A stretch of DNA of 64,000 nt from Agelas oroides (taxonomy: Eukaryota > Porifera > Demospongiae > Agelasida > Agelasidae), in NCBI GenBank assembly GCA_949130485.1, contig OX422183.1, positions 9,204,636 through 9,268,635 on the forward strand. The letters run 5' to 3'. Below are positions 1 through 64,000 of the stretch, piece after piece; within the stretch, counting starts at the first letter, position 1; each line of letters starts with the position of its first letter. The translations under genes were made by a program, and so were the position numbers. The notes under the pieces were generated by a model, which saw only the letters and a program-made list of their open reading frames with translations, did no database searches and had not been told where the DNA came from.

Positions 1-33
1 TGGCACGAATAGCTTTATGGCACATCACTAACA
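1..33. repeat. Boundary motif of the 8.3-kb tandem unit
   Basis: These 33 bases recur almost exactly at 10678-10710 and 19071-19103. At those places they pass directly into the sequence that here appears only at 2483. The window therefore starts at the end of a further unit lying upstream, and a block of about 2.45 kb interrupts the first boundary. Confidence 0.85.
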
Positions 34-202
34 CACTCTTAAAAATAAGGAGTTCCTGGAACTCCTCTTATCGACAACTAACTCCATCATAGTGACTAAC
101 ACCTTGGGGAGTTCAATTTACTCCTTGACAAGAGTTACCCTTACTAGCAAACTTAATACATGGTATGAGTTACCTATTTTAGTAATGTACTTCCTAAAGA
201 CT

Positions 203-912
203 GAAAACAAACATCAGATTATGAATGTACACACCAAATGGAACTGTTTGATACCAATTTTGCCTACTTTGGTCAAGTATTAGCTGTTTCAGGCCTGGAA
301 ACGTTAGCTACAAGTGACCAATATGTCTAAGTGGTAAACTAAATCACAACCTTACCTAGACTAATTTCAGAACACTTACACCAAAATGAAAACAAACATC
401 AGATTATGAATGTACACACCAAATGGAACTGCTTGATACCAATTTTGTCTACTTTGGTCAAGTATTAGCTGTTTCAGGCCTGGAAACGTTAGCTACAAGT
501 GACCAATACGTCTAAGTGGTAAATTAAATCACAACCGTACCTAGACTAATTTCAGAACACTTACACCAAAATGAAAACAAACATCAGATTATGAATGTAC
601 ACACCAAATGGAACTGTTTGATACCAATTTTGTCTACTTTGGTCAAGTATTAGCTGTTTCAGGCCTGGAAATGTTAGCTATGTACAAGTTACCGATACTG
701 TAAGTGATAGAAACACAACCGTACCTAGACTAATTTCTGAACACTTACACCAAAATGAAAACAAACATCAGATTATGAATGTACACACCAAATGGAACTG
801 TTTGATACCAATTTTGTCTACTTTGGTCAAGTATTAGCTGTTTCAGGCCTGGAAACGTTAGCTACAAGTGACCGATACTGTAAGTGATAAAAACACAACC
901 GTACCTAGACTG
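203..912. repeat. 185-bp tandem repeat, about 3.9 copies
   Basis: Units begin at 203, 388, 573 and 757, each opening with gaaaacaaacatcagattat. Spacings are 185, 185 and 184 bases. The copies differ mainly near their 3' ends, and the last one breaks off near 910. This is satellite-like sequence lying inside the 2.45-kb insertion. Confidence 0.9.
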
Positions 913-1009
913 GTTTGAATCGCAGTTTGAGTTGGTTGCTACGATACAGCTACGTCACTAGTTGCTATGGAATCCTTTCATCTTATGGCTTCCCATAGTG
1001 ACAAGCCAA

Positions 1010-1113
1010 TTAACACACAGTAGTGTCTGCGATATGGGTTACACCCTCAGCAGTTTTGATCTATCAAAACTGCTTCGGGTATAACCCATATCACAGACAC
1101 TACTGTGTGTTAA
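1010..1113. repeat. 104-bp hairpin
   Basis: The arm ttaacacacagtagtgtctg (1010-1029) is matched by its reverse complement at 1094-1113. Pairing continues inward with few mismatches to a short loop near 1060. It resembles a small MITE, or the joined ends of one. Confidence 0.8.
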
Positions 1114-1430
1114 CTAATACATAAACGAAGGTACGTTCCTAGTATATTTGTGCCGTACAAAGACGTCAGCCATGTGCATTTCAATGGCGTGCATGTGATA
1201 GGAGCACACGTCATGCATTTATACTTTCTGCACTTTCAAACCAAGGTGAGTACTTGAGCCGTTTTCAAGTGATCATTGTTTGAAAAGTGGTCTGAACAAG
1301 GAAAGAAGGAATACGAAAAATGGCACTTACGCTACCACATACTTTTGCTTTTAGCTGTCTTCCGCGTGGCTTTTGAGCACTAACATTAGTCTTGCTGATC
1401 ATAAAGGCACTCAACGATGAAGGCTGGGCA

Positions 1431-1497
1431 CTTAAGTATTGCATATATTATGCGTCCGTGCCATCCCTACATAGAGAGTCTACCGACTCTCTGATAG
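1431..1497. repeat. Dispersed repeat shared with 57056-57148
   Basis: The stretch from cttaagtattgcatatatt to the palindromic gagagtctaccgactctct reappears near 57056-57148. The distal copy has an extra internal duplication of the palindrome. It is a non-coding dispersed repeat of unknown type. Confidence 0.65.
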
Positions 1498-2793
1498 CTA
1501 GTTCATATTTCATTTGCATTTCATAATTGTTACATCACTGTGTTTACTTGTGTATACATGTCGGTCACGATGGTCTAAAGTGTGTCACAATCCTGGAGCA
1601 CCTGTTGTTTCCACGGTCACTAAAGGTCAAGACCACTATACTGCACTACAACAAGGTAAACGCTATCCTCTATTAGTTTCATCTAAATACACTGCAGCTT
1701 CGTTTTATTTTTACGCATGTGTACTGCAAAATGCTAAATGTGTAACTCTTCACTACAAAAGGAACTTAAAATTGTGTTCCTCCGTAATGCTTCACTTTTG
1801 ATCGTTGGTTGACAGTGTAAGCTTGGTAATACCTGCAAATGATAACAAGGTCACATATAACATGTCTCATTCATAGACGCATTTATTTGTTTTTAACAGG
1901 GCTGCACAGATGTTGACCTGTTAGTGGAAGGCACTGGACGGCATGAGCCATATATAGTTGCCATAGACCGTGCAATATCATCTCTATATAGAGTCTGACT
2001 GTCTTCTCACAGCACACACTCTTGGTGACGCTTTAGCCGATCTTATTTGTACCTATTTTGTTTTTGATATAGCATATCCAAAATCAGTGTATGCATTGCT
2101 GATCTTTTATCAGCACTTTGTATTGGGACTAAAAGATAACCAAAAGGTTCCAGCATCTGTTTCCTCCCTGTGCTCTTCTTTGTCTAGTTAGCTTGTGTGT
2201 TTTCTCTCCAGTTTTATTTTAGTTATACTTTATGCATGCAGATATTAATCTTTATTGTTGGTTTGTACATTTGAAGGCTAAACCCTATACACTACATTAA
2301 AGTTCATTCAAACTACTTTACTAGTTACACTAACTCCACATAAGAGTAACTAGTGTACTCCTTTAAGTGCTTACCATAACTCCATACAGGAGTAAAAATT
2401 TTACTCCTTGGGGGGTTAAATTTGCCCGGCTGTCGGAACTCCTTCAAAAAGAGTAACTCTTACTCCTTTCTTCTAACAGTGCAGGAGTGCTTGATCAATA
2501 TGACCTTTAGCTACCAAGATTAAAAAACTTGTTTCCAGAAATCCGTATGTTTGGAGAGTACATTACTTTACATTTGTAATATCCCTTGTTATCATGTTGA
2601 CACAACGACAACGAGCATGTGGGATAATTGTAAGCTGACAAAAACCGTTACTTAGATATTGTGATTGCATGTGGAATATGCACATAATTAAACATGACAG
2701 GTCAGTATGGACAATCATTGACTTGAGTCTACTACTTTCTTCTTACATCACGATAATACACATACTATGATAATACAGATCATAAACATGATA

Positions 2794-3837
2794 TCAGTTT
2801 TCATCGATTTCTTTCCAGATATCGCAAGTATTCTTGTACTTCCAATCAAGACTATCACAAAAAATCTCGGGATCTGCTACATGAAGAGGTGTTTTGTACT
2901 GTGTACCAGATAACTTCTCAGTGCCCATTTTTAATTGCTTGCCAATGATCTCACCAATTGCTTCACCACGGCATTCCACCACAACTTCTACCCGTTTCCG
3001 CTTTAGTGGAGGGTTACCAACCAATTCATCTCTGAAATCACGTTTTTCAGGTGGCTTTATTGCAATCAGGGGTATATCAATATTACTCGTTTCACAATCT
3101 TCAGTCATCATGCCATCAAAGTAATCATGAAAGTTCCTGCTCATTGCCAATAGATTGTTCTCACTGTTTGTGAGCTCCTTGAAATCTTTTCTTGGTTTGA
3201 TGTGGCACTTAATAGGACGATTGTGAGCGAAAACTTCTGGACGTTCTATTCTCTGGAGTTGTGCAAGAGGAGAATTCATGCTCAGTGCACTGACATTGGA
3301 TTCTGATGATGGAACTACAGCAAGTTCCTCAAGTGTTTGAATTGGAGATTCAGAGTCAGTAGGATCATAGTCTGACAAGAGCACTTCTTTGAGATCACTT
3401 TCAAGAACATATGTAACTTTTTCGTCTTCTACTGCAACGTCACCAGGCTGGACAATTAAAGGATTGTTAAGGTACCAATGTCTAAGAAAGACAAGAAACG
3501 AATCAGCGTCACACCTTTCACGGAACAACAGAGCTATGTTTAAATCATTGCTGCTGCCATCATAATAGATGGATTTAGAATGTTCGAGTGAGTAACAAGC
3601 TTTATGCTCTTGTGCACGCCTGTAGATAGTGCCTCTAATTACTTTCTTCTTCTTAGCCCCAAAATATTTTGCTCTCACCTCAAAACACTCCACAAGAGAC
3701 TTCACCAAACAAACAATCCTCAATGATTCCTGAAGAGTGTATCCTAGCACTCGGAATGAAGATAAATCCGAAACCAATATTAGTTCTCCAGTGATATTGG
3801 CATCTGTGACAAATATTAAGAGTAACCAATAATACAT
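2794..3837 (-). CDS. HNH-nuclease-like protein, copy 1
   Basis: Single open frame of 347 codons. Around residues 204-245 a CHIKP block is followed by ENNLLAMSRN and then FHDYFDG. That His...Asn-Asn...His pattern is typical of HNH endonuclease cores (HNH_2 type). The C-terminal third is basic (KRKR near residue 280) and ends in a Trp-rich segment. The N-terminus is hydrophobic (YYWLLLIFV) and sits beside a possible splice acceptor (gtcacag), so the true first exon may differ from the Met chosen here. The gene diverges from the signal-peptide exon at 4735. Function is unknown; a domesticated-transposon or defence origin is possible. The coding status is more secure than the family name. Confidence 0.6.
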   Translation of the reverse strand: MYYWLLLIFVTDANITGELILVSDLSSFRVLGYTLQESLRIVCLVKSLVECFEVRAKYFGAKKKKVIRGTIYRRAQEHKACYSLEHSKSIYYDGSSNDLNIALLFRERCDADSFLVFLRHWYLNNPLIVQPGDVAVEDEKVTYVLESDLKEVLLSDYDPTDSESPIQTLEELAVVPSSESNVSALSMNSPLAQLQRIERPEVFAHNRPIKCHIKPRKDFKELTNSENNLLAMSRNFHDYFDGMMTEDCETSNIDIPLIAIKPPEKRDFRDELVGNPPLKRKRVEVVVECRGEAIGEIIGKQLKMGTEKLSGTQYKTPLHVADPEIFCDSLDWKYKNTCDIWKEIDEN

Positions 3838-4734
3838 TTACCTGTCAACAAACAGGATCCCTCCCGTTTAACTAAGAAGCTACTAGCTATGTTCCTACAG
3901 TGAAAACATGGCGTTAGTGACAGTACTTTAGCATCGTATAAGATTTGTATAAAACCCGTCTTTCCCCATGGTAACAGTGGCCATGTTAGAGGGCAAGTTT
4001 CCATAGACCTAATGCATTTTGCCATCTGGCTGCCATCACCACGGTATGACCTAGTCTCGCAAGCCACACCCTTCGCAGAGAGAGGAAGGGTCTGATCACG
4101 CTGCAACCATCAAGTTGTCGCCATGACAGAAACTTGTGACCAATCAGATCCGCGCTCTTCGTAGATCGCATCCGTTGTCATGGAGTACAATTACGTCACA
4201 ACGTGTTTAGCGGATGTTAGCATCTTATTACATAACCGCAGTGGTCGATAAATCCTTTTCGTTTGAGTGGGGAGGTAAAGGCAAAGACAGATATTATCTG
4301 TTGCGACCCCACCCCTTTTCAAACCCTGTACCTGCCTCTGGTTACATGTTAACAGACCCTAATACTACCCATGATAGCTAGCTCGACAGACAAACCTTTT
4401 AATGGTTGGAAGTCAATATCTCTTAGTGTTTGTCCTAACCACTTGGCAAGTTCTTCTGGTGTAAAGTGTGGATTGAACACGAGACCTGCACTCTCAGCCA
4501 TCGTATAGAGAGAAGCCACTGTCCTACACTGCTAAGGATAGCAGTATCTATGACTCGCTAGATCTAACAGCCTAGTAACACCAAATTTCCTATTTTGGTG
4601 CACGTGACCTCTAAGTACATATCTTCCGGTGATATCCGTTATGATAATCGGAGTCATGCGGCTGTCGTCCGTGTCAGAGGGAAGATTTAGGCCCACAGTA
4701 CAGGCGTGGGGCGTGGAGTACTGGGCACGAGTCT
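3838..4734. promoter_or_regulatory. Divergent spacer between HNH-like gene and signal exon
   Basis: About 0.9 kb separates the minus-strand HNH-like start from the plus-strand signal-peptide exon. It holds a CCAAT box (4140-4144) and a CRE-like ttacgtca (4191-4198), both kept in the copies near 5210 and 12750. Conservation across units supports a shared two-way promoter. This is inference only, and no TATA box stands out. Confidence 0.4.
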
Positions 4735-4780
4735 ATGGCTGTCAGAATATTGTTGGGATCCCTAGCACTGGCAGCTGTAG
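4735..4780 (+). CDS. Signal-peptide exon, copy 1a
   Basis: ATG opens MAVRILLGSLALAAV and is followed by a strong donor (G|gtaagtacg), leaving phase 1. It matches exon 1 of the receptor gene at 26545 minus two residues. No Ig exon follows in this unit, so it is either an orphan first exon or the start of an unrecognised product. Unit duplication explains its presence. Confidence 0.55.
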
Positions 4781-5293
4781 GTAAGTACGTAGTGTAAACA
4801 TGTTTCAGTTGGCTCTCTGTTGGGGTTTTATCTTCATGTGCGCTTCGATCGGGTGAGGTTTATGTGTATGTGAAGGATGCAGGCCAGGGCTAGGGCCGGG
4901 TGTAATAACACATTACGTATATATTACGTACATATGAAGTAACTGCAAGCGACTAAAAGTCTAGATCCTCTGTATAGCTATTTGCACAGTACGTTAGCAT
5001 CGTATAAGATTTGTATAAAACCCATCTTTCTCCATGGTAACAGTGGCCATGTTAGAGGGCAACTTTCCATAGACCTAATGCATTTTGCCATCTGGCTGCC
5101 ATCACCACGGTATGACCTAGTCTCGCAAGCCACACCCTTTGCAGAGAGAGGAAGGGTCTGGTCACGCTGCAACCATCGAGTTGTTGCCAGGACAGAAACT
5201 TGTTGTGACCAATCAGATCCACGCTCTTCGTAGATCGCATCCGTTGTCATGGAGTACAATTACGTCACGTGTTTAGCAGATGTCAGCATCTTA

Positions 5294-5685
5294 GGCCACT
5301 CCAAATGAGACTATAGTTTCCCGTCCACCGCCCGCCCCCTCCGGAGTCTACCGCGCCATTTGACCATTATGGCCATTATTATTCTAAATATCCGAAATGT
5401 TTCAACGCCATCCAACGTACAACGCGCGCACTAGTACGCAGTACCGTAGCAAACGTAGACTTGTGTAAAAGCAGGCATTGCGCCAACGTTGCCCCATTCA
5501 GTGGAACGCTAATAGTGTGAATGCGTTCGACAGCTCTAGGATGCGGAGATTCCGACGCGGTTCGGTTTTATTTCGCACGAAATTATAATGAGATTCATAG
5601 CAATGGTTAATGGTAATAGACCGCCCGCCCGCATGTAAAATCACAGAAGTCAGGACGGGAAACTATAGTCTCATTTGGAGTGGCC
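5294..5685. mobile_element. Harbinger-like MITE
   Basis: The terminal inverted repeat ggccactccaaatgagacta at the left is answered at 5666-5685, and the pairing runs about 32 bp. Direct tta (or ctta) copies flank it, and homologous sites in the other units are empty. GGCC-type ends with a TTA target duplication fit PIF/Harbinger. The 392-bp interior is GC-rich and non-coding. Confidence 0.75.
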
Positions 5686-6157
5686 CTTATCTACATAACC
5701 GCAATGGTCGATAATCGTTTGAGTGGGGCGGTAAAGGCAAAGACAGATATTATCTGTTGCAACCCCACCCCTTTTCAAACCCTGTACCTGCCTCTGGTTA
5801 TATCCTAACAGACCCTAATACTACCCATGATAGCTAGCTCGACAGACAAACCTTTTAAGGGTTGGAAGTCAATATCTCTTAGTGTTTGTCCTAACCACTG
5901 GGCAAGTTCTTCTGGTGTAAAGTGTGGATTGAACACGAGACCTGCACTCTCAGCCATCGTATAGAAAGAAGCCACTGTCCTACGCTGCTAAGGATAGCAG
6001 TATCTATGACTCGCTAGATCTAACAGCCAAGTAACACCGAATTTCCTATTTTGGTGCACGTGACCTCTCAGTACATCTTCCGGTGATATCCGTTATGATA
6101 ATCGGAGTCATGCGGACAGCATACAGGCGTGGGGCGTGGAGTACTGGGCACGAGACT

Positions 6158-6197
6158 ATGGCTGTCAGAATATTGTTGGGATCCCTGGCAGCTGTAG
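6158..6197 (+). CDS. Signal-peptide exon, copy 1b
   Basis: It encodes MAVRILLGSLAAV, followed by the same G|gtaagtacg donor in phase 1. It is two codons shorter than copy 1a because a six-base leucine-alanine repeat was lost in frame. It lies in the internal duplication and has no partner Ig exon. Confidence 0.5.
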
Positions 6198-6644
6198 GTA
6201 AGTACGTAGTGTAAACATATGGCTCTCTGTTGGGGTTTTATCTTCACGTGCGCTTCGATCGGGTGAGGTTTATGTGCATGTGAAGCATGCAGGCCAGGGC
6301 TAGGGCCGGGGGTAATATTACGTATATATGAAGTAACGGCAAGCGACTAAAAGTCTAGAGCCTTTGCACTGAATGTAGAACATAATATGGGGGGCCAAGG
6401 GATCAGTGTTTTCAGAGCAAACTGATTGTTTGGCTAGATTACCAGTCACATCATGCATACTACTGTAGCTAGTAGCAAGGTTTGCCACTGTCTAGCTATA
6501 TACCAACGAGGCAGGCTAGAGGGATTGTCAAAATGCAGAGGATAGCTTGCCATGGAAGAACTGTACAATCAATCAATGTTCAGTAACAGTTAATGGATGC
6601 TTAGTAAAGGTTTGTTGGATTTTAAAAAAGGTCAACAACTGAAA

Positions 6645-6880
6645 CAAGGGGTAGTCACATGTCGCCTGTAGAAGCGTTTGCGACCGCAATCAAATTTTTT
6701 GATCGGCAAAGTGTCCTGGATCAAAGGTCGAAGGTCGAATTGCAGCCGCGCGTTCTTGATTGTTGATTCTTAGCAGTTTGGAGGTCACCTTGATCCCTTG
6801 ATCGGCCCCCCCAAACTTGATTCAGTTTTGATCCAGGTCGCAAACGCTTCTACACGGGACATATAAGTGACTACCCCTTG
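6645..6880. mobile_element. GTAGTCAC-family MITE, first copy
   Basis: The left end caaggggtagtcacatgtcg pairs with a right end finishing gtgactaccccttg. Internal arms around gcgtttgcgacc are also inverted. Relatives lie at 6905, 13783, 14058, 27335 and 49099, which makes this one of the commonest small elements here. Confidence 0.75.
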
Positions 6881-6904
6881 TGAAAAGTAGTCACATCCAC
6901 TGTA

Positions 6905-7163
6905 CAAGGTGTAGTCACTAATATGTCCCATGTAGAAGCGCTTGTGACTGGGATCAAAATTGAATCAAGTGATCAAAGTGACCTCTGAGCCTTTTAATGG
7001 ATCAAGAACACATGGCTGGAATATGACCTTTGACCCTTGAAAATCAAGTGATCAAGAGCCTCAGAAGGGAACGATCAAGCGATCAATCACACTTTTTGCT
7101 GATCATAAATTTGATCACAGTCACAAACGCCTCAACAGGCGACATACAAGTGACCACCCCTTG
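6905..7163. mobile_element. GTAGTCAC-family MITE, second copy
   Basis: Opens caaggtgtagtcactaatat and ends gtgaccaccccttg. It sits 24 bases after its relative at 6645, so the two form a near-tandem pair. The pairing is retained in unit 2. Confidence 0.75.
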
Positions 7164-7937
7164 CCACTGTCTAGCTATAACACTGTTGATCAACCTGAAC
7201 TGTACAATCCATCAATGCTTAGTAAAGGTTGGTAGATTTTTAGGAAAGGTCGACAACCGAAAATTAGCAATGAGACTGCATATTGATTGGAAAGATGTTT
7301 AGGAAACAGCAAGTAAAGCTGGATCATTGTAATAGTGCAGGTTGGGCCAGTCACAAAATTGGGTACAGTCAAACAGCATCCCATAAAGTGTGCTACCTGG
7401 ATGAAGCATGGTCGGGTCCCAAGACCCTCAGTACAGTACACACCCTGCAGTGAATACTAGAAGTGTAGGGTTAGTGGTACACATAGAACCCTTTGGCTTA
7501 ACACACAAGTAAATGTGTCCTGTACCTGATGTTGTGTGTTACTTTGGACATAGATGCTTATTCAAACCCAAAATAAATGCAGTTTTGTCTTAGTCCTATA
7601 TCAATTGCTAAATATTCTCAGAGGAGTGCTACTTCGATATTCATAATTAATAAGCTTCTAACACCTGATGTCTACTTTCGAAGTCTGCATTCACAAGAAG
7701 TTATGTAGTAAACAGTGTATTCTTAGGATTCACTGAAAGGATTTATAATAATGCTGTTTGATGGGTAGATACTTCATGTTGCAACACACAGATATTGAAC
7801 AGTAGGGTGTTGGTCAGAGAACAATAGAGGTACTATTGATCCCTAGCTAAACCCAACTCCCCCTAGTATTTGTGCGTTGGAACACCAAGTATTACCGTTT
7901 GAGGGGCATCTGTTTATAAGTTCTAACTTCAATTCAG

Positions 7938-8741
7938 GTGTTTGCGTATGCTCATTTTATGTTGGATGAAAATGGCAAACAAGGTTCATTGAATGTTGTC
8001 GACCTGGCCATAGCTACCAGATTCTTTGACCTAGACAATGTCACTTCATGGGTAAGTGAACTCCATCCTCTAACAAAATGTCTATATACATTCGTATGAA
8101 TTCACTTGTTGTTACAATTTATGGACTCTCAATGCATGATAGTTTGTTTCTTGCATTGAGATCCATTGCTGTGTATTTATATAATACAATGCACATACAA
8201 ATTCAAATACATTTATAAATGTGCATGACTGTGTACATTGTCCACCATGTTTGTGATATTTCAATTGTACAGGTTCTTCTCCCTATGTCAGTCATGGTGT
8301 CACTGTCAGGACCAGTTGATGAACTGAGCGCCATGAACATTACAGGTCAGTCTCCCTCAGAACATCCCCAGCAGTTGTCAGACTTATCGTGCATGCTATG
8401 AAGACACGCACCCCACAAAATGTATATGCTATTATCAAGAGTGTATAATGGATTGGAAGAGAGTATATATTTATGATATTGAAATGAACAATCAATATCC
8501 AGCATATAATCTGTAAGCTGCATTTTTGAGCTATTTAATATATTTCCTTTGTATTGATTCTTCCTCGACTTGTATATACCAGTGACATGGAAAGCATCAT
8601 ACCTGTGCTTCATTATGTTAGAATCATGTAGAGTGCTACCTATACTCTATTAGAGCATCATTGTTAAAAATTGTTTTATATGCTGTTATGTTTTTAGGTT
8701 GCTGAGAAGCCTTTGCCTCCAAGTGATATCTGGAATAAGCA
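7938..8741 (+). pseudogene. VPS13-like exon remnants, unit 1
   Basis: Three exon-like blocks have good splice signals: 7938-8051 (38 codons, phase 0), 8273 to about 8408, and 8698 to about 8741. Joined, they read as a segment containing LLPMSVMVSLSGP and then PPSDIWNKQS. The spacing and the late 'DIW' element recall the middle region of VPS13-type lipid-transfer proteins; this rests on recall of the family, not on alignment. A 10-base deletion after attacaggt breaks the second block relative to unit 2, and a gypsy fragment cuts off the third. It looks like a captured, decaying gene piece. Confidence 0.35.
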
Positions 8742-8745
8742 GTCT

Positions 8746-9178
8746 ATTGGAATGACCGAATGAAATGCTACTACGATGCATCTGTACGAGAGATGAGCTG
8801 GTCCAGTGTGGTTATACAACCCTCAAAGAAGGGATCTCACCTAAACTTCAAAGACCGTGGCAGGGACCCTACCTCATCACAAATAAGATAATTGATGTGA
8901 GCTACAACATTCAGTTGAGCCCTCACACTAAGCCCAAGGTCACACACCACAACTGGATGGCAGAATATCCCAAGATGGCTTCATGACCAAGATGCTCGAC
9001 AACGGCAGGCAGAGGAGGTGACTATAAAAAGTCATGTTACTGTCGACAAGGAGGCTGAAGCAAATTGACACAACTCCAAAGCACAACACTGCTGAACTGG
9101 TTCCTGCACTGAGAAGTCACTGTCAGTGAGCACCTCCGCATCGGTATGGCCAGCTGGCAGCTAAAATGGTCGGAGCTA
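8746..9178 (+). pseudogene. Ty3/gypsy integrase C-terminus, unit 1
   Basis: The frame covering 8765-8986 encodes KEGISPKLQRPWQGPYLIT and then KPKVTHHNW, the classic end of Ty3/gypsy integrases. The upstream part (RMKCYYDASVREMS) is in another frame. It is out of register at the Tyr-Asn-Pro junction, and about 11 bases are missing at agctggtcc compared with unit 2. No reverse transcriptase or protease is present. Only the 3' end of the element survives. Confidence 0.75.
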
Positions 9179-9405
9179 AGGAGAGGGGAGTGTGACGAAC
9201 ACTCATCACTTGGACAATGTGTTGATGTATGTTTTATAGTTACCATTGTATGTATTTTAATTTATGCTGAAAGATCCAGATGGACATGCTATACGGTACC
9301 AGTTTTATTCATTCCAGAGTTGCTAAGACCATCCCTGATTGTCTATATAGGTGTTATACATTTTGACTGTGACAGACAAGTCAGATTTTCACGAGGTGTT
9401 GAGAC
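9179..9405 (+). mobile_element. Gypsy polypurine tract and start of 3' LTR
   Basis: The purine run aaggagaggggag (9178-9190) is followed at once by tgtgacgaac, the usual layout of a polypurine tract and LTR start. The LTR's 3' limit is unclear, because a hAT-like element has inserted at 9406 and no second LTR is in view. Confidence 0.5.
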
Positions 9406-9926
9406 TAGGCCTTGATAGATTATGCTCAAGCCCCTGCCTATTATTCTATTCTCTGATTCCCAAAATTTTGACCCATTATGCTTTACAATTCACCTATTAT
9501 GCTTTTCGATTCACCTATTATGCTTCTCATTTCGCCACAGAAATTTTATATACCACAGTTGAAAACATGAACAGACAACTTAGAACATGAGTTACAAGAC
9601 ACAGATAGCAAAAAAAATAGAAATTTCAATCAACCATGTGGTTTTCCCAGTTAAACACTTAATTAACTTAACCTGTTCTAGCCTGTATGTAATTGTGGAC
9701 TCTTGACCTAGAACTGTATCACTGCACACTGAAGGAACAGCCTGGCAGTTGTAATGAAACAGTTGAGACTACAGGTACTGAGAGTGAGAGTCAATCATTC
9801 AAGAAATCAGCCTATTATGCCTGCATGGATCATCATGAAAATCAGCCTATTATGGCAGCATAATTCTTGATGCTCAAGAGCACCTATTATGCTCAAAATT
9901 ATGCCAGCATAATCTATCAAGGCCTA
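9406..9926. mobile_element. hAT-like MITE in the gypsy LTR, unit 1
   Basis: The ends taggccttgatagattatgc and its reverse complement enclose 521 bp, flanked by perfect 8-bp duplications gttgagac (9398-9405, 9927-9934). The interior has several cctattatgc words. An 8-bp target duplication points to hAT transposase. The same insertion occurs in unit 2, so it predates the unit duplication. Confidence 0.85.
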
Positions 9927-11020
9927 GTTGAGACGAGTCTTTGTCAAAGTTCACAAGACCAGAGGGGACCATAACGATAGTCTCAACTAACTTCATATGT
10001 TCAGCACTTCTTGTATGCAGGAGCTGCCACCTACATTGTACAAGCGTAAATGAGTAGCTAATGCTGAGGATTCTCAAGCCCCCTGTGCCAGGGACTTCTT
10101 AGGAGCAGAGTAGGTACTCAGCTCCCTTCCCCCCAGTCTCAGTATGGGCACATGCAGGTTAAATCCGAGACCTGTTGAGTGCCCATTTCAGAGTCTCTTA
10201 CTGCTCTTTAGAGCTCTCATCTCATCGTCGTTAATGTGATTTTGTCACTTTTTTCAACTTAGCGGTGTGCGCTATGCACTCTGAACAGCTGCATCTTCAG
10301 AGACAAGTTGTTAACCCTTTTCACTTTACCCCTTGTGCATGCGTGCAGGGTTAACTATCTGTAGTGATATGTGCTGAAGGAATGATAGCAAAAAAGTAGT
10401 TGCTGTATGTATGCACATTTTGTGTTGTAAAATAGCTGTAATGTAGCTAGAGGTAAGCTTGGATCATAAACATAGACCGATAATGGGATCAGAAAGGTAA
10501 CATCAGAGGAGGAACTTTACACTCCAGTCAAGAATGCAATCATCCACTCATAAAGCCCATATATAGACTATGTACATGCTTTATTGTCATGTGATTTTTG
10601 CTTCATTGGCTTCTTTATTATAATATGAGCATCTCTTAATATTAGCCTATCAAGAAATTTCTATTCATTAGCAACAGTGGCACGAATAGCTTTATGGCAC
10701 ATCACTAACAGGAGTGCTTGATCAATATGACCTTTAGCTACCAAGATTAATAAACTTGCTTCCAGAAATCCGTATGTTTGCAGAGTACATTACTTTACAT
10801 TTGTAATATCCCTTGTTATCATGTTGACACAACGACAATGAGCAAGTGGGATAATTGTAAGCTGACAAAAACCGTTACTTAGATATTGTGATTTCATGTG
10901 GAATATGCACACAATTAAACATGACAGGTCAGTATGGACAATCATTGACTTGAGTCTACTACTTTCTTCTTACATCACGATAATACACATACTATGATAA
11001 TACAGATCATAAACATGATA

Positions 11021-12064
11021 TCAGTTTTCATCGATTTCTTTCCAGATATCGCAAGTATTCTTGTACTTCCAATCAAGACTATCACAAAAAATCTCGGGAT
11101 CTGCTACATGAAGAGGTGTTTTGTACTGTGTACCAGATAACTTCTCAGTGCCCATTTTCAATTGCTTGCCAATGATCTCACCGATTGCTTCACCACGGCA
11201 TTCCACCACAACTTCTACCCGTTTCCGCTTTAGTGGAGGGTTACCAACCAATTCATCTCTGAAATCACGTTTTTCAGGTGGCTTTATTGCAATCAGGGGT
11301 ATATCAATATTACCCGTTTGATAATCTTCAGTCATCATGCCATCAAAGTAATCATGTAAGTTCCTGCTCATTGCCAATACATTGTTCTCATCTTTTATAA
11401 GCTCCTTGAAATCTTTTTTTGGCTTGATGTGGCACTTAATAGGACGATTGTGAGCGAAAACTTCTGGACGTTCTATTCTCTGGAGTTGTGCAAGAGGAGA
11501 ATTCATGCTCAGTGCACTGACATTGGATTCTGATGATGGAACTACAGCAAGTTCGTCAAGTGTTTGAATCGGAGATTCAGAGTCAGTAGGATCATAGTCT
11601 GACAAGAGCACTTTTTTGAGACCACTTTCAACAACATACATAACTTTTTCATCTTCTACTGTAACGTCACCACGCTGGACAATTATAGGATTGTTAAGGT
11701 ACCATTGTCTAAGAAAGACAAGGAACGAATCGGCCTCAAAGCTATTACGGAACAACAGAGCTATGTTTAAATCATCGCTGTTGCCATCATAATAGATGGA
11801 TTTAGAATGTTCGAGTGAGTAACAAGCTTTATGCTCTTCTGCACGCCTGTAGATAGTGCCTCGAATTACTTTCTTCTTCTTAGCTCCAAAGTATTTTGCT
11901 CTCACCTCAATACACTCCACAAGAGACTTCACCAAACAAACAATCCTCAATGATTCCTGAAGTGTGTATCCTAGCTTTTCGAATGAAGATAAATCCAAAA
12001 CCAATATTATTTCTCCAGTGATATTGGCATCTATGACAAATATTAAGAGTAACCAATAATACAT
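11021..12064 (-). CDS. HNH-nuclease-like protein, copy 2
   Basis: 347 codons, the same length as copy 1 with no gaps. It differs at 31 residues, all within about the first 254. The last 93 residues or so are identical. The HNH-like core is kept, with conservative changes around it (KDFKELIKDENNVLAMSRN, LHDYFDG). Many of the nucleotide changes I compared alter the amino acid. The start choice carries the same uncertainty as copy 1: a cryptic acceptor lies just inside the hydrophobic N-terminus. Confidence 0.6.
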   Translation of the reverse strand: MYYWLLLIFVIDANITGEIILVLDLSSFEKLGYTLQESLRIVCLVKSLVECIEVRAKYFGAKKKKVIRGTIYRRAEEHKACYSLEHSKSIYYDGNSDDLNIALLFRNSFEADSFLVFLRQWYLNNPIIVQRGDVTVEDEKVMYVVESGLKKVLLSDYDPTDSESPIQTLDELAVVPSSESNVSALSMNSPLAQLQRIERPEVFAHNRPIKCHIKPKKDFKELIKDENNVLAMSRNLHDYFDGMMTEDYQTGNIDIPLIAIKPPEKRDFRDELVGNPPLKRKRVEVVVECRGEAIGEIIGKQLKMGTEKLSGTQYKTPLHVADPEIFCDSLDWKYKNTCDIWKEIDEN

Positions 12065-12267
12065 TGACCTATCAACAAACAGGATCCCTCCCGTTTAACT
12101 AAGAAGCTACTAGCTATGTTCCTACAGTGAAAACATGGCGTTAGTGACAGTACGTTAGCATCGTATAAGATTTGTATAAAACCCATCTTTCTCCATGGTA
12201 ACAGTGGCCATGTTAGAGGGCAACTTTCCATAGACCTAATGCATTTTGCCATCTGGCTGCCATCACC

Positions 12268-12640
12268 TAGTCTCAGATCCAGACCCTCGAAAAATCGAAA
12301 AGGAGGGTCTGGTAAACAGGGCGGGGTGGAAGTGTACACTGCGGAATGTTAGGAATTTTATTAATTGCAGAACCTTCCGTAGCCAGTAGAACTTTCTGAT
12401 GAACCAGATACTCGCACAAACGTTCTAATCTTTCCCGCTTAGTGTTCACAGCTTTCTAAAACGAAGCAAAACGGGAAGACTGCTCCCGTGCGGTTAGCAT
12501 TTCTAATTAACGCACATCAGAATGCTAATCAAAGACCAATCGGAAATGCGCCTGCATACCGGGCGGAGTGTACACTTTCACCCCAGCCGATTTACCAGAC
12601 CCTCCTTTTCGATTTTTCGAGGGTCAGGTTCCGAGACTAG
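12268..12640. mobile_element. hAT-like MITE specific to unit 2
   Basis: Terminal arms starting tagtctcagatccagaccct pair with the right end ggttccgagactag. An 8-bp duplication ccatcacc flanks it (12260-12267, 12641-12648). Units 1, 1b and 3 read straight through ccatcaccacgg, so this insertion came after unit duplication. It splits the divergent promoter spacer of unit 2. Confidence 0.9.
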
Positions 12641-13240
12641 CCATCACCACGGTATGACCTAGTCTCGCAAGCCACACCCTTCGCAGAGAGAGGAAGGGTC
12701 TGGTCACGCTGCAACCATCGAGTTGTCGCCATGACAGAAACTTGTTGTGACCAATCAGATCCGCGCTCTTCGTAGATTGCATCCGTTGTCATGGAGTACA
12801 ATTACGTCACAACGTGTTTAGCAGATGTCGGCATCTTATTACATAACCGCAATGGTCGATAAATCCTTTTCGTTTGAGTGGGGAGGTAAAGGCAAAGACA
12901 GATATTATCTGTTGCAACCCCACCCTGTACCTGCCTCTGGTTACATCTTAACAGACCCTAATATAGCTAGCTCGATAGACAAACCTTTTAAGGGTTGGAA
13001 ATCAATATCTCTTAGTGTTTGTCCTAACCACTGGGCAAGTTCTTCTGGTGTAAAGTGTGGATTGAACACGAGACCTGCACTCTCAGCCATCGTATAGAAA
13101 GAAGCCACTGTCCTACGCTGCTAAGGATAGCAGTATCTATGACTCTAACAGCCTAGTAACACCTATTTTGGTGCACGTGACCCCTAAGTACATCTTCCGG
13201 TGATATCCGTTATGATAATCGGAGTACTGGGCACGAGACT

Positions 13241-13291
13241 ATGGCTGTCAGAATATTGTTGGGATCCCTAGCACTGCACTGGCAGCTGTAG
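13241..13291 (+). pseudogene. Signal-peptide exon, unit 2, frameshifted
   Basis: The exon starts like its relatives (MAVRILLGSLAL). A 5-base duplication (gcact gcact) then shifts the frame into a TAG at the donor. The splice donor gtaagtacg survives. No normal secretion signal can be joined to downstream coding from this copy. Confidence 0.75.
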
Positions 13292-13782
13292 GTAAGTACG
13301 TAGCGGGTACGTAGTGTAAACATGTTTCAGTTGGCTCTCTGTAGCTGTTGGGGTTTTATCTTCACGTGCGCTTCGATCGGGTGAGGTTTATGTGCATGTG
13401 AAGCATGCAGGCCAGGGCTAGGGCCGGCCGGGGGTAATAACACATTACGTATATATTACGTACATATGAAGTAACGGCAAGCGACTAAAAGTCTAGAGCC
13501 TCTGTATAGCTATTTGCACTGAATGTAGAACATAATATGGGGGGCCAAGGGATCAGTGTTTTCAGAGCAAACTGATTGTTTGACTAGATTACCAGTCACA
13601 TCATGCATACTAGCAAGATTTGCCACTGTCTAGCTATATACCAACGAGGCAGGCAAGAGGGATTGTCAAAATGCAGAGGATAGCTTGCCATGGAAGAACT
13701 GTACGATCAATCAATGTTCAGTAACAGTTAATGGATGCTTAGTAAAGGTTAGTTGGATTTTAAGAAAGGTCAACAACTGAAA

Positions 13783-14034
13783 CAAGGGGTAGTCACTTAC
13801 ATGTCGCCTGTAGAAGTGTTTGCGACCGCAATCAAATTTTTTGATTGGCAAAGTGTCCTGGATCGAAGATCGAAGGTCGAATTGCAGCCGCGCGTTCTTG
13901 ATTGTTGATTCTTAGCAGTTTGGAGGTCACCTTGATCCCTTGATCGGCCCCCCAAAAGGGCTTTGATCGCTTGATTCAGTTTTGATCCCGGTCGCAAACG
14001 CTTCTACACGGGATATATAAGTGACTACCCCTTG
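13783..14034. mobile_element. GTAGTCAC-family MITE, unit 2, first copy
   Basis: Orthologue of 6645-6880 with the same ends. It retains about 15 extra bases near 13952 that unit 1 lost, so it is the better-preserved copy. Confidence 0.75.
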
Positions 14035-14057
14035 TGAAAATTAGTCACATCCACTGT

Positions 14058-14293
14058 ACAAGGTGTAGTCACTAACATGTCCCATGTAGAAGCGTTTGCG
14101 AACGGGATCAAAATTGAATCAAGTGATCAAAGCCCTTTTTGGAGGCCGATCAAGGAATCAAAGTGACCTCTGAGCCTTTTAAAATCAATGGATCAAGAAC
14201 ATGTGGCTGCAATATGACCTTTGACCCTTGAAAATCAAGTGATCAAGAGCCTCAGAAGGGAATGATCAAGCGATCAATCACACTTTTTGCTGA
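14058..14293. mobile_element. GTAGTCAC-family MITE, unit 2, second copy, truncated
   Basis: It starts caaggtgtagtcactaacat, but the right terminus seen at 7130-7163 is missing. The sequence jumps from cactttttgctga to flanking cctgaactg. This copy is deleted at its right end. Confidence 0.7.
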
Positions 14294-14610
14294 CCTGAAC
14301 TGTACAATCCATCAATGCTTAGTAAAGGTTGGTAGATTTTTAGGAAAGGTCGACAACCGAAAATTAGCAATGAGACTGCAAATTGATTGGAAAGATGTTT
14401 AGTAAACAGCAAGTAAAGCTGGATCATTGTAATAGTGCAGGTTGGGCCAGTCACAAAATTGGGTACAGTCAAACAGCATCCCATAAAGTGTGCTACCTGG
14501 ATGAAGCATGGTCGGGTCCCAAGACCCTCAGTACAGTACACACCCTGCAGTGAATACTAGAAGTGTAGGGTTAGTGGTACACATAGAACCCTTTGGCTTA
14601 ACACACAAGT

Positions 14611-15135
14611 GTTGTAGTTGGTAAGACTCTCCCGTTTTTCATTAGTCTTACTTTGCAGGACTAAGCTGGAAGCAGTGAAAAGGCCACATGGTTGGGGGGC
14701 TGAGAAATAGGTTAGCAGGAGGCTATGCCAGGCTTAAACACTGTCACGTGGCATCTCACAACAAAGTGCTTACCCGGAGGAGGTTGGAAGCTAGTAATTA
14801 GTGACGTGTGGGGTAGTACTTAGTGCTACGTGGATGACGTAATCATACTGACTGCCATGGAGGCCCATAGTGAAAGGTGAACTTTGGTTTACACAAACAG
14901 CTTTTGTTTGTTTTGGACGAAACTCACTCAGTGGATACTGCCAGGTGAGCTGTAGATCGATCACTATAGCATTTTATGATGCACAGAATTTCCGGTGGGG
15001 ATTCCCAAGGAAACAGTCAAATGCTTCGCACGTAAGGAAGAGCTATAGCGGTTGATATAGAGAGCTCACCTGGCAGTATCCACTGAGTGAGTTTCTTCCC
15101 AACTTTGACATTTCAGGTGCTTACCTGCTACTATC
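14611..15135. mobile_element. Segment absent from unit 1, containing a ggcccatag MITE copy
   Basis: Unit 1 passes from acacacaagt directly to aatgtgtcc. Here 525 bases intervene. They include arms ctcactcagtggatactgcc and ggcagtatccactgagtgag, related to 27814-28098. The gene A unit shares gttgtagttggtaag at the same place, so unit 1 probably suffered a deletion rather than unit 2 an insertion. Confidence 0.65.
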
Positions 15136-15561
15136 AATGTGTCCTGTACCTGATGTTGTGTGTTACTTTGGACATAGATGCTTATTCAAACCCAAAATAA
15201 ATGCAGTTTTGTCTTAGTCCTATATCAATTGCTAAATATTCTCAGAGGAGTGCTACTTCGATATTCATAATTAATAAGCTTCTAACACCTGATGTCTACT
15301 TTCGAAGTCTGCATTCACAAGAAGTTATGTAGTAAACAGTGTATTCTTAGGATTCACTGAAAGGATTTATAATAATGCTGTTTGATGGGTAGATACTTCA
15401 TGTTGCAACACACAGATATTGAACAGTAGGGTGTTGGTCAGAGAACAATAGAGGTACTATTGATCCCTAGCTAAACCCAACTCCCCCTAGTATTTGTGCA
15501 TTGGAGCACCAAGTATTACCGTTTGAGGGGCATCTGTTTATAAGTTCTAACTTCAATTCAG

Positions 15562-17145
15562 GTGTCTGCGTATGCTCATTTTAAGTTAGATGAAAATGGC
15601 AAACAAGGTTCATTGAATGTTGTCGACCTGGCCATAGCTACCAGATTCTTTGACCTAGACAATGTCACTTCATGGGTAAGTGAACTTCATCCTCTAACAA
15701 AATGTCTATATACATTCATATGAATTCACTTGTTGTTACAATTTATGGACTCTCAATGCATGATAGTTTGTTTCTTGCATTGAGATCCATTGCTGTGTAT
15801 TTATTGGGGCGAGCCTGAGCGAGCCCCACACTAGCGTGACTGCATTGCGCATGCGTGTGTGTATCTATGCGCATATATATGCTTGCTTGGACCGACCACT
15901 TACCGGAAATTTTAAATGAGCGCATTCAAATATTTCACGAAGATCGATATCGCGATATCGTAAAGCATGTGAAGGCCAGTGGAGGGCTACTGTCAGAGTG
16001 CAGCGTCATGGACCCGGAGCGAAGACGACTGAAGTTGAAGCACGCGTGGCACTGGTTTGTGCTTCTACCGACGACGGCAGGCCGCTCACAGGCGGTGCAA
16101 ATTTAATATGGACGGTTGTTGACTACTCAGAAACCAGCGGTGTAAAGCTTATTCCATGCATGTGTAGCCACGTTAGCAGCCCTGGCAGGTCAGTTTCAGG
16201 TCAGGGCCATGCATATTAAAACGGCACTCATAAACGCCATGAAATCCAGCTCATGATTTCAGTATAAAGCTTGGTCCATGCATGTGTAGCCCAGGATGGA
16301 GAAATTGCTGCAACTTGTTGGCATATGCGTCATCAGGTTTGGCTTATTACACTCATGTAACAGTAGACAGTGACTAATCCTGCTGTGTGCCATGAAAAGT
16401 TAATACGACATTTAAAGCAAATCAAAAAACATTTTAAAGCCCCCTGTGAATGGTAAATGGATGTGCATGTAGGAGGATAATTGACTTGATGTATTACATC
16501 ACTCATCAGTGACATAATATCCTGTATCAGCTTGCTCAGGCTCGCCCCCACAATGTTCTACATTTTCTAGTATAATACAATGCACATACAAATTCAAATA
16601 CATTTCATAAATGTGCATGACTGTGTACATTGTCCACCATGTTTGTGATATTTCAATTGTACAGGTTCTTCTCCCTATGTCAGTCATGGTGTCACTGTCA
16701 GGACCAGTTGATGAACTGAGCGCCACGAACATTACAGGTATTGTTGAACCAGTCTCCCTCGGAATATCCCCAGCAGTTGTCAGACTTATCGTGCATGCTA
16801 TGAAGACACTCACCCCACAAAATGTATAATTATGCTATTATCAGGAGTGTATAATGGATTGGAAGAGAGTATATATTTATGATATTGAAATGAACAATCA
16901 ATATCCAGCATATAATCTGTAAGCTGCATTTTTGAGCTATTTAATATATTTCCTTTGTATTGATTCTTCCTCGACTTGTATATACCAGTGACATGGAAAG
17001 CATCATACCTGTGCTTCATTATGTTAGAATCATGTAGAGTCCTACCTATACTCTATTAGAGCATCATTGTTAAAAATTGTTTTATATGCTGTTATGTGTT
17101 TAGGTTGCTGAGAAACCTTTGCCTCCAAGTGATATCTGGAATAAG
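15562..17145 (+). pseudogene. VPS13-like exon remnants, unit 2
   Basis: Blocks are 15562-15675 (38 codons), 16665-16823 (53 codons, phase 0 at both ends) and 17104 to about 17145. The second is intact here, adding IVEPVSLGISPAVV and a helical stretch, then donor gtataa. The third gives AEKPLPPSDIWNKQS before the gypsy sequence takes over. An element of about 746 bp sits in the intron between blocks one and two. The family name is tentative; the exon structure is better supported than the identity. Confidence 0.4.
15805..16550. mobile_element. Inverted-repeat element, unit 2 only
   Basis: The ends tggggcgagcctgagc and gctcaggctcgccccca are inverted. The unit 1 site (near 8181) is empty, and no clear target duplication remains. 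The interior has a short coding-like stretch (15855-16106, with WTDHLPEILNERIQIFH and SGGLLSECSVM). A diverged relative without ends lies at 51929-52330. It may be a deleted derivative of a larger transposon; no transposase motif was seen. Confidence 0.6.
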
Positions 17146-17149
17146 CAGT

Positions 17150-17607
17150 CTATTGGAATGACCGAATGAAATGCTACTACGATGCATCTGTACGAGAGAT
17201 GAGCTACAAGAGAGGTGGTCCAGTGTGGTTATACAACCCTCAAAGAAGGGATCTCACCTAAACTTCAAAGACCGTGGCAGGGACCCTACCTCATCACAAA
17301 TAAGATAATTGATGTGAGCTACAACATTCAGTTGAGCCCTCACACTAAGCCCAAGGTCACACACCACAACTGGATGGCAGAATATCCCAAGATGGCTTCA
17401 TGACCAAGATGCTCGACAACGGCAGGCAGAGGAGGTGACTATAAAAAGTCATGTTACTGTCGACAAGGAGGCTGAAGCAAATTGACACAACTCCAAAGCA
17501 CAACACTGCTGAACTGGTTCCTGCACTGAGAAGTCACTGTCAGTGAGCACCTCCGCATCGGTATGGCCAGCTGGCAGCTAAAATGGTCGGAGCTAAGGAG
17601 AGGGGAG
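17150..17607 (+). pseudogene. Ty3/gypsy integrase C-terminus, unit 2
   Basis: Better preserved than in unit 1: RMKCYYDASVREMSYKRGGP runs into VWLYNP in one frame. A +1 shift follows, then KEGISPKLQRPWQGPYLIT and the KPKV box up to the stop at 17403. A polypurine tract follows, with the LTR start tgtgacgaac at 17608. The 11 extra bases compared with unit 1 show the older state. Confidence 0.75.
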
Positions 17608-17822
17608 TGTGACGAACACTCACCACTTGGACAATGTGTTGATGTATGTTTTATAGTTACCATTGTATGTATTTTAATTTATGCTGAAAGATCCAGATGG
17701 ACATGCTATACGGTACCAGTTTTATTCATTCCAGAGTTGCTAAGACCATCCCTGATTGTCTATATAGGTGTTATACATTTTGACTGTGACAGACAAGTCA
17801 GATTTTCACGAGGTGTTGAGAC

Positions 17823-18320
17823 TAGGCCTTGATAGATTATGCTCAAGCCCCTGCCTATTATTCTATTCTCTGATTCCCAAAATTTTGACCCATTATGCTT
17901 TACAATTCACCTATTATGCTTTTCGATTCACCTATTATGCTTCTCATTTCGCCACAGAAATTTTATATACCACAGTTGAAAACATGAACAGACAACTTAG
18001 AACATGAGTTACAAGACACAGATAGCAAAAAAAATAGAAATTTCAATCAACCATGTGGTTTTCCCAGTTAAACACTTAATTAACTTAACCTGTTCTAGCC
18101 TGTATGTAATTGTGGACTCTTGACCTAGAACTGTATCACTGCACACTGAAGGAACAGCCTGGCAGTTGTAATGAAACAGTTGAGACTACAGGTACTGAGA
18201 GTGAGAGTCAATCATTCAAGAAATCAGCCTATTATGCCTGGATCATCATGAAAATCAGCCTTGATGCTCAAGAGCACCTATTATGCTCAAAATTATGCCA
18301 GCATAATCTATCAAGGCCTA
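17823..18320. mobile_element. hAT-like MITE in the gypsy LTR, unit 2
   Basis: Orthologue of 9406-9926 with the same gttgagac duplications (17815-17822, 18321-18328). It is 498 bp, about 23 bases shorter because two small blocks are missing near 18240-18262. Confidence 0.85.
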
Positions 18321-19070
18321 GTTGAGACGAGTCTTTGTCAAAGTTCACAAGGCCAGAGGGGACCATAACGATAGTCTCAACTAACTTCATATGTTCAGCA
18401 CTTCTTGTATGCAGGAGCTGCCACCTACATTGTACAAGCGTAAACGAGTAGCTAATGCTGAGGATTCTCAAGCCCCCTTTGCCAGGGACTTCCTAGGAGC
18501 AGAGTAGGTACTCAGCTCCCTTCCCCCCAGTCTCAGTATGGGCACATGCAGGTTAAATCCGAGACCTGTTGAGTGCCCATTTCAGAGTCTCTTACTGCTC
18601 TTTAGAGCTCTCATCTCATCGTCGTTAATGTGATTTTGTCACTTTTTTCAACTTAGCGGTGTGCGCTATGCACTCTGAACAGCTGCATCTTCAGAGACAA
18701 GTTGTTAACCCTTTTCACTTTACCCCTTGTGCATGCGTGCAGGGTTAACTATCTGTAGTGATATGTGCTGAAGGAATGATAGCAAAAAAGTAGTTGCTGT
18801 ATGTATACACATTTTGTGTGTAAAATAGCTGTAATGTAGCTAGAGGTAAGCTTGGATCATAAACATAGACCGATAATGGGATCAGAAAGGTAACATCAGA
18901 GGAGGAACTTTACACTCCAGTCAAGAATGCAATCATCCACTCATAAAGCCCATATATAGACTATGTACATGCTTTATTGTCATGTGATTTTTGCTTCATT
19001 GGCTTCTTTATTATAATATGAGCATCTCTTAATATTAGCCTATCAAGAAATTTCTATCCATTAGCAACAG

Positions 19071-21063
19071 TGGCACGAATAGCTTTATGGCACATCACTA
19101 ACAGGAGTGCTTCATCAATGACCTTAAGCTACCAAGATTAAAAAACTTGCTTCCAGAAATCCGTATGTTTGGAGAGTACATTACTTTACATTTGTAATAT
19201 CCATTGTTATCATGTTGACACAACGACAACGAGCATGTGGGATAATTGTAAGCTGACAAAAACCGTTACTTAGATATTGTGGTTGCATGTGGAATATGCA
19301 CACAATTAAACATAACAGGTCAGTATGGACAATCATTGACTTGAGTCTACTACTTTCTTCTTACATCACGATAATACACATATTATGATAATACAGATCA
19401 TAAACATGATATCAGTTTTCATCGATTTCTTTCCAGATATCGCAAGTATTCTTGTACTTCCAATCAAGACTATCACAAAAAATCTCAGGATTTGCTACAT
19501 GAAGAGGTGTTTTGTACTGTGTACCAGATAACTTCTCAGTGCCCATTTTCAATTGCTTGCCAATGATCTCACCAATTCCTTCATCACGGCATTCCACCAC
19601 AACTTCTACCCGTTTCCGCTTTAGTGGAGGGTTACCAACCAATTCATCTCTGAAATCACGTTTTTCAGGTGGCTTTATTGCAATCAGGGGTATATCAATA
19701 TTACCCGTTTCACAATCTTCAGTCATCATGCCATCAAAGTAATCATGAAAGTTCCTGCTCATTGCCAATAGATTGTTCTCACTGTTTGTGAGCTCCTTGA
19801 AATCTTTTCTTGGTTTGATGTGGCACTTAATAGGACGATTGTGAGCGAAAACTTCTGGACGTTCTATTCTCTGGAGTTGTGCAAGAGGAGAATTTATGCT
19901 CAGTGCACTGACATTGGATTCTGATGATGGAACTACAGCAAGTTCCTCAAGTGTTTGAATCGGAGATTCAGAGTCAGTAGGATCATAGTCTGACAAGCGC
20001 ACTTTTTTGAGACCACTTTCATATGTCTTCTACTGTAACGTCACCAGGCTGGACAATTAAAGGATTGTTAAGGTACCAATGTCTAAGAAAGACAAGAAAC
20101 GAATCAGCGTCAGACCTTTCACGGAACAACAGAGCTATGTTTAAATCATTGCTGCTGCCATCATAATAGATGGATTTAGAATGTTCGAGTGAGTAACAAG
20201 CTTTATGCTCTTCTGCACGCCTGTAGATAGTGCCTCGAATTACTTTCTTCTTCTTAGCCCCAAAGTATTTTGCTCTCACCTCAAAACACTTCACAAGAGA
20301 CTTCACCAAACAAACAATCCTCAATGATTCCTGAAGTGTGTATCCTAGCACTCGGAATAAAGATGAATCCGAAACCAATATTACCTCTCCAGTGATATTA
20401 GCATCTATGACAAATATTAAGAGTAACCAATAATACATTGACCTATCAACAAACAGGATCCCTCCCGTTTAACTAAGAAGCTACTAGCTATGTTCCTACA
20501 GTGAAAACATGGCGTTAGTGACAGTACATTAACATCGTATAAGATTTGTATAAAACCCATCTTTCTCCATGGTAGCAGTGGCCATGTAAGAGGGAAACTT
20601 TCCATAGACCTAAGCGGCATTTTGCCATCTGGCTGCCATCACCACGGTATGACCTCAAATCCTTTTTGTTTGAATGGGGAGGTAAAGGCAGAGACAGATA
20701 TTATCTGTTGCGACCCCACTCCTTTTCAAACCCTGTATCTGCCTCTGGTTACATCTTAACAGACCCTAATACTACCCATGATAGCTAGCTCGACAGACTA
20801 ACCTTTTAATGGTTGGAAATCAATATCTCTTAGTGTTTGTCCTAACCACTGGGCAAGTTCTTCTGGTGTAAAGTGTGGATTGAACACGAGACCTGTACTC
20901 TCAGCCATCGTAGAGAAAGAAGCCACTGTCCTACGCTGCTAAGGATAGCGGTATCTATTTTGGTGCACGTGACCCCTAAGTACATCTTCCGGTGATATCC
21001 GTTATAATAATCGGAGTCATGCGGCTGTCGTACAACGAAAGAGCCGTGTCAGAGGGCAGATTT
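19071..21063. repeat. Tandem segmental unit 3, left part
   Basis: It follows units 1 and 2 from the boundary motif through the HNH-like gene and spacer to about 21063, where collinearity stops. The homology resumes near 26499 (caggcgtgggcgtggag) and runs to about 27813. The unit is therefore split by 5.4 kb. It lacks a spacer portion between about 20656 and 20660 that contains the CCAAT region of the other units. Confidence 0.8.
19412..20438 (-). pseudogene. HNH-nuclease-like protein, copy 3, frameshifted
   Basis: The N-terminal part (20438-20019) and C-terminal part (20002-19412) lie in different frames. Near 20020, 17 bases are missing relative to copy 1, where that stretch encodes EKVTYVLES. 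The HNH-like core and basic tail are intact in the downstream frame. The sequence is otherwise close to copy 1. Either it is a dead copy or the downstream frame is used separately. Confidence 0.8.
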
Positions 21064-21519
21064 GTCGGAACCATCTGTTCCAAGCTGTGTTTGTGCGAAC
21101 GACCTATCCTTCAAGATATGTGTATTTCAGGCGATCAAGAGTCCACGCAGTCGTCGAGACCGCTGTTACTGCTACCGTCGTCACACGAGAAGGCTGGAAT
21201 TTGGCTTCCCCGGTTTTTGGTACCCCCACGCAAAATACCCTAGCGATATTGGAACCCCCGAGTAAAATACGCTGAGGGATTCTGGCACCCTGCGGTGCAC
21301 CCCTTGGGGAATTAAGCACCCCGCGACGATTCGGTACGAATCGGATTGCTGACCTTGGTGTCAGTCATGGTTAACTTGCGTGACTATTTGAAGAGCGTGT
21401 GGTGCGCTACTGGTCACATTTACCATGAACGCAGGGTGCTATCAAGACCGGACTTGCACCAGGTTAAAGATCTGTTTCTGTACGTTCTGAAAATCCTCAG
21501 TGATGGGGTGACATCCCCC

Positions 21520-22563
21520 TGTCACGCGAAAATTGGTCCTACCCAAAAGTGGTCCCCTAGACCGATTTTGGCTGCCAAAAATGGTCCCCCCGGACCACTT
21601 TTGGTTGCTAAAAATGGTCCCTTCTTGCCAAAACTGGTCCTAGGAGGACCAAATTTGGCAACCAAAATTGGTCTGGGGGACCAGTTTGGGTTGCTACGAA
21701 TGGTCCTGCTTCCCTATTCTGACTGCTGAGAAGGCTGAGTAGGTATATGCTAGCAATTTACATGAAACATAAACAGAAAGAACATACCGTATAGCCGGTT
21801 AATTTTGCGAGGTGCGAGGAGCTACACATGCTTTTACCGAGTATAGCTAACAGTCACTGGATAAGACAAGCTGACGAATAGCAAAAGCGTGTAGCGTGTA
21901 GTTTTTATGCCATGCCTGAAATTTTCAGACTCAAACGTTAATCCGCACAGTAGGTCTCTCTCCATCTCTCCTCTCAATACATTGTGCTAGAATCTGAGTG
22001 CGTGGTCATCGATTGCACGTGACGTCATTACGTTCGAGATTACGAAGGAAATCAGAAAACAGCCGCCATTTTGGTGCACAACGAGATAGGAGCTTCTATG
22101 GCGATCTTCACGAAATAAGTGATATACTTATAATGCTTCTAATATGTGTTGAATCGGACAAAATACCATTGCTACATAAGTTAAAACAGCTATATAAACG
22201 CTTACCTGTGGGTGTTTTAATCGATATCGCATATACTGCTAATAACATACTGTACAAGTTGTACACCAAGATGGCGGTTTATTTCTAGTATACGGAATTG
22301 TGATCACGTGCTGAAAACGCTCTATAGATCGCCGACTCCTCGCCGATGGTGCAGCAACCGATTTCTCTGCCGCTCCTGCTCACGTGCGTAGGTTTCAGGA
22401 CATCAGATTCCTGCTGTTGTCTTTTACTTACTGATGTTGTCTGTTGCTGAGCTTCTACAATATTCGTGAATACAGCACGCGCATACGGACCAGTTTTGGC
22501 AGGGGAGGACCAATTTTGGCAGCCAATTCTTTACCCCGGACCAAAATTTTCGTGACACCCCTC
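21520..22563. mobile_element. Inverted-repeat element with ggtcc/ggacc arrays
   Basis: The left end cctgtcacgcgaaaattggt is mirrored at the right by ggaccaaaattttcgtgaca. Next to each end are repeated phrases in which ggtcc or ggacc alternates with ttttggc words. cctcag occurs on both sides and may be the target duplication. The middle has no recognisable transposase. Confidence 0.6.
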
Positions 22564-22686
22564 AGATTTGGAGCTATAAGCCCATGAAGTTAACCATGTT
22601 TTGTGGTTTTGGTGTGCATGGATACCTTTGTGCAATCATATCTCCTGAACCCTATGACTGACCAGTATGATATTCACAGTACCATT

Positions 22687-23766
22687 CTCTTTGTTGCAAT
22701 CGTGAAGGCGAGAAAAGCCTGGTATCCTTTCTCACCACATGAGAATGATGTAATTGGAAAAGGGTCAGAACAAAAAGTCAACATGTTTTTCAACCAAGCA
22801 TATGATCAACACTTGGTATGTATGGTAGTCGTCTCCAGCTAGCTACATACAGTCTTTCTACCCCCTTTCTACCCTTCACGTTCCAGAGTGGGGGAGCCTG
22901 GGAATGAGCCTATACTGAAAATGTTCACAGACATGCTAAGCTAAAACTATGCTAGCTAATAATGCTATGTTGTTGCTATTCACCATACACACTTACCACA
23001 GAGCAAGGCACAAATGCATCCCGAAGAATAATTAAACAAAAGTCCAAGCACTCTGTGGTGTTGCTGGCCACACCTACAGCTAGCAGCCATGGTTTTCAAT
23101 GGAGATTTGGGGTTTCACAGAAACTCACACCACATACAGTCTCCTCTGGTCAATGGAACACCGTTGTATTTGAGTTGCACTTGTTATACAAATATTTAGA
23201 GATTTACTGCACGTAATTTGAGTTTAGGATTTATGGTAAGTGGCCGTAACCAAGTATACACACACCCATGCAATGCACTCCCTCTAAATGGATGGTGATC
23301 TGATCTTGTGTGGTAGACTGGATCCAATTTGGTATCAGGTGATTCATGTCATCAAGAGGGCACTACGATTCATGTCATCAAGAGGGCACTACATAAAGTG
23401 CTTTGTTTAATTATTCTTCGGGATGCATCTGTGCTTTGCTCTGGGGTAAGAGCATATGGCAGCTAGTGAATAGCAACAACGTAGCATAGTTTTCAGCTTA
23501 GCATGTCTGTGAACATTTTCGGTAGGCTTGTTCCCAGGTTCCCCCACTCTGGAACACAAACATTGCAATCATGAAAGTAGGAAGAGCCTGGTATCTTTTC
23601 TCATGTGAGCGATGTAAAGGGTAGAAAATGGCTTATGTAGCTATATAGCTGAGGACAACTGCCATGCATATATACCAAGCATTGACTGGACTTTTCTGGC
23701 CCTTGCCAATTACATCATTCTTACATGAGAAAAGCTGTTCTCGCTTTCACAATTGCAACAAAGAGA
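22687..23766. repeat. 1.08-kb foldback
   Basis: The left end ctctttgttgcaatcgtgaa pairs with ttcacaattgcaacaaagag at the right. Longer inner arms (about 22885-23040 and 23405-23555) are also inverted. The transcribed form could fold into long double-stranded RNA. It shares the agcctggtatc...ttctca phrase with the MITE at 63209. Confidence 0.75.
23341..23392. repeat. 26-bp tandem duplication
   Basis: gattcatgtcatcaagaggg plus cactac occurs twice in a row (23341-23366, 23367-23392) without mismatch. It lies in the spacer of the foldback. Confidence 0.85.
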
Positions 23767-23929
23767 TTTTTAGATGTTATTTTTTATTCATTATTTTTTA
23801 TTTTTCCCTGGGATTACCCAGTTAACGAGGAAATCCCCAGTAGCACTTAGGCTAATTTTAAGGGGTTCCCCGGGACTGACGGCTTAATGTCCCCTCCAAA
23901 GGACGCGAAGGAAAACCTCAATTTTTGAG

Positions 23930-24115
23930 GTAGGGCTGAAATCTCTGCTGCTAGTGGGACTGGAATACTGGATCTTTCGATCCGCAGTCCAGTGCTTTAA
24001 CCAATAGGCCACCAGGTGAAATAGAGAAAAGTGAAAAGGCCGGCAGTCACTGGGAATTGAACCCAAGACTCCTGGCTTGTGCAGCCAGTGCTCTGCCCCT
24101 TTCCTCTATTTCACC
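23930..24115 (-). mobile_element. tRNA-derived SINE-like sequence
   Basis: On the minus strand 24105-24033 reads as a tRNA-like unit with B box ggttcaattcc and the stem-loop ctggctgcacaagccag. A second, weaker tRNA-like stretch follows (24015-23950). The loop lacks the universal T33 and the acceptor arm does not close, so this is not a working tRNA. The same head occurs at 39735-39815. Confidence 0.55.
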
Positions 24116-24504
24116 CCATAACATCTAAAATTTATTTCCAGCATGAGACAAGTATCTAAGCATTCATGATTGTAATGTTCGCATTCTGGTGTAGGGAGAA
24201 CTTGGAATGAGTTCAGTACTACCATAGACGTGGATATGAGCATTGCTGTACTAATAAGGTATTAAATGCAAGAATTGTGTGTGGCAAGATTGTATGTGAC
24301 ATTCATGATTCATGTACGTACCTCACCAAGACTGGTTTTTGGCTGTGTGGCTTGCATACTTTGCAGTTCGACTGAGAACTAGCTATGTGATGTGTTTGAT
24401 ATGCTAGACCTTCCTCCTTCCTGCATAAGTGAATCTCTACTTCTATCCTTTATTCTCAACCCTTGTACAAACCAACACCATTACCGTATTGACCAACTTC
24501 TCAT

Positions 24505-24768
24505 TTCCTTCCCTCCCCTTCACTCTCCCTCCTCTCCTCCTTCTGTCCCTCTTTCCCTCCCCCCCTCCTTCCTCCATCTTCTTCCTCTTCCACTTCCCCT
24601 TTCCTTCCTCTTCCCTTCTCCTCTCCTCCCCTTTCTCCTCCTCCCTTGTCCTCCTCCCTCTTCCTCCTCCCTCTTCCTCCTCCCTCTTCCTCCTCCCTCT
24701 TCCTCCTCCCTGATCCCATTCCTCTTCCCTGCTCCCCTTCCCTTCCCCACCCCTCTTCCTTTTCAATT
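24505..24768. repeat. Pyrimidine-rich tract with tcctcctccc repeats
   Basis: About 260 bases are almost only C and T on the plus strand, including five consecutive copies of a cctcctccctctt unit near 24648-24712. Long open frames here (Pro/Ser/Leu or Gly/Glu/Arg) are products of composition, not genes. Confidence 0.9.
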
Positions 24769-24951
24769 CATGATGCAGCACGGTATATACATAACTCCCT
24801 TCATGATAATACAGTACAACAGATTCAGTGATCCCTTTCCCAAAACCACTGTGTCTGCCATTACTATACCGTAGAGTGCTATGTACTATGTACTGACATC
24901 AAGATAATGCATGATGTTGCTATAGACTGCTCCGAATGTCCTATGCACATA

Positions 24952-25414
24952 CAGTGGAACCCAGCTTAACGGACACCCCTGAGCAGTGGACACCCACGAT
25001 ATACGACAATTCTGAAAGTCCCAACTGTCCTTCCATTGACTTCAATACTTAAGCAACCCCTGAACAGCAGACATCCCGCTACTCCATATTGTGGACAGTT
25101 TTCGTGGTCCCAATTGTACACAAGCAATACTCAACGACCCCAATTTAGCAGACAGTCATCGACCTTTTCAGCAAAATTGTCCACCATTGCTGCTGTAGTT
25201 AACAACTTGACATTAGATTAGTGCTGTTGTACTTGTAGTACTAGCATTCCCTGCCAGCGTACAACAAAGGAAAGCTCTGAAAATGTAGCCACATATGATT
25301 ATGCAGTACCACACCTACTAGAAATAAATCAGAAGCCCCTGAGTTAGGGACACCTCACTACAAGGGACAAAAAAATTGGTTCCCAATGGTGTCCATTATA
25401 GAGGGGTTCCACCG
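24952..25414. mobile_element. Tc1/mariner-type MITE
   Basis: The end cagtggaaccc is answered by gggttccaccg, and TA dinucleotides flank both sides. The interior repeats phrases such as gacacccctgagcag. The TA target and 463-bp length fit a non-autonomous Tc1/mariner element. Confidence 0.75.
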
Positions 25415-26544
25415 TAAGTCAGAAGTTTATATGAAGTGTTATTACCTACTCTTCTATATATATAGTGACACTGATTACTCCTTTGTCTGCAGGTGAGAGT
25501 CCCCTCTAGCCAACCTCACTGTTGGTACTCATCACTTCAAGATCCTACCTCTATGGTAGGCAGTCTCCGGCACACCCATTCAAGTTCACCATCAACTAGC
25601 TATCAATCAACAGTGAACCGGCATGTGCATACTTTAATATTAAAATTATTATGCAACTGATTATTGTCCCTCCAAGTTGTAGCCTCATTGGAAGCGATCA
25701 AAAACTGGAGGCGGGAACGGCCTGGGAACGAGGCTATCCAAGTTGTACATAGCCTCATTCCCAGGCTCTCAAGCCCCCACCTTTTTGGCAATAAAAGCTT
25801 TGGGGCGCGGAGCCTGGAAATGAGGCTACTCTAACCCTGCATGTACTGTAAACACAGATCATTTTACTATATGCTGTGTATAACACGGTCATGTGAAACA
25901 ACTATAGTCCTAGCCTATAGTTTCTTAGTACAGGGAACTCTAGTTAAACCTACAATACTCCCCTGGTTCCCTGCACTGTAGAGTGGCTGGGTCAGGTCTC
26001 GGCCAGGTCATGTTGGTACACACTGCACTCATCTGTGATCCTGGGACCAGCCCTGGACTGCAACTGTATAGGTTATGCTGCTGCACTTCGGAAGTTATCA
26101 ATGGACCCTCTGCTTGGAGGAGTGGGCTCCCCAGATCAGCAATTGATAGATGCTAGCCGCCCGCTCTTATACGCTCTTGCATCTATCAATTGCTGACGCA
26201 ACACGTACACAGACCATGGATCATAAACCTTCACCCTCGGGCTAGGATTAAATTGTTTATGGCCATAAACCCCTGTCTACTGTGGTTTATTTGTTATATT
26301 CTCCACCCTGATTGGTCCTTGTTGTCACTTAGTAAACACACATGGTACATGTACGTAGTCTTCACTTTTTATACTGAAAACAAGATGCATCATTTTACAC
26401 CTTCCTGTGGTATATATATGAAACAGAATCTACAATTTCCTGTCAAATAATACCCACCTGTAACATGAGATTACGAGTACGCGTACTTATCCATGCACAG
26501 GCGTGGGCGTGGAGTTCTGGGCACGGGATCGAGACTAATATGCT

Positions 26545-26596
26545 ATGGCTGTCAGAATATTGTGCTTGTTGGGATCCCTAGCACTGGCAGCTGTAG
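26545..26596 (+). CDS. Gene A exon 1: signal peptide
   Basis: Encodes MAVRILCLLGSLALAAV, a short basic start and a hydrophobic core, then donor G|gtaagtacg. It is the only copy of this exon in the window followed by usable receptor exons. Confidence 0.75.
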
Positions 26597-27245
26597 GTAA
26601 GTACGTAGTGTAAATGTTTCCTTAGCCAGCTAGCTCACTGTTGGGGTTTTGTCTTCTCGTATGCAAAGTGCTTGGATCGGGTGAGGTTTATGTGAAGCAG
26701 GCTTAGGGATAATAACACATTACGTATATGTTACGTACTATGAAGTAACCAAGCGACTAAAAGTCTGTATAGCCATTTGAACTGAATGCAGAACAGTATG
26801 TGGGGCCAAGGAATCAGTATTTGCAGAGCAAACAGGTTGTTTGGCTAGATTACCAGTGCAGTTCCAGTCACATCCACTGACTGTACAAAGGGTAGCTAGT
26901 CAGGCCATTCCAATTTAATTTTATGTTTCTCGGACAAATCAAATTTGTATTGGGACCCGGGTGGCAGGCAAAAAAAAAAAAAAAAAAAAATGAATGTCAT
27001 TTAATTTCCGAAACAATCACCTCGTGGATGGTTTCTGCCTCCAGATCATCACATCCAAACTTGAGGAGAAGGGATCCAAAACTATCATCCCAAGAGCACT
27101 TCAAAATGGTTCGCTCTTTCACAACTGTCTGCGAGCGTTCGACCATTATGCTAAGCCAAGCGACAGTACTAGTGCTGCTAGCCATTTTCCAAGTCTATTT
27201 TATATGACCATGTGTAGCAATTAAGTCACGTGATTACTTCAGTTT

Positions 27246-27276
<31 letters not shown>

Positions 27277-30200
27277 GACTTTTGGGAAAAATTGACCCGC
27301 CGGATCCGAGAAACGTAAAATTAAATTGGAATGGTGTCATTAATATGTCCTGCATACAAGTGTTTGCGACCGGGATCAAAATTGAATCAAGCGATCAAAG
27401 CCCTTTTTGGGGGCCGATCATAAATTTTGATCGCAGTCGTAAACACTTCAATAGGCGACATACAAGTGACCACCCCTTGCCATAGCTAGTAGCAGGGTTT
27501 GCCACTGTCTAGCTATACCACTGTCGATCAACCTGAACTGTACAATCCATCAATGTTCAGTAACGGTTTATGGATGCTTAGTGCAGGTTGGGCCATGCAG
27601 GCACAAAATCGGGTACAATCAAACAGCATCCCACAAAGTGTGCTAACTGGATGAAGCATGGTCTGGTCCCAAGACCCTCAGTACAGTACGCACCCTGGTC
27701 TGGGGACAAGACTTAATGGAGCATTGCTTATGGTCAAGTGACTACTAGAAGCGTAGGGCTAGTGGTGCACATAGAACCCTTCGGCTTAACACACAAATGT
27801 TGTAGTTGGTAAGAGGCCCATAGTGAAAGGTGAATTCAATTTACACAAACAGCTTTTGTTTGTTTGGGACAAAAGTCACTCATTGGATGCTGCTAGGTGA
27901 GCTCTAGATCGACCGCTATGGCATTTTATGAACATAATTTCTGTGGGGATTCCCAAAGAACCACTCAAATGCTTCAGTTATAAGGAAGAGCTATAGCAGT
28001 CGATCTAGAGCTCACCTGGCAGTATCCACTGAGTGAGTTTTATCCCAAACAAACGAAAACTGTTTGTGTAAATCGAGTCTACCTTTCACTATGGGCCTCT
28101 ATGGCAGTCAGTATGATTATGTCATTCACATAGCACTAACTGCTACCAGTTAACCTCTCTGGTGCCTACCCATGCTAGCTTGCATGAGAACACTTACCCT
28201 AATTTAATTTGTACTTATTTTGTAGTAGCTAACCTTATCTGTAGGTTTGATGTGTATAAACTACTAGCGGTGGCACTATGTAGGAATACACAAACTTTGA
28301 TTGGCATATTATGTACTATGTACGGAAAGAAACTTTAGAAATGAACATTTTACAGGTATCAGTGGTGATGCCATACTTGTAGCCCCTGGTGTGTCAGTTG
28401 AGTTCACATGCACTGGACGAGATGGTGAATTTCAACCTACCTGGTTTGTAAATGGAAGAGTAGCAGTAACAGTGGGAGATTGTTACAGATCAAGACTCAT
28501 AAGAGCTGAGAACCCCCAAAACGTCACTGCCACACTAACCATCAATAGCAACCGTGACACTTGTCATACATTTAATGTCTTCTGCAGAATTTACAGAGAG
28601 TCACAATTCACATTCGTGCACAACACTACACTGGTAGTTCAAGAAGGTTAGTTGCAGTCCAACTACCATTACATCACAGAGTTTCCCTCCTGTCATACTG
28701 GCATTCATCAGTGTGTCACAAGCCACTAACTAACTTTATAATCTGGTCTCCCACAGGTCGCCTTCCTTCACCTGAAAATGTTCACATCAATGAATCAGTT
28801 AACTCCTCAACCATTAGATGGAGCCCACCTTACTCTTCGCTGAACAATGACATCATTCATGTGTACCCCCACATCACCCAGTACACAGTATACATTACTG
28901 ACAATTATACCGGCAACAGTATTGTAGAAATGAATGTAACAAGGACACAATTTACTTTTAGTATCTCAGAAGATGTCCTGTCTCCCATCTACCAAATCTC
29001 AGCTTGGAATGCTGGTGGTGAAGGTGAAATGAGTGACCCAGTGCATGGATGCATTCCACGCAGTAAGCTATTTGCTAGTCTCATTCCAAGACCCCCAGAA
29101 AGACCCTTATAGTAAGAAGGAAGGAGGGTCTGGTACAAAAGTTTTGAGCACCAAGGAATTTTGGAGGTATATAGCAATCTGATTGGTTCATTTGCCAATT
29201 ATCTTGTATGTACTCATCACACCTTTACAGACCTTCCAATTTACTGAGGCCCAGGAAACAACTTTGAAGGCTTAGCTTTAGTGGAATTCGATATCAATGC
29301 TAGCCTATGGTTAGACTATGTACTATATTCACCAGACCCTCCTCTCTCATGTGTGTGTATCATACCGAGGGTCTGGGAATGAGACTACCTATCAGTTTGT
29401 TGACTGAGGTGGCAAAAATCTATAGTAATAAGTTTTCATTCTGCAGTTCCTCGCAAGATTACAACTGGAAATGTTATGCTTACAGCAGCATCTAATGTTT
29501 TACACATTCGCTTACATGTAAGTTCCCAGTTAGATTCAAAATAAACGGGATATACCCTGTTCGCCTACTCCCATTTCGCCTACTCGCGTTTCGCCTACTT
29601 TAGACCAAAAAGTGGCATTTCGCCTACTCTTAAAAAAAAAAGACCTTTCTAACAGTTCTATCTACTGTTTTGAATGTAAATACACTACAGAAATATTAAA
29701 CTTGACATTGCAAACATGATCAGCCTATCGTCTCCTTGCCCATCTTCTGCCATGGAGAAATCTTCGCCCAATGCTGTCGATGTCCACTCAGGCATTGGTG
29801 GAAGTCGACTCCTACATCACTTTTATGCCCAAATATAATTTTCTTAAAGAGTAGGCGAAATGCCACTTTATGTTTTAAAGTAGCCAAAACTGGAGTAGGC
29901 GAACAGGTACCAACTCAAATAGGCATGCTATTTAACTACATGTGAGTATTTTTATCATACAAGAGTGCATAAGAATGGGCGGCTAGAGTAAGAGTGTGTA
30001 ACTACGTAAAATTCAAAACCGGGCGCAATTTACCGCCAGTACTAAAAATAGTAACACGCACTGCGCACGCTGTGTTGACATAAGCCCTTATGCATTGTTG
30101 CTAAGCGCACACGTGACCGGATGTTCTATTTTTAGTACGGTTCAATAATTTTGCCCGGACTACGGGCTTCTATTGGAGTTACACGCTCTTACTCTAGCCG

Positions 30201-33200
30201 CCCATTCTTATGCGCTCTTGTCATATATATATTAAGTTAAAGCTCCCCACTTGTTGTGATGTCTCACTTCTACAGGTGACTGAACCATGCAAAATGAGAA
30301 TACCAAGTTATTTTGTTATTACTGTGATGACCCCTGGTAGGACAGTCAACACAACAATTGTACCACATGATCATCTGTCAGGATCCCAACTTGCCACTAC
30401 AATTGAACTGCATCAAAATATGAACATGTGCAGTCTTCTTGTCAATATCAGAGCAGGGAACAGTGCAGGAATGTCCTTACCCACTGAAATTGAAGTTGGT
30501 AGGTCACATCATATGATGGCAAAGTTAAGCTGTGTACGTAAAATTTTCTTTTTGTTTGTTTGTTTGTTTGTGTGTTTTTGTTTGTTTTATTGTACATACA
30601 GAATGTCCCACTGTCAGCATTTCTACCACCAGTGCTGAAGCAGTAGTAATTGATCACTCAGACAGTACTCCCACCACAAACATTCCTATCACCACCACTG
30701 AAACCAATGCAACCCTACCAGTCAACGATGATGGAGCCTACATAGAAGAGGCTTTCAAAACAACGGGTGAGATTTGTATCATTGCAAGAAGATAAGTAAA
30801 CATGATGGCAGTGGCGTAGCCAGGCTGGGGCACACTGGGGCACACTGGGGCACGTGCCCCAGCAACTAGAGGCCGTACCCATACGATTTATCGGCGCTGA
30901 TATAGTATTGTTGTCGATCGCGAAGCAGGCGCTAAACGGTCTTGAAATCGAACGGCGCAGTATTGCTACATAGAATTACGAGTCTCGTACGTTCACCGTA
31001 CGCGCGAATTTGCCGTATAAGTGACGTACACTGCACTATGATACGGCCTCAGAACCGAGCTGGGATGCTAATAATTTTCTGTGGGAGCATGGCCCAGACC
31101 CCCCTCCCCCGCCCAAATGTTTCTGCGCTTCGCGCAGAAGTTCGTACAAACATAGTGTGCCCATGCTGTGCCCTAGCATCCACAATGTCCTGGCTACGCC
31201 ACTGCATGATGGTATGCATGCACTAGCCTCATTCCTCTCAGATTTTATTTTTCAGCCATGGAGAAGAAGCTGCAAGATAAAATCTGGGAGTAGCTGGGAA
31301 TAGGTATGCACATTGCTGGTCATTACCATCATTTAGCATAACGTCTAACTCACGCTAATGTATGGGAGTCAAGGGGAAGCCTTGCAGCTGCACGCAGCTT
31401 ATAAAAAGCCGTTTTTTTTACTACAAGTCATGCGAGAATCCGTATCAGGTACTACAAGTCACGTGCACTGCGTTGAAACGTGCAATGAAATCGAAGGTTC
31501 GTACGATAAAATCATTATCACCATAGTACCAAGCTATACCTGAACAAATATCGCTTGTTTGTTGCTGTTGGCATTGTTGCTCATGCTGCGCACTCGTAAC
31601 AATACAGACGGCAACAAACTCGTGATATTTTCCGGTATAGCTTTGTACTATGGTGATACTTATATAATATGTATTGTTTACCTGTGGCAGTTCCAATCAG
31701 TAGTCAGTAATGCTTAAAATTCTAGTGTATGTGGCAATCTCGGGTATATTATTCCATTACGTTGTTAGATTGCATTACTTCATTTAAAGCGCTGCATGTA
31801 GCACAGAACTTCTGTTAAGGGTGGGGCTCATATGTGCTGGGTTGATGCACAAATGCCTGACACGTCTGTGCAGTGCATATGAGCCCCGCCCTTAACACAG
31901 GTTCTGTGCTATAGTGCTTTGAACGTGGTAAAGCATTCAAAATACACACAGCGGAATAATGTTCGATTTCTACCCGAGACTGCCACGTATAATTAAGTAA
32001 TGTAGAGCCAAATCTTTTTTCACTCATTTTACTGCAATAACAGGGGTGTTGGAATGGCAGCCACGTCAGTGGCCATGGACGCAAAAAGTTTTGGAAACAA
32101 TTTGGTGCTTCTAGTGTTGCATGCCAACCCCAGCATAGATCGCTTTGGATTGGTTTGCGAGACTATAAGTGCTTTTGTCGATTGAGGGCTGGGGGTGTGG
32201 TCTGTTTTTAACGCTCAAATTTAAAGTCACACTCACAAGACTATGTCCTTTCGCATGTATGTAAGCACATACTGCAGTGCTATAAATGCCTTACCAACCC
32301 TGTTTTCAGTTTACCAACTTTAATACCAAATGTAAAACAGTATAAAAGAATTATTTCCAAGTCTTGCTGATGAGCCTCATCCTCCCAGGAACTTTCCAAG
32401 TGAACGTTTAGAAAGATGAAACCAGTGCTGTACGACTGCAATGGGTAGGATATTCTATGCATGTGGAAGCCTGTTGTCTGACTGTCAAGAAACATCATTT
32501 TGGTCTGAAAATGCTTCAGGAACAACCTGATAGCTTCTTAATTAATTTTATCTTGGGGTGGGTTATGCCCCTAGATTAGCCTCGTTCTGGGAAAGAGACT
32601 AGTCCCCAGACTTCCCTTGTTTGTTTTTTTCGTTCTTCAGTTTGCATTCACTATAATAAACTGAAACAGAAGAGTGGTGAAAAATGGGGAAAGGCCTGGG
32701 AACACCTATCACGTGAAGGACGTCTGGTGGACATGAAGTGGACGTAGGGGGGGAGAGGTCCACATTCAAATAACATACTAGACTTTATCATCAAGTGCTC
32801 CAGTGATAGCTAGGACCCCAGATGTTCACGAGATCGACAGTACTCGGCTTCACCAGTAAGAAACTTGCTCTGTGGTTTATTGCACACAAGTTTGCAGATG
32901 GGCCCCCCAACATCCACCTCACATCCACCAGACGTCATTCACGTGATAGATGTTCCTAGGCCTTCCCCATTTTTTGCCACTCTTCCCGTGTAGTATACTG
33001 AACACAAACCGAAGGACATATAAATGAGGGAGACCTGGGAACGAAGCTAAGATTCCCCTACTTGTTTGTGTGTTTATATACATGCACTAGCAACTTGACC
33101 ACTTCAAAATCTGATGGCTATGGCCCTTTACTAACTGCTCTCCAATTTTTTCTTCAGTCATCATCATTGGAGTCATTCCTGTCACTCTTGGAGTGCTGTT

Positions 33201-36133
33201 TGTGGGAGCAACAGTTGGAATCATGTGTTGTCTAAAACATAACAAAGGTGCGGAACAGTATGTTATATTCTTAAGCATGCATTTGTAGTCTCATGCCCAG
33301 ACCCCAGCCACCCCCTCACGAGAAAAAATGGTCTAAGAGAAGTGCTACATATGGCAGACTTGGATAGAAATCAAATCTTGTTCTGTACAGGTCTTGTGTT
33401 TCAAGCGCATCACTGTGCCACAGCACCGAGCTTCTGCTAAGATATGCACTTATGAGCTCCACCCTTAGTGGAAGCTCAGCACTACAGTGCATTGAACTTG
33501 GTGATGCACTTGAAATATGCGACAGAATAATATTCGATTTTATCCGGGACTGCCACACACTATAACAAAACAATATCACAATATCATTGTTCTTACCTCA
33601 TTCTGGTAATTGGCCCTAGACCTTTGACTTGGTTTGCCAGACCATTTTCTCACCAGGAGGTGCACATGGTCTGCACAAGACTAACCCATATTACAGTAAA
33701 ACCTCCGAACAAAGGACACATTGGGGACAGGCCAGTTGTCCCTTGTAGAGAGGTTGTCTTCTTCTCGGAGGTTTTCTTTTAAACCTATTGGAAATTTCTT
33801 AAAGACGAAAAATAACACTTAAATGTAATATATTCTGCTTCATTTTGATCGTTTTTTTTTCAATAGCAAGATGGCAAGAGCAACACTACTATCATGAGAA
33901 TGATGCTTATATAAAGGACCACCGCTGCGGGTCCGGAATACGGAAGTATCCGTTATAGGCATTCGGTATACTTCCAGTAGGCGTGGTAATCTGTTATTGC
34001 CTGGGCTGTTGAACGTGATGAGGTCGCATTTTTGGACCTCTCCGTTGGTTTACGCTGACGAGAAAGGCTAGCAGGATGAGCAATATAGAGTAAGTTAGCA
34101 ATCATCGGACGACAGGTATATTCGGACACTCAAACACGGAGGGAAAACTGCGTAAACATTCGGCGATACCACAAGACTGTAGCTGAGGTACGTGGTACCT
34201 GGTATACCAAAATTGACGCCCGCGCATTGTTTCCTGTTGGTGCTAGAAGCGATAAAATGGCCGTCCGAAAAACATCAATATTCGGAAAAGTGTATGTATT
34301 TTCAGACACTGTTGTTTGTGCCTTCTCTGAAGCTGCTTTTGGAGAGATTTTAGCATCGATACGATGCCCCAAGACCTCCCCAATTTGCAATATATTTTGG
34401 TAGCGGTAGCTGCTTTGAACACTCAGGGGCACAGCTGAACATGGACCAGTCCGATTCGATCGATATCGGACGGTGAAATTTGTCATTTCTTGCTGTGTTG
34501 TCTGCGTTGAGTAGTTCTCGAGATATAAATATATTTCATGTTTCTTTCCATAAACTACGCTGGTTGATTTATGTGCAGCATAAATAGGTGAGTTCAAACG
34601 ATATCGTGCAATATCTCGAGAACTACTCAACGCACAAACACCGGACAAATACCAGCATGTAGCCAAGAGCCTGTAGATTCTACTGTTGCTAATATGGTGG
34701 AGACTTCAACTTGTTTGGAGACAACACAGCAAGAAATGACAAATTTCACCGTCCGATATCGATCGAATCGGACTGGTCCATGTTCAGCTGCGCCCCTGAG
34801 TGTTCAAAGCAGCTACCGCCACCAAAATATATTGCGAATTGGGGAGGTCTTGGGGCATCGTATCGATGCTAAAATCTCTCCAAAAGCAGCTTCAGAGAAG
34901 GCACAAACAACAGTGTCTGAAAATACATACACTTTTCCGAATATTGATGTTTTTCGGACGGCCATTTTATCGCTTCTAGCGCCAACAGGAAACAATGCGC
35001 GGGCGTCATTTTTGGTACACCAGGTACCACGTACCTCAGCTACAGTCTTGTGGTATCGCCGAATGTTTACGCAGTTCTCCCTCCGCGTTTGAGTGTCCGA
35101 ATATACCTGTCGTCCGATGATTGCTAACTTACTCTAGTGCTCGGTCTTTGAATCCAGCGGTGGTGGCGTTACGAAAGCGGTCGACAAGCGTCCCAATTAT
35201 GTGGGTGTAACTTCATTGTCCGTTTTCAGAGGTAATTTTGTATTGGCTAAGGTACTTTGGGGACTGATCAGTGTTCGTTGTTCGGAGTTGAGAGGTGTCC
35301 GCTTCTCGGAAGTTCGAAATGTATTAGTTCTATAGTAAAATCAATCGGGGGTAAGTGAGCCGTCCGCTGTACGGAGGTTGTCTGCTTTTCAGAGGGTCCA
35401 TTATTAGATGTTTTACTGTATAAGCACAAAAACACTTCCCATCATCAACGTGTTACTTTGCTACATATAAAAGTGAGAACAGCTAGCAGGACACAGTGTA
35501 GCGAGGGGGTGAAGAATGAATAAGTGATGATAAAAATAGGTGGCAACAACTGTGAATATGCACTTTGGGTTGAAATGAGCCTCTCTGTGTATAAGACCAG
35601 GCTGTGGTACTTGGTGAGGCATTGGTAGGTAGTCTTGGGTCCAGAAGGTCTGGGTTCAAGACAAGTCAGCAGGCCGATCACCTAGAACCACAAAGGCAGA
35701 GGAGTGAGGCACAGAGCAGGGTTAAACTTATGCAGCAATAGCCTCATTTCAATTCAAGCCTCTCCCCAGCAGCATAGCCTGCCGTCACACTGTAGGTGGT
35801 GCCATGCCTTGATGATAGCAATGAAAAATAACAACTCCACCTCACACACTTGCTGTTTGTATTAGCATCTCTTCATTACCAGGTATCATAGTGTATGCTA
35901 GTTACTTGCGAATGTCAGGTGGCCTCAGTCTGAACTTGAATAATTGCTTCTACTGACTGTCTGTAATATTATTTTATGTTACATTTTCAGGCAATTTGAA
36001 GAAACGTGAAATTGAGATGAAACTCAACCAGGCATACGAGACTGTCAGTCTACCAAGCCCTTCTAAACCCGCAACACAAGTTTATACTAAGCCATGTCCA
36101 GCTTATGAAAATGTTGTCCGGGCTCACCACTGA
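26545..36133 (+). CDS. Ig/FN3 transmembrane receptor, gene A (8 exons)
   Basis: Exons: 26545-26596, 28356-28646, 28757-29062, 29447-29517, 30276-30498, 30602-30766, 33158-33247, 35991-36133. They sum to 1341 bases, 446 residues plus stop. Every junction is GT-AG and in phase (phase 1, except phase 0 between exons 4 and 5). The product is a type I cell-surface protein: signal peptide, Ig-like domain, two FN3 domains, Ser/Thr-rich stalk, one membrane helix and a 47-residue tail with YETV and YENV. Its first exon belongs to the tandem unit. Gene B is a paralogue with the same layout. A ligand-binding or adhesion receptor is likely; a role in self/non-self recognition is a guess. Confidence 0.85.
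26905..27334. mobile_element. MITE with 30-bp inverted ends, gene A intron 1
   Basis: ccattccaatttaattttat at 26905 is mirrored by the sequence ending attaaattggaatgg at 27334, with about one mismatch. The interior has 21 A (26970-26990) and 13 T next to 22 G (27243-27277). It interrupts an older GTAGTCAC-family MITE, with tca or gtca as the likely duplication. Confidence 0.75.
27335..27479. mobile_element. GTAGTCAC-family MITE, split by nested insertion
   Basis: The right part ends gtgaccaccccttg as at 7163. The left end survives at about 26886-26902 (caaagggtagctagtca) beyond the nested element. The nesting order shows that the GTAGTCAC family moved earlier here. Confidence 0.65.
27814..28098. 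mobile_element. ggcccatag MITE, gene A intron 1
   Basis: aggcccatagtgaaaggtga at the left pairs with the right end acctttcactatgggcct. Inner arms around cactgagtgag/ctcactcattgg also pair. 285 bp. A truncated relative is in unit 2 (14861-15110). Confidence 0.8.
28356..28646 (+). CDS. Gene A exon 2: Ig-like domain
   Basis: 97 codons, phase 1 at both ends. A first Cys in VEFTCTG, the core Trp in PTWFVNG, a TATLTI strand and a second Cys in NVFCRIY give the Ig pattern. Two further cysteines (GDCY, DTCH) could form an extra disulfide. Several Asn-X-Ser/Thr sites. Roughly half the residues match gene B exon 2. Confidence 0.85.
28757..29062 (+). CDS. Gene A exon 3: first FN3 domain
   Basis: 102 codons, phase 1 at both ends. 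PSPENVHI at the start, a Trp in IRWSPP, the Tyr-rich TQYTVYITDNYTG strand and YQISAWNAGGEGEMSDPV at the end follow the FN3 fold. Very similar to gene B exon 3. Confidence 0.85.
29076..29387. mobile_element. tagtctcattcc MITE filling gene A intron 3
   Basis: tagtctcattccaagaccc is mirrored by gggtctgggaatgagacta. The element makes up about 312 of the 384 bases of the intron. It belongs to the genome-wide 'agactcattcc' group of which 12268-12640 is another member. Confidence 0.7.
29447..29517 (+). CDS. Gene A exon 4: second FN3 domain, first part
   Basis: 71 bases: PRKITTGNVMLTAASNVLHI and onward, ending at donor gtaagt in phase 0. Gene B exon 4 is two codons longer and lies at the same position in the domain. 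Confidence 0.75.
29553..29909. mobile_element. ttcgcctact MITE, gene A intron 4
   Basis: The left end taccctgttcgcctactcc pairs with ggagtaggcgaacaggta. The word ttcgcctact recurs four times in the left arm, and gagtaggcga twice in the right. 357 bp. Confidence 0.8.
29959..30221. mobile_element. acaagagtgcata MITE, gene A intron 4
   Basis: The arms are about 45 bp: acaagagtgcataagaatgg at the left and the right end tcttatgcgctcttgt. The short GC-rich centre has no coding. A related gccgcccgctcttatacgct phrase occurs at 26157. Confidence 0.85.
30276..30498 (+). CDS. Gene A exon 5: second FN3 domain, second part
   Basis: 223 bases, exactly the length of gene B exon 5. PCKMRIPSYFVITVMTPG near the start and VNIRAGNSAGMSLPTEIEV at the end are shared with gene B. 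It closes the domain in phase 1. Confidence 0.85.
30602..30766 (+). CDS. Gene A exon 6: Ser/Thr stalk
   Basis: 55 codons rich in Thr and Ser (VSISTTSAEA, TNIPITTTETNATLP), starting with a Cys-Pro pair also found in gene B. It reads as an O-glycosylated stalk before the membrane. Gene B's version is less than half as long. Confidence 0.8.
30809..31204. mobile_element. hAT-type MITE, gene A intron 6
   Basis: cagtggcgtagccagg and its inverse bound 396 bp, with perfect 8-bp duplications catgatgg (30801-30808, 31205-31212). The CAGTGGCGTAGCCAGG end is a well-known hAT terminus. ctggggcaca is repeated three times inside the left arm. Confidence 0.9.
31518..31657. repeat. Hairpin, gene A intron 6
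   Basis: atcaccatagtaccaagcta pairs with tagctttgtactatggtgat across a spacer of about 93 bases. Probably the remains of a small foldback element. Confidence 0.65.
31799..31911. repeat. Foldback ctgttaagg, gene A intron 6
   Basis: tagcacagaacttctgttaa at the left is mirrored at the right by a stretch ending gttctgtgcta. A diverged relative with the same downstream sequence (gaataat...ttcgatt...gggactgccac) lies near 33410-33555 in the next intron. Confidence 0.7.
32577..33049. mobile_element. tagcctcgttc element with nested arms, gene A intron 6
   Basis: tagcctcgttctggg and gggaacgaagcta are the ends. Inside, a second pair of arms (cctatcacgtgaaggacgtc, gacgtcattcacgtgatag) encloses a short centre. 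The same inner arms occur in gene B intron 7 at 38756-39130. Confidence 0.7.
33158..33247 (+). CDS. Gene A exon 7: transmembrane helix
   Basis: IIIGVIPVTLGVLFVGATVG then IMCCLKHNK: one hydrophobic helix of about 22 residues followed by Cys-Cys and basic residues, the usual stop-transfer signal. 90 bases, phase 1 at both ends. Confidence 0.85.
33694..35418. mobile_element. TA-flanked 1.7-kb element, gene A intron 7
   Basis: The ends cagtaaaacctccg and ...ttttactg are inverted and flanked by TA. Both arms hold degenerate copies of a ttctcggaggtt phrase. The centre is taken by a second, nearly perfect foldback (34087-35135). It is likely a non-autonomous Tc1/mariner element with another element inside. 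Confidence 0.7.
34087..35135. repeat. Large palindrome with 417-bp arms
   Basis: Arms 34087-34503 and 34719-35135 are the same length and nearly identical in opposite orientation. The 215-bp spacer has its own stem (34503-34526 with 34611-34634, tgagtagttctcgagatat). The open frames of 178 codons (minus) and 132 codons (plus) share their sequence only because the arms mirror each other. Transcription of gene A would yield a long hairpin RNA. Confidence 0.85.
35991..36133 (+). CDS. Gene A exon 8: cytoplasmic tail
   Basis: 143 bases encode GNLKKREIEMKLNQAYETVS, a Pro/Ser linker and CPAYENVVRAHH before TGA. YENV matches the pYxN pattern bound by Grb2-type SH2 domains (established knowledge); use in this protein is inference. 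Near-identical exons are at 63498 (intact) and 50379 (fragment). Confidence 0.85.
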
Positions 36134-36368
36134 AGGCGCTTTTTTGGATGCAGTATGTATATGACACACAATTGTACACTCAATTTCTTCACCAGTTGCA
36201 TACTTGGGATGATTGATGCCCTGTATACGTATATACCTCATATTGTGTGTAGCCTTGATGCTAGAAAGCTGTTGATCCATTTTGTGGATTTCTTGACCCC
36301 ATGTGTTTTTCGTCTACAGATTGTTGATAAAAATTAATAACCCAGGAGTGCTGAAGGTGGGCATTGCA

Positions 36369-36790
36369 TAGCCTTGTCCCCAAGCCCTGCCCAAAAAATT
36401 GGGAAAAGGGCCTGGTCACACTTAAAATTCCCGTATGTGCTGTGTCAGCAGTCTTCATTTGGGGTAGACGAATCACGTTCATTCATTACTAAATTCTTGA
36501 CTAGGTGATATGGATTCATTCCAAAACCATTTGAAAATGGGAACGAGGCTAGCAGACTCTTAGTATAAAATTATGCCTGATTAGCTACTACTCTCGCCTC
36601 CCAGATTTTGTCTGTAGTCACTTTTTAGCAAGATCTGTTCACCTACTCTTTAATGTCATTGTCAAGAGTAGCTAGCTACCATGTAAGGCACGTGTTACAT
36701 AATATGCTGATTCAGCACATACGAGAAATTTTGCAAGTGTGACCAGGCCCCTTTCATGATTTTTCAGGCGGGGCCTGGGGACGAGGCTAG
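36369..36790. mobile_element. tagcctcgtccc element between genes A and B
   Basis: tagccttgtccccaagccc is mirrored by the right end ggggcctggggacgaggcta. An 8-bp duplication gcattgca flanks it (36361-36368, 36791-36798). The paralogous stretch near 63852 is an empty site, so the insertion is confirmed internally. The 8-bp duplication suggests hAT. Confidence 0.85.
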
Positions 36791-36903
36791 GCATTGCACA
36801 CAAAAGAAAGAGCATTATCATGTGAAAAAACTTTCATGTATTTTTGCATCAGTGTGCCAGCACAAAATAGGGGGAAAACAAGGGTAGTATGTTATATAAA
36901 TAT

Positions 36904-36909
36904 AATAAA
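36904..36909 (+). terminator. Possible poly(A) signal for gene A
   Basis: AATAAA lies about 770 bases after the gene A stop, and a related attaaataag occurs at the matching place near 63956. It is only 37 bases short of the gene B stop on the other strand, so the two 3' ends would nearly meet or overlap. Confidence 0.35.
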
Positions 36910-36945
36910 TAAGTCAAAGCAGCAGAAGGTATGTGATGCAGTGGT

Positions 36946-37265
36946 TTATGATTCATGATGCTCTATTTGAGCATGCTGTACAGGGTCATCACTGGCTGGT
37001 GGCAGGACTTGAGTCTGTTTCACTGCCTCAAGTTGTGCAAACACCAGGTGTGACCCTTTTGCTGGAGCTGGAGGACTGGGTGGTAGCAATAGGTCGGCTG
37101 AGTGACCTGATTCTGTACTGCTGCCTGTTCGTAGTGTTGAAGGGGTGGAGTCTAATGTCTGCATCCGGATTGCAGTATGTTCAGGATCTCTGGCTACTGG
37201 TGTGCTTGTGGTCTGTTCACTGGTAACATAAACTACCTCAGGTACTGGAGGTTTGTAAAGTGGGA
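36946..37265 (-). CDS. Gene B exon 8: cytoplasmic tail
   Basis: About 106 codons. LVFAQL matches the ITIM pattern (I/V/L/S)xYxx(L/V) except that Phe replaces the Tyr. Two real tyrosines lie near the membrane (LYKPP, VVYVT). Rich in Pro, Ser and Thr. No similarity to the gene A tail is visible. Confidence 0.75.
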
Positions 37266-40200
37266 CTGGTCCACAGAGTGAAGGGCTATTTAAAGGTAAA
37301 ATAAGTGATTGTAACAGGTTAGTAATACATCCACCTTAATTGCACATTGTACTGACCCACCAAGTGTAAGTTGTGGCCATCACAGGTTACCATAGGCTCT
37401 AAATATGTGTCACTCTAATTCCGTGTCAAAATTAACAATACAGAAAGAATTTTGTGTCAATTGGCAAAAAATGTTAACAAAGTGCATTCTAATGTGTTAT
37501 TGACATTGTTCCACGAGCCATTCTACTGTCTATGCACGAGCTGTCATCGTAAGCTGTCTATTGGCAGGTATAACATGCTCACAACGTGCTCTTGTCACAA
37601 GCGCAAGCGAAAGAAGTGACAATGGCGTCTCACCGTGCATCTCTTCAAGTTCCAGATCTGGGCAAAGTGTTATTGCTGTACAAGAAGGAGACAATTCTCA
37701 TGACCACCACGAAGACACATGCTGTATTGTGGGGCATTTGCTGCGGGAGATCTCCTAAGAGCGCTTCTTTTTGCTGAAAATGGGCGGAGCAATCAAAGTC
37801 GAAATAACTGAACCATACCAGCAAAGTGACTTACTGCAGGGCAGGCTCGAGGTACTGTGCGTGTTGGTTCTTGAGCACCATGGCTAACTTTCTCGTTCTC
37901 ATACAAGGGGTGGGGGCTGCAGCCTCCCTTCTTTACTAAGAGTTTGCCAAGGTAGCACGACCCATATTTTATATTGCCAATGAAAGCGAATGATGCCGAA
38001 AGTATTAGATGTGGCATCTCATCGACATTCGAGCATCATTATTGGACCCTGTGACGAGGGTCCAAGTTCAGAAATACATTTTTTCAAAGGGGATATGTTT
38101 TTGGAGCTTCCATGCAGGATGACCAAAAATGTCATCAACGTTTGAATACCAGCTTTGGGTGCTAGCAACTTCTCAACACTCAAGTACCATTCCTCAGTGC
38201 TTTTACGAATGTCCAAATTCAGAAACATGGACCATCGACATTCAAGTAGGTACTAGCTTAAGACTTCTGTGGGTGCTTTGACGACTTGTTGATGTTCGAG
38301 TGCCAATTTTGACAAGGATAATATTTTTAGGGCCTTCCCACCCTTCGTGTGGGAGGGGAGACTCCCTGCCCCCGCGATAGCAGCCCACCTAAGCATGTTC
38401 TATCACCATGTACCTAGCCTTGTCCCCAGGCCCCACCCAAAAAATCAGGAAAAGGGCATGGTCACACTTACAAAAATCCCCATATCTGCTGTGTCAGCAG
38501 TCTTTGTTTGGAGTAGATGAATCACATTTGTCCATTGCTAATTACTAAAATTCTTGACCACGTGAAAGTAGTAGAATCATTCCAAGACCATTTGAGAATG
38601 GGAGTGGGGCTAGCAGACTTTTTATAAACCTTGAATTTCAGAAACTTACAGCACATTTATGCTTGCTAGGCTACTACTTTTGTCTCCCAGGATTTGCCTG
38701 TAGTTGCTCTGTAGCAAAATCTGTTCACCTACTCTGTAATGCCATCATCAACAGTAAGGCCTGGGAGCATTCATCACGTGAATGACGTCAGGTGGACGCG
38801 AGATGGACGTAGGGGGGTAGGGGCCCAACTGCCAAAACAACGCACTGGATCATCCGTTCGAGCGCTCAACTGCAATATTGGACTCCAGACCTTAGCATGA
38901 TCGAAACTACTCGTCTTGACCGGTAAGAAACTCGCTTTCAAGTTTAGTACCGACATATTTGAATATTGGCCCCTCCTCCCCCCCCCCCCCCCCCCACCTC
39001 CCCACGTCCACCTCGTGTCCACTCACATGATGAATGCTCCCAGGCTTTCTTTTTTTTTTGCCGGTCTTCCGTGTATTATTTTGAACACAAACAGAAGGTA
39101 AAAGCGGGGGGAGGCCTGGGAACGAGGCTATATGTAATCATATAAGGCACGTAATTGTTACATAATATGCTGACTCAGCACATGCAAAAAAAATGTTTGT
39201 AGGTGTGACCAGGCCCTTTTCTTGATATTTTGAGTGGGGACGAGGCTAGTATCAGCTAAAATCCTGCATCTGCCCTTGTCACAGGAATTGTTTCAGTGTT
39301 TGTGGTTCAGTCTTCACACTCTAATGTTGCATCATATTAAACTTTTGTGAACAATAATGTTTTCGATTTGTGCATCATCCGGGAAAAATAATTGTTTTCT
39401 GAGTGGCACATATTTAGAGTGCATATAGTAGTGACATTATAGGGTCAATTTTGCATACCTTTTTGAGTAGTAGTTTTGAGTTAGGTCTGAGGGATTTCCT
39501 ATAAGGAAACAAAAATACACACTCATACGAAGCTGTATAGGACTTTTATTGTTATGCTGATCTTACCTTTGTTCTTCCTTCTTTTATATTTCCTGTATAG
39601 TGTACAGCATATGATCCCAGCCATTGCTGCCATAGCCACCACTCCACCAACAACTGCAAAAACTAAAAGATAATAGGAAAGCCATTTAAAGGAAACCAAT
39701 GAAGTTGCATGATTATGATCAAGAGAAAGTGAAAGACCGGCAGTGGCCGAGAATTGAACCCAGGACACCTGGCTTGTGCAGCCAGTGCTCTGCCACTGAG
39801 CTATGACAACCGGACAACCACCAGCCATCACAATCCTCTATATGTACTGCACTGAGTTCTGACGGCACATACTGAGTGGCTGCCAGGTGTGCGACTGAGG
39901 CATTTCAGTCCCATTTGTGCAGTACATATAGTAGATTATGAGGGGCTATCTAGTTAACTTATTTTTTAGCCTTGCACCTACATTTCTTCCTCTTTGTGGC
40001 CTACGTCTAGGTACAAGTTAAGACTAGGAAATATTTTGAGACCCTTTGTTATCTTTTACTTGGGCATAGCATGGCTACTGTACAGTCACATTGTATCATC
40101 ACTTGCGAATGATTCTGCGATCTCAACTTCACCTAACCCTAACCCTAACCCTAACCCAGGCCGTTCGTAGGAGAAATTTTTTTTTAATGAACTGGTATGA

Positions 40201-42334
40201 GGCTAGCATGCTGCATGCTGGTCCAGCCTGCTGTACACCATACTGTTCAACAGTATTGTACTAAACTAAGTTACATGGAACCTCCTTTAGCTGGCCTTTC
40301 AAATGAGACACACTACCTGCACTGTATTACAATTTACCTATTAAGGTGGTAAGATCTTCCCCACTTTCAGTACTGGTAGTCTGGGTAGAGTGTGTGCTGC
40401 CATCTGGACAACCTTAGTACAGAGACAAAAAATAGTTTTGACAGTCAGAAATTCAAATTTCAATTTTGCTAATCTAATTATACAGAAGCTCTTGCACTTG
40501 AGTGAATCCAATTTAGTGGTACCATGAAGTGTTCTTGGCAAAACTGCAGAGAGAGGCTGTCAATGCACCAGAAGGGTTTCTTATCAAAACATCACTTGGG
40601 ATTAGAGTTAGGGATTTGTTTGGGTGGTGACCATGTTTAGCTTACAAGGTTACCATATGCACTTTCAAGTTTTGCTACAAATTGAGTGCCGCATGAAAAT
40701 TCACTGTAGTACCATGAAAATTCATCCAGACTTGCAAATTCTATAGTCAAAGCATTACGGGGAATTTTACTGGCAGATGATAACAGGCAATACTGAGTTT
40801 TTGTGAATCTAATCTAGCTGAAGCCATACCAACTTCAACTGCTTCACTGGGTGCAGACATTCCTGCACTGTTTCCTGCACTGATCCTCACATGAAGGGAG
40901 CACACATCCACACTTGGAGGTAGACTGATGTTGAAATCTGCAACTGGTTGTCCTGGGTCATGATCATGTGACATGTTTAATACACCTCCAGCAGACATCA
41001 TCAGAGTGATGAAAAACAACTTGGGTATTCTTCTCGTGCAGACATTATTCACCTGTAGAAACAAAGATTAGGTTGAACTTTCAGGCTGTAACAGTGATAC
41101 CTCTAAAAGATGTGAACTCACGTCAATATGAATATGCAGACCATTTGGTTTTACTGTGTATGCAACAGTGATATTCTCAGCTGCAATCCTGTGAGGAACT
41201 GTGATAGAGAGAGAGCAACAAAGTAATGAAGAGTACAGCATAAATTATAGCAACAGTAAAAGCTGGTGCATGCAGTGGAAAGGCCCAGGAAATCCTTAGC
41301 TTTTTTACCTTGAAGTGTGCTCTCCTGAATTGGCTCACTCAATTCACCCTCACCACCAGAGTTCCAAGCTGAGACTTGGTACATGAGGCATGAACCATCG
41401 TCTGAAGTGTTGTAGGTGAAGTGTGTCTCTGTTACGTTCTCTGTGACAATGTTCCCAGTATAATTGTCAGTAGTGTATACAGTGTACTGGGTGATGTGAG
41501 GGTCCACATGAACGGTGTCATTGCTCATTGCCGAGTAAGAAGGTTTCCATTCAATGATTGGAGAGTTAACATTGATGTGAAGATTTTCAGGTGAAGGAAG
41601 ACGACCTGTGGGAGACCAGAGTGTAGAGGTAGTGGCCTAGCTAATTGCAACACACTTGATGCAACTGTATGATTTGTGATGTGTCTTGCTAATAAGATGG
41701 TAGCTATACCGTATTTCTTTTAAAAATGTGATACTTACCTTGAAATGTCACTATAGTGTTGTGCAAGTACAGGGCTTGTGATTCTCTGTAAATTCTGCAG
41801 TAGACATTAAAAGTATCACAAGTACGGTTGCCATTGATGGTTAGTGTGGCAGTGTAATTTCGCCCCTCAGCTGTTCCGAGTGTCGATTTGTAACAATCTC
41901 CCTCCGTTTCTGCTACTTTTCCATTCACGAACCAGGTAGGTTGAACTGCAGATTGATCAGCTGGCCCAGTGCATGTATTAAACTTGACTCTCACACCAGG
42001 GGCTACTTTCATCATGGCATTACCAACGGTACCTGCATGCAAAAACAAAATTTACATTTCTTTCTGTACAGACCACCAAAGTTGGTTATTCAGTTTCTAT
42101 GCTCTTTGCATGTATATCCTTGCTTTCATGAGCCACGCGACGAACAAATCGAGCACGTCACAGCTGTTCATTGTGTTTCGATGTGCTCGATTTGTTTGTC
42201 GCAGTCACTGATAATGTACATACAGTTAGGATATAGCTACACAGTACGCAGCATGCAGATAACGAACCTCTCAGCAACGCAGTGAAAATTGCGGAGACGG
42301 TGAGAATTGCTACCAGTGAGAGCATTCTGACCAT
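36946..42334 (-). CDS. Ig/FN3 transmembrane receptor, gene B (8 exons)
   Basis: Exons in transcript order: 42334-42268, 42032-41739, 41605-41309, 41198-41122, 41052-40830, 40412-40338, 39653-39567, 37265-36946. They total 1440 bases, 479 residues plus stop, with all phases agreeing. The layout matches gene A: signal peptide, Ig-like, two FN3, short stalk, membrane helix. The tail (about 106 residues) is unrelated to A's, with LYKPP, VVYVTS, a proline-rich PPSPPAPAK and HLVFAQLEAV. The last exon's acceptor (ggaccag|tc) was chosen because it restores the frame; an earlier acceptor does not. The gene runs tail-to-tail with A. Confidence 0.82.
38415..39248. mobile_element. tagcctcgtccc element with nested element, gene B intron 7
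   Basis: The outer ends are those of 36369-36790 but it is twice as long, because 38756-39130 is a second inverted-repeat element (ctgggagcattcatcacgtg mirrored by cacatgatgaatgctcccag). A run of 17 C sits at 38979-38995. The copy at 36369 shows the uninterrupted state. Confidence 0.75.
39567..39653 (-). CDS. Gene B exon 7: transmembrane helix
   Basis: VVGGVVAMAAMAGIICCTLY followed by RKYKRRKNK. It keeps the Cys-Cys pair at the inner membrane face that gene A has, then a strongly basic stop-transfer stretch. 87 bases, phase 1 at both ends. Confidence 0.82.
39735..39815 (-). mobile_element. tRNA-derived SINE head, gene B intron 6
   Basis: On the minus strand it carries a good A box (tagctcagtgg), the stem-loop ctggctgcacaagccag and a B box (ggttcaattct). 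The acceptor stem pairs only partly and T33 is missing, so a SINE or tRNA pseudogene is more likely than a working tRNA. It lies in sense orientation in the intron. Confidence 0.6.
40132..40157. repeat. Interstitial telomere-type repeat
   Basis: About four copies of CCCTAA in a row inside gene B intron 6. TTAGGG is the animal telomere repeat. A tract this short usually marks a repaired break rather than a former chromosome end. Confidence 0.85.
40338..40412 (-). CDS. Gene B exon 6: short stalk
   Basis: 25 codons: CPDGSTHSTQTTSTESGEDL and onward. It starts with the Cys-Pro pair of gene A exon 6 but is less than half as long. The acceptor (actaag) has a weak pyrimidine tract, so the edge is less sure than for the other exons. 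Confidence 0.65.
40830..41052 (-). CDS. Gene B exon 5: second FN3 domain, second part
   Basis: 223 bases. VHVRISAGNSAGMSAPSEAV-type ending (the actual start of this block is LHVRISAGNSAGMSAPSEAV) parallels gene A. Enters in phase 0 and leaves in phase 1. Confidence 0.85.
41122..41198 (-). CDS. Gene B exon 4: second FN3 domain, first part
   Basis: 77 bases: PHRIAAENITVAYTVKPNGL and onward to donor gtgagt. An ENIT glycosylation site is present. The domain is split by a phase-0 intron exactly as in gene A. Confidence 0.78.
41309..41605 (-). CDS. Gene B exon 3: first FN3 domain
   Basis: 99 codons, phase 1 at both ends. RLPSPENLHI, the Trp in EWKPSYS, PHITQYTVYTTDNYTGN and YQVSAWNSGGEGELSEPI match gene A over most of the domain. 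Confidence 0.85.
41739..42032 (-). CDS. Gene B exon 2: Ig-like domain
   Basis: 98 codons. Cys in FNTCTG, Trp in PTWFVNG, TATLTI and Cys in NVYCRIYRES mark the Ig fold, with the same extra cysteines (GDCY, RTCD) as gene A. Changes against gene A are concentrated before the Trp and around residues 50-65. Confidence 0.85.
42268..42334 (-). CDS. Gene B exon 1: signal peptide
   Basis: MVRMLSLVAILTVSAIFTAL plus two residues, then donor G|gttcgtt in phase 1. It is unrelated in sequence to gene A exon 1, so the two genes have different 5' ends. A dead relative of this exon and its upstream flank lies at 48714-48764. Confidence 0.75.
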
Positions 42335-43501
42335 AGTTCTGACGTAGCTAGCTATATGAAGAAAAGTCGTCTGGAGTCGATCTTTAATAGACTATATTAG
42401 TATATATCACACGTTCAAAGTCTGGATTCGATCTCTGACTATCACACAGTCATAAATTCCGTATTGTTACTGCATCAGTGCATGTACTATCGATAGCTAG
42501 CTAGTACTCATGATCATTGAGAAAGTGTTGGTGAAATAACAATAAGAATAACTCAGTCAGCCAACAGCGGAAGTCAGCAGGCTCCAACCTTTCACCTCCT
42601 GAACTTCACCTATTGAGCTTTTATCGAACCCTGACCCACGTAGCTCTGTCCACATCCGCTAGGACAACTTTAAGGCGCTAATCGTCTCAAAATGTGAATT
42701 GAGTGAAAGGTGCGTGTTAGTATATAGAAATGTATACATGATACTGCAGTTCATATTTGGCTCATGATCTTCTGACAATAGCAGGGGGTGGACTAAGGAC
42801 TTGAGAGTAAGCTTAGCAACAGGGTTGTCGGTCCAAGCAGATAACCATTGGTTTAATTTGTGGTCAGTGACGGCTAGCTGTATGTAGTAGCTGCATTATG
42901 GTTTATCAGTAGCAAACGCTTTATAATTTGGTCCCAGTTACTGTGAATTTCAGGTTGGTTGTCCGACAATAAAAGTCACGAAAGGCTAGGTTTCAGCATT
43001 CTTCGATTGGTTGATTTGAATCAACCCATTGAGATCACTGAGACTACTGCAATGAGTGATACGGGCTTGGAACTAGCTTGTCCCAATAATACTATTCAAT
43101 ACAGAAGAGCCTTATTCTCAGCCCCACCCCCCAGGCCTGCCAACTCGCACAGATTTACCGTAAGTCTCACGATTTCAGTGCAAGTCTCACAGTCTCACAG
43201 CTACACAAGCTAATCTCACTTTGTTCTGGTAACATCTGCAAATGTTGTTCTAAATGGGCGTTAACTCAAGGGAAGGGTGTGGATTGCATAGCGATTTGAT
43301 TTGCCCCATACCACTCGCTGAGTGTACCCAACTCAGTCTCAAGGTTTTTGGGACTGGAAAGTATGGCAGGCCTGCCCCAAAATGTTCACCAAATAGATGT
43401 GGTTATTTTATTAGGTGAGTCAAGACGGGAAAACACTTGTTATGCACTTTTTCTTTCTCTACATCTCAGCTCCTGACTGCCAATGAGGGAGTTAGTCGCA
43501 G
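42335..43501. other. Gene B upstream region
   Basis: It probably holds the gene B promoter. The first 300 bases are partly conserved at 48765-48960. No exon, TATA box or other convincing signal was recognised, and the short open frames here look random. Confidence 0.4.
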
Positions 43502-44127
43502 GCACGTTCTCCTTCAGCATTGATACCATGTCTCAGTTCCATGGTGGACAGCTCCAGCACCAAGTCTTGGTACTGAGCCAGAGCCTTGGTGACCCACACC
43601 GACAAATGGTGAAAGGGGCACAGTTCATTCTACCTGGTCAGTATAGTGGTTAGTGATATATTAAGACTCAAGGATTCTAAGGCTTAGTGGAAATCAGCTG
43701 AATGTTACCAGACCCCACCCGCGAGGAGAGGGTCTGGTGACATTCGGCTGATTCCTCGGGCTTCATTAAAAATTTATAGCTTGCTGTATGCATAGTTGAG
43801 AACTGATAACTAATTTACGTGCCAAAAAGTGCTGTGTCATCGTGCTGAAGTAGCCAAGGATTTCCGGTGTTGTGCTACAGATTGTGTTTCTGCAATGTGA
43901 TTGGCAGAGGGAAATTTCTCTCCAGAAAGTAATCAACGTTATTGAAACCCGGGAGATCGGCTGAATGTCACCAGACCCTATCCTTGTGGGTGGGGTCTAG
44001 GCACAAGACTACTTCTTCTATTGGTCTTTCACCAGGCTTGCCAATGGATGGAAAATCAACCCTCCTGATCATGCATGACTTGTGTGACTCATGTTGTCTT
44101 CTGGTTTCGTACATCCACAATACTTAG
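43502..44127 (+). CDS. Tentative two-exon fragment with P-loop-like motif
   Basis: 43502-43636 (acceptor gtcgcag, donor G|gtcagt) reads FSIDTMSQFHGGQLQHQVLV and onward to FILPG. 44036-44127 (good pyrimidine acceptor tctttcaccag) continues in phase as LPMDGKSTLLIMHDL and so on to a stop. The join creates GLPMDGKST, which fits the Walker A pattern GxxxxGK(S/T). No upstream exon was found, and the motif can arise by chance. It may be the end of a gene, or nothing. Confidence 0.3.
43688..44005. repeat. accagacccc inverted-repeat fragments
   Basis: cagctgaatgttaccagacc is mirrored by ggtctggtgacattcggctg (43688-43752), and another ggctgaatgtcaccagaccc lies at 43961. MITE remnants in the intron of the tentative fragment. 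Confidence 0.6.
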
Positions 44128-45181
44128 AGTCACTCAAAGATCAGAGCTGTGTTGAAGGCATGATATCAAGCGTAGTAGGTCATGTGTGTGAGTACATATG
44201 ATCAGTGAGTTTACAAGCACAATAGGTTGTGAGTTGATGTAGGTGAAACTGTACAGGTTGAATTAGGTCAGTGGTAATTGCACACCCCAATCTAGTCAAT
44301 CCACAGATACTACTCTTTCCTCCAGGAGAGTGTGCCTGTAGGCAATTTGTTGTTGAACTGATATAATTGATCAAACAGTACACTACTCTCTCAGAAAAGT
44401 TAGCAAATCAAGCTACACACCTCCTCTTTACCATACATATAGGCCTTTACCCTTATATGGCATTAGGCCATACACTATTGTAGCTTGTTCTGCAACACAT
44501 CCCACATAGTTCAATGTTGTATTGTGGCTCAAGTTTCAAGTGTAGTGGTTAATCTTGCAAGCCACACCCTTCGAAGCGTGTGGCTTGTGAGACTAGTGTA
44601 GCTAGTGGTAAGGTTGGAATGCTACATTATAATGATGAGACTCAAGCAAGCAAAAATTATCCAGACTGCAGTTGTACTCAGGCAGGTTCTAATCTGTTCC
44701 TGTGGTCCAATCCCTAAATAGTTTTGAGAAGTAATTGGAATATCATAACATGTGCATAACATCCAATATATGAGTGGTTATTGTTTAGTGGTATGCTGCT
44801 GCTAGCTCTAACTATAGCCACACATCTGTCCCTCTGAGTCTGACTACGATGACAGTGTAGCAGACTCCTAGCCCTTTACTGCTTCATAACACACACACAT
44901 GTACACACAGAGCAATGCAGGGTATCAACAGACAGGATGCAGACTGAATGATGGCAAAGAGATGACAGCCGACAACAGTGGGTGACCACATTGGGTGGAT
45001 ATAGTGAGGCAGGAATGCTACCACAAACAACCTGCTTACTACACAGTAGGGTATGAATGGGGGGATTCCCAGGGGATTCCCTCTTCTGTATAGCTTTGTT
45101 CCCAGATTCAACCATGGTCTGGGTATGAGTCTATGAGACCAAAGGGAGGGATACAACTTACAGTACAGTTTTCCTCAACAA
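44128..45181. other. No gene seen
   Basis: Unique-looking AT-rich sequence with a short hairpin (aagccacacc/gtgtggctt near 44562-44591) and a gactcatacccagacc-type MITE end near 45105-45135. No supported exon. Confidence 0.5.
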
Positions 45182-45371
45182 TTACCACTGGTTTGAGTTC
45201 TTGAGTATGTGCACAGTCTGCAGGTGTGGGCAGATGGTAAGCAGGAAGCCATCCCCTTCTTCCTGCTTCAGGAAGTCGGCCCACTCAATACATGCTGACA
45301 TCATCTGACCTTTGTACTCTGTGTCAGCACCTAGTACATACAAAGACAGCTGTTCCAGTGCTTGGTCATGT
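45182..45371 (-). CDS. Candidate terminal exon, unrecognised protein
   Basis: Minus strand, acceptor gctag then codons reading HDQALEQLSLYVLGADTEYK, GQMMSACIEWADFLKQEEGD and a TAA stop. The composition is protein-like: amphipathic helices, no low complexity. I do not recognise the family, and no partner exon could be fixed with confidence. Confidence 0.35.
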
Positions 45372-48300
45372 CTAGCATTTTTACCTCGCGCATGCATGCA
45401 CGAAGGAGTTAAGCAATCACTTTCATCCATCTGTTCCTCTCAGTCAGTTTGTCAGTGTAGTGAAAATTTTGAAATCAGCGCAATTACTTGGTTAAACAGT
45501 TGCTGATGTGTCAGCATGTATTGAATGGACGAACTTATTGAGTGGAATATCAGAATAAGTAAGCGGGAAGCTAACCTATGTGTATCTGATAGAGATCAAA
45601 GCATACTCCACATTTTCAACACTTTCTAATTAACTGTTGTCTACCATTTTTATACGGTCAATTGACAACTTGGATATGGTGGAGACCGGTTATATCCGGA
45701 CTCCAACCCATATGTTCACATTTGCTAGCCTCATTCCCAGTATAGTATACAGTATGCTGGGCAGGGGCCTGGGAATGAGTTACACGTTCACTTGAAGGGT
45801 GTTGGAAGTGAAACCACACTCCCAAGACGCTGGCAGCCAGAAGGGAATGTGACAGGTTGGGTACAAGACTAGAGTAGACCTTCATGGAAAAAATCATTTC
45901 ATCACCTACAGTTCATACTGTCCATACTGCAAGCAACAGACAACTGGGTGGGAGCCTGAAAATATGGTTATGTACTACCATGTGGTACAATTTCTTCTTA
46001 ATTTTCATTGTTCATCACACCATTAAAAATATTTAACAGCAAAAAATTTTCTGATCAGATGGTATTTTCAGTTGCGGCAAAATAGCCTAAAACAAATACA
46101 CAATGTGTTAGATGAAAGAAGTGTAATCACCAAAGCACATTAGGCTACGCAAACTGCATCACTAGTTTCTCACCCACTTTCAGACAGAAACAGAAGCAGG
46201 CAGGAGTTATTATTCATTATTTCATTATTCCTCGTAAACGGCTAGAACAGGGCATTTCTGTCTACTGTGTACCCAGGGTAAGCTCCCACCTGAAAGAAGA
46301 TAACAGTTCTGGCTCAGTTTAAACAACCATCCTCGGAACATGCACTTGACATGGCTGTATCTGCTAGCAGCAGCATGAACAGAAATAAACTGCACAAAGT
46401 GTCATGTGGAGTTATCAGTAGGGGGTGTGCCAGAGGCATGCGGGCAGGGACGAGAAACTTCTGTTGTACGTGGTATGTTTGTAGCCTTACCATAACAAAG
46501 CTGAGCAGACAAAAAGAAAATGCATGACTTAATAATTCCATTAGGATTAGCTGGTCATGTGACATTTATGCAGACAGTATTCAATTGTTTGTACTTAATA
46601 CTTTCTCATCACTCTAAACACTAGCAGACCACTTGCAAGGTTGGAGCGTTGGGTGCATTATAATGACATTCACGTAGAGAGTATTATTCAGATTTTGTGT
46701 AGCTATAACAGCTAGAGTACAGTTACTTTCTCAGGACAAGTAGACATGTTGTATGTGACATACATGGCTCCAAGAAGCCATGTATGTCACATACGTAGCT
46801 CCAAGAAGCTATTACACCCTGTTTCACACACCCCCACACTGGTTACATACATGTAGTGCTACACACCATTAACTTTGTCTTGTCTTGAGCTTCAGCACTT
46901 GCCTAGCCGCAAATCAAACGTTAACCCCATGGGGGAGAGAATCATGATGGCAGTGAGGTGGTACAGCATTTGTGAGCTGACGCAATGATTGTTGGGACAT
47001 TTATACAAAAACATGCCACAAAAATGCATTTTCAATGAACTGACTGACTCTAAGAGGTAATCTGTGTTATGTAGTTCAGCAAGTAACCGTGTAGCATTCA
47101 GGCTTTGTTTAAAATTAATGTGTCCACCTGTTCGGAGAAATGTTAATATGTATAACAATGTCCTGTATAAGATGTTCAATTAGGTTACCACATTACTAAC
47201 AACTGCCTGTTTCCTAGCCTTGTTCCCAGGCTCCTCCCAGCTTTCCATCACTTGCTGTGTGGGGAGAGCCTGGGAACGAGGTTACCTGTTTCCCACACCA
47301 GAAACACTTAAAGTGTTGACCTACATGTATGAGCTACCTGCAAACCATGGTAGTAGCTATGACGTGTAGGAATGGCCGACATGTTAGTATAGATGATGAA
47401 GTTGAGATTATGTTGGTGTTATAGTGCAGTGGCAAGGATTTATAGCAGTAAACAAACTGAGTCCGAGGGAGTAGTCCAAGGAAAAGATAATGCTTGTTTA
47501 CTAAGCCATAAGTTCCTGGTCACCTGTGCTGTAAATGAACCCTCAACTGCTAAGTAAGAAGTGGATACCCACATAATGACAGGTTCTAGGCAATTGGGCT
47601 TGAGAATGTACTTAACCAGTATCTAAGGCAACCCGGATGTCTGTGAATGTTGGTGGCAACCTGACCTAAGAACCTATCCCATATGCACACACTTGTGTAC
47701 ATGTACAATGCACAAACATGTCCAAACGTGTCCCTGAAAGTTGATAGGTGTTTGTGTAATGTACATTAGCCCAGACCTTGTATAGTTTACCAGATTGTGC
47801 ATATACTAAACTTAAACTTGTGGCTAATGGTAGAATTCTGAACAGCTAGGACATAGTGTGGAAGGTCAATAATGAGACTAATTTGCTGGTTTGCTGAATG
47901 ATAGCGCAATAGCTCTAATTGGAATTTGTGTGGGAAAATGTTTGCAGCAAATAATACTATACTCACGCATTTCACTTATAAGCACATAATCGCTATTTAA
48001 ATAAAGCACACACCAAATGCACCAAACAGCCTTGAGTCATACCAACTTTCTGAAAATGCATGGAAACGCACGGTATATATTACAGCAGTCTATAGACATT
48101 TTGCTGTCGTATAAGCTTGATGCTTGTCTGACATATTCTCTGCATACTATTTCACCATCTGTCACCCCACCTGCTGTTATGTCAACCGTAGTACCTTCTC
48201 TTGTGGAAATTCAATGTCAGCTGGCTTACCAAATGCATACATGGACAGCCAAAAATTGGATACAATACTCCACGAGCAATGTAGCATATAGCTACTGCTA

Positions 48301-48713
48301 CTACAGCTCTGCTTCTGTCACAAAATGGCCTCAGAAGCAATCTCAGAGCATCTATCTTCTAAAAATTTCCTGGGGGAGCATGCCCCCAGACCTCCCTACT
48401 CTTGCATACATACACATCAGACACCCATGTAACCCCCCTTGCAAAAATCCTGGCTACGGGCCTGCTATTTGCATGATGATTCACATATCCAGCCATTTTC
48501 ACTTATCTGGCCATGGTCTGGTCCCGTTGTAGCCAGATAAGCGAGGGTCCACTGCACTTGTTTCAACAAAAAATAGTTGGGGCAACTGCGTACTTCAATG
48601 AGCTACAAACAACTTGAAATGATGTAACTGGCACAATGGAGCAAGTTACATGCAGTCACTGGTAATGTACACACCTTTAGCATATAGCTAATATAGTCAA
48701 TACAACAACGAAC
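45372..48713. other. Mostly non-coding, a few weak open frames
   Basis: Minus-strand frames at 46314-46565 and 46892-47179 are mildly protein-like but lack splice context or a known domain. 47590-47990 belongs to a dispersed repeat also found near 51160 and 53080. tagcct-type MITE ends lie at 47215-47285. A hAT-like phrase (tcctgggggagcatgccccc) lies near 48369. Confidence 0.4.
46751..46794. repeat. Perfect 19-bp hairpin
   Basis: gtatgtgacatacatggct and its exact inverse are separated by 6 bases. One arm then repeats downstream (gtcacatacgtagctccaagaagct), so this is a small local duplication as well as a hairpin. Confidence 0.85.
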
Positions 48714-48764
48714 CTCTCAGCAGCACAGTGCTAGGGCAGCGAAAATTGTTGCCAGTGAGGGCAT
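48714..48764 (-). pseudogene. Dead copy of gene B signal-peptide exon
   Basis: It aligns with 42268-42334, including the donor gttcgtt and both flanks for about 250 bases. The start region is altered, and the remaining frame (MPSLATIFAALALCC) meets TGA before the donor. It shows that the gene B 5' end was once duplicated here. Confidence 0.65.
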
Positions 48765-49043
48765 TCCGGCGTATATGAATTAAAGAAAAGTCGGTCTGGA
48801 CTATTTTACGCCTTCTATATCACACATTTACAAATTTCCATATTTATGCACTAGAAAGACAGTTTCATGGTATAATAAGAAAGCCAATCTGCTAATCAGG
48901 CTCAACCTTTCACTAACCTTTGAACCTTTTTCGAACTTTCTGGGATGAGGCAAAGAGTTGGGTATGTGAATATGCTTTGGACTAAGTCATGTAAGGCTCA
49001 CTTGTGACTGAATTACAACAGTAGGTTCAGAGACTCTATGTGC

Positions 49044-49090
49044 TAGTCTTGCAAGCAGAAGGGTTTGGCTTCCTTCTGCTTGCAAGACTA
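49044..49090. repeat. Perfect 19-bp hairpin
   Basis: tagtcttgcaagcagaagg pairs fully with its inverse over a 9-base loop, directly before a GTAGTCAC MITE. Confidence 0.85.
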
Positions 49091-49098
49091 TCGATGTC

Positions 49099-49385
49099 CA
49101 GGGGTAGTCACGTATATGTCACCTGTAGAAGCGTTTGCGACCGGGATCAAGATTTTTTGATTGGCAAAAAGTGTGCTTGATTGCTTGATCATTCCCTTCT
49201 GAAGATCTTGATCACTTGATTTTCAATGGGTGAAAGGTCAAATTGTAGCCGGGCGTTCTTGATCGTTGATTTTCACAGTTCGGCGGTCACCTTGATCCCT
49301 TGATCGGCTCTCAAAAAGGGCTTTGATCACTTGATTCAATTTTGATCCCGTTCGCTAACGCTTCTACACGGGACATATAAGTGAC
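49099..49385. mobile_element. GTAGTCAC-family MITE
   Basis: Starts caggggtagtcacgtatatg and ends ggacatataagtgac. Its interior matches 6645 and 6905 (gcgtttgcgaccgggatcaa). It is the only copy outside the unit array and gene A. Confidence 0.75.
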
Positions 49386-49499
49386 TGTAGGTTTCTCTAC
49401 AGGCTGGGTCAGGGGCTGTGTTAGGGTAAGGGCTTTAGACGTGTATGTAAGTGGAGATCGCTTGGTTTTTGATTGCTTGCATAGTGTAAGCAATCAAAA

Positions 49500-50090
49500 A
49501 CTGGATGGTGGGAAGGCCTCAGAATGAGGCTAATCAAAAATGTTTTCATAAACTCCCAACCATATATTTCTCCACTGTAGAAGATAGGATAGCTGAATGC
49601 AGGGATTGCATGCTCAGAAACCCTCTCCCAGGAAAGTGAGACTACTCAGCAACACGGCTGAAATGTTTGTTTTTTTCCTAGACACAAAAACATGTGATTG
49701 TTACTCAAAGGTACACTGTCCCTATTACAAAGGTACAAAGGTGAAAGGTTTGGTAGTGAACTTCCTTAGGCCAGCCAATATTATATTCATGAGCCTTATC
49801 TAGTGGATATTGGCATGTAAACAGGAAACTCCAGGCATTAAGTCTGCTGTTGTGTGGTCACAATCACTGGCACATTTCAAAGATGGCCAACTATGAATAT
49901 GTACACTATCTCTTCTTGGCCTAGCTGTAACAGGATATGCCAAAGTGCTCTAATGGTGCTTATAAACATGCAGAAATAATTTTGAGCAAATGTAAAGGTA
50001 ATGTCTGCATCTCCCTTGAGGTTGCTTTGAATCGGATACAGGCATGATTCAAAAGACGATAATCGCTTCATTTGCAACCTGTTGCTGTAC
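49500..50090. repeat. Segmental duplicate of 62210-62853
   Basis: The two stretches share collinear blocks (cataaactcccaaccatata, catgtaaacaggaaactcca, gatggccaactatgaatatg and others) with small gaps. Both lie upstream of a gene-A-type tail exon, so they look like duplicated intron 7 sequence of lost receptor copies. Confidence 0.75.
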
Positions 50091-50189
50091 AAGCAACAAT
50101 TTACAAAGAGTACGTGGCACATAAAATCATTTATTAAAATGGTGAGTACCCGGTACTTATTCAAGTACCTATATAAATACAGTGAAGGA

Positions 50190-50247
50190 GGGGGGGGGGG
50201 GGGGGGGGGGGCTAAGCCACCCCAGTAGTTGTGAAGGGGGGGGGGGG
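50190..50247. repeat. Two poly(G) runs
   Basis: 22 G at 50190-50211 and 12 G at 50236-50247. Prone to replication slippage and G-quadruplex formation; also a likely site of assembly error. Confidence 0.85.
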
Positions 50248-50284
50248 CTACAACCCCCTAGCACCCCCCTATTCCTACACCCTT

Positions 50285-50372
50285 GATTTTGGGAATTGAC
50301 ATTCTGGGAAGTTGATATTTTGGGAATTGACATTTTGAGAGTTGACATTCTGGGAGTTGACATTTTGGGAAG
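50285..50372. repeat. 17-18-bp minisatellite
   Basis: About five copies of a gggaattgacattctg-like unit (variants gggagttgacatttt). It directly adjoins the truncated receptor tail exon. Confidence 0.85.
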
Positions 50373-50378
50373 AACCCA

Positions 50379-50415
50379 TCCAGCTTATAAAAATGTTGTC
50401 CAGGCTCACCACTGA
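50379..50415 (+). pseudogene. Fragment of gene-A-type tail exon
   Basis: The last 12 codons (PAYKNVVQAHH, stop) and about 60 bases of 3' UTR match gene A. The 5' part of the exon is replaced by the minisatellite. YENV has become YKNV. Confidence 0.75.
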
Positions 50416-51402
50416 AGGTACTTGTTTTGGATGCAGCTATTGGTATGTACATAACACACATTCGTACACTGCCAAACAAGATAGGAATGACACCACAATA
50501 CTTTTATGCTATCCCTACATCTTGTGCCTGCCTATGGTGCTGCCTGCTAGCCTCATGCCTCACACCCAAATGATTAAGCCTCTGGCTCTGCAGGGGTATC
50601 CATCTTGTTTGGATTAAGGCTGCTAACATACTCTGATTGCATTGGTAAATTTTAGGTGGGCATGGGCAGAGTCAATACTTTCTTGCTGTATAGAAATTTG
50701 CAAATCATGCATGATGCAATATTGGCTAATGTAGACTTTGAGAAATGAAACTTACATATTTCTCATTATTGAAATATTAAGTGCATGGAAGACCACAGCC
50801 AGTCAACAACTGCTGTGGGTTGGCAGGATTTGGGAGGATTTGGGAAGTGATCCACCATGTCTGAATAAGGCCTTGGCATGAAGTTTCTGATGTAGTGAAA
50901 GCTGAACCTTACTGCACTTTCACTATAGTTGTGTATCCATGGTAACCGAGGTGTATGAATAGGAAAGACCAGTTAACTATTATTAGGCCACTGCCTGGTT
51001 TTCATGTTGATAGATTAAGTAGTCATTGAAGTTGCTTGGTGGTGGGTGAACGTAACTCTGTTTATTTGCTGTTAGTTGTACACTATCAACATGAGCTGAA
51101 TTGGCATTTCCATCATTATCATTACCTTAATTAGGACTCTGAGGCATCAAACATGTCCCAAACTGACTGACCCTGAAATTTCATTAGAGAATGTTTGTAT
51201 AACATACCTTAGCCCAGACCTACATGTGGTTTACTAAATTGTGTATGTACTCAAACTGCACATTTAATGTTGGAACACTGAACATAATGCGGCTATTTAT
51301 TGTGGTATTGTAAGTATATAGTGTGGAAAGTCTATAGTGTGCTCAATATTGAAATCAATTTGCCAGACAATATTTTGCAAGTGACCACTCTAATGGAAAA
51401 CT
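50416..51402. other. No gene seen
   Basis: The first 60 bases are receptor-type 3' UTR. The rest is AT-rich sequence, and from about 51160 it joins the dispersed repeat family of 47630-47990. Confidence 0.45.
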
Positions 51403-52840
51403 GTGCAAGAAAACAAACTATTATGGCAGTAAACTTTTGTGGAGAATAGTGATGACTACAGCTACACAAAATTCAATATATCTTAACCCCTCTGTATGGC
51501 AATCCCTACATAAAATATTTTCACTATGTACCAGGGTATCTTCCTTCTGATATGTTGTTCATTGCTTGGGGATAATTTTTATTTACATATGTACTATGTT
51601 AGGTCTAAAACGGTTTAATGACATGTTGTTAATTTTCAGGCCTCAAGTTATCAAGGGGATCAGAGTATGTCCACCATGAGAAACCACATTAGCATACATA
51701 GAAACAAGGGGGTACCACCCTAATCTACACCGTCAATGTGTGTAGGGTCAAGTAACCATCCAATAGAATGTACTCACGAGGTTTTCTGGTTTCTAATGTG
51801 TCTCAAGTTATTTGGGTCTACTGTGAATTACATATTCATATCTGAATATTACCAAAAGGCGACTGGTCTCCATGGCAACAAATGTACACCAAAGGCAATG
51901 CTGCACTTATTAATTATCCTCAGTAGGTGAAGGGCAATGCTGGGCTACTGCCAGAGTGCACTGTCGGCAACCGGAGCGAAGATCACAGCAACTTACTTCT
52001 TGTTTGTCACAGCAGCTACAGACCGACCATCAATGGCAGGGTGCTCGCAGACCGTACAAATTATACACGCCGGGTTGAGATCGCTTCAGGTAAGGGCCGT
52101 GCATAAATGGCACTCATAATCGCTAGAGATTCAGTCCACGATTTCAGTCTGAAGCTTAGTCTATTCATGTGTATAGCCATAGTAGCTGCCTTGGCTGAAG
52201 AAATGTCAGTGCATGCCATTTGTGATACCTACCTTTGGTGAGGACTTAGCTAGCTATTATGCATTATCAAGTTTGGCTTCTAACAGCAAACAGACAGTGA
52301 CAATCCTGCTGTGTGCTATGATAAGATAGAACATCAGATATTGGAGGCAGTGACCAGTCTAATGGAAAACTGTGCAAGAAAACAAATTATTATGGAAGTA
52401 AACTTTTGTGGAGAATAGTTGATGACTATAGCTATACAAAATTCAATATATCTTAACCCCTCTGTATGGTCCTGTATCAATCCTTACATTAAATATTTTC
52501 ACTATGTACCAGGGTGTCTTCCCTTTCTTTTGTGATATGTTGTTCATTGCTTAGGGATATGTTATTTACAGGTCTGTTAGGTCTAAAGTGGTTTTGATGA
52601 CATGCTGTTGCTAATTTTCAGGCCTTTTTACATGCAAATAGAGTGGGTGAAGTTTGTGTTTGCAGGTGTTGTCAAAAGAATCAGGAAGTGCAATGTTATC
52701 AAGGAGATCAGAGTATGTCCACCAATGAGAAACCACATTAGCATACACAGAAACAAGGGGGTACCACCCTAATCTATATACACTGTCAACGTGTAGGGTC
52801 AGCTAACCATCCAATAGAATGTACTCCAAAGTTTTAAACT
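51403..52840. repeat. 1-kb tandem duplication
   Basis: 51403-51800 and 52355-52840 share long collinear blocks (gaaaactgtgcaagaaaaca, atcagagtatgtccacca, gaaaccacattagcataca). The second copy has extra bases near 52630-52690. Between them lies the element relative at 51929-52330. Confidence 0.75.
51929..52330. mobile_element. Diverged relative of the 15805-16550 element
   Basis: Shared phrases in the same order: gggctactg-cagagtgca, ggagcgaag, gcagg-gctc-cag, gccgtgcat, cactcataa-cgc and tgtgtagcc. The inverted ends are missing. An old, truncated copy. Confidence 0.55.
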
Positions 52841-54365
52841 GTAAATGGTTTCTGATGTGTTGAAAGTCTACCGTGATATGCATATTTATAGTCTAAGTAT
52901 AGTCAGAATGTAGCTGTGTATCCATGGCAACTAAGTACACCACAGCCATGTGTAGGGAAGACCCATGGAGTAAGACGACTTGCACAGGTTAATAAGGTCT
53001 TTCTATAAACTGCAAATTCATAGCTTGAGCATGTACTTAGCTATGCATCCATGGCAACCAAGGGCCTGTGAATGTTGATGGCAACCTAGACGCCTATGAA
53101 TGTTGGTGGCAACCTGACCTAAGAACCAATCCATATATGCACACACTTACGTAACATGTACACTGCGTGTCCAAACATGACCCTGAAAGTTGATAGTAGG
53201 TTGGTGTTTGTGTAATGTACATTCAGCACAGACCTGTAAATGTAGAAGTCTGAACAGCTAGAGCATAGTGTGGAAGGTCTAGTGTGCTCAATAATGACTA
53301 ATTTGCTGGACAATTTTTTTGGCTGAATGACAGCTCTAATCAGAAATTGTGTGGGAAAATGTTTGTGGAGGTAATCTATCATGGAGAAAGTTTAACAGAT
53401 GGCTATAACTCTGTGTAAATCCCTATAGTAGTTTGATTTGTGTAAATCCCTATACTCTGTATAGTAGTTTGTCATACAAATGATATAAAGGCATGGAGGT
53501 CAGAAGATGGCAGGACAGCTAGAAGAATAACGATAGCAGTTCTCTACATTGTGTTACATCTGTAAGTATACTGAACCTCCTTTTGAACATGTTTAGTCCT
53601 GTTGCTATGGATAAAAATACATGTTGATTATTCTTGGTTGTAAGTCAACCTCCTTTTATCAGGCTCTCCTGGAATGGAAGTCTCAAGACTAAGATTTAGT
53701 GAATGATGTAATGTTACTATTATTAGCTGACCCTGAAAGTTACATGCCCTCTGTATACTGTGCTGTGTACCAGGCTCTCATCTTTCCTTTTGAACAGGTT
53801 TGGTTCATTGAATAACAGTTTATGACATGTTGTTTGTTGTATGCCAATGTCCTATTCAGGCTCTCCCTCTATGTTGCTATTATTAGCTGACCCTGAAAGC
53901 TTTTAGGGGGTACAGAGTGTCATGATTGTAGGTGCATCGTTTAAGGGATGCATGGTAAGCAGGAAGCAGTTTCTAAGATCTTCTGCCCTCAAAACATGAT
54001 TTCATACTGACAATATGCATGAAGCCAACCAAAGAGTACAAAAGTACAGTACGAGCTGTTTACAGATGTTGTCACATGACATGTACCATAAACCTGTTTA
54101 CCAACTAGTTTTACTAGCTAGAGGAATGTACAATCAATGTACAATCAACGCTGTGGAGTGACCCTGAGAAAGCTGTTATGAAGTCATAAGTGATATACAT
54201 TGTATGACTAAGTAATAATCTTGATGTTTGGAATAAGTTTTGGCTGCCTCCTAACATACTATTCCCAGGCCACTTTCAATGAGGAACACTTCTCCTGTGT
54301 AGATATTTGTACATAGTAAACAACACACGATACTCATGAATGTATTCCTTAATTTAAGATAAGCA
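52841..54365. other. Dispersed repeats, no gene seen
   Basis: 53080-53400 is another member of the 47630 repeat. 53750-54240 is a diverged duplicate of 57410-58280 (ctgaccctgaaag, ggtgcatcg/gtgcatagt, gttgtcacatgacatgta). Confidence 0.5.
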
Positions 54366-54489
54366 ATGATAACCAAGAATGTAATGAGTGGGCTATTGGA
54401 TAGAGTGCACTTCCTTTATATCATTACTATGGTAACCAAGAATGTAATGAGTGGGCTATTGGATAGAGTGCACTTCCTTTATATCATTT
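54366..54489. repeat. 62-bp tandem duplication
   Basis: ccaagaatgtaatgagtggg through ttcctttatatcatt occurs twice in direct succession with two differences. The downstream frame (54500-54590) is slightly protein-like but unsupported. Confidence 0.85.
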
Positions 54490-54776
54490 TGTATCTATGG
54501 CAACCAAGATATGATGACAAATGTGGGGGTGAGCCAGAATGGGAGCGTACACACATTGTTACAGTTGTCAGGCAAAGGATTCCTCAGGTGAATAGCAAGC
54601 AACAGACCTTACCAGGTGATATTTGTGCAGACATTTATGGAGCTATTATTAGCCTTGTTTCCAGGTTTGTCGCTTGCAGTACAAAATAATTCGCGCAGAA
54701 GGCCTGGTCCATTTTATATTTTCTTTCTTCTTTATTGCCTCCCTTTCCGGGAGAGTACCACTGAGCCGTGGGCTGG

Positions 54777-56690
54777 TTATGAGTTTCGGATGACTTCGGC
54801 TCTGAATGCCTTGAGCTCCGCTAGGAAATTAACACAGAACACTTGAACTTGGACGTCTTCGATCCAGTCAATCCCGAGCATGATGTGTGCAAATAGATCT
54901 GGGTCACGTGCAGGGTCGGGCAGCTCCAGGTCCTGCAGTTGTGGTGGGGCGTGTCTGAGTAGCTCCCTGCGTTTTGCCTCTAGCGTCGGAGATGAGGAAA
55001 TAAAGTGGGGGGCATCTTCAAGTTGTGCGCCACAGAGTTTACAAGACGGGTCGCCGCGAGCCTGCCCGTTACTCTGCGAGCTGAATCTGCAGGCGTCGGA
55101 CTCAAGGTCGTGACAGCCAAGAAGAATGCGGATCCTGAAATTGGATCTAGTGGTTAGGTGGAACTCAGCGCAGTGTGTCATACTCCAAAGGGGGGAGGGA
55201 GTGGAAAAATTGGGGTCACACATAGTGAGATATTCCAGGTCGCTCTTGACCTCTGCCTGGTTCAGCAGGTGCAGGTGGGCATGGGTTCCAAGTATCTTTT
55301 TAATGCACCTTTTCCAACAGCTCTTGGAAGGGGTATTTTGAATTAGTGTGGCAATGTTTGGTAGGTTCAGGTCGTTGATCTGTGATTCTAGTAGAGGGAT
55401 CCAGGACTTGGTGTGAGACTCCTGGAGTCTGCATTGTAGAACCTGTCTAGGCAGGGCCTCAGACAGAAGGGCAGCTATTGAGAGCAGGAAGGAAAGCTTC
55501 TTAGTGGTGATGAGGTCAGCAATGGTGGAGCATCCAAGGAGGGTACCAACACCCTCCTTAGGGCATCTGAGAGGGAGACCCTGAATGGATCTAAGAATTT
55601 TTCTGTGGGATCTCTCTAGCATTTCTAATTCCGTATTTGTCAGGTTCCAAAGCTCTGCACCGTGCAGCATTTTAGGGAGGGAGATGCTGGTATATAGCCG
55701 TAAGGCTGTGATGGGGTGAAGGCATCCAAATCTTGTTCCCACCCGGTTTAGAGCAAAGAAAGAGGATCGGCCAAGATTGATGTGGCGGGATGTTCTGCTG
55801 GAAGTGGAGGGTGCTGTAGACCTTCCCAGGTGAAGGTGTTCTTTGACTGCTTCCACTTTCTGACCCTTGATTGTCCAGGTGGTGGTAGGAAGACGGTTGG
55901 AGCCGAACAGGAGGACTTTTGACTTGAGAGTGTTGATGCGGTATCTCCATTTGGTGGTGTACTGGGAAACAATGTCCAACATAGACTGCAGTTCTTCAGC
56001 AGAGGACGCAATGAGGGCAAGGTCGTCTGCGTACATTGGAGCGCCACAGTACACACTGCCAATTTTCACTCCTAGCCCCGATTGCTCCAATGCTACCAGG
56101 AGTTCGTTGACAAACAGGCTGTAGAGCAGAGGGGAGAGGATGGCTCCTTGTTTCACTCCTTGGTTGATGTTGAAGGGACGTGACTGCTCACCATCCCACA
56201 GCACTGTGCAGGTTGAGGAGTCATACCATTTCTTCAGAATTCGCCGGGTATTGTCCTGGATTCCATAGTGGTATAACTTATAGAATAATCCATTATGCCA
56301 TACGGTGTCAAAAGCCTTCTGGAGAGCAACATAGGCCTTCTGCTTTTGTTCTCTTAGCTGTTGTATGGCCTCTTGGAAGATGAATGCTGTGTGAATACAG
56401 CTTACGCCAGGTTTGAAACCTCCTTGGAGTGGATGTAACTGGTCAGGGATACCAGCTGCCTGAAGGCGGAGAAGGATGACTTTCTCGTTAGCTTTTACAG
56501 ATAGAAGTGTGATCCCACGGTAGTTTGAGGGGTCAGAGGAATCTTTATCCGATGACTTAGGTATGGGAATGATTAAACCATGCTGAAAGATCTGGGGAAT
56601 GTATTCTTGTTCAACTATCTGGTTGAATAGAGTGGTAAGGTGGGAGACTAGGGGAGCCCTGCCATAGTATATATGCTCTGGTTGGATCTG
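54777..56690 (-). pseudogene. LINE reverse transcriptase, 5'-truncated
   Basis: One open frame from about 56690 to the stop at 54777. In order: IIPIPKSSDKDSSDPSNYRG (RT motif 1), GGFKPGVSCIHTAF, KAFDTVWHNGLFYKLYHYGI (motif A region), GVKQGAILSPLLYSLFVNEL (motif B) and MYADDLALIA (catalytic YADD). The C-terminus has CKLCGAQLEDAPHF. The family resembles CR1/Jockey-type LINEs. Two defects are visible: residues that should include the first catalytic Asp before KAFD are missing (YVALQKAFD), and the last Cys of the zinc knuckle is Ser. Endonuclease and ORF1 are absent. Dead on arrival or decayed. Confidence 0.8.
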
Positions 56691-57571
56691 GTTTTATCAC
56701 GTGATGTGTGCTGCAGCTTACGTCACAACCATTCTACTGGAATCAATGATGTCCTAGATGAGCTAGCGCCCCGTTTAGCGTTGAAAGAGGCCCCAGAGAT
56801 CACAGTGATGGTTCGTGTGCAACCTTACCTAAGGCTAAGTGCTAAAAGTCTCGGCAGCGGATGAGCACAAGCTGCCATATTTAGCTGGATATTAGACATC
56901 TATATTCACCTTGGCCACATCCATCGTGCTTACTAGGTCGAGCCTGGATTCCGGCTCCTCATCCTCTTCATCTCGAGTTTACTATTATAGTCTATCGTAT
57001 GCGCGTGACATGTTTCGGGTTCTTCCAACTCCATTTGTGCTTATCTCGGCTTTTGCTTAAGTATTGCATATATTGCACGTCGGTGCCATCCCTACATCAG
57101 AGAGTCTGTAGACTCTCTATACATAGAGAGTCTACCGACTCTCTGATAGTTTACAATATTAGCTATTTGTCTGCCAAAATTCAGTACACTAGACCTTCTG
57201 CATTACATACTAACAGTATATTTGTGAAGGGATTTATTTGGAGAAATGTAAAAAATTCCTGGGGAGGGCATGCCTTCAGACCTCTCTTGTGATCCATGCT
57301 TCACAAGTCATTGTTTTCTCTAACTTAAAACCCTGTCTAAAACCCTGGTACATGCCTTCTATCATTTTTCTGTGCCTTCCTTAGCTTCAGTTTGGATTGT
57401 TTATTGTATTCTAGGCTCTCCTCTTTCTTTCTCACACGTTTGGTTTGTTACTAAGGATTGATGCTGTTTAGATGAGGGCTAAAGTGGAAGACAGTCAATG
57501 ACGTATTGCTGCTAATTTTAAGTTCATGCCAACCTTTGTTTTGCGGCTATCTTTCATGCTAATATATATAC
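56691..57571. other. No gene seen
   Basis: Contains the dispersed repeat shared with 1431-1497 (57056-57148) and a hAT-like phrase (ttcctggggagggcatgcct) near 57256. The short frame at 56673-56864 has no recognised domain. Confidence 0.45.
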
Positions 57572-57707
57572 CTTATTACACGAGTTAGCGTGCAATATCG
57601 CGAGTTATTGCACGAGTGGGCGTGGTATTTTCACGAGCCGAAGGCGAGTGAAAATGCAGCCCACGAGTGCAATAACCGCGATATGCACGCTAACGAGTGT
57701 AATAAAG
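57572..57707. repeat. Nested hairpin, 50-bp arms
   Basis: ttattacacgagttagcgtg... pairs with ...cacgctaacgagtgtaataa, with a second small stem (attttcac/gtgaaaat) in the loop. Further cccgtgcaataact and gtgatattgcac pieces near 57843-57905 suggest a larger decayed element. Confidence 0.75.
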
Positions 57708-58746
57708 TATTTATTATCCATTACCACAACAGCGTCGTGTCTCTTCTCACACAAAGTCCCGAGTAGCTCGCCGTTCGAACGCACTGGTTCTAATTAAAGC
57801 GCACGATGGTTGCTAGGATATCGCGCGTATATAGCCTCAGGGCCCGTGCAATAACTACCCGTGCAATAACTACCCGTGCAATATCGTGTGATATTGCACG
57901 GCACGGGAATAGGAAAATACTGTTGTAGAAATATGAACTGGATAATAATATATTTTATCACATGATGTAATGTTACTGTTATTAACTGACACTGAAATCC
58001 TTTGGGGTACAGACGATGATGGTAGGTGCATAGTTTGAGGGATGGAAAACAGAATGCAGTTCTAGAAATTCATATTCAGTTAGTCTCCTACACTTACGAC
58101 CTCAAAAACTGATGTCACATTGATGCTGAGCAGGAAACCGGCCACAGAGTACAAAAGTACAGCACTGGGCTGTTTACGAAAGTTGTCACATGACATGTAC
58201 TTCTTATTCCATAAACAACTACTTGTACACTTTTGTTAGAGGAATGTACAACATTGAGCTTGAGAAAGCTATGTGGGAGTGACTGAGTACAGTGTTTCTG
58301 CTGTTTGTTAGTGCATAGCAACTCTCTTTGAACACAAGACCAGTTCGTCATTCATAGTTCAATACCCTCAAGTGAGGATAATTGAATCGACTACAACACA
58401 CAAACCTGTCTGATCCACTTATGGAAGCCAACAAATGCACAGTGTGTACCGCTTCAGTGTTCAAAGAGAGCTAAATCAACGGTAGTATTGCTTGGTGTAC
58501 TTACCAGTGAATGGCTAGGAATATCATCAAACTAAGTGGTGACAAGTGTTTCCAAAGTGGTGTTTTCAAGTGGTGCAAAGTGTCTGTAGCGACAACTTTT
58601 CTTTGCCAGTAGGAGTGAGATGAAAGTAGCACTATCCTCCAATGAAACTTGAACACATACTGTAAGCAATCACAAACATACAGCTCTACACTTACATAGG
58701 TTGACGTAGCAAAAAATCAGGGAGAGGGGGACCACACAGATTCATG
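57708..58746. other. No gene seen
   Basis: Element debris to about 57905, then the diverged duplicate of 53750-54240. The open frame at 58115-58351 on the minus strand has no domain or splice support. Confidence 0.45.
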
Positions 58747-59060
58747 AGGTTTTCAAGCGTTTGGGGGTGTCCTGGGGGACAGAGGCTATATAAAGACCCA
58801 AAATGTTATTATGAAGAAACCTAAATGTTTTTCCAGACTAAGACGGTACACCACTTTCTTAGGACCCTAAATTGCTGTTTACACACCACATAAACCAGAA
58901 TTTATTACATAGTGATTAATGCACTGGCAGCAACCCATTAGTAATTCTCTTTCATAAATTTAGGTTAGGTCTGGAAAAACATTTAGGTTTCTTCATAATA
59001 ACATTTTGGGTCTCTATATAGCCTCTGTCCCCCAGGACACCCCCCAAATGCTTGAAAACC
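58747..59060. repeat. Foldback with 92-bp arms
   Basis: Arms 58747-58838 and 58969-59060 (starting aggttttcaagcgtttgggg) are inverted with few mismatches around a 130-bp spacer. A single arm end recurs near 61345-61400. Confidence 0.8.
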
Positions 59061-59507
59061 CACCTGAGTCTACGCGTGGTATCCACCTTGTTGGGTGTCA
59101 TGTTTGTGGTTGCTTATATAGTCAAGAAATCTCCCATGCCTTCCCCTTTGTATTGCATACTGGAAGCGATCAAACACTGGTGGTGTATGCCTGGAAATGA
59201 GGCTATGAAAAGGCTTTAGTGCTACTGGGTATGTTTCACTATAAAGTTATCAAGAGTGTCATGTGCTGTTTACTACACGTTTACTTACTATATGAAAACG
59301 TTTAGTACGTAAGCATGAAATCTTTAACTTAATTTAAGGACAGCCAAATTACACAGGATAATTGTTTCTCATCATTGAAAGTGGCTTGGGAATATAGTGT
59401 ATTAGGGATTCATAAGTAAGAACAATATGTTGGTGTAACTTGATGTAGCATATAAATAACCACTGTGTAATGATTACACAGAATGAGGATATTTAAAGTA
59501 TGGTATT

Positions 59508-61290
59508 GTACACATGGCGTAGGTTTGCATAGATTGATGTGGTGCATAAGCAGTGATTTAGGGCCTTGAGAAAGTATTGCACTATCTTGGTCGTTTAGGG
59601 TGTTCTTAATAGGTAATGCTGTAATAAATTCTGATTATGTAGAATTCCAAGTCTTTGAGTAATGTTGTACACATGGTGTAGGCTTGCGTAGATTGACGTG
59701 GTGCGTAAACAACGACTTAGGGCCTTGAGAAAGTACGGTACCATCTTATTCATGAAATATGACATAAGTTTGCATAGACTGACGTGGTGCGTAAACAACG
59801 ACTTAGGGCCTTGAGAAAGTACGGTACCATGAAATATGACATAAGTTTGCATAGATTTGATGTGGTGCGTAAACAGTGGTTTAGGGTCTTGAGAAAGTAT
59901 TGTTGCAGTACCATCTTATTCATGAAATACTGTAAATATGACATAAGTTTGCATAGATTAATGTGGTGTGTAAAGTGATTTAGGGCCTTGAGAAAGTATT
60001 GCACTATCTTGGTCGTTTAGGGTGTTCTTAATGGGTTACTAATGCTGTAGTAAATTCTGATTATGTAGAATTCCAAGTCTTTGAGTAATGTTGTACACAT
60101 GGTGTAGGCTTGCGTAGATTGACGTGGTGCGTAAACAACAATTTAGGGCCTTGAGAAAGTACGGTACCATCTTATTCATGAAATATGACATAAGTTTGCA
60201 TAGATTGATGTGGTGCGTAAACAGTGGTTTAGGGTCTTGAGAAAGTATTGTTGCAGTGCCATCTTATTCATGAAATACTGTGAATATGACATAAGTTTGC
60301 ATAGATTAATGTGGTGTGTAAAGTGATTTAGGGCCTTGAGAAAGTATTGCACTATCTTGGTCGTTTAGGGTGTTCTTAATGGGTTACTAATGCTGTAGTA
60401 AATTCTGATTATGTAGAATTCCAAGTCTTTGAGTAATGTTGTACACATGGTGTAGGCTTGCATAGATTGACGTGGTGCGTAAACAACGATTTAGGGCCTT
60501 GAGAAAGTACGGTACCATCTTATTCATGAAATATGACATAAGTTTGCATAGATTTGATGTGGTGCGTAAACAGTGGTTTAGGGTCTTGAGAAAGTATTGT
60601 TGCAGTACCATCTTATTCATGAAATACTGTAAATATGACATAAGTTTGCATAGATTGATGTGGTGCATAAACAGTGATTTAGGGCCTTGAGAAAGTATTG
60701 CACTATCTTGGTCGTTTAGGGTGTTCTTAATGGGTTACTAATGCTGTAGTAAATTCTGATTATGTAGAATTCCAAGTCTTTGAGTAATGTTGTACACATG
60801 GTGTAGGCTTGCGTAGATTGACGTGGTGCGTAAACAACGATTTAGGGCCTTGAGAAAGTACGGTACCGTCTTATTCATGAAATATGACATAGATGATGTG
60901 GTGCGTAAACAGTGGTTTAGGGTCTTGAGAAAGTATTGTTGCAGTGCCATCTTATTCATGAAATACTGTAAATATGACATAAGTTTGCATAGATTGATGT
61001 GGTGCGTAAACAGTGATTTAGGGCCTTGAGAAAGTATTGCACTATCTTGGTCGTTTAGGGTGTTCTTAATGGGTTACTAATGCTGTAGTAAATTCTGATT
61101 ATGTAGAATTCCAAGTCTTTGAGTAATGTTGTACACATGGTGTAGGCTTGCGTAGATTGACGTGGTGCGTAAACAACAATTTAGGGCCTTGAGAAAGTAC
61201 GGTACCATCTTATTCATGAAATACTGTAAATATGACATAAGTTTGCATAGATTGATGTGGTGCGTAAACAGTGATTTAGGGCCATGAGAA
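59508..61290. repeat. Higher-order satellite array
   Basis: The phrase gtacacatgg recurs at 59508, 59668, 60093, 60441, 60792 and 61131. From 59668 the larger unit is about 340-425 bp. Each unit contains three or four variants of a 75-105-bp monomer built on gcatagattgatgtggtgcg, gtaaacagtg and ccttgagaaagta. The open frames here with repeated 'LRTTS' and 'YFLKAL' follow from the repeat and are not genes. Confidence 0.9.
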
Positions 61291-61604
61291 AGTAACATAC
61301 TAGCTTTGTTATGAAAAGTAGTTTTGGATGCCTCCTAACACAAATTGGGGGTCTATATAACCTCTGTTCCTAGGCCACCCCCAAATGCTTGAAAAGCTCA
61401 TGACTCAGCCTTCTTTGATTAGGTGGGTGTCTTGTTTGTGGTTGCTTAGTGACGAATGTACCCTGTTGGAGGACTGTAGTCCTAAGAATGTCACTATCTC
61501 TAACATAGCATAATTGCCAACCCACAGTAAAGTAAAGTTTCTCTCTATTTGTAATTGCCAAACACCTTAGCATGAGGCCGATAATCATGAAGCATAGTCA
61601 GTTT

Positions 61605-61659
61605 GTGTATGTATGTTTGTATGCTTGTATGTACATATATATGTATGTATGTATGTATA
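61605..61659. repeat. GTAT microsatellite
   Basis: Imperfect (GTAT)n run with interruptions at gtttgtatgc and acatatat. Confidence 0.85.
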
Positions 61660-62209
61660 GCTTACTTGATGTGGGCAGCAGCATGTGCACATAGGCATTG
61701 TATACATGTGTTGCATCAACACTTGCAAACACTAGTGCAAAAGCATAGCATAGGGTGATTGCCTCAGAATAAACAGGGAGAATCTATTAGACACAGGTAA
61801 GGCAAAAGGTCTAGTCCCCATGCAATAGCCCGCCAAGGGTGCATCACTTCAGTAGCTCAATGTGCCCTTGGCCCACAAGTACAGTGTGGCCGGATCTTTG
61901 CATTAGGTGAGGAATGCACCACCTTGCTGATGCAGTTTTTGTATACTTCAAGCAAATGGTTTGCCATCCTTTCAGAGCTTCATTTCCCAAATTTCCACCT
62001 TCACACAATACAATGCATGCTATACTGAACACATGTGCAAGGCAAACATGTGGGTTATAGCTTCTTAAACTTTCACTCCATTCAGGCAGGGAGAGCAGTT
62101 GTGAGCTGACTCAGTGAATAACTACTAGCTGTTTTGTTCCCAAACAACTGGTCTCTCAGGCCAACGATTAAGCAGGTATGTTAATTGAATATTCGCTCAC
62201 AAGCGATCA

Positions 62210-62853
62210 AAAACTGGATAGTGGGAAGGCCTGGGAAGGAGGCTAATCATAGTGTACTAAAATGTTTTCATAAACTCCCAACCATATATTTCTCCACTGT
62301 AAAAGCCTAAGATAGCTAAATGCAAGGATTGCATGCTCAGAAACCCTTTCAAGTACAAAGGTGAAATGTAACTTTCTAGCCTTAGTCAATGATTATCATG
62401 AATATCATCATGAGACTAATGTCTACCTACTGCTAAAATAGTTTTTTCTAGACACAAAAACATGTTATTGTTACTCAAAGGTACATGTTTAAATTACAGT
62501 ATGGTAAAAAAAAGGTGAAACATAACTTTCTAGATGTACCAGTCAATGGTTATCATTATTCATGAATATTATATCTAGTGGACATTGGCATGTAAACAGG
62601 AAACTCCAGGCTTTTCAATTAAGTTGGTATGCATGTATGTAGCTGTTATGTACAGTAGATGAATCTCATTGTGTGGTCACAACCACTGGCAGATTTCAAA
62701 GATGGCCAACTATGAATATGTACACTTTCTCCTCTTGGCCTAGCTGTAACAGGACATACAAAGTGCTCTAATAATGCTTATAAACATACAGAAATAGTTT
62801 TGAGCAAATGTAAAAGTAATGTCCGCATCTCCCTTGAGGTCGCTTTGAAGAAG
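62210..62853. repeat. Segmental duplicate of 49500-50090
   Basis: Same order of blocks as its partner, with a few insertions (for example 62380-62450). It lies 645 bases upstream of the tail exon at 63498, in line with intron 7 of a receptor copy. Confidence 0.75.
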
Positions 62854-63208
62854 CATCGTGAATTGTGATAAAGCTAAACAGTAGAGGAGGTAGGACATGT
62901 ATGAACTTTACTAATCAGAATGGCTGAGGTCATCACTAACTGATTTTTTTTGCACTTATCTCAAAAGAGGAACTCCCTTGACTTTTACTGAGAGGGCTCC
63001 CACTTTGCAAACCAAGATTCAAGGCTTGGTCCAGTTATAGAAGAAGCTAAAGAAGCTTTTATTGTGCACTACCCAAATCAATAACTGATGACCCAAGTTT
63101 TGCCAAAGTTTCCGATATTAAGTTTGTTATCAGAGACTTAACGTTCTCTTTCCATTCATGCAGGACCAACTGAGAAGCCACTGAAAGTCTCCAATGCTTG
63201 CAGTATGG

Positions 63209-63441
63209 TAAAGCGGGAGAGAGCCTGGTATCTTTTCTCAGGTGTGAGTGGGCACACTAGGGCTCAAAACAGCAAAAAACAGAGATATCAGACCACTTTT
63301 GACATGTAGCTACATATCAGGAGGCAACTCATACACACAAAGTCTTGAGCATGTAGTTAGTTGAACGATGCGCAATACGCTGCCTGTTTATCTAAAAAAA
63401 ATTTGATCATGTGAAAAGATACTAGGCTCTCTCCTGCTTTA
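63209..63441. mobile_element. taaagcgggagag MITE
   Basis: taaagcgggagagagcctgg is mirrored by the right end aggctctctcctgcttta. It shares its agcctggtatc...ttctca arm with the foldback at 22687-23766. Confidence 0.75.
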
Positions 63442-63497
63442 ACATTTTCAACCAATTTACTAACTGCTTGTAATATTATTTTATGTTACATTTTCAG

Positions 63498-63640
63498 GCA
63501 ATTTGAAGAAACGTGAAATCGAGATGAAACTCAACCAAGCGTACGAAACTGTCAGTCTACCAAGTCCCTCTAAACCTGCAACACAAGTTCACACCAAGCC
63601 ATGTCCAGCTTATGTAAAAGTTGTCCAGGCTCACCAATGA
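63498..63640 (+). CDS. Orphan gene-A-type cytoplasmic tail exon
   Basis: Acceptor attttcag and 143 bases, the same length as gene A exon 8 and about 90% identical. It encodes GNLKKREIEMKLNQAYETVS, a linker, then CPAYVKVVQAHQ and TGA. The YETV site is kept, but YENV is changed to YVKV. No membrane exon was found in the 2 kb upstream, so the rest of the gene is lost or distant. Confidence 0.65.
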
Positions 63641-64000
63641 ACGTGCCTTTTTGGGATGCAGCTATTGGTATGTATATGACACGTAATTGTACACTGAATC
63701 TCTTCACCAGTTGTATACCCTGTACATGTATTTTGTGTGTAACCTTGATGCGGGAAAGCTATTGATTCATTTTGTAGATTTCTCGATCCTGTGTTTTTCA
63801 TCTACAAATTTAATTAATATAACCCAGGAGTGCTAACTTAAGGTGGGCACTGCACACAATTGGAGGAGCGACAATTTTCATGTATTTTTGCATCATTGTG
63901 CCAGCACAAAAATGGGGGGAAAACAAGGGTAGTATATTATATTAGTATCTTTTTATTAAATAAGTCAAGCAACAAAAGGTGTGTGATGTAGTGGTTTATT
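63641..64000. repeat. Duplicate of the gene A/B intergenic region
   Basis: It follows 36134-36955 without the element at 36369-36790, and with the same ttcatgtatttttgcatca and ggaaaacaagggtagtat blocks. It ends at the point where the gene B stop codon would lie, so a second gene-B-like tail may begin just past the window. Confidence 0.75.

Follow-up and report, generated by a model that had tools for sequence, protein, structure and literature searches.

Tail-to-tail gene pair and related copies

Two genes, L on the forward strand and R on the reverse strand, face each other tail to tail in the window (the whole 64,000-nucleotide stretch of Agelas oroides DNA that was analysed; Table 1). Both coding sequences read through without interruption, L in 8 exons and R in 9, and so confirm a sequence-only reading that had placed two convergent genes at these positions. 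All 15 introns of the two models are of the GT-AG type, and the junction phases are equal at each of the seven junctions common to L and R (1,1,1,0,1,1,1). Two splice donors are weak, GTGCGG at L exon 7 and GTTCGT at R exon 1, and the stalk may contain further exons beyond the models. Repeats are numerous in the introns. An alternative first exon of L at 27106 (MVRSFTTV..., by eye resembling the R leader) was rejected because, unlike the exon adopted here, it has no phase-1 donor, phase being judged by eye.

Table 1. Positions of genes, exons, partial copies and the insert within the window
Feature	Position	Strand	Remark
L gene	26545-36133	+	8 exons, 446 aa; start codon at 26545, stop ends at 36133
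L exon 1	26545-26596	+	signal peptide MAVRILCLLGSLALAAV; donor GTAAGT, phase 1
L exon 2	28356-28646	+	predicted Ig-like domain; L/R profile weakly matches a PDB antibody light chain, E 0.0037
L exon 3	28757-29062	+	predicted first FN3-like domain; Pfam fn3 E 0.02, below curated cut-off
L exon 4	29447-29517	+	start of putative second FN3-like domain (position, reading)
L exon 5	30276-30498	+	223 nt; remainder of putative second FN3-like domain (position, reading)
L exon 6	30602-30766	+	Ser/Thr-rich stalk
L exon 7	33158-33247	+	predicted membrane span and juxtamembrane part, GIMCCLKHNKG
L exon 8	35991-36133	+	predicted cytoplasmic tail with AYETV, VYTKP, AYENV; stop
R gene	42334-36946	-	9 exons, 502 aa; start codon at 42334, stop ends at 36946
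R exon 1	42268-42334	-	signal peptide MVRMLSLVAILTVSAIFTALLRG; last codon split
R exon 2	41739-42032	-	predicted Ig-like domain (L/R profile search of PDB)
R exon 3	41309-41605	-	predicted first FN3-like domain; Pfam fn3 E 0.21, below cut-off
R exon 4	41122-41198	-	start of putative second FN3-like domain
R exon 5	40830-41052	-	223 nt; remainder of putative second FN3-like domain
R exon 6	40338-40412	-	short Ser/Thr-rich stalk
R exon 7	39567-39662	-	predicted membrane span and basic juxtamembrane part GIICCTLYRKYKRRKNKG
R exon 8	39459-39498	-	40-nt tail exon GNPSDLTQNYYSK
R exon 9	36946-37285	-	Pro/Ser-rich tail with LYKPP; stop
Mobile-element-like insert	36369-36789	.	421 bases, between L and R; absent from second junction
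L leader-exon copy	4735-4780	+	upstream of L; readable, phase 1
L leader-exon copy	6158-6197	+	upstream of L; readable, phase 1
L leader-exon copy	13241-13291	+	upstream of L; frame broken by in-frame stop, phase 0
L-type tail fragment	50379-50470	+	last codons and 3' flank; broken upstream
Second tail-to-tail junction	63458-64000	.	L-type tail exon with its 3' flank, then the empty insert site and the R-type 3' end
Second L-type tail exon	63498-63640	+	open to its stop; 129/143 bases identical to L exon 8
Empty insert site	63846		GGCACTGCA, in second junction
R-type stop triplet	63997-63999	-	in second junction; R-type end cut off by window edge

The junction between the two genes is present a second time, at the end of the window; the sequence-only reading had overlooked it, together with the further leader and tail copies. 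The L-type tail exon of this second junction differs from L exon 8 by 14 bases, nine silent and five replacing; if a share of 0.75 is expected to be replacing, the probability of no more than five is 0.002, a deficit which indicates selection on the tail exon in one copy or both. The second junction is also a clean empty site for the mobile element found between L and R. This insert has terminal inverted repeats (17 of the first 20 bases); a target-site duplication of 9 bases, GGCATTGCA, stands at 36360 and 36790, and relatives occur at 38415-38756.

Ectodomain exons were not found beside the second junction, the fragment at 50.4 kb or the leader copies. When profiles of the L/R exons were run against the 2203 open stretches of at least 20 aa on both strands, the best further matches, among the matches listed, had E values of 0.13 (Ig), 0.28 (first FN3), 1.9 (exon 4), 0.2 (exon 5) and 0.12 (span), with none for the stalk at E ≤1. 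The exon-5 match, near 61.3 kb on the reverse strand, was discarded for want of DNA support, its score of 11 lying close to the mean of the shuffles (10.6; maximum 17). A stretch near 51.03-51.11 kb on the same strand is a possible copy of the R tail: the profile E value is 0.096 and that of tblastn 1.7, while the DNA score of 16 equals the best of 500 shuffles (mean 10.6). Pfam detected no Ig or FN3 domain in the three forward-strand frames of 4501-14501, 16501-26501 and 44001-64000. The same regions gave matches to Integrase_p58_C and SH3_Tf2-1, and Med12 fell just under the cut-off (E 2.8e-05) with no single stretch passing. Two short peptide patterns fitted 24 stretches in viral contigs and 25 in prokaryote genome contigs, none of them confirmed as relatives, although such collections are a weak test for an animal gene.

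Predicted domains and ectodomain constraint

Each protein is predicted to consist of a leader, an Ig-like domain, two FN3-like domains, a stalk, one membrane span and a tyrosine-bearing tail. Hydropathy gives a hydrophobic N-terminus and a single internal span in both, as in type I single-pass proteins. The Ig fold is marked by the cysteines of the B and F strands and the tryptophan of the C strand, and a C..W..C pattern of this type can be read in both L and R, but no Pfam Ig model matches either. A profile search of the PDB gave five matches at E ≤1: the Ig part aligned with an antibody light chain (E 0.0073), and the FN3 part with four FN3 domains, those of PTPRF (0.012), DCC (0.29), neogenin (0.52) and titin (0.6). 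The L/R profile gave 24 matches at the same threshold, of which 16 fall on Ig domains, either of antibody V regions or of Dscam (best E 0.0037), and the remaining eight on nitrophorin 4, in a database rich in antibodies. The Pfam fn3 model matched the preliminary ectodomains with E values of 0.011 and 0.063, again below cut-off like the full models in Table 1, and R has equally weak matches to DAG1 (E 0.14), DUF7932 (0.17) and THSD1_N (0.17). The second FN3-like domain has no match of its own. The WSxWS motif, which in a membrane-proximal FN3 domain marks class I cytokine receptors, is absent from both proteins. AlphaFold models were poor (mean pLDDT 49.6 for the Ig exon, 46.2 for the first FN3 exon), so the fold search run on the Ig model, which gave no useful result, was set aside. 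The weak PDB matches come in the order expected. Of the earlier proposal, single-pass receptors of predicted Ig-FN3-FN3 type, alike in their ectodomains and unlike in their distal tails, are retained, as part of a duplicating cluster.

Aligned ectodomain residues are identical at 165 of 289 positions (57%), and the main blastn block between the genes has an E value of 2e-125, so that the match is far above chance. The exon-by-exon agreement claimed earlier stands as regards phase; exon 5 does have 223 nt in both genes, but this equality is not conservation. In its alignment, L has single-residue gaps at three places and R a lone gap of three residues, and the common length is therefore due to compensating indels. 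Over the ectodomain, dN/dS between L and R is 0.61 (bootstrap interval 0.45-0.83), a pairwise value in which constraint on both copies is not separable from constraint on one. For the Ig exon it is 0.89 (0.49-1.75) and for the first FN3 exon 0.39 (0.22-0.67), with overlapping intervals.

Membrane spans, tails and the origin of the pair

Gene anatomy, common descent of L and R, coding constraint on the pair and the second copy of the tail-to-tail junction are established. The best explanation, to which we give a probability of about 70%, is that L and R, both type I receptors, are paralogues that arose by inverted duplication, that their outputs have diverged, and that together they make up a single unit in a cluster which duplicates locally and decays. 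The whole is read as Ig/FN3 receptors for recognition or adhesion that evolve by birth and death in a cluster. Both proteins would be displayed at the cell surface, where the Ig end may bind a neighbouring cell or an extracellular ligand, and signalling would pass through phosphotyrosine/SH2 or proline-rich contacts that are unlike in L and R. Candidate contacts are YETV, YENV and YTKP in L, and YKPP with the Pro/Ser-rich tail in R.

The sequence-only reading had called both the tails and the signal peptides unrelated, which fits at most the distal tails, not the spans or, probably, the leaders. The leader alignment scores 29 against a shuffle mean of 18.3 and is equalled by 59 of 5000 shuffles, a weak likeness that probably reflects shared descent; the score of the span alone is equalled by 111 of 5000. 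By reading, GI[I/M]CC and a terminal NKG are common to both span exons, which look homologous, and the following exon opens with GN in both. From exon 8 onward, 2174 of 5000 protein shuffles and 1219 of 2000 DNA shuffles score at least as well as the alignment itself, and the distal tails are either unrelated or diverged beyond recognition. That the tails are homologous throughout, R having gained a longer Pro/Ser-rich end, is compatible with the best explanation, and we hold it tentatively, at somewhat under even odds: the shared span and GN residues favour it, as does the sequence SPS followed by YxxP seen by eye in each tail, against the shuffle results for the distal part.

It is unlikely that L and R are true paired receptors, which share a ligand, or recognise allelic ones, and send opposing signals in the manner of vertebrate pairs or Botryllus fester/FcoR. 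Matched ectodomains with different distal tails would suit such a system, as would the two YxxV motifs of the L tail (R has none), the duplication of the tail-to-tail junction as one unit, and the higher dN/dS of the Ig exon relative to the first FN3 exon, overlapping intervals included. However, regular expressions following the usual definitions of ITIM and ITAM found neither motif in either tail, and none of the residues D, E, K, R and H occurs in either span. These results give no support to a classical activating/inhibitory pair, and the opposing signals suggested for L and R are not borne out. Moreover, with identity down to 57%, a shared ligand is not to be assumed. On this reading L and R would be ordinary recognition or adhesion receptors with diverged outputs, rather than a proven opposing pair. 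Distinctly unlikely, too, is that this would be a cluster of convergent receptor pairs in an early-branching animal, each pair having a common recognition ectodomain and different tyrosine-based tails, that serves self/non-self recognition by a signalling code of its own, neither ITIM nor ITAM.

Decay, with one or both genes dying and the pair without present function in a cluster of mostly pseudogene debris, is very improbable, for although the leader copy at 13241 is broken, the tail at 50.4 kb a fragment, the second junction and leader copies lack a detectable ectodomain exon nearby and the introns hold many repeats, L and R are open throughout and their ectodomain dN/dS is below 1.

For now, the locus stands as a well-formed instance of an Ig/FN3-type receptor family arranged in a cluster, and it is useful chiefly as a lead. 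Should the genes prove to be expressed and the Ig exon polymorphic, the pair would offer a candidate recognition locus that is tractable, and the repetition of the tail-to-tail unit would reveal how receptor pairs originate and spread. The second junction and the leader copies indicate where further members might be sought.

Comparison with known receptor systems

PTPRF (LAR), DCC/neogenin and Dscam have Ig domains followed by FN3 domains and one span, and their FN3 or Ig domains are among the weak PDB matches of L and R. Unlike them, L and R are predicted to have only one Ig and two FN3 domains, and Pfam finds no catalytic domain in the tails. The gene pair itself was not met in the titles and abstract openings of the open-access papers that literature searches listed.

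The comparisons that follow are by published description. The Alr1/Alr2 family of the Hydractinia allorecognition complex consists of clustered single-pass IgSF membrane proteins, accompanied by 44 further gene models thought to be pseudogenes (PMC11067881, PMC11999971). L and R resemble this family in being clustered single-pass membrane proteins of predicted Ig type, but ITAM/ITIM motifs are reported for Hydractinia candidates (PMC12065747) and are lacking in the L and R tails. At the Botryllus fuhc locus, adjacent fester and fester co-receptor (FcoR) genes are kept as pairs, and the partner of an activating receptor carries a core tyrosine motif of unknown function, Y-x-x-I/L/V (PMC12065747). 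Adjacent pairing is common to both systems, and the core motif occurs twice in L. FcoRs differ in having a variable-type Ig, a sushi and two C2-type Ig domains (PMC12065747), in contrast to the predicted Ig-FN3-FN3 order of L and R, which are without an ITIM.

In vertebrate FcR/KIR-type pairs, the inhibitory form has ITIMs and the activating form associates with an ITAM-bearing subunit; paired receptors including Xenopus XFL are clustered, are described as evolving by birth and death, and have YxxL/I/V in their tails (PMC2413239). L and R depart from these in having no ITIM, no short-tailed activating form with a charged span, and FN3-like domains where the vertebrate proteins have Ig domains only. 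They share with the FcR-, KIR-like and XFL receptors, as described, similar ectodomains, different inner parts, tail motifs of the YxxL/I/V kind (in L) and a clustered arrangement.

Gene models and domain identity

Both L, the plus-strand Ig/FN3-type receptor gene, and R, its minus-strand paralogue lying tail-to-tail with it, were reconstructed from the raw sequence, and the ends of the rebuilt models fall exactly on the outer coordinates that the sequence-only reading had given them. Each predicted gene reads without interruption from start to stop (L 446 aa, R 502 aa), the introns of the two models have GT-AG borders in 15 of 15 cases, and the exon-start phases (1,1,1,0,1,1,1) are equal at all seven shared junctions, R having one additional junction, of phase 2. 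The models are sequence-predicted, with weak splice donors at some exons, and the stalk exon set may be incomplete. Hydropathy of each predicted protein shows a hydrophobic N-terminus and a single internal span.

Positions of features in the window
Feature	Position	Strand	Size
L exons	26545-26596, 28356-28646, 28757-29062, 29447-29517, 30276-30498, 30602-30766, 33158-33247, 35991-36133	+	
R exons	42334-42268, 42032-41739, 41605-41309, 41198-41122, 41052-40830, 40412-40338, 39662-39567, 39498-39459, 37285-36946	-	
Insert in L-R junction	36369-36789		421 bases
Relative of insert	38415-38756		
L tail exon with 3' flank, repeated	35951-36368		
R 3' end, repeated	36829-36949		
Second junction	63458-64000		
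L-tail fragment	50379-50470		
L leader-exon copies with parts of intron 1	4735, 6158, 13241		
R-tail-like stretch (marginal)	51031-51105	-	
Tandem array	2482-21063		
Integrase_p58_C matches	8864-8962, 17281-17379	+	
Reverse transcriptase stretch	54777-56693	-	638 aa
Repeat block	59504-61294		
Open stretches in repeat block (examples)	60387-60734, 60738-61073	-	
Med12-like match	60422-60481	+	
tRNA-like match, R intron 6	39739-39810	-	
Inverted repeat, L last intron	34086-35136		

The matches bearing on Ig and FN3 identity are weak but concordant. A joint profile of L and R gave five PDB matches with E no higher than 1. The Ig part matched an antibody light chain (E 0.0073), and the FN3 part matched FN3 domains of PTPRF, DCC, neogenin and titin (E between 0.012 and 0.6). 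The Ig exon alone, at the same limit, matched Ig domains in 16 of 24 cases and nitrophorin 4 in eight. Pfam fn3 stayed below its curated cut-off with the preliminary ectodomains (E 0.011 and 0.063) and the full models (E 0.02 and 0.21), as did DAG1 (0.14), DUF7932 (0.17) and THSD1_N (0.17) with the full R model. Structure models were poor (pLDDT 49.6 and 46.2) and unusable, and a fold search with the low-pLDDT Ig model returned no interpretable match.

Intron 6 of R holds a tRNA-like stretch (Rfam tRNA, 31.4 bits) that overlaps a 66-nt repeat also found at 24035-24100 and is probably a tRNA-derived short element. In the last intron of L, two 418-nt arms, 98% complementary and separated by 215 nt, make up an inverted repeat that resembles a palindromic mobile element of recent origin.

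Shared and divergent parts of L and R

The DNA of L and R aligns in three blocks. The longest spans the Ig exon, the first FN3 exon and the short intron between them (554/766 columns identical, E 2e-125); the others are 165/241 (E 2e-24) at the 223-nt exon, whose common length is, by alignment, the result of compensating indels, and 59/91 (E 8e-04) at exon 4. Over exons 2-5 the proteins are identical at 165 of 289 aligned residues and dN/dS is 0.61 (bootstrap 0.45-0.83), a pairwise value that reports protein-level constraint on the pair as a whole since duplication, not on each copy. By region, the Ig exon has 0.89 (0.49-1.75), the first FN3 exon 0.39 (0.22-0.67) and the second FN3 0.67 (0.38-1.18). 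These values suggest, and because the intervals overlap do not show, that the Ig exon is evolving faster.

An earlier description of leaders and tails as unrelated does not hold for the span and juxtamembrane region, which appear common to both genes, nor probably for the leaders; the distal tails seem either unrelated or diverged beyond telling. The leaders score 29 against a shuffle mean of 18.3 (equalled in 59 of 5000 shuffles) and the membrane spans 36 against 23.8 (111 of 5000). Span plus tail scores 61 against 26.9, equalled in 1 of 5000; here shuffling disrupts the hydrophobic block, which exaggerates the figure. GI[I/M]CC and a terminal NKG can be read in both span exons, and the next exon starts GN in both. 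From the CC pair onward the cytoplasmic score is equalled in 445 of 5000 shuffles, and from the tail exon onward in 2174 of 5000 (protein) and 1219 of 2000 (DNA).

The second junction and the cluster

A second junction repeats, next to each other, the L tail exon plus 3' flank and the R 3' end. The insert in the L-R junction has inverted repeats at its termini that agree in 17 of the first 20 bases, and a target-site duplication of 9 bases, GGCATTGCA, flanks it at 36360 and 36790. With the insert absent and GGCACTGCA present once, at 63846, the second junction is an empty site. The two junctions had already separated when the element went into one of them, and the tail-to-tail arrangement predates its insertion.

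The copied tail exon is open through to its stop and differs from that of L by 14 bases, of which 9 are silent and 5 change the residue (13 changed codons, one carrying two changes); five or fewer replacements have P 0.002, assuming a replacement share of 0.75. Its first 29 codons, including YETV, hold seven silent changes and no replacement, the cut having been picked after seeing the data. Identity in the exon (129/143) is not above that of the preceding 40 intron bases (37/40) and little above that of the 3' flank (176/202). The tyrosine of YTKP is lost, and YENV has become YVKV.

The L-R pair belongs to a cluster, of which it forms one unit; this is shown, as are the pair's anatomy, descent and constraint. 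An L-tail fragment lies elsewhere in the window, and upstream, inside a tandem array, are three leader-exon copies, two of which retain a readable phase-1 leader. No ectodomain exon was found beside the second junction, the fragment or the leader copies within the stretches searched. The R-tail-like stretch 3' of the fragment has the orientation expected of a third tail-to-tail junction, and its DNA score equals the best of 500 shuffles.

The tandem array has a unit spacing of about 8.2-8.4 kb; most of the repeat copies listed for it agree at 93-100%, and one at 71%. Each unit has a minus-strand ORF (347 aa, 357 aa, split 205/149 aa), with weak HNH_2 likeness, below cut-off, in both of the copies tested, two of the three (E 0.0015 and 0.0007). 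The Integrase_p58_C matches inside it (E 3e-06 and, narrowly short of the cut-off, 8e-06) are probable retroelement remnants. The open stretch that matches RVT_1 (reverse transcriptase, E 1e-29) is a retroelement, which we take to be of non-LTR type. The repeat block has units up to 94% alike with similar open stretches; the Med12-like Pfam match inside it (E 2.8e-05) has 24.9 bits where the cut-off is 25, with no single stretch passing by itself, and is probably chance or compositional.

Proposed role and described relatives

What we infer concerns ligand, localisation, signalling and cell type. Most likely, L and R would both be cell-surface recognition or adhesion receptors, binding through the Ig end and signalling by way of contacts, tyrosine or proline-rich, in which the two have come to differ. 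The L tail carries YETV, YENV and YTKP; that of R carries YKPP and a Pro/Ser-rich end, with YxxI/L/V absent. Vertebrate FcR/KIR-type receptors, in the passage of PMC2413239 that treats them, come as one ITIM form and one form associating with an ITAM-bearing subunit. A regular-expression scan found neither ITIM nor ITAM in the L and R tails, and charged residues are absent from both spans; with these defining marks missing, a pair sending opposing signals is unlikely.

For sponges, passages of four papers mention adhesion involving IgSF proteins (PMC11999971), numerous Ig and fibronectin domains (PMC4704026), Ig/FN3 joined with SRCR domains (PMC4772301) and a Geodia receptor kinase with Ig-like domains (PMC12018476); a pair like L and R is not described in those sponge passages. 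The nearest described systems, likened by description and not by sequence, are the Hydractinia Alr clusters, the Botryllus fester/FcoR pairs and vertebrate paired receptors. Botryllus co-receptors signal via ITIM, hemITAM or a core YxxI/L/V motif (passage in PMC12065747), the last loosely matched by the tail of L, not of R. The Hydractinia Alr genes, in whose clusters 44 further gene models are thought to be pseudogenes (passage in PMC11067881), are single-pass and clustered, as are L and R. We claim no named family for L and R, and place them among clustered single-pass Ig/FN3-type receptors.
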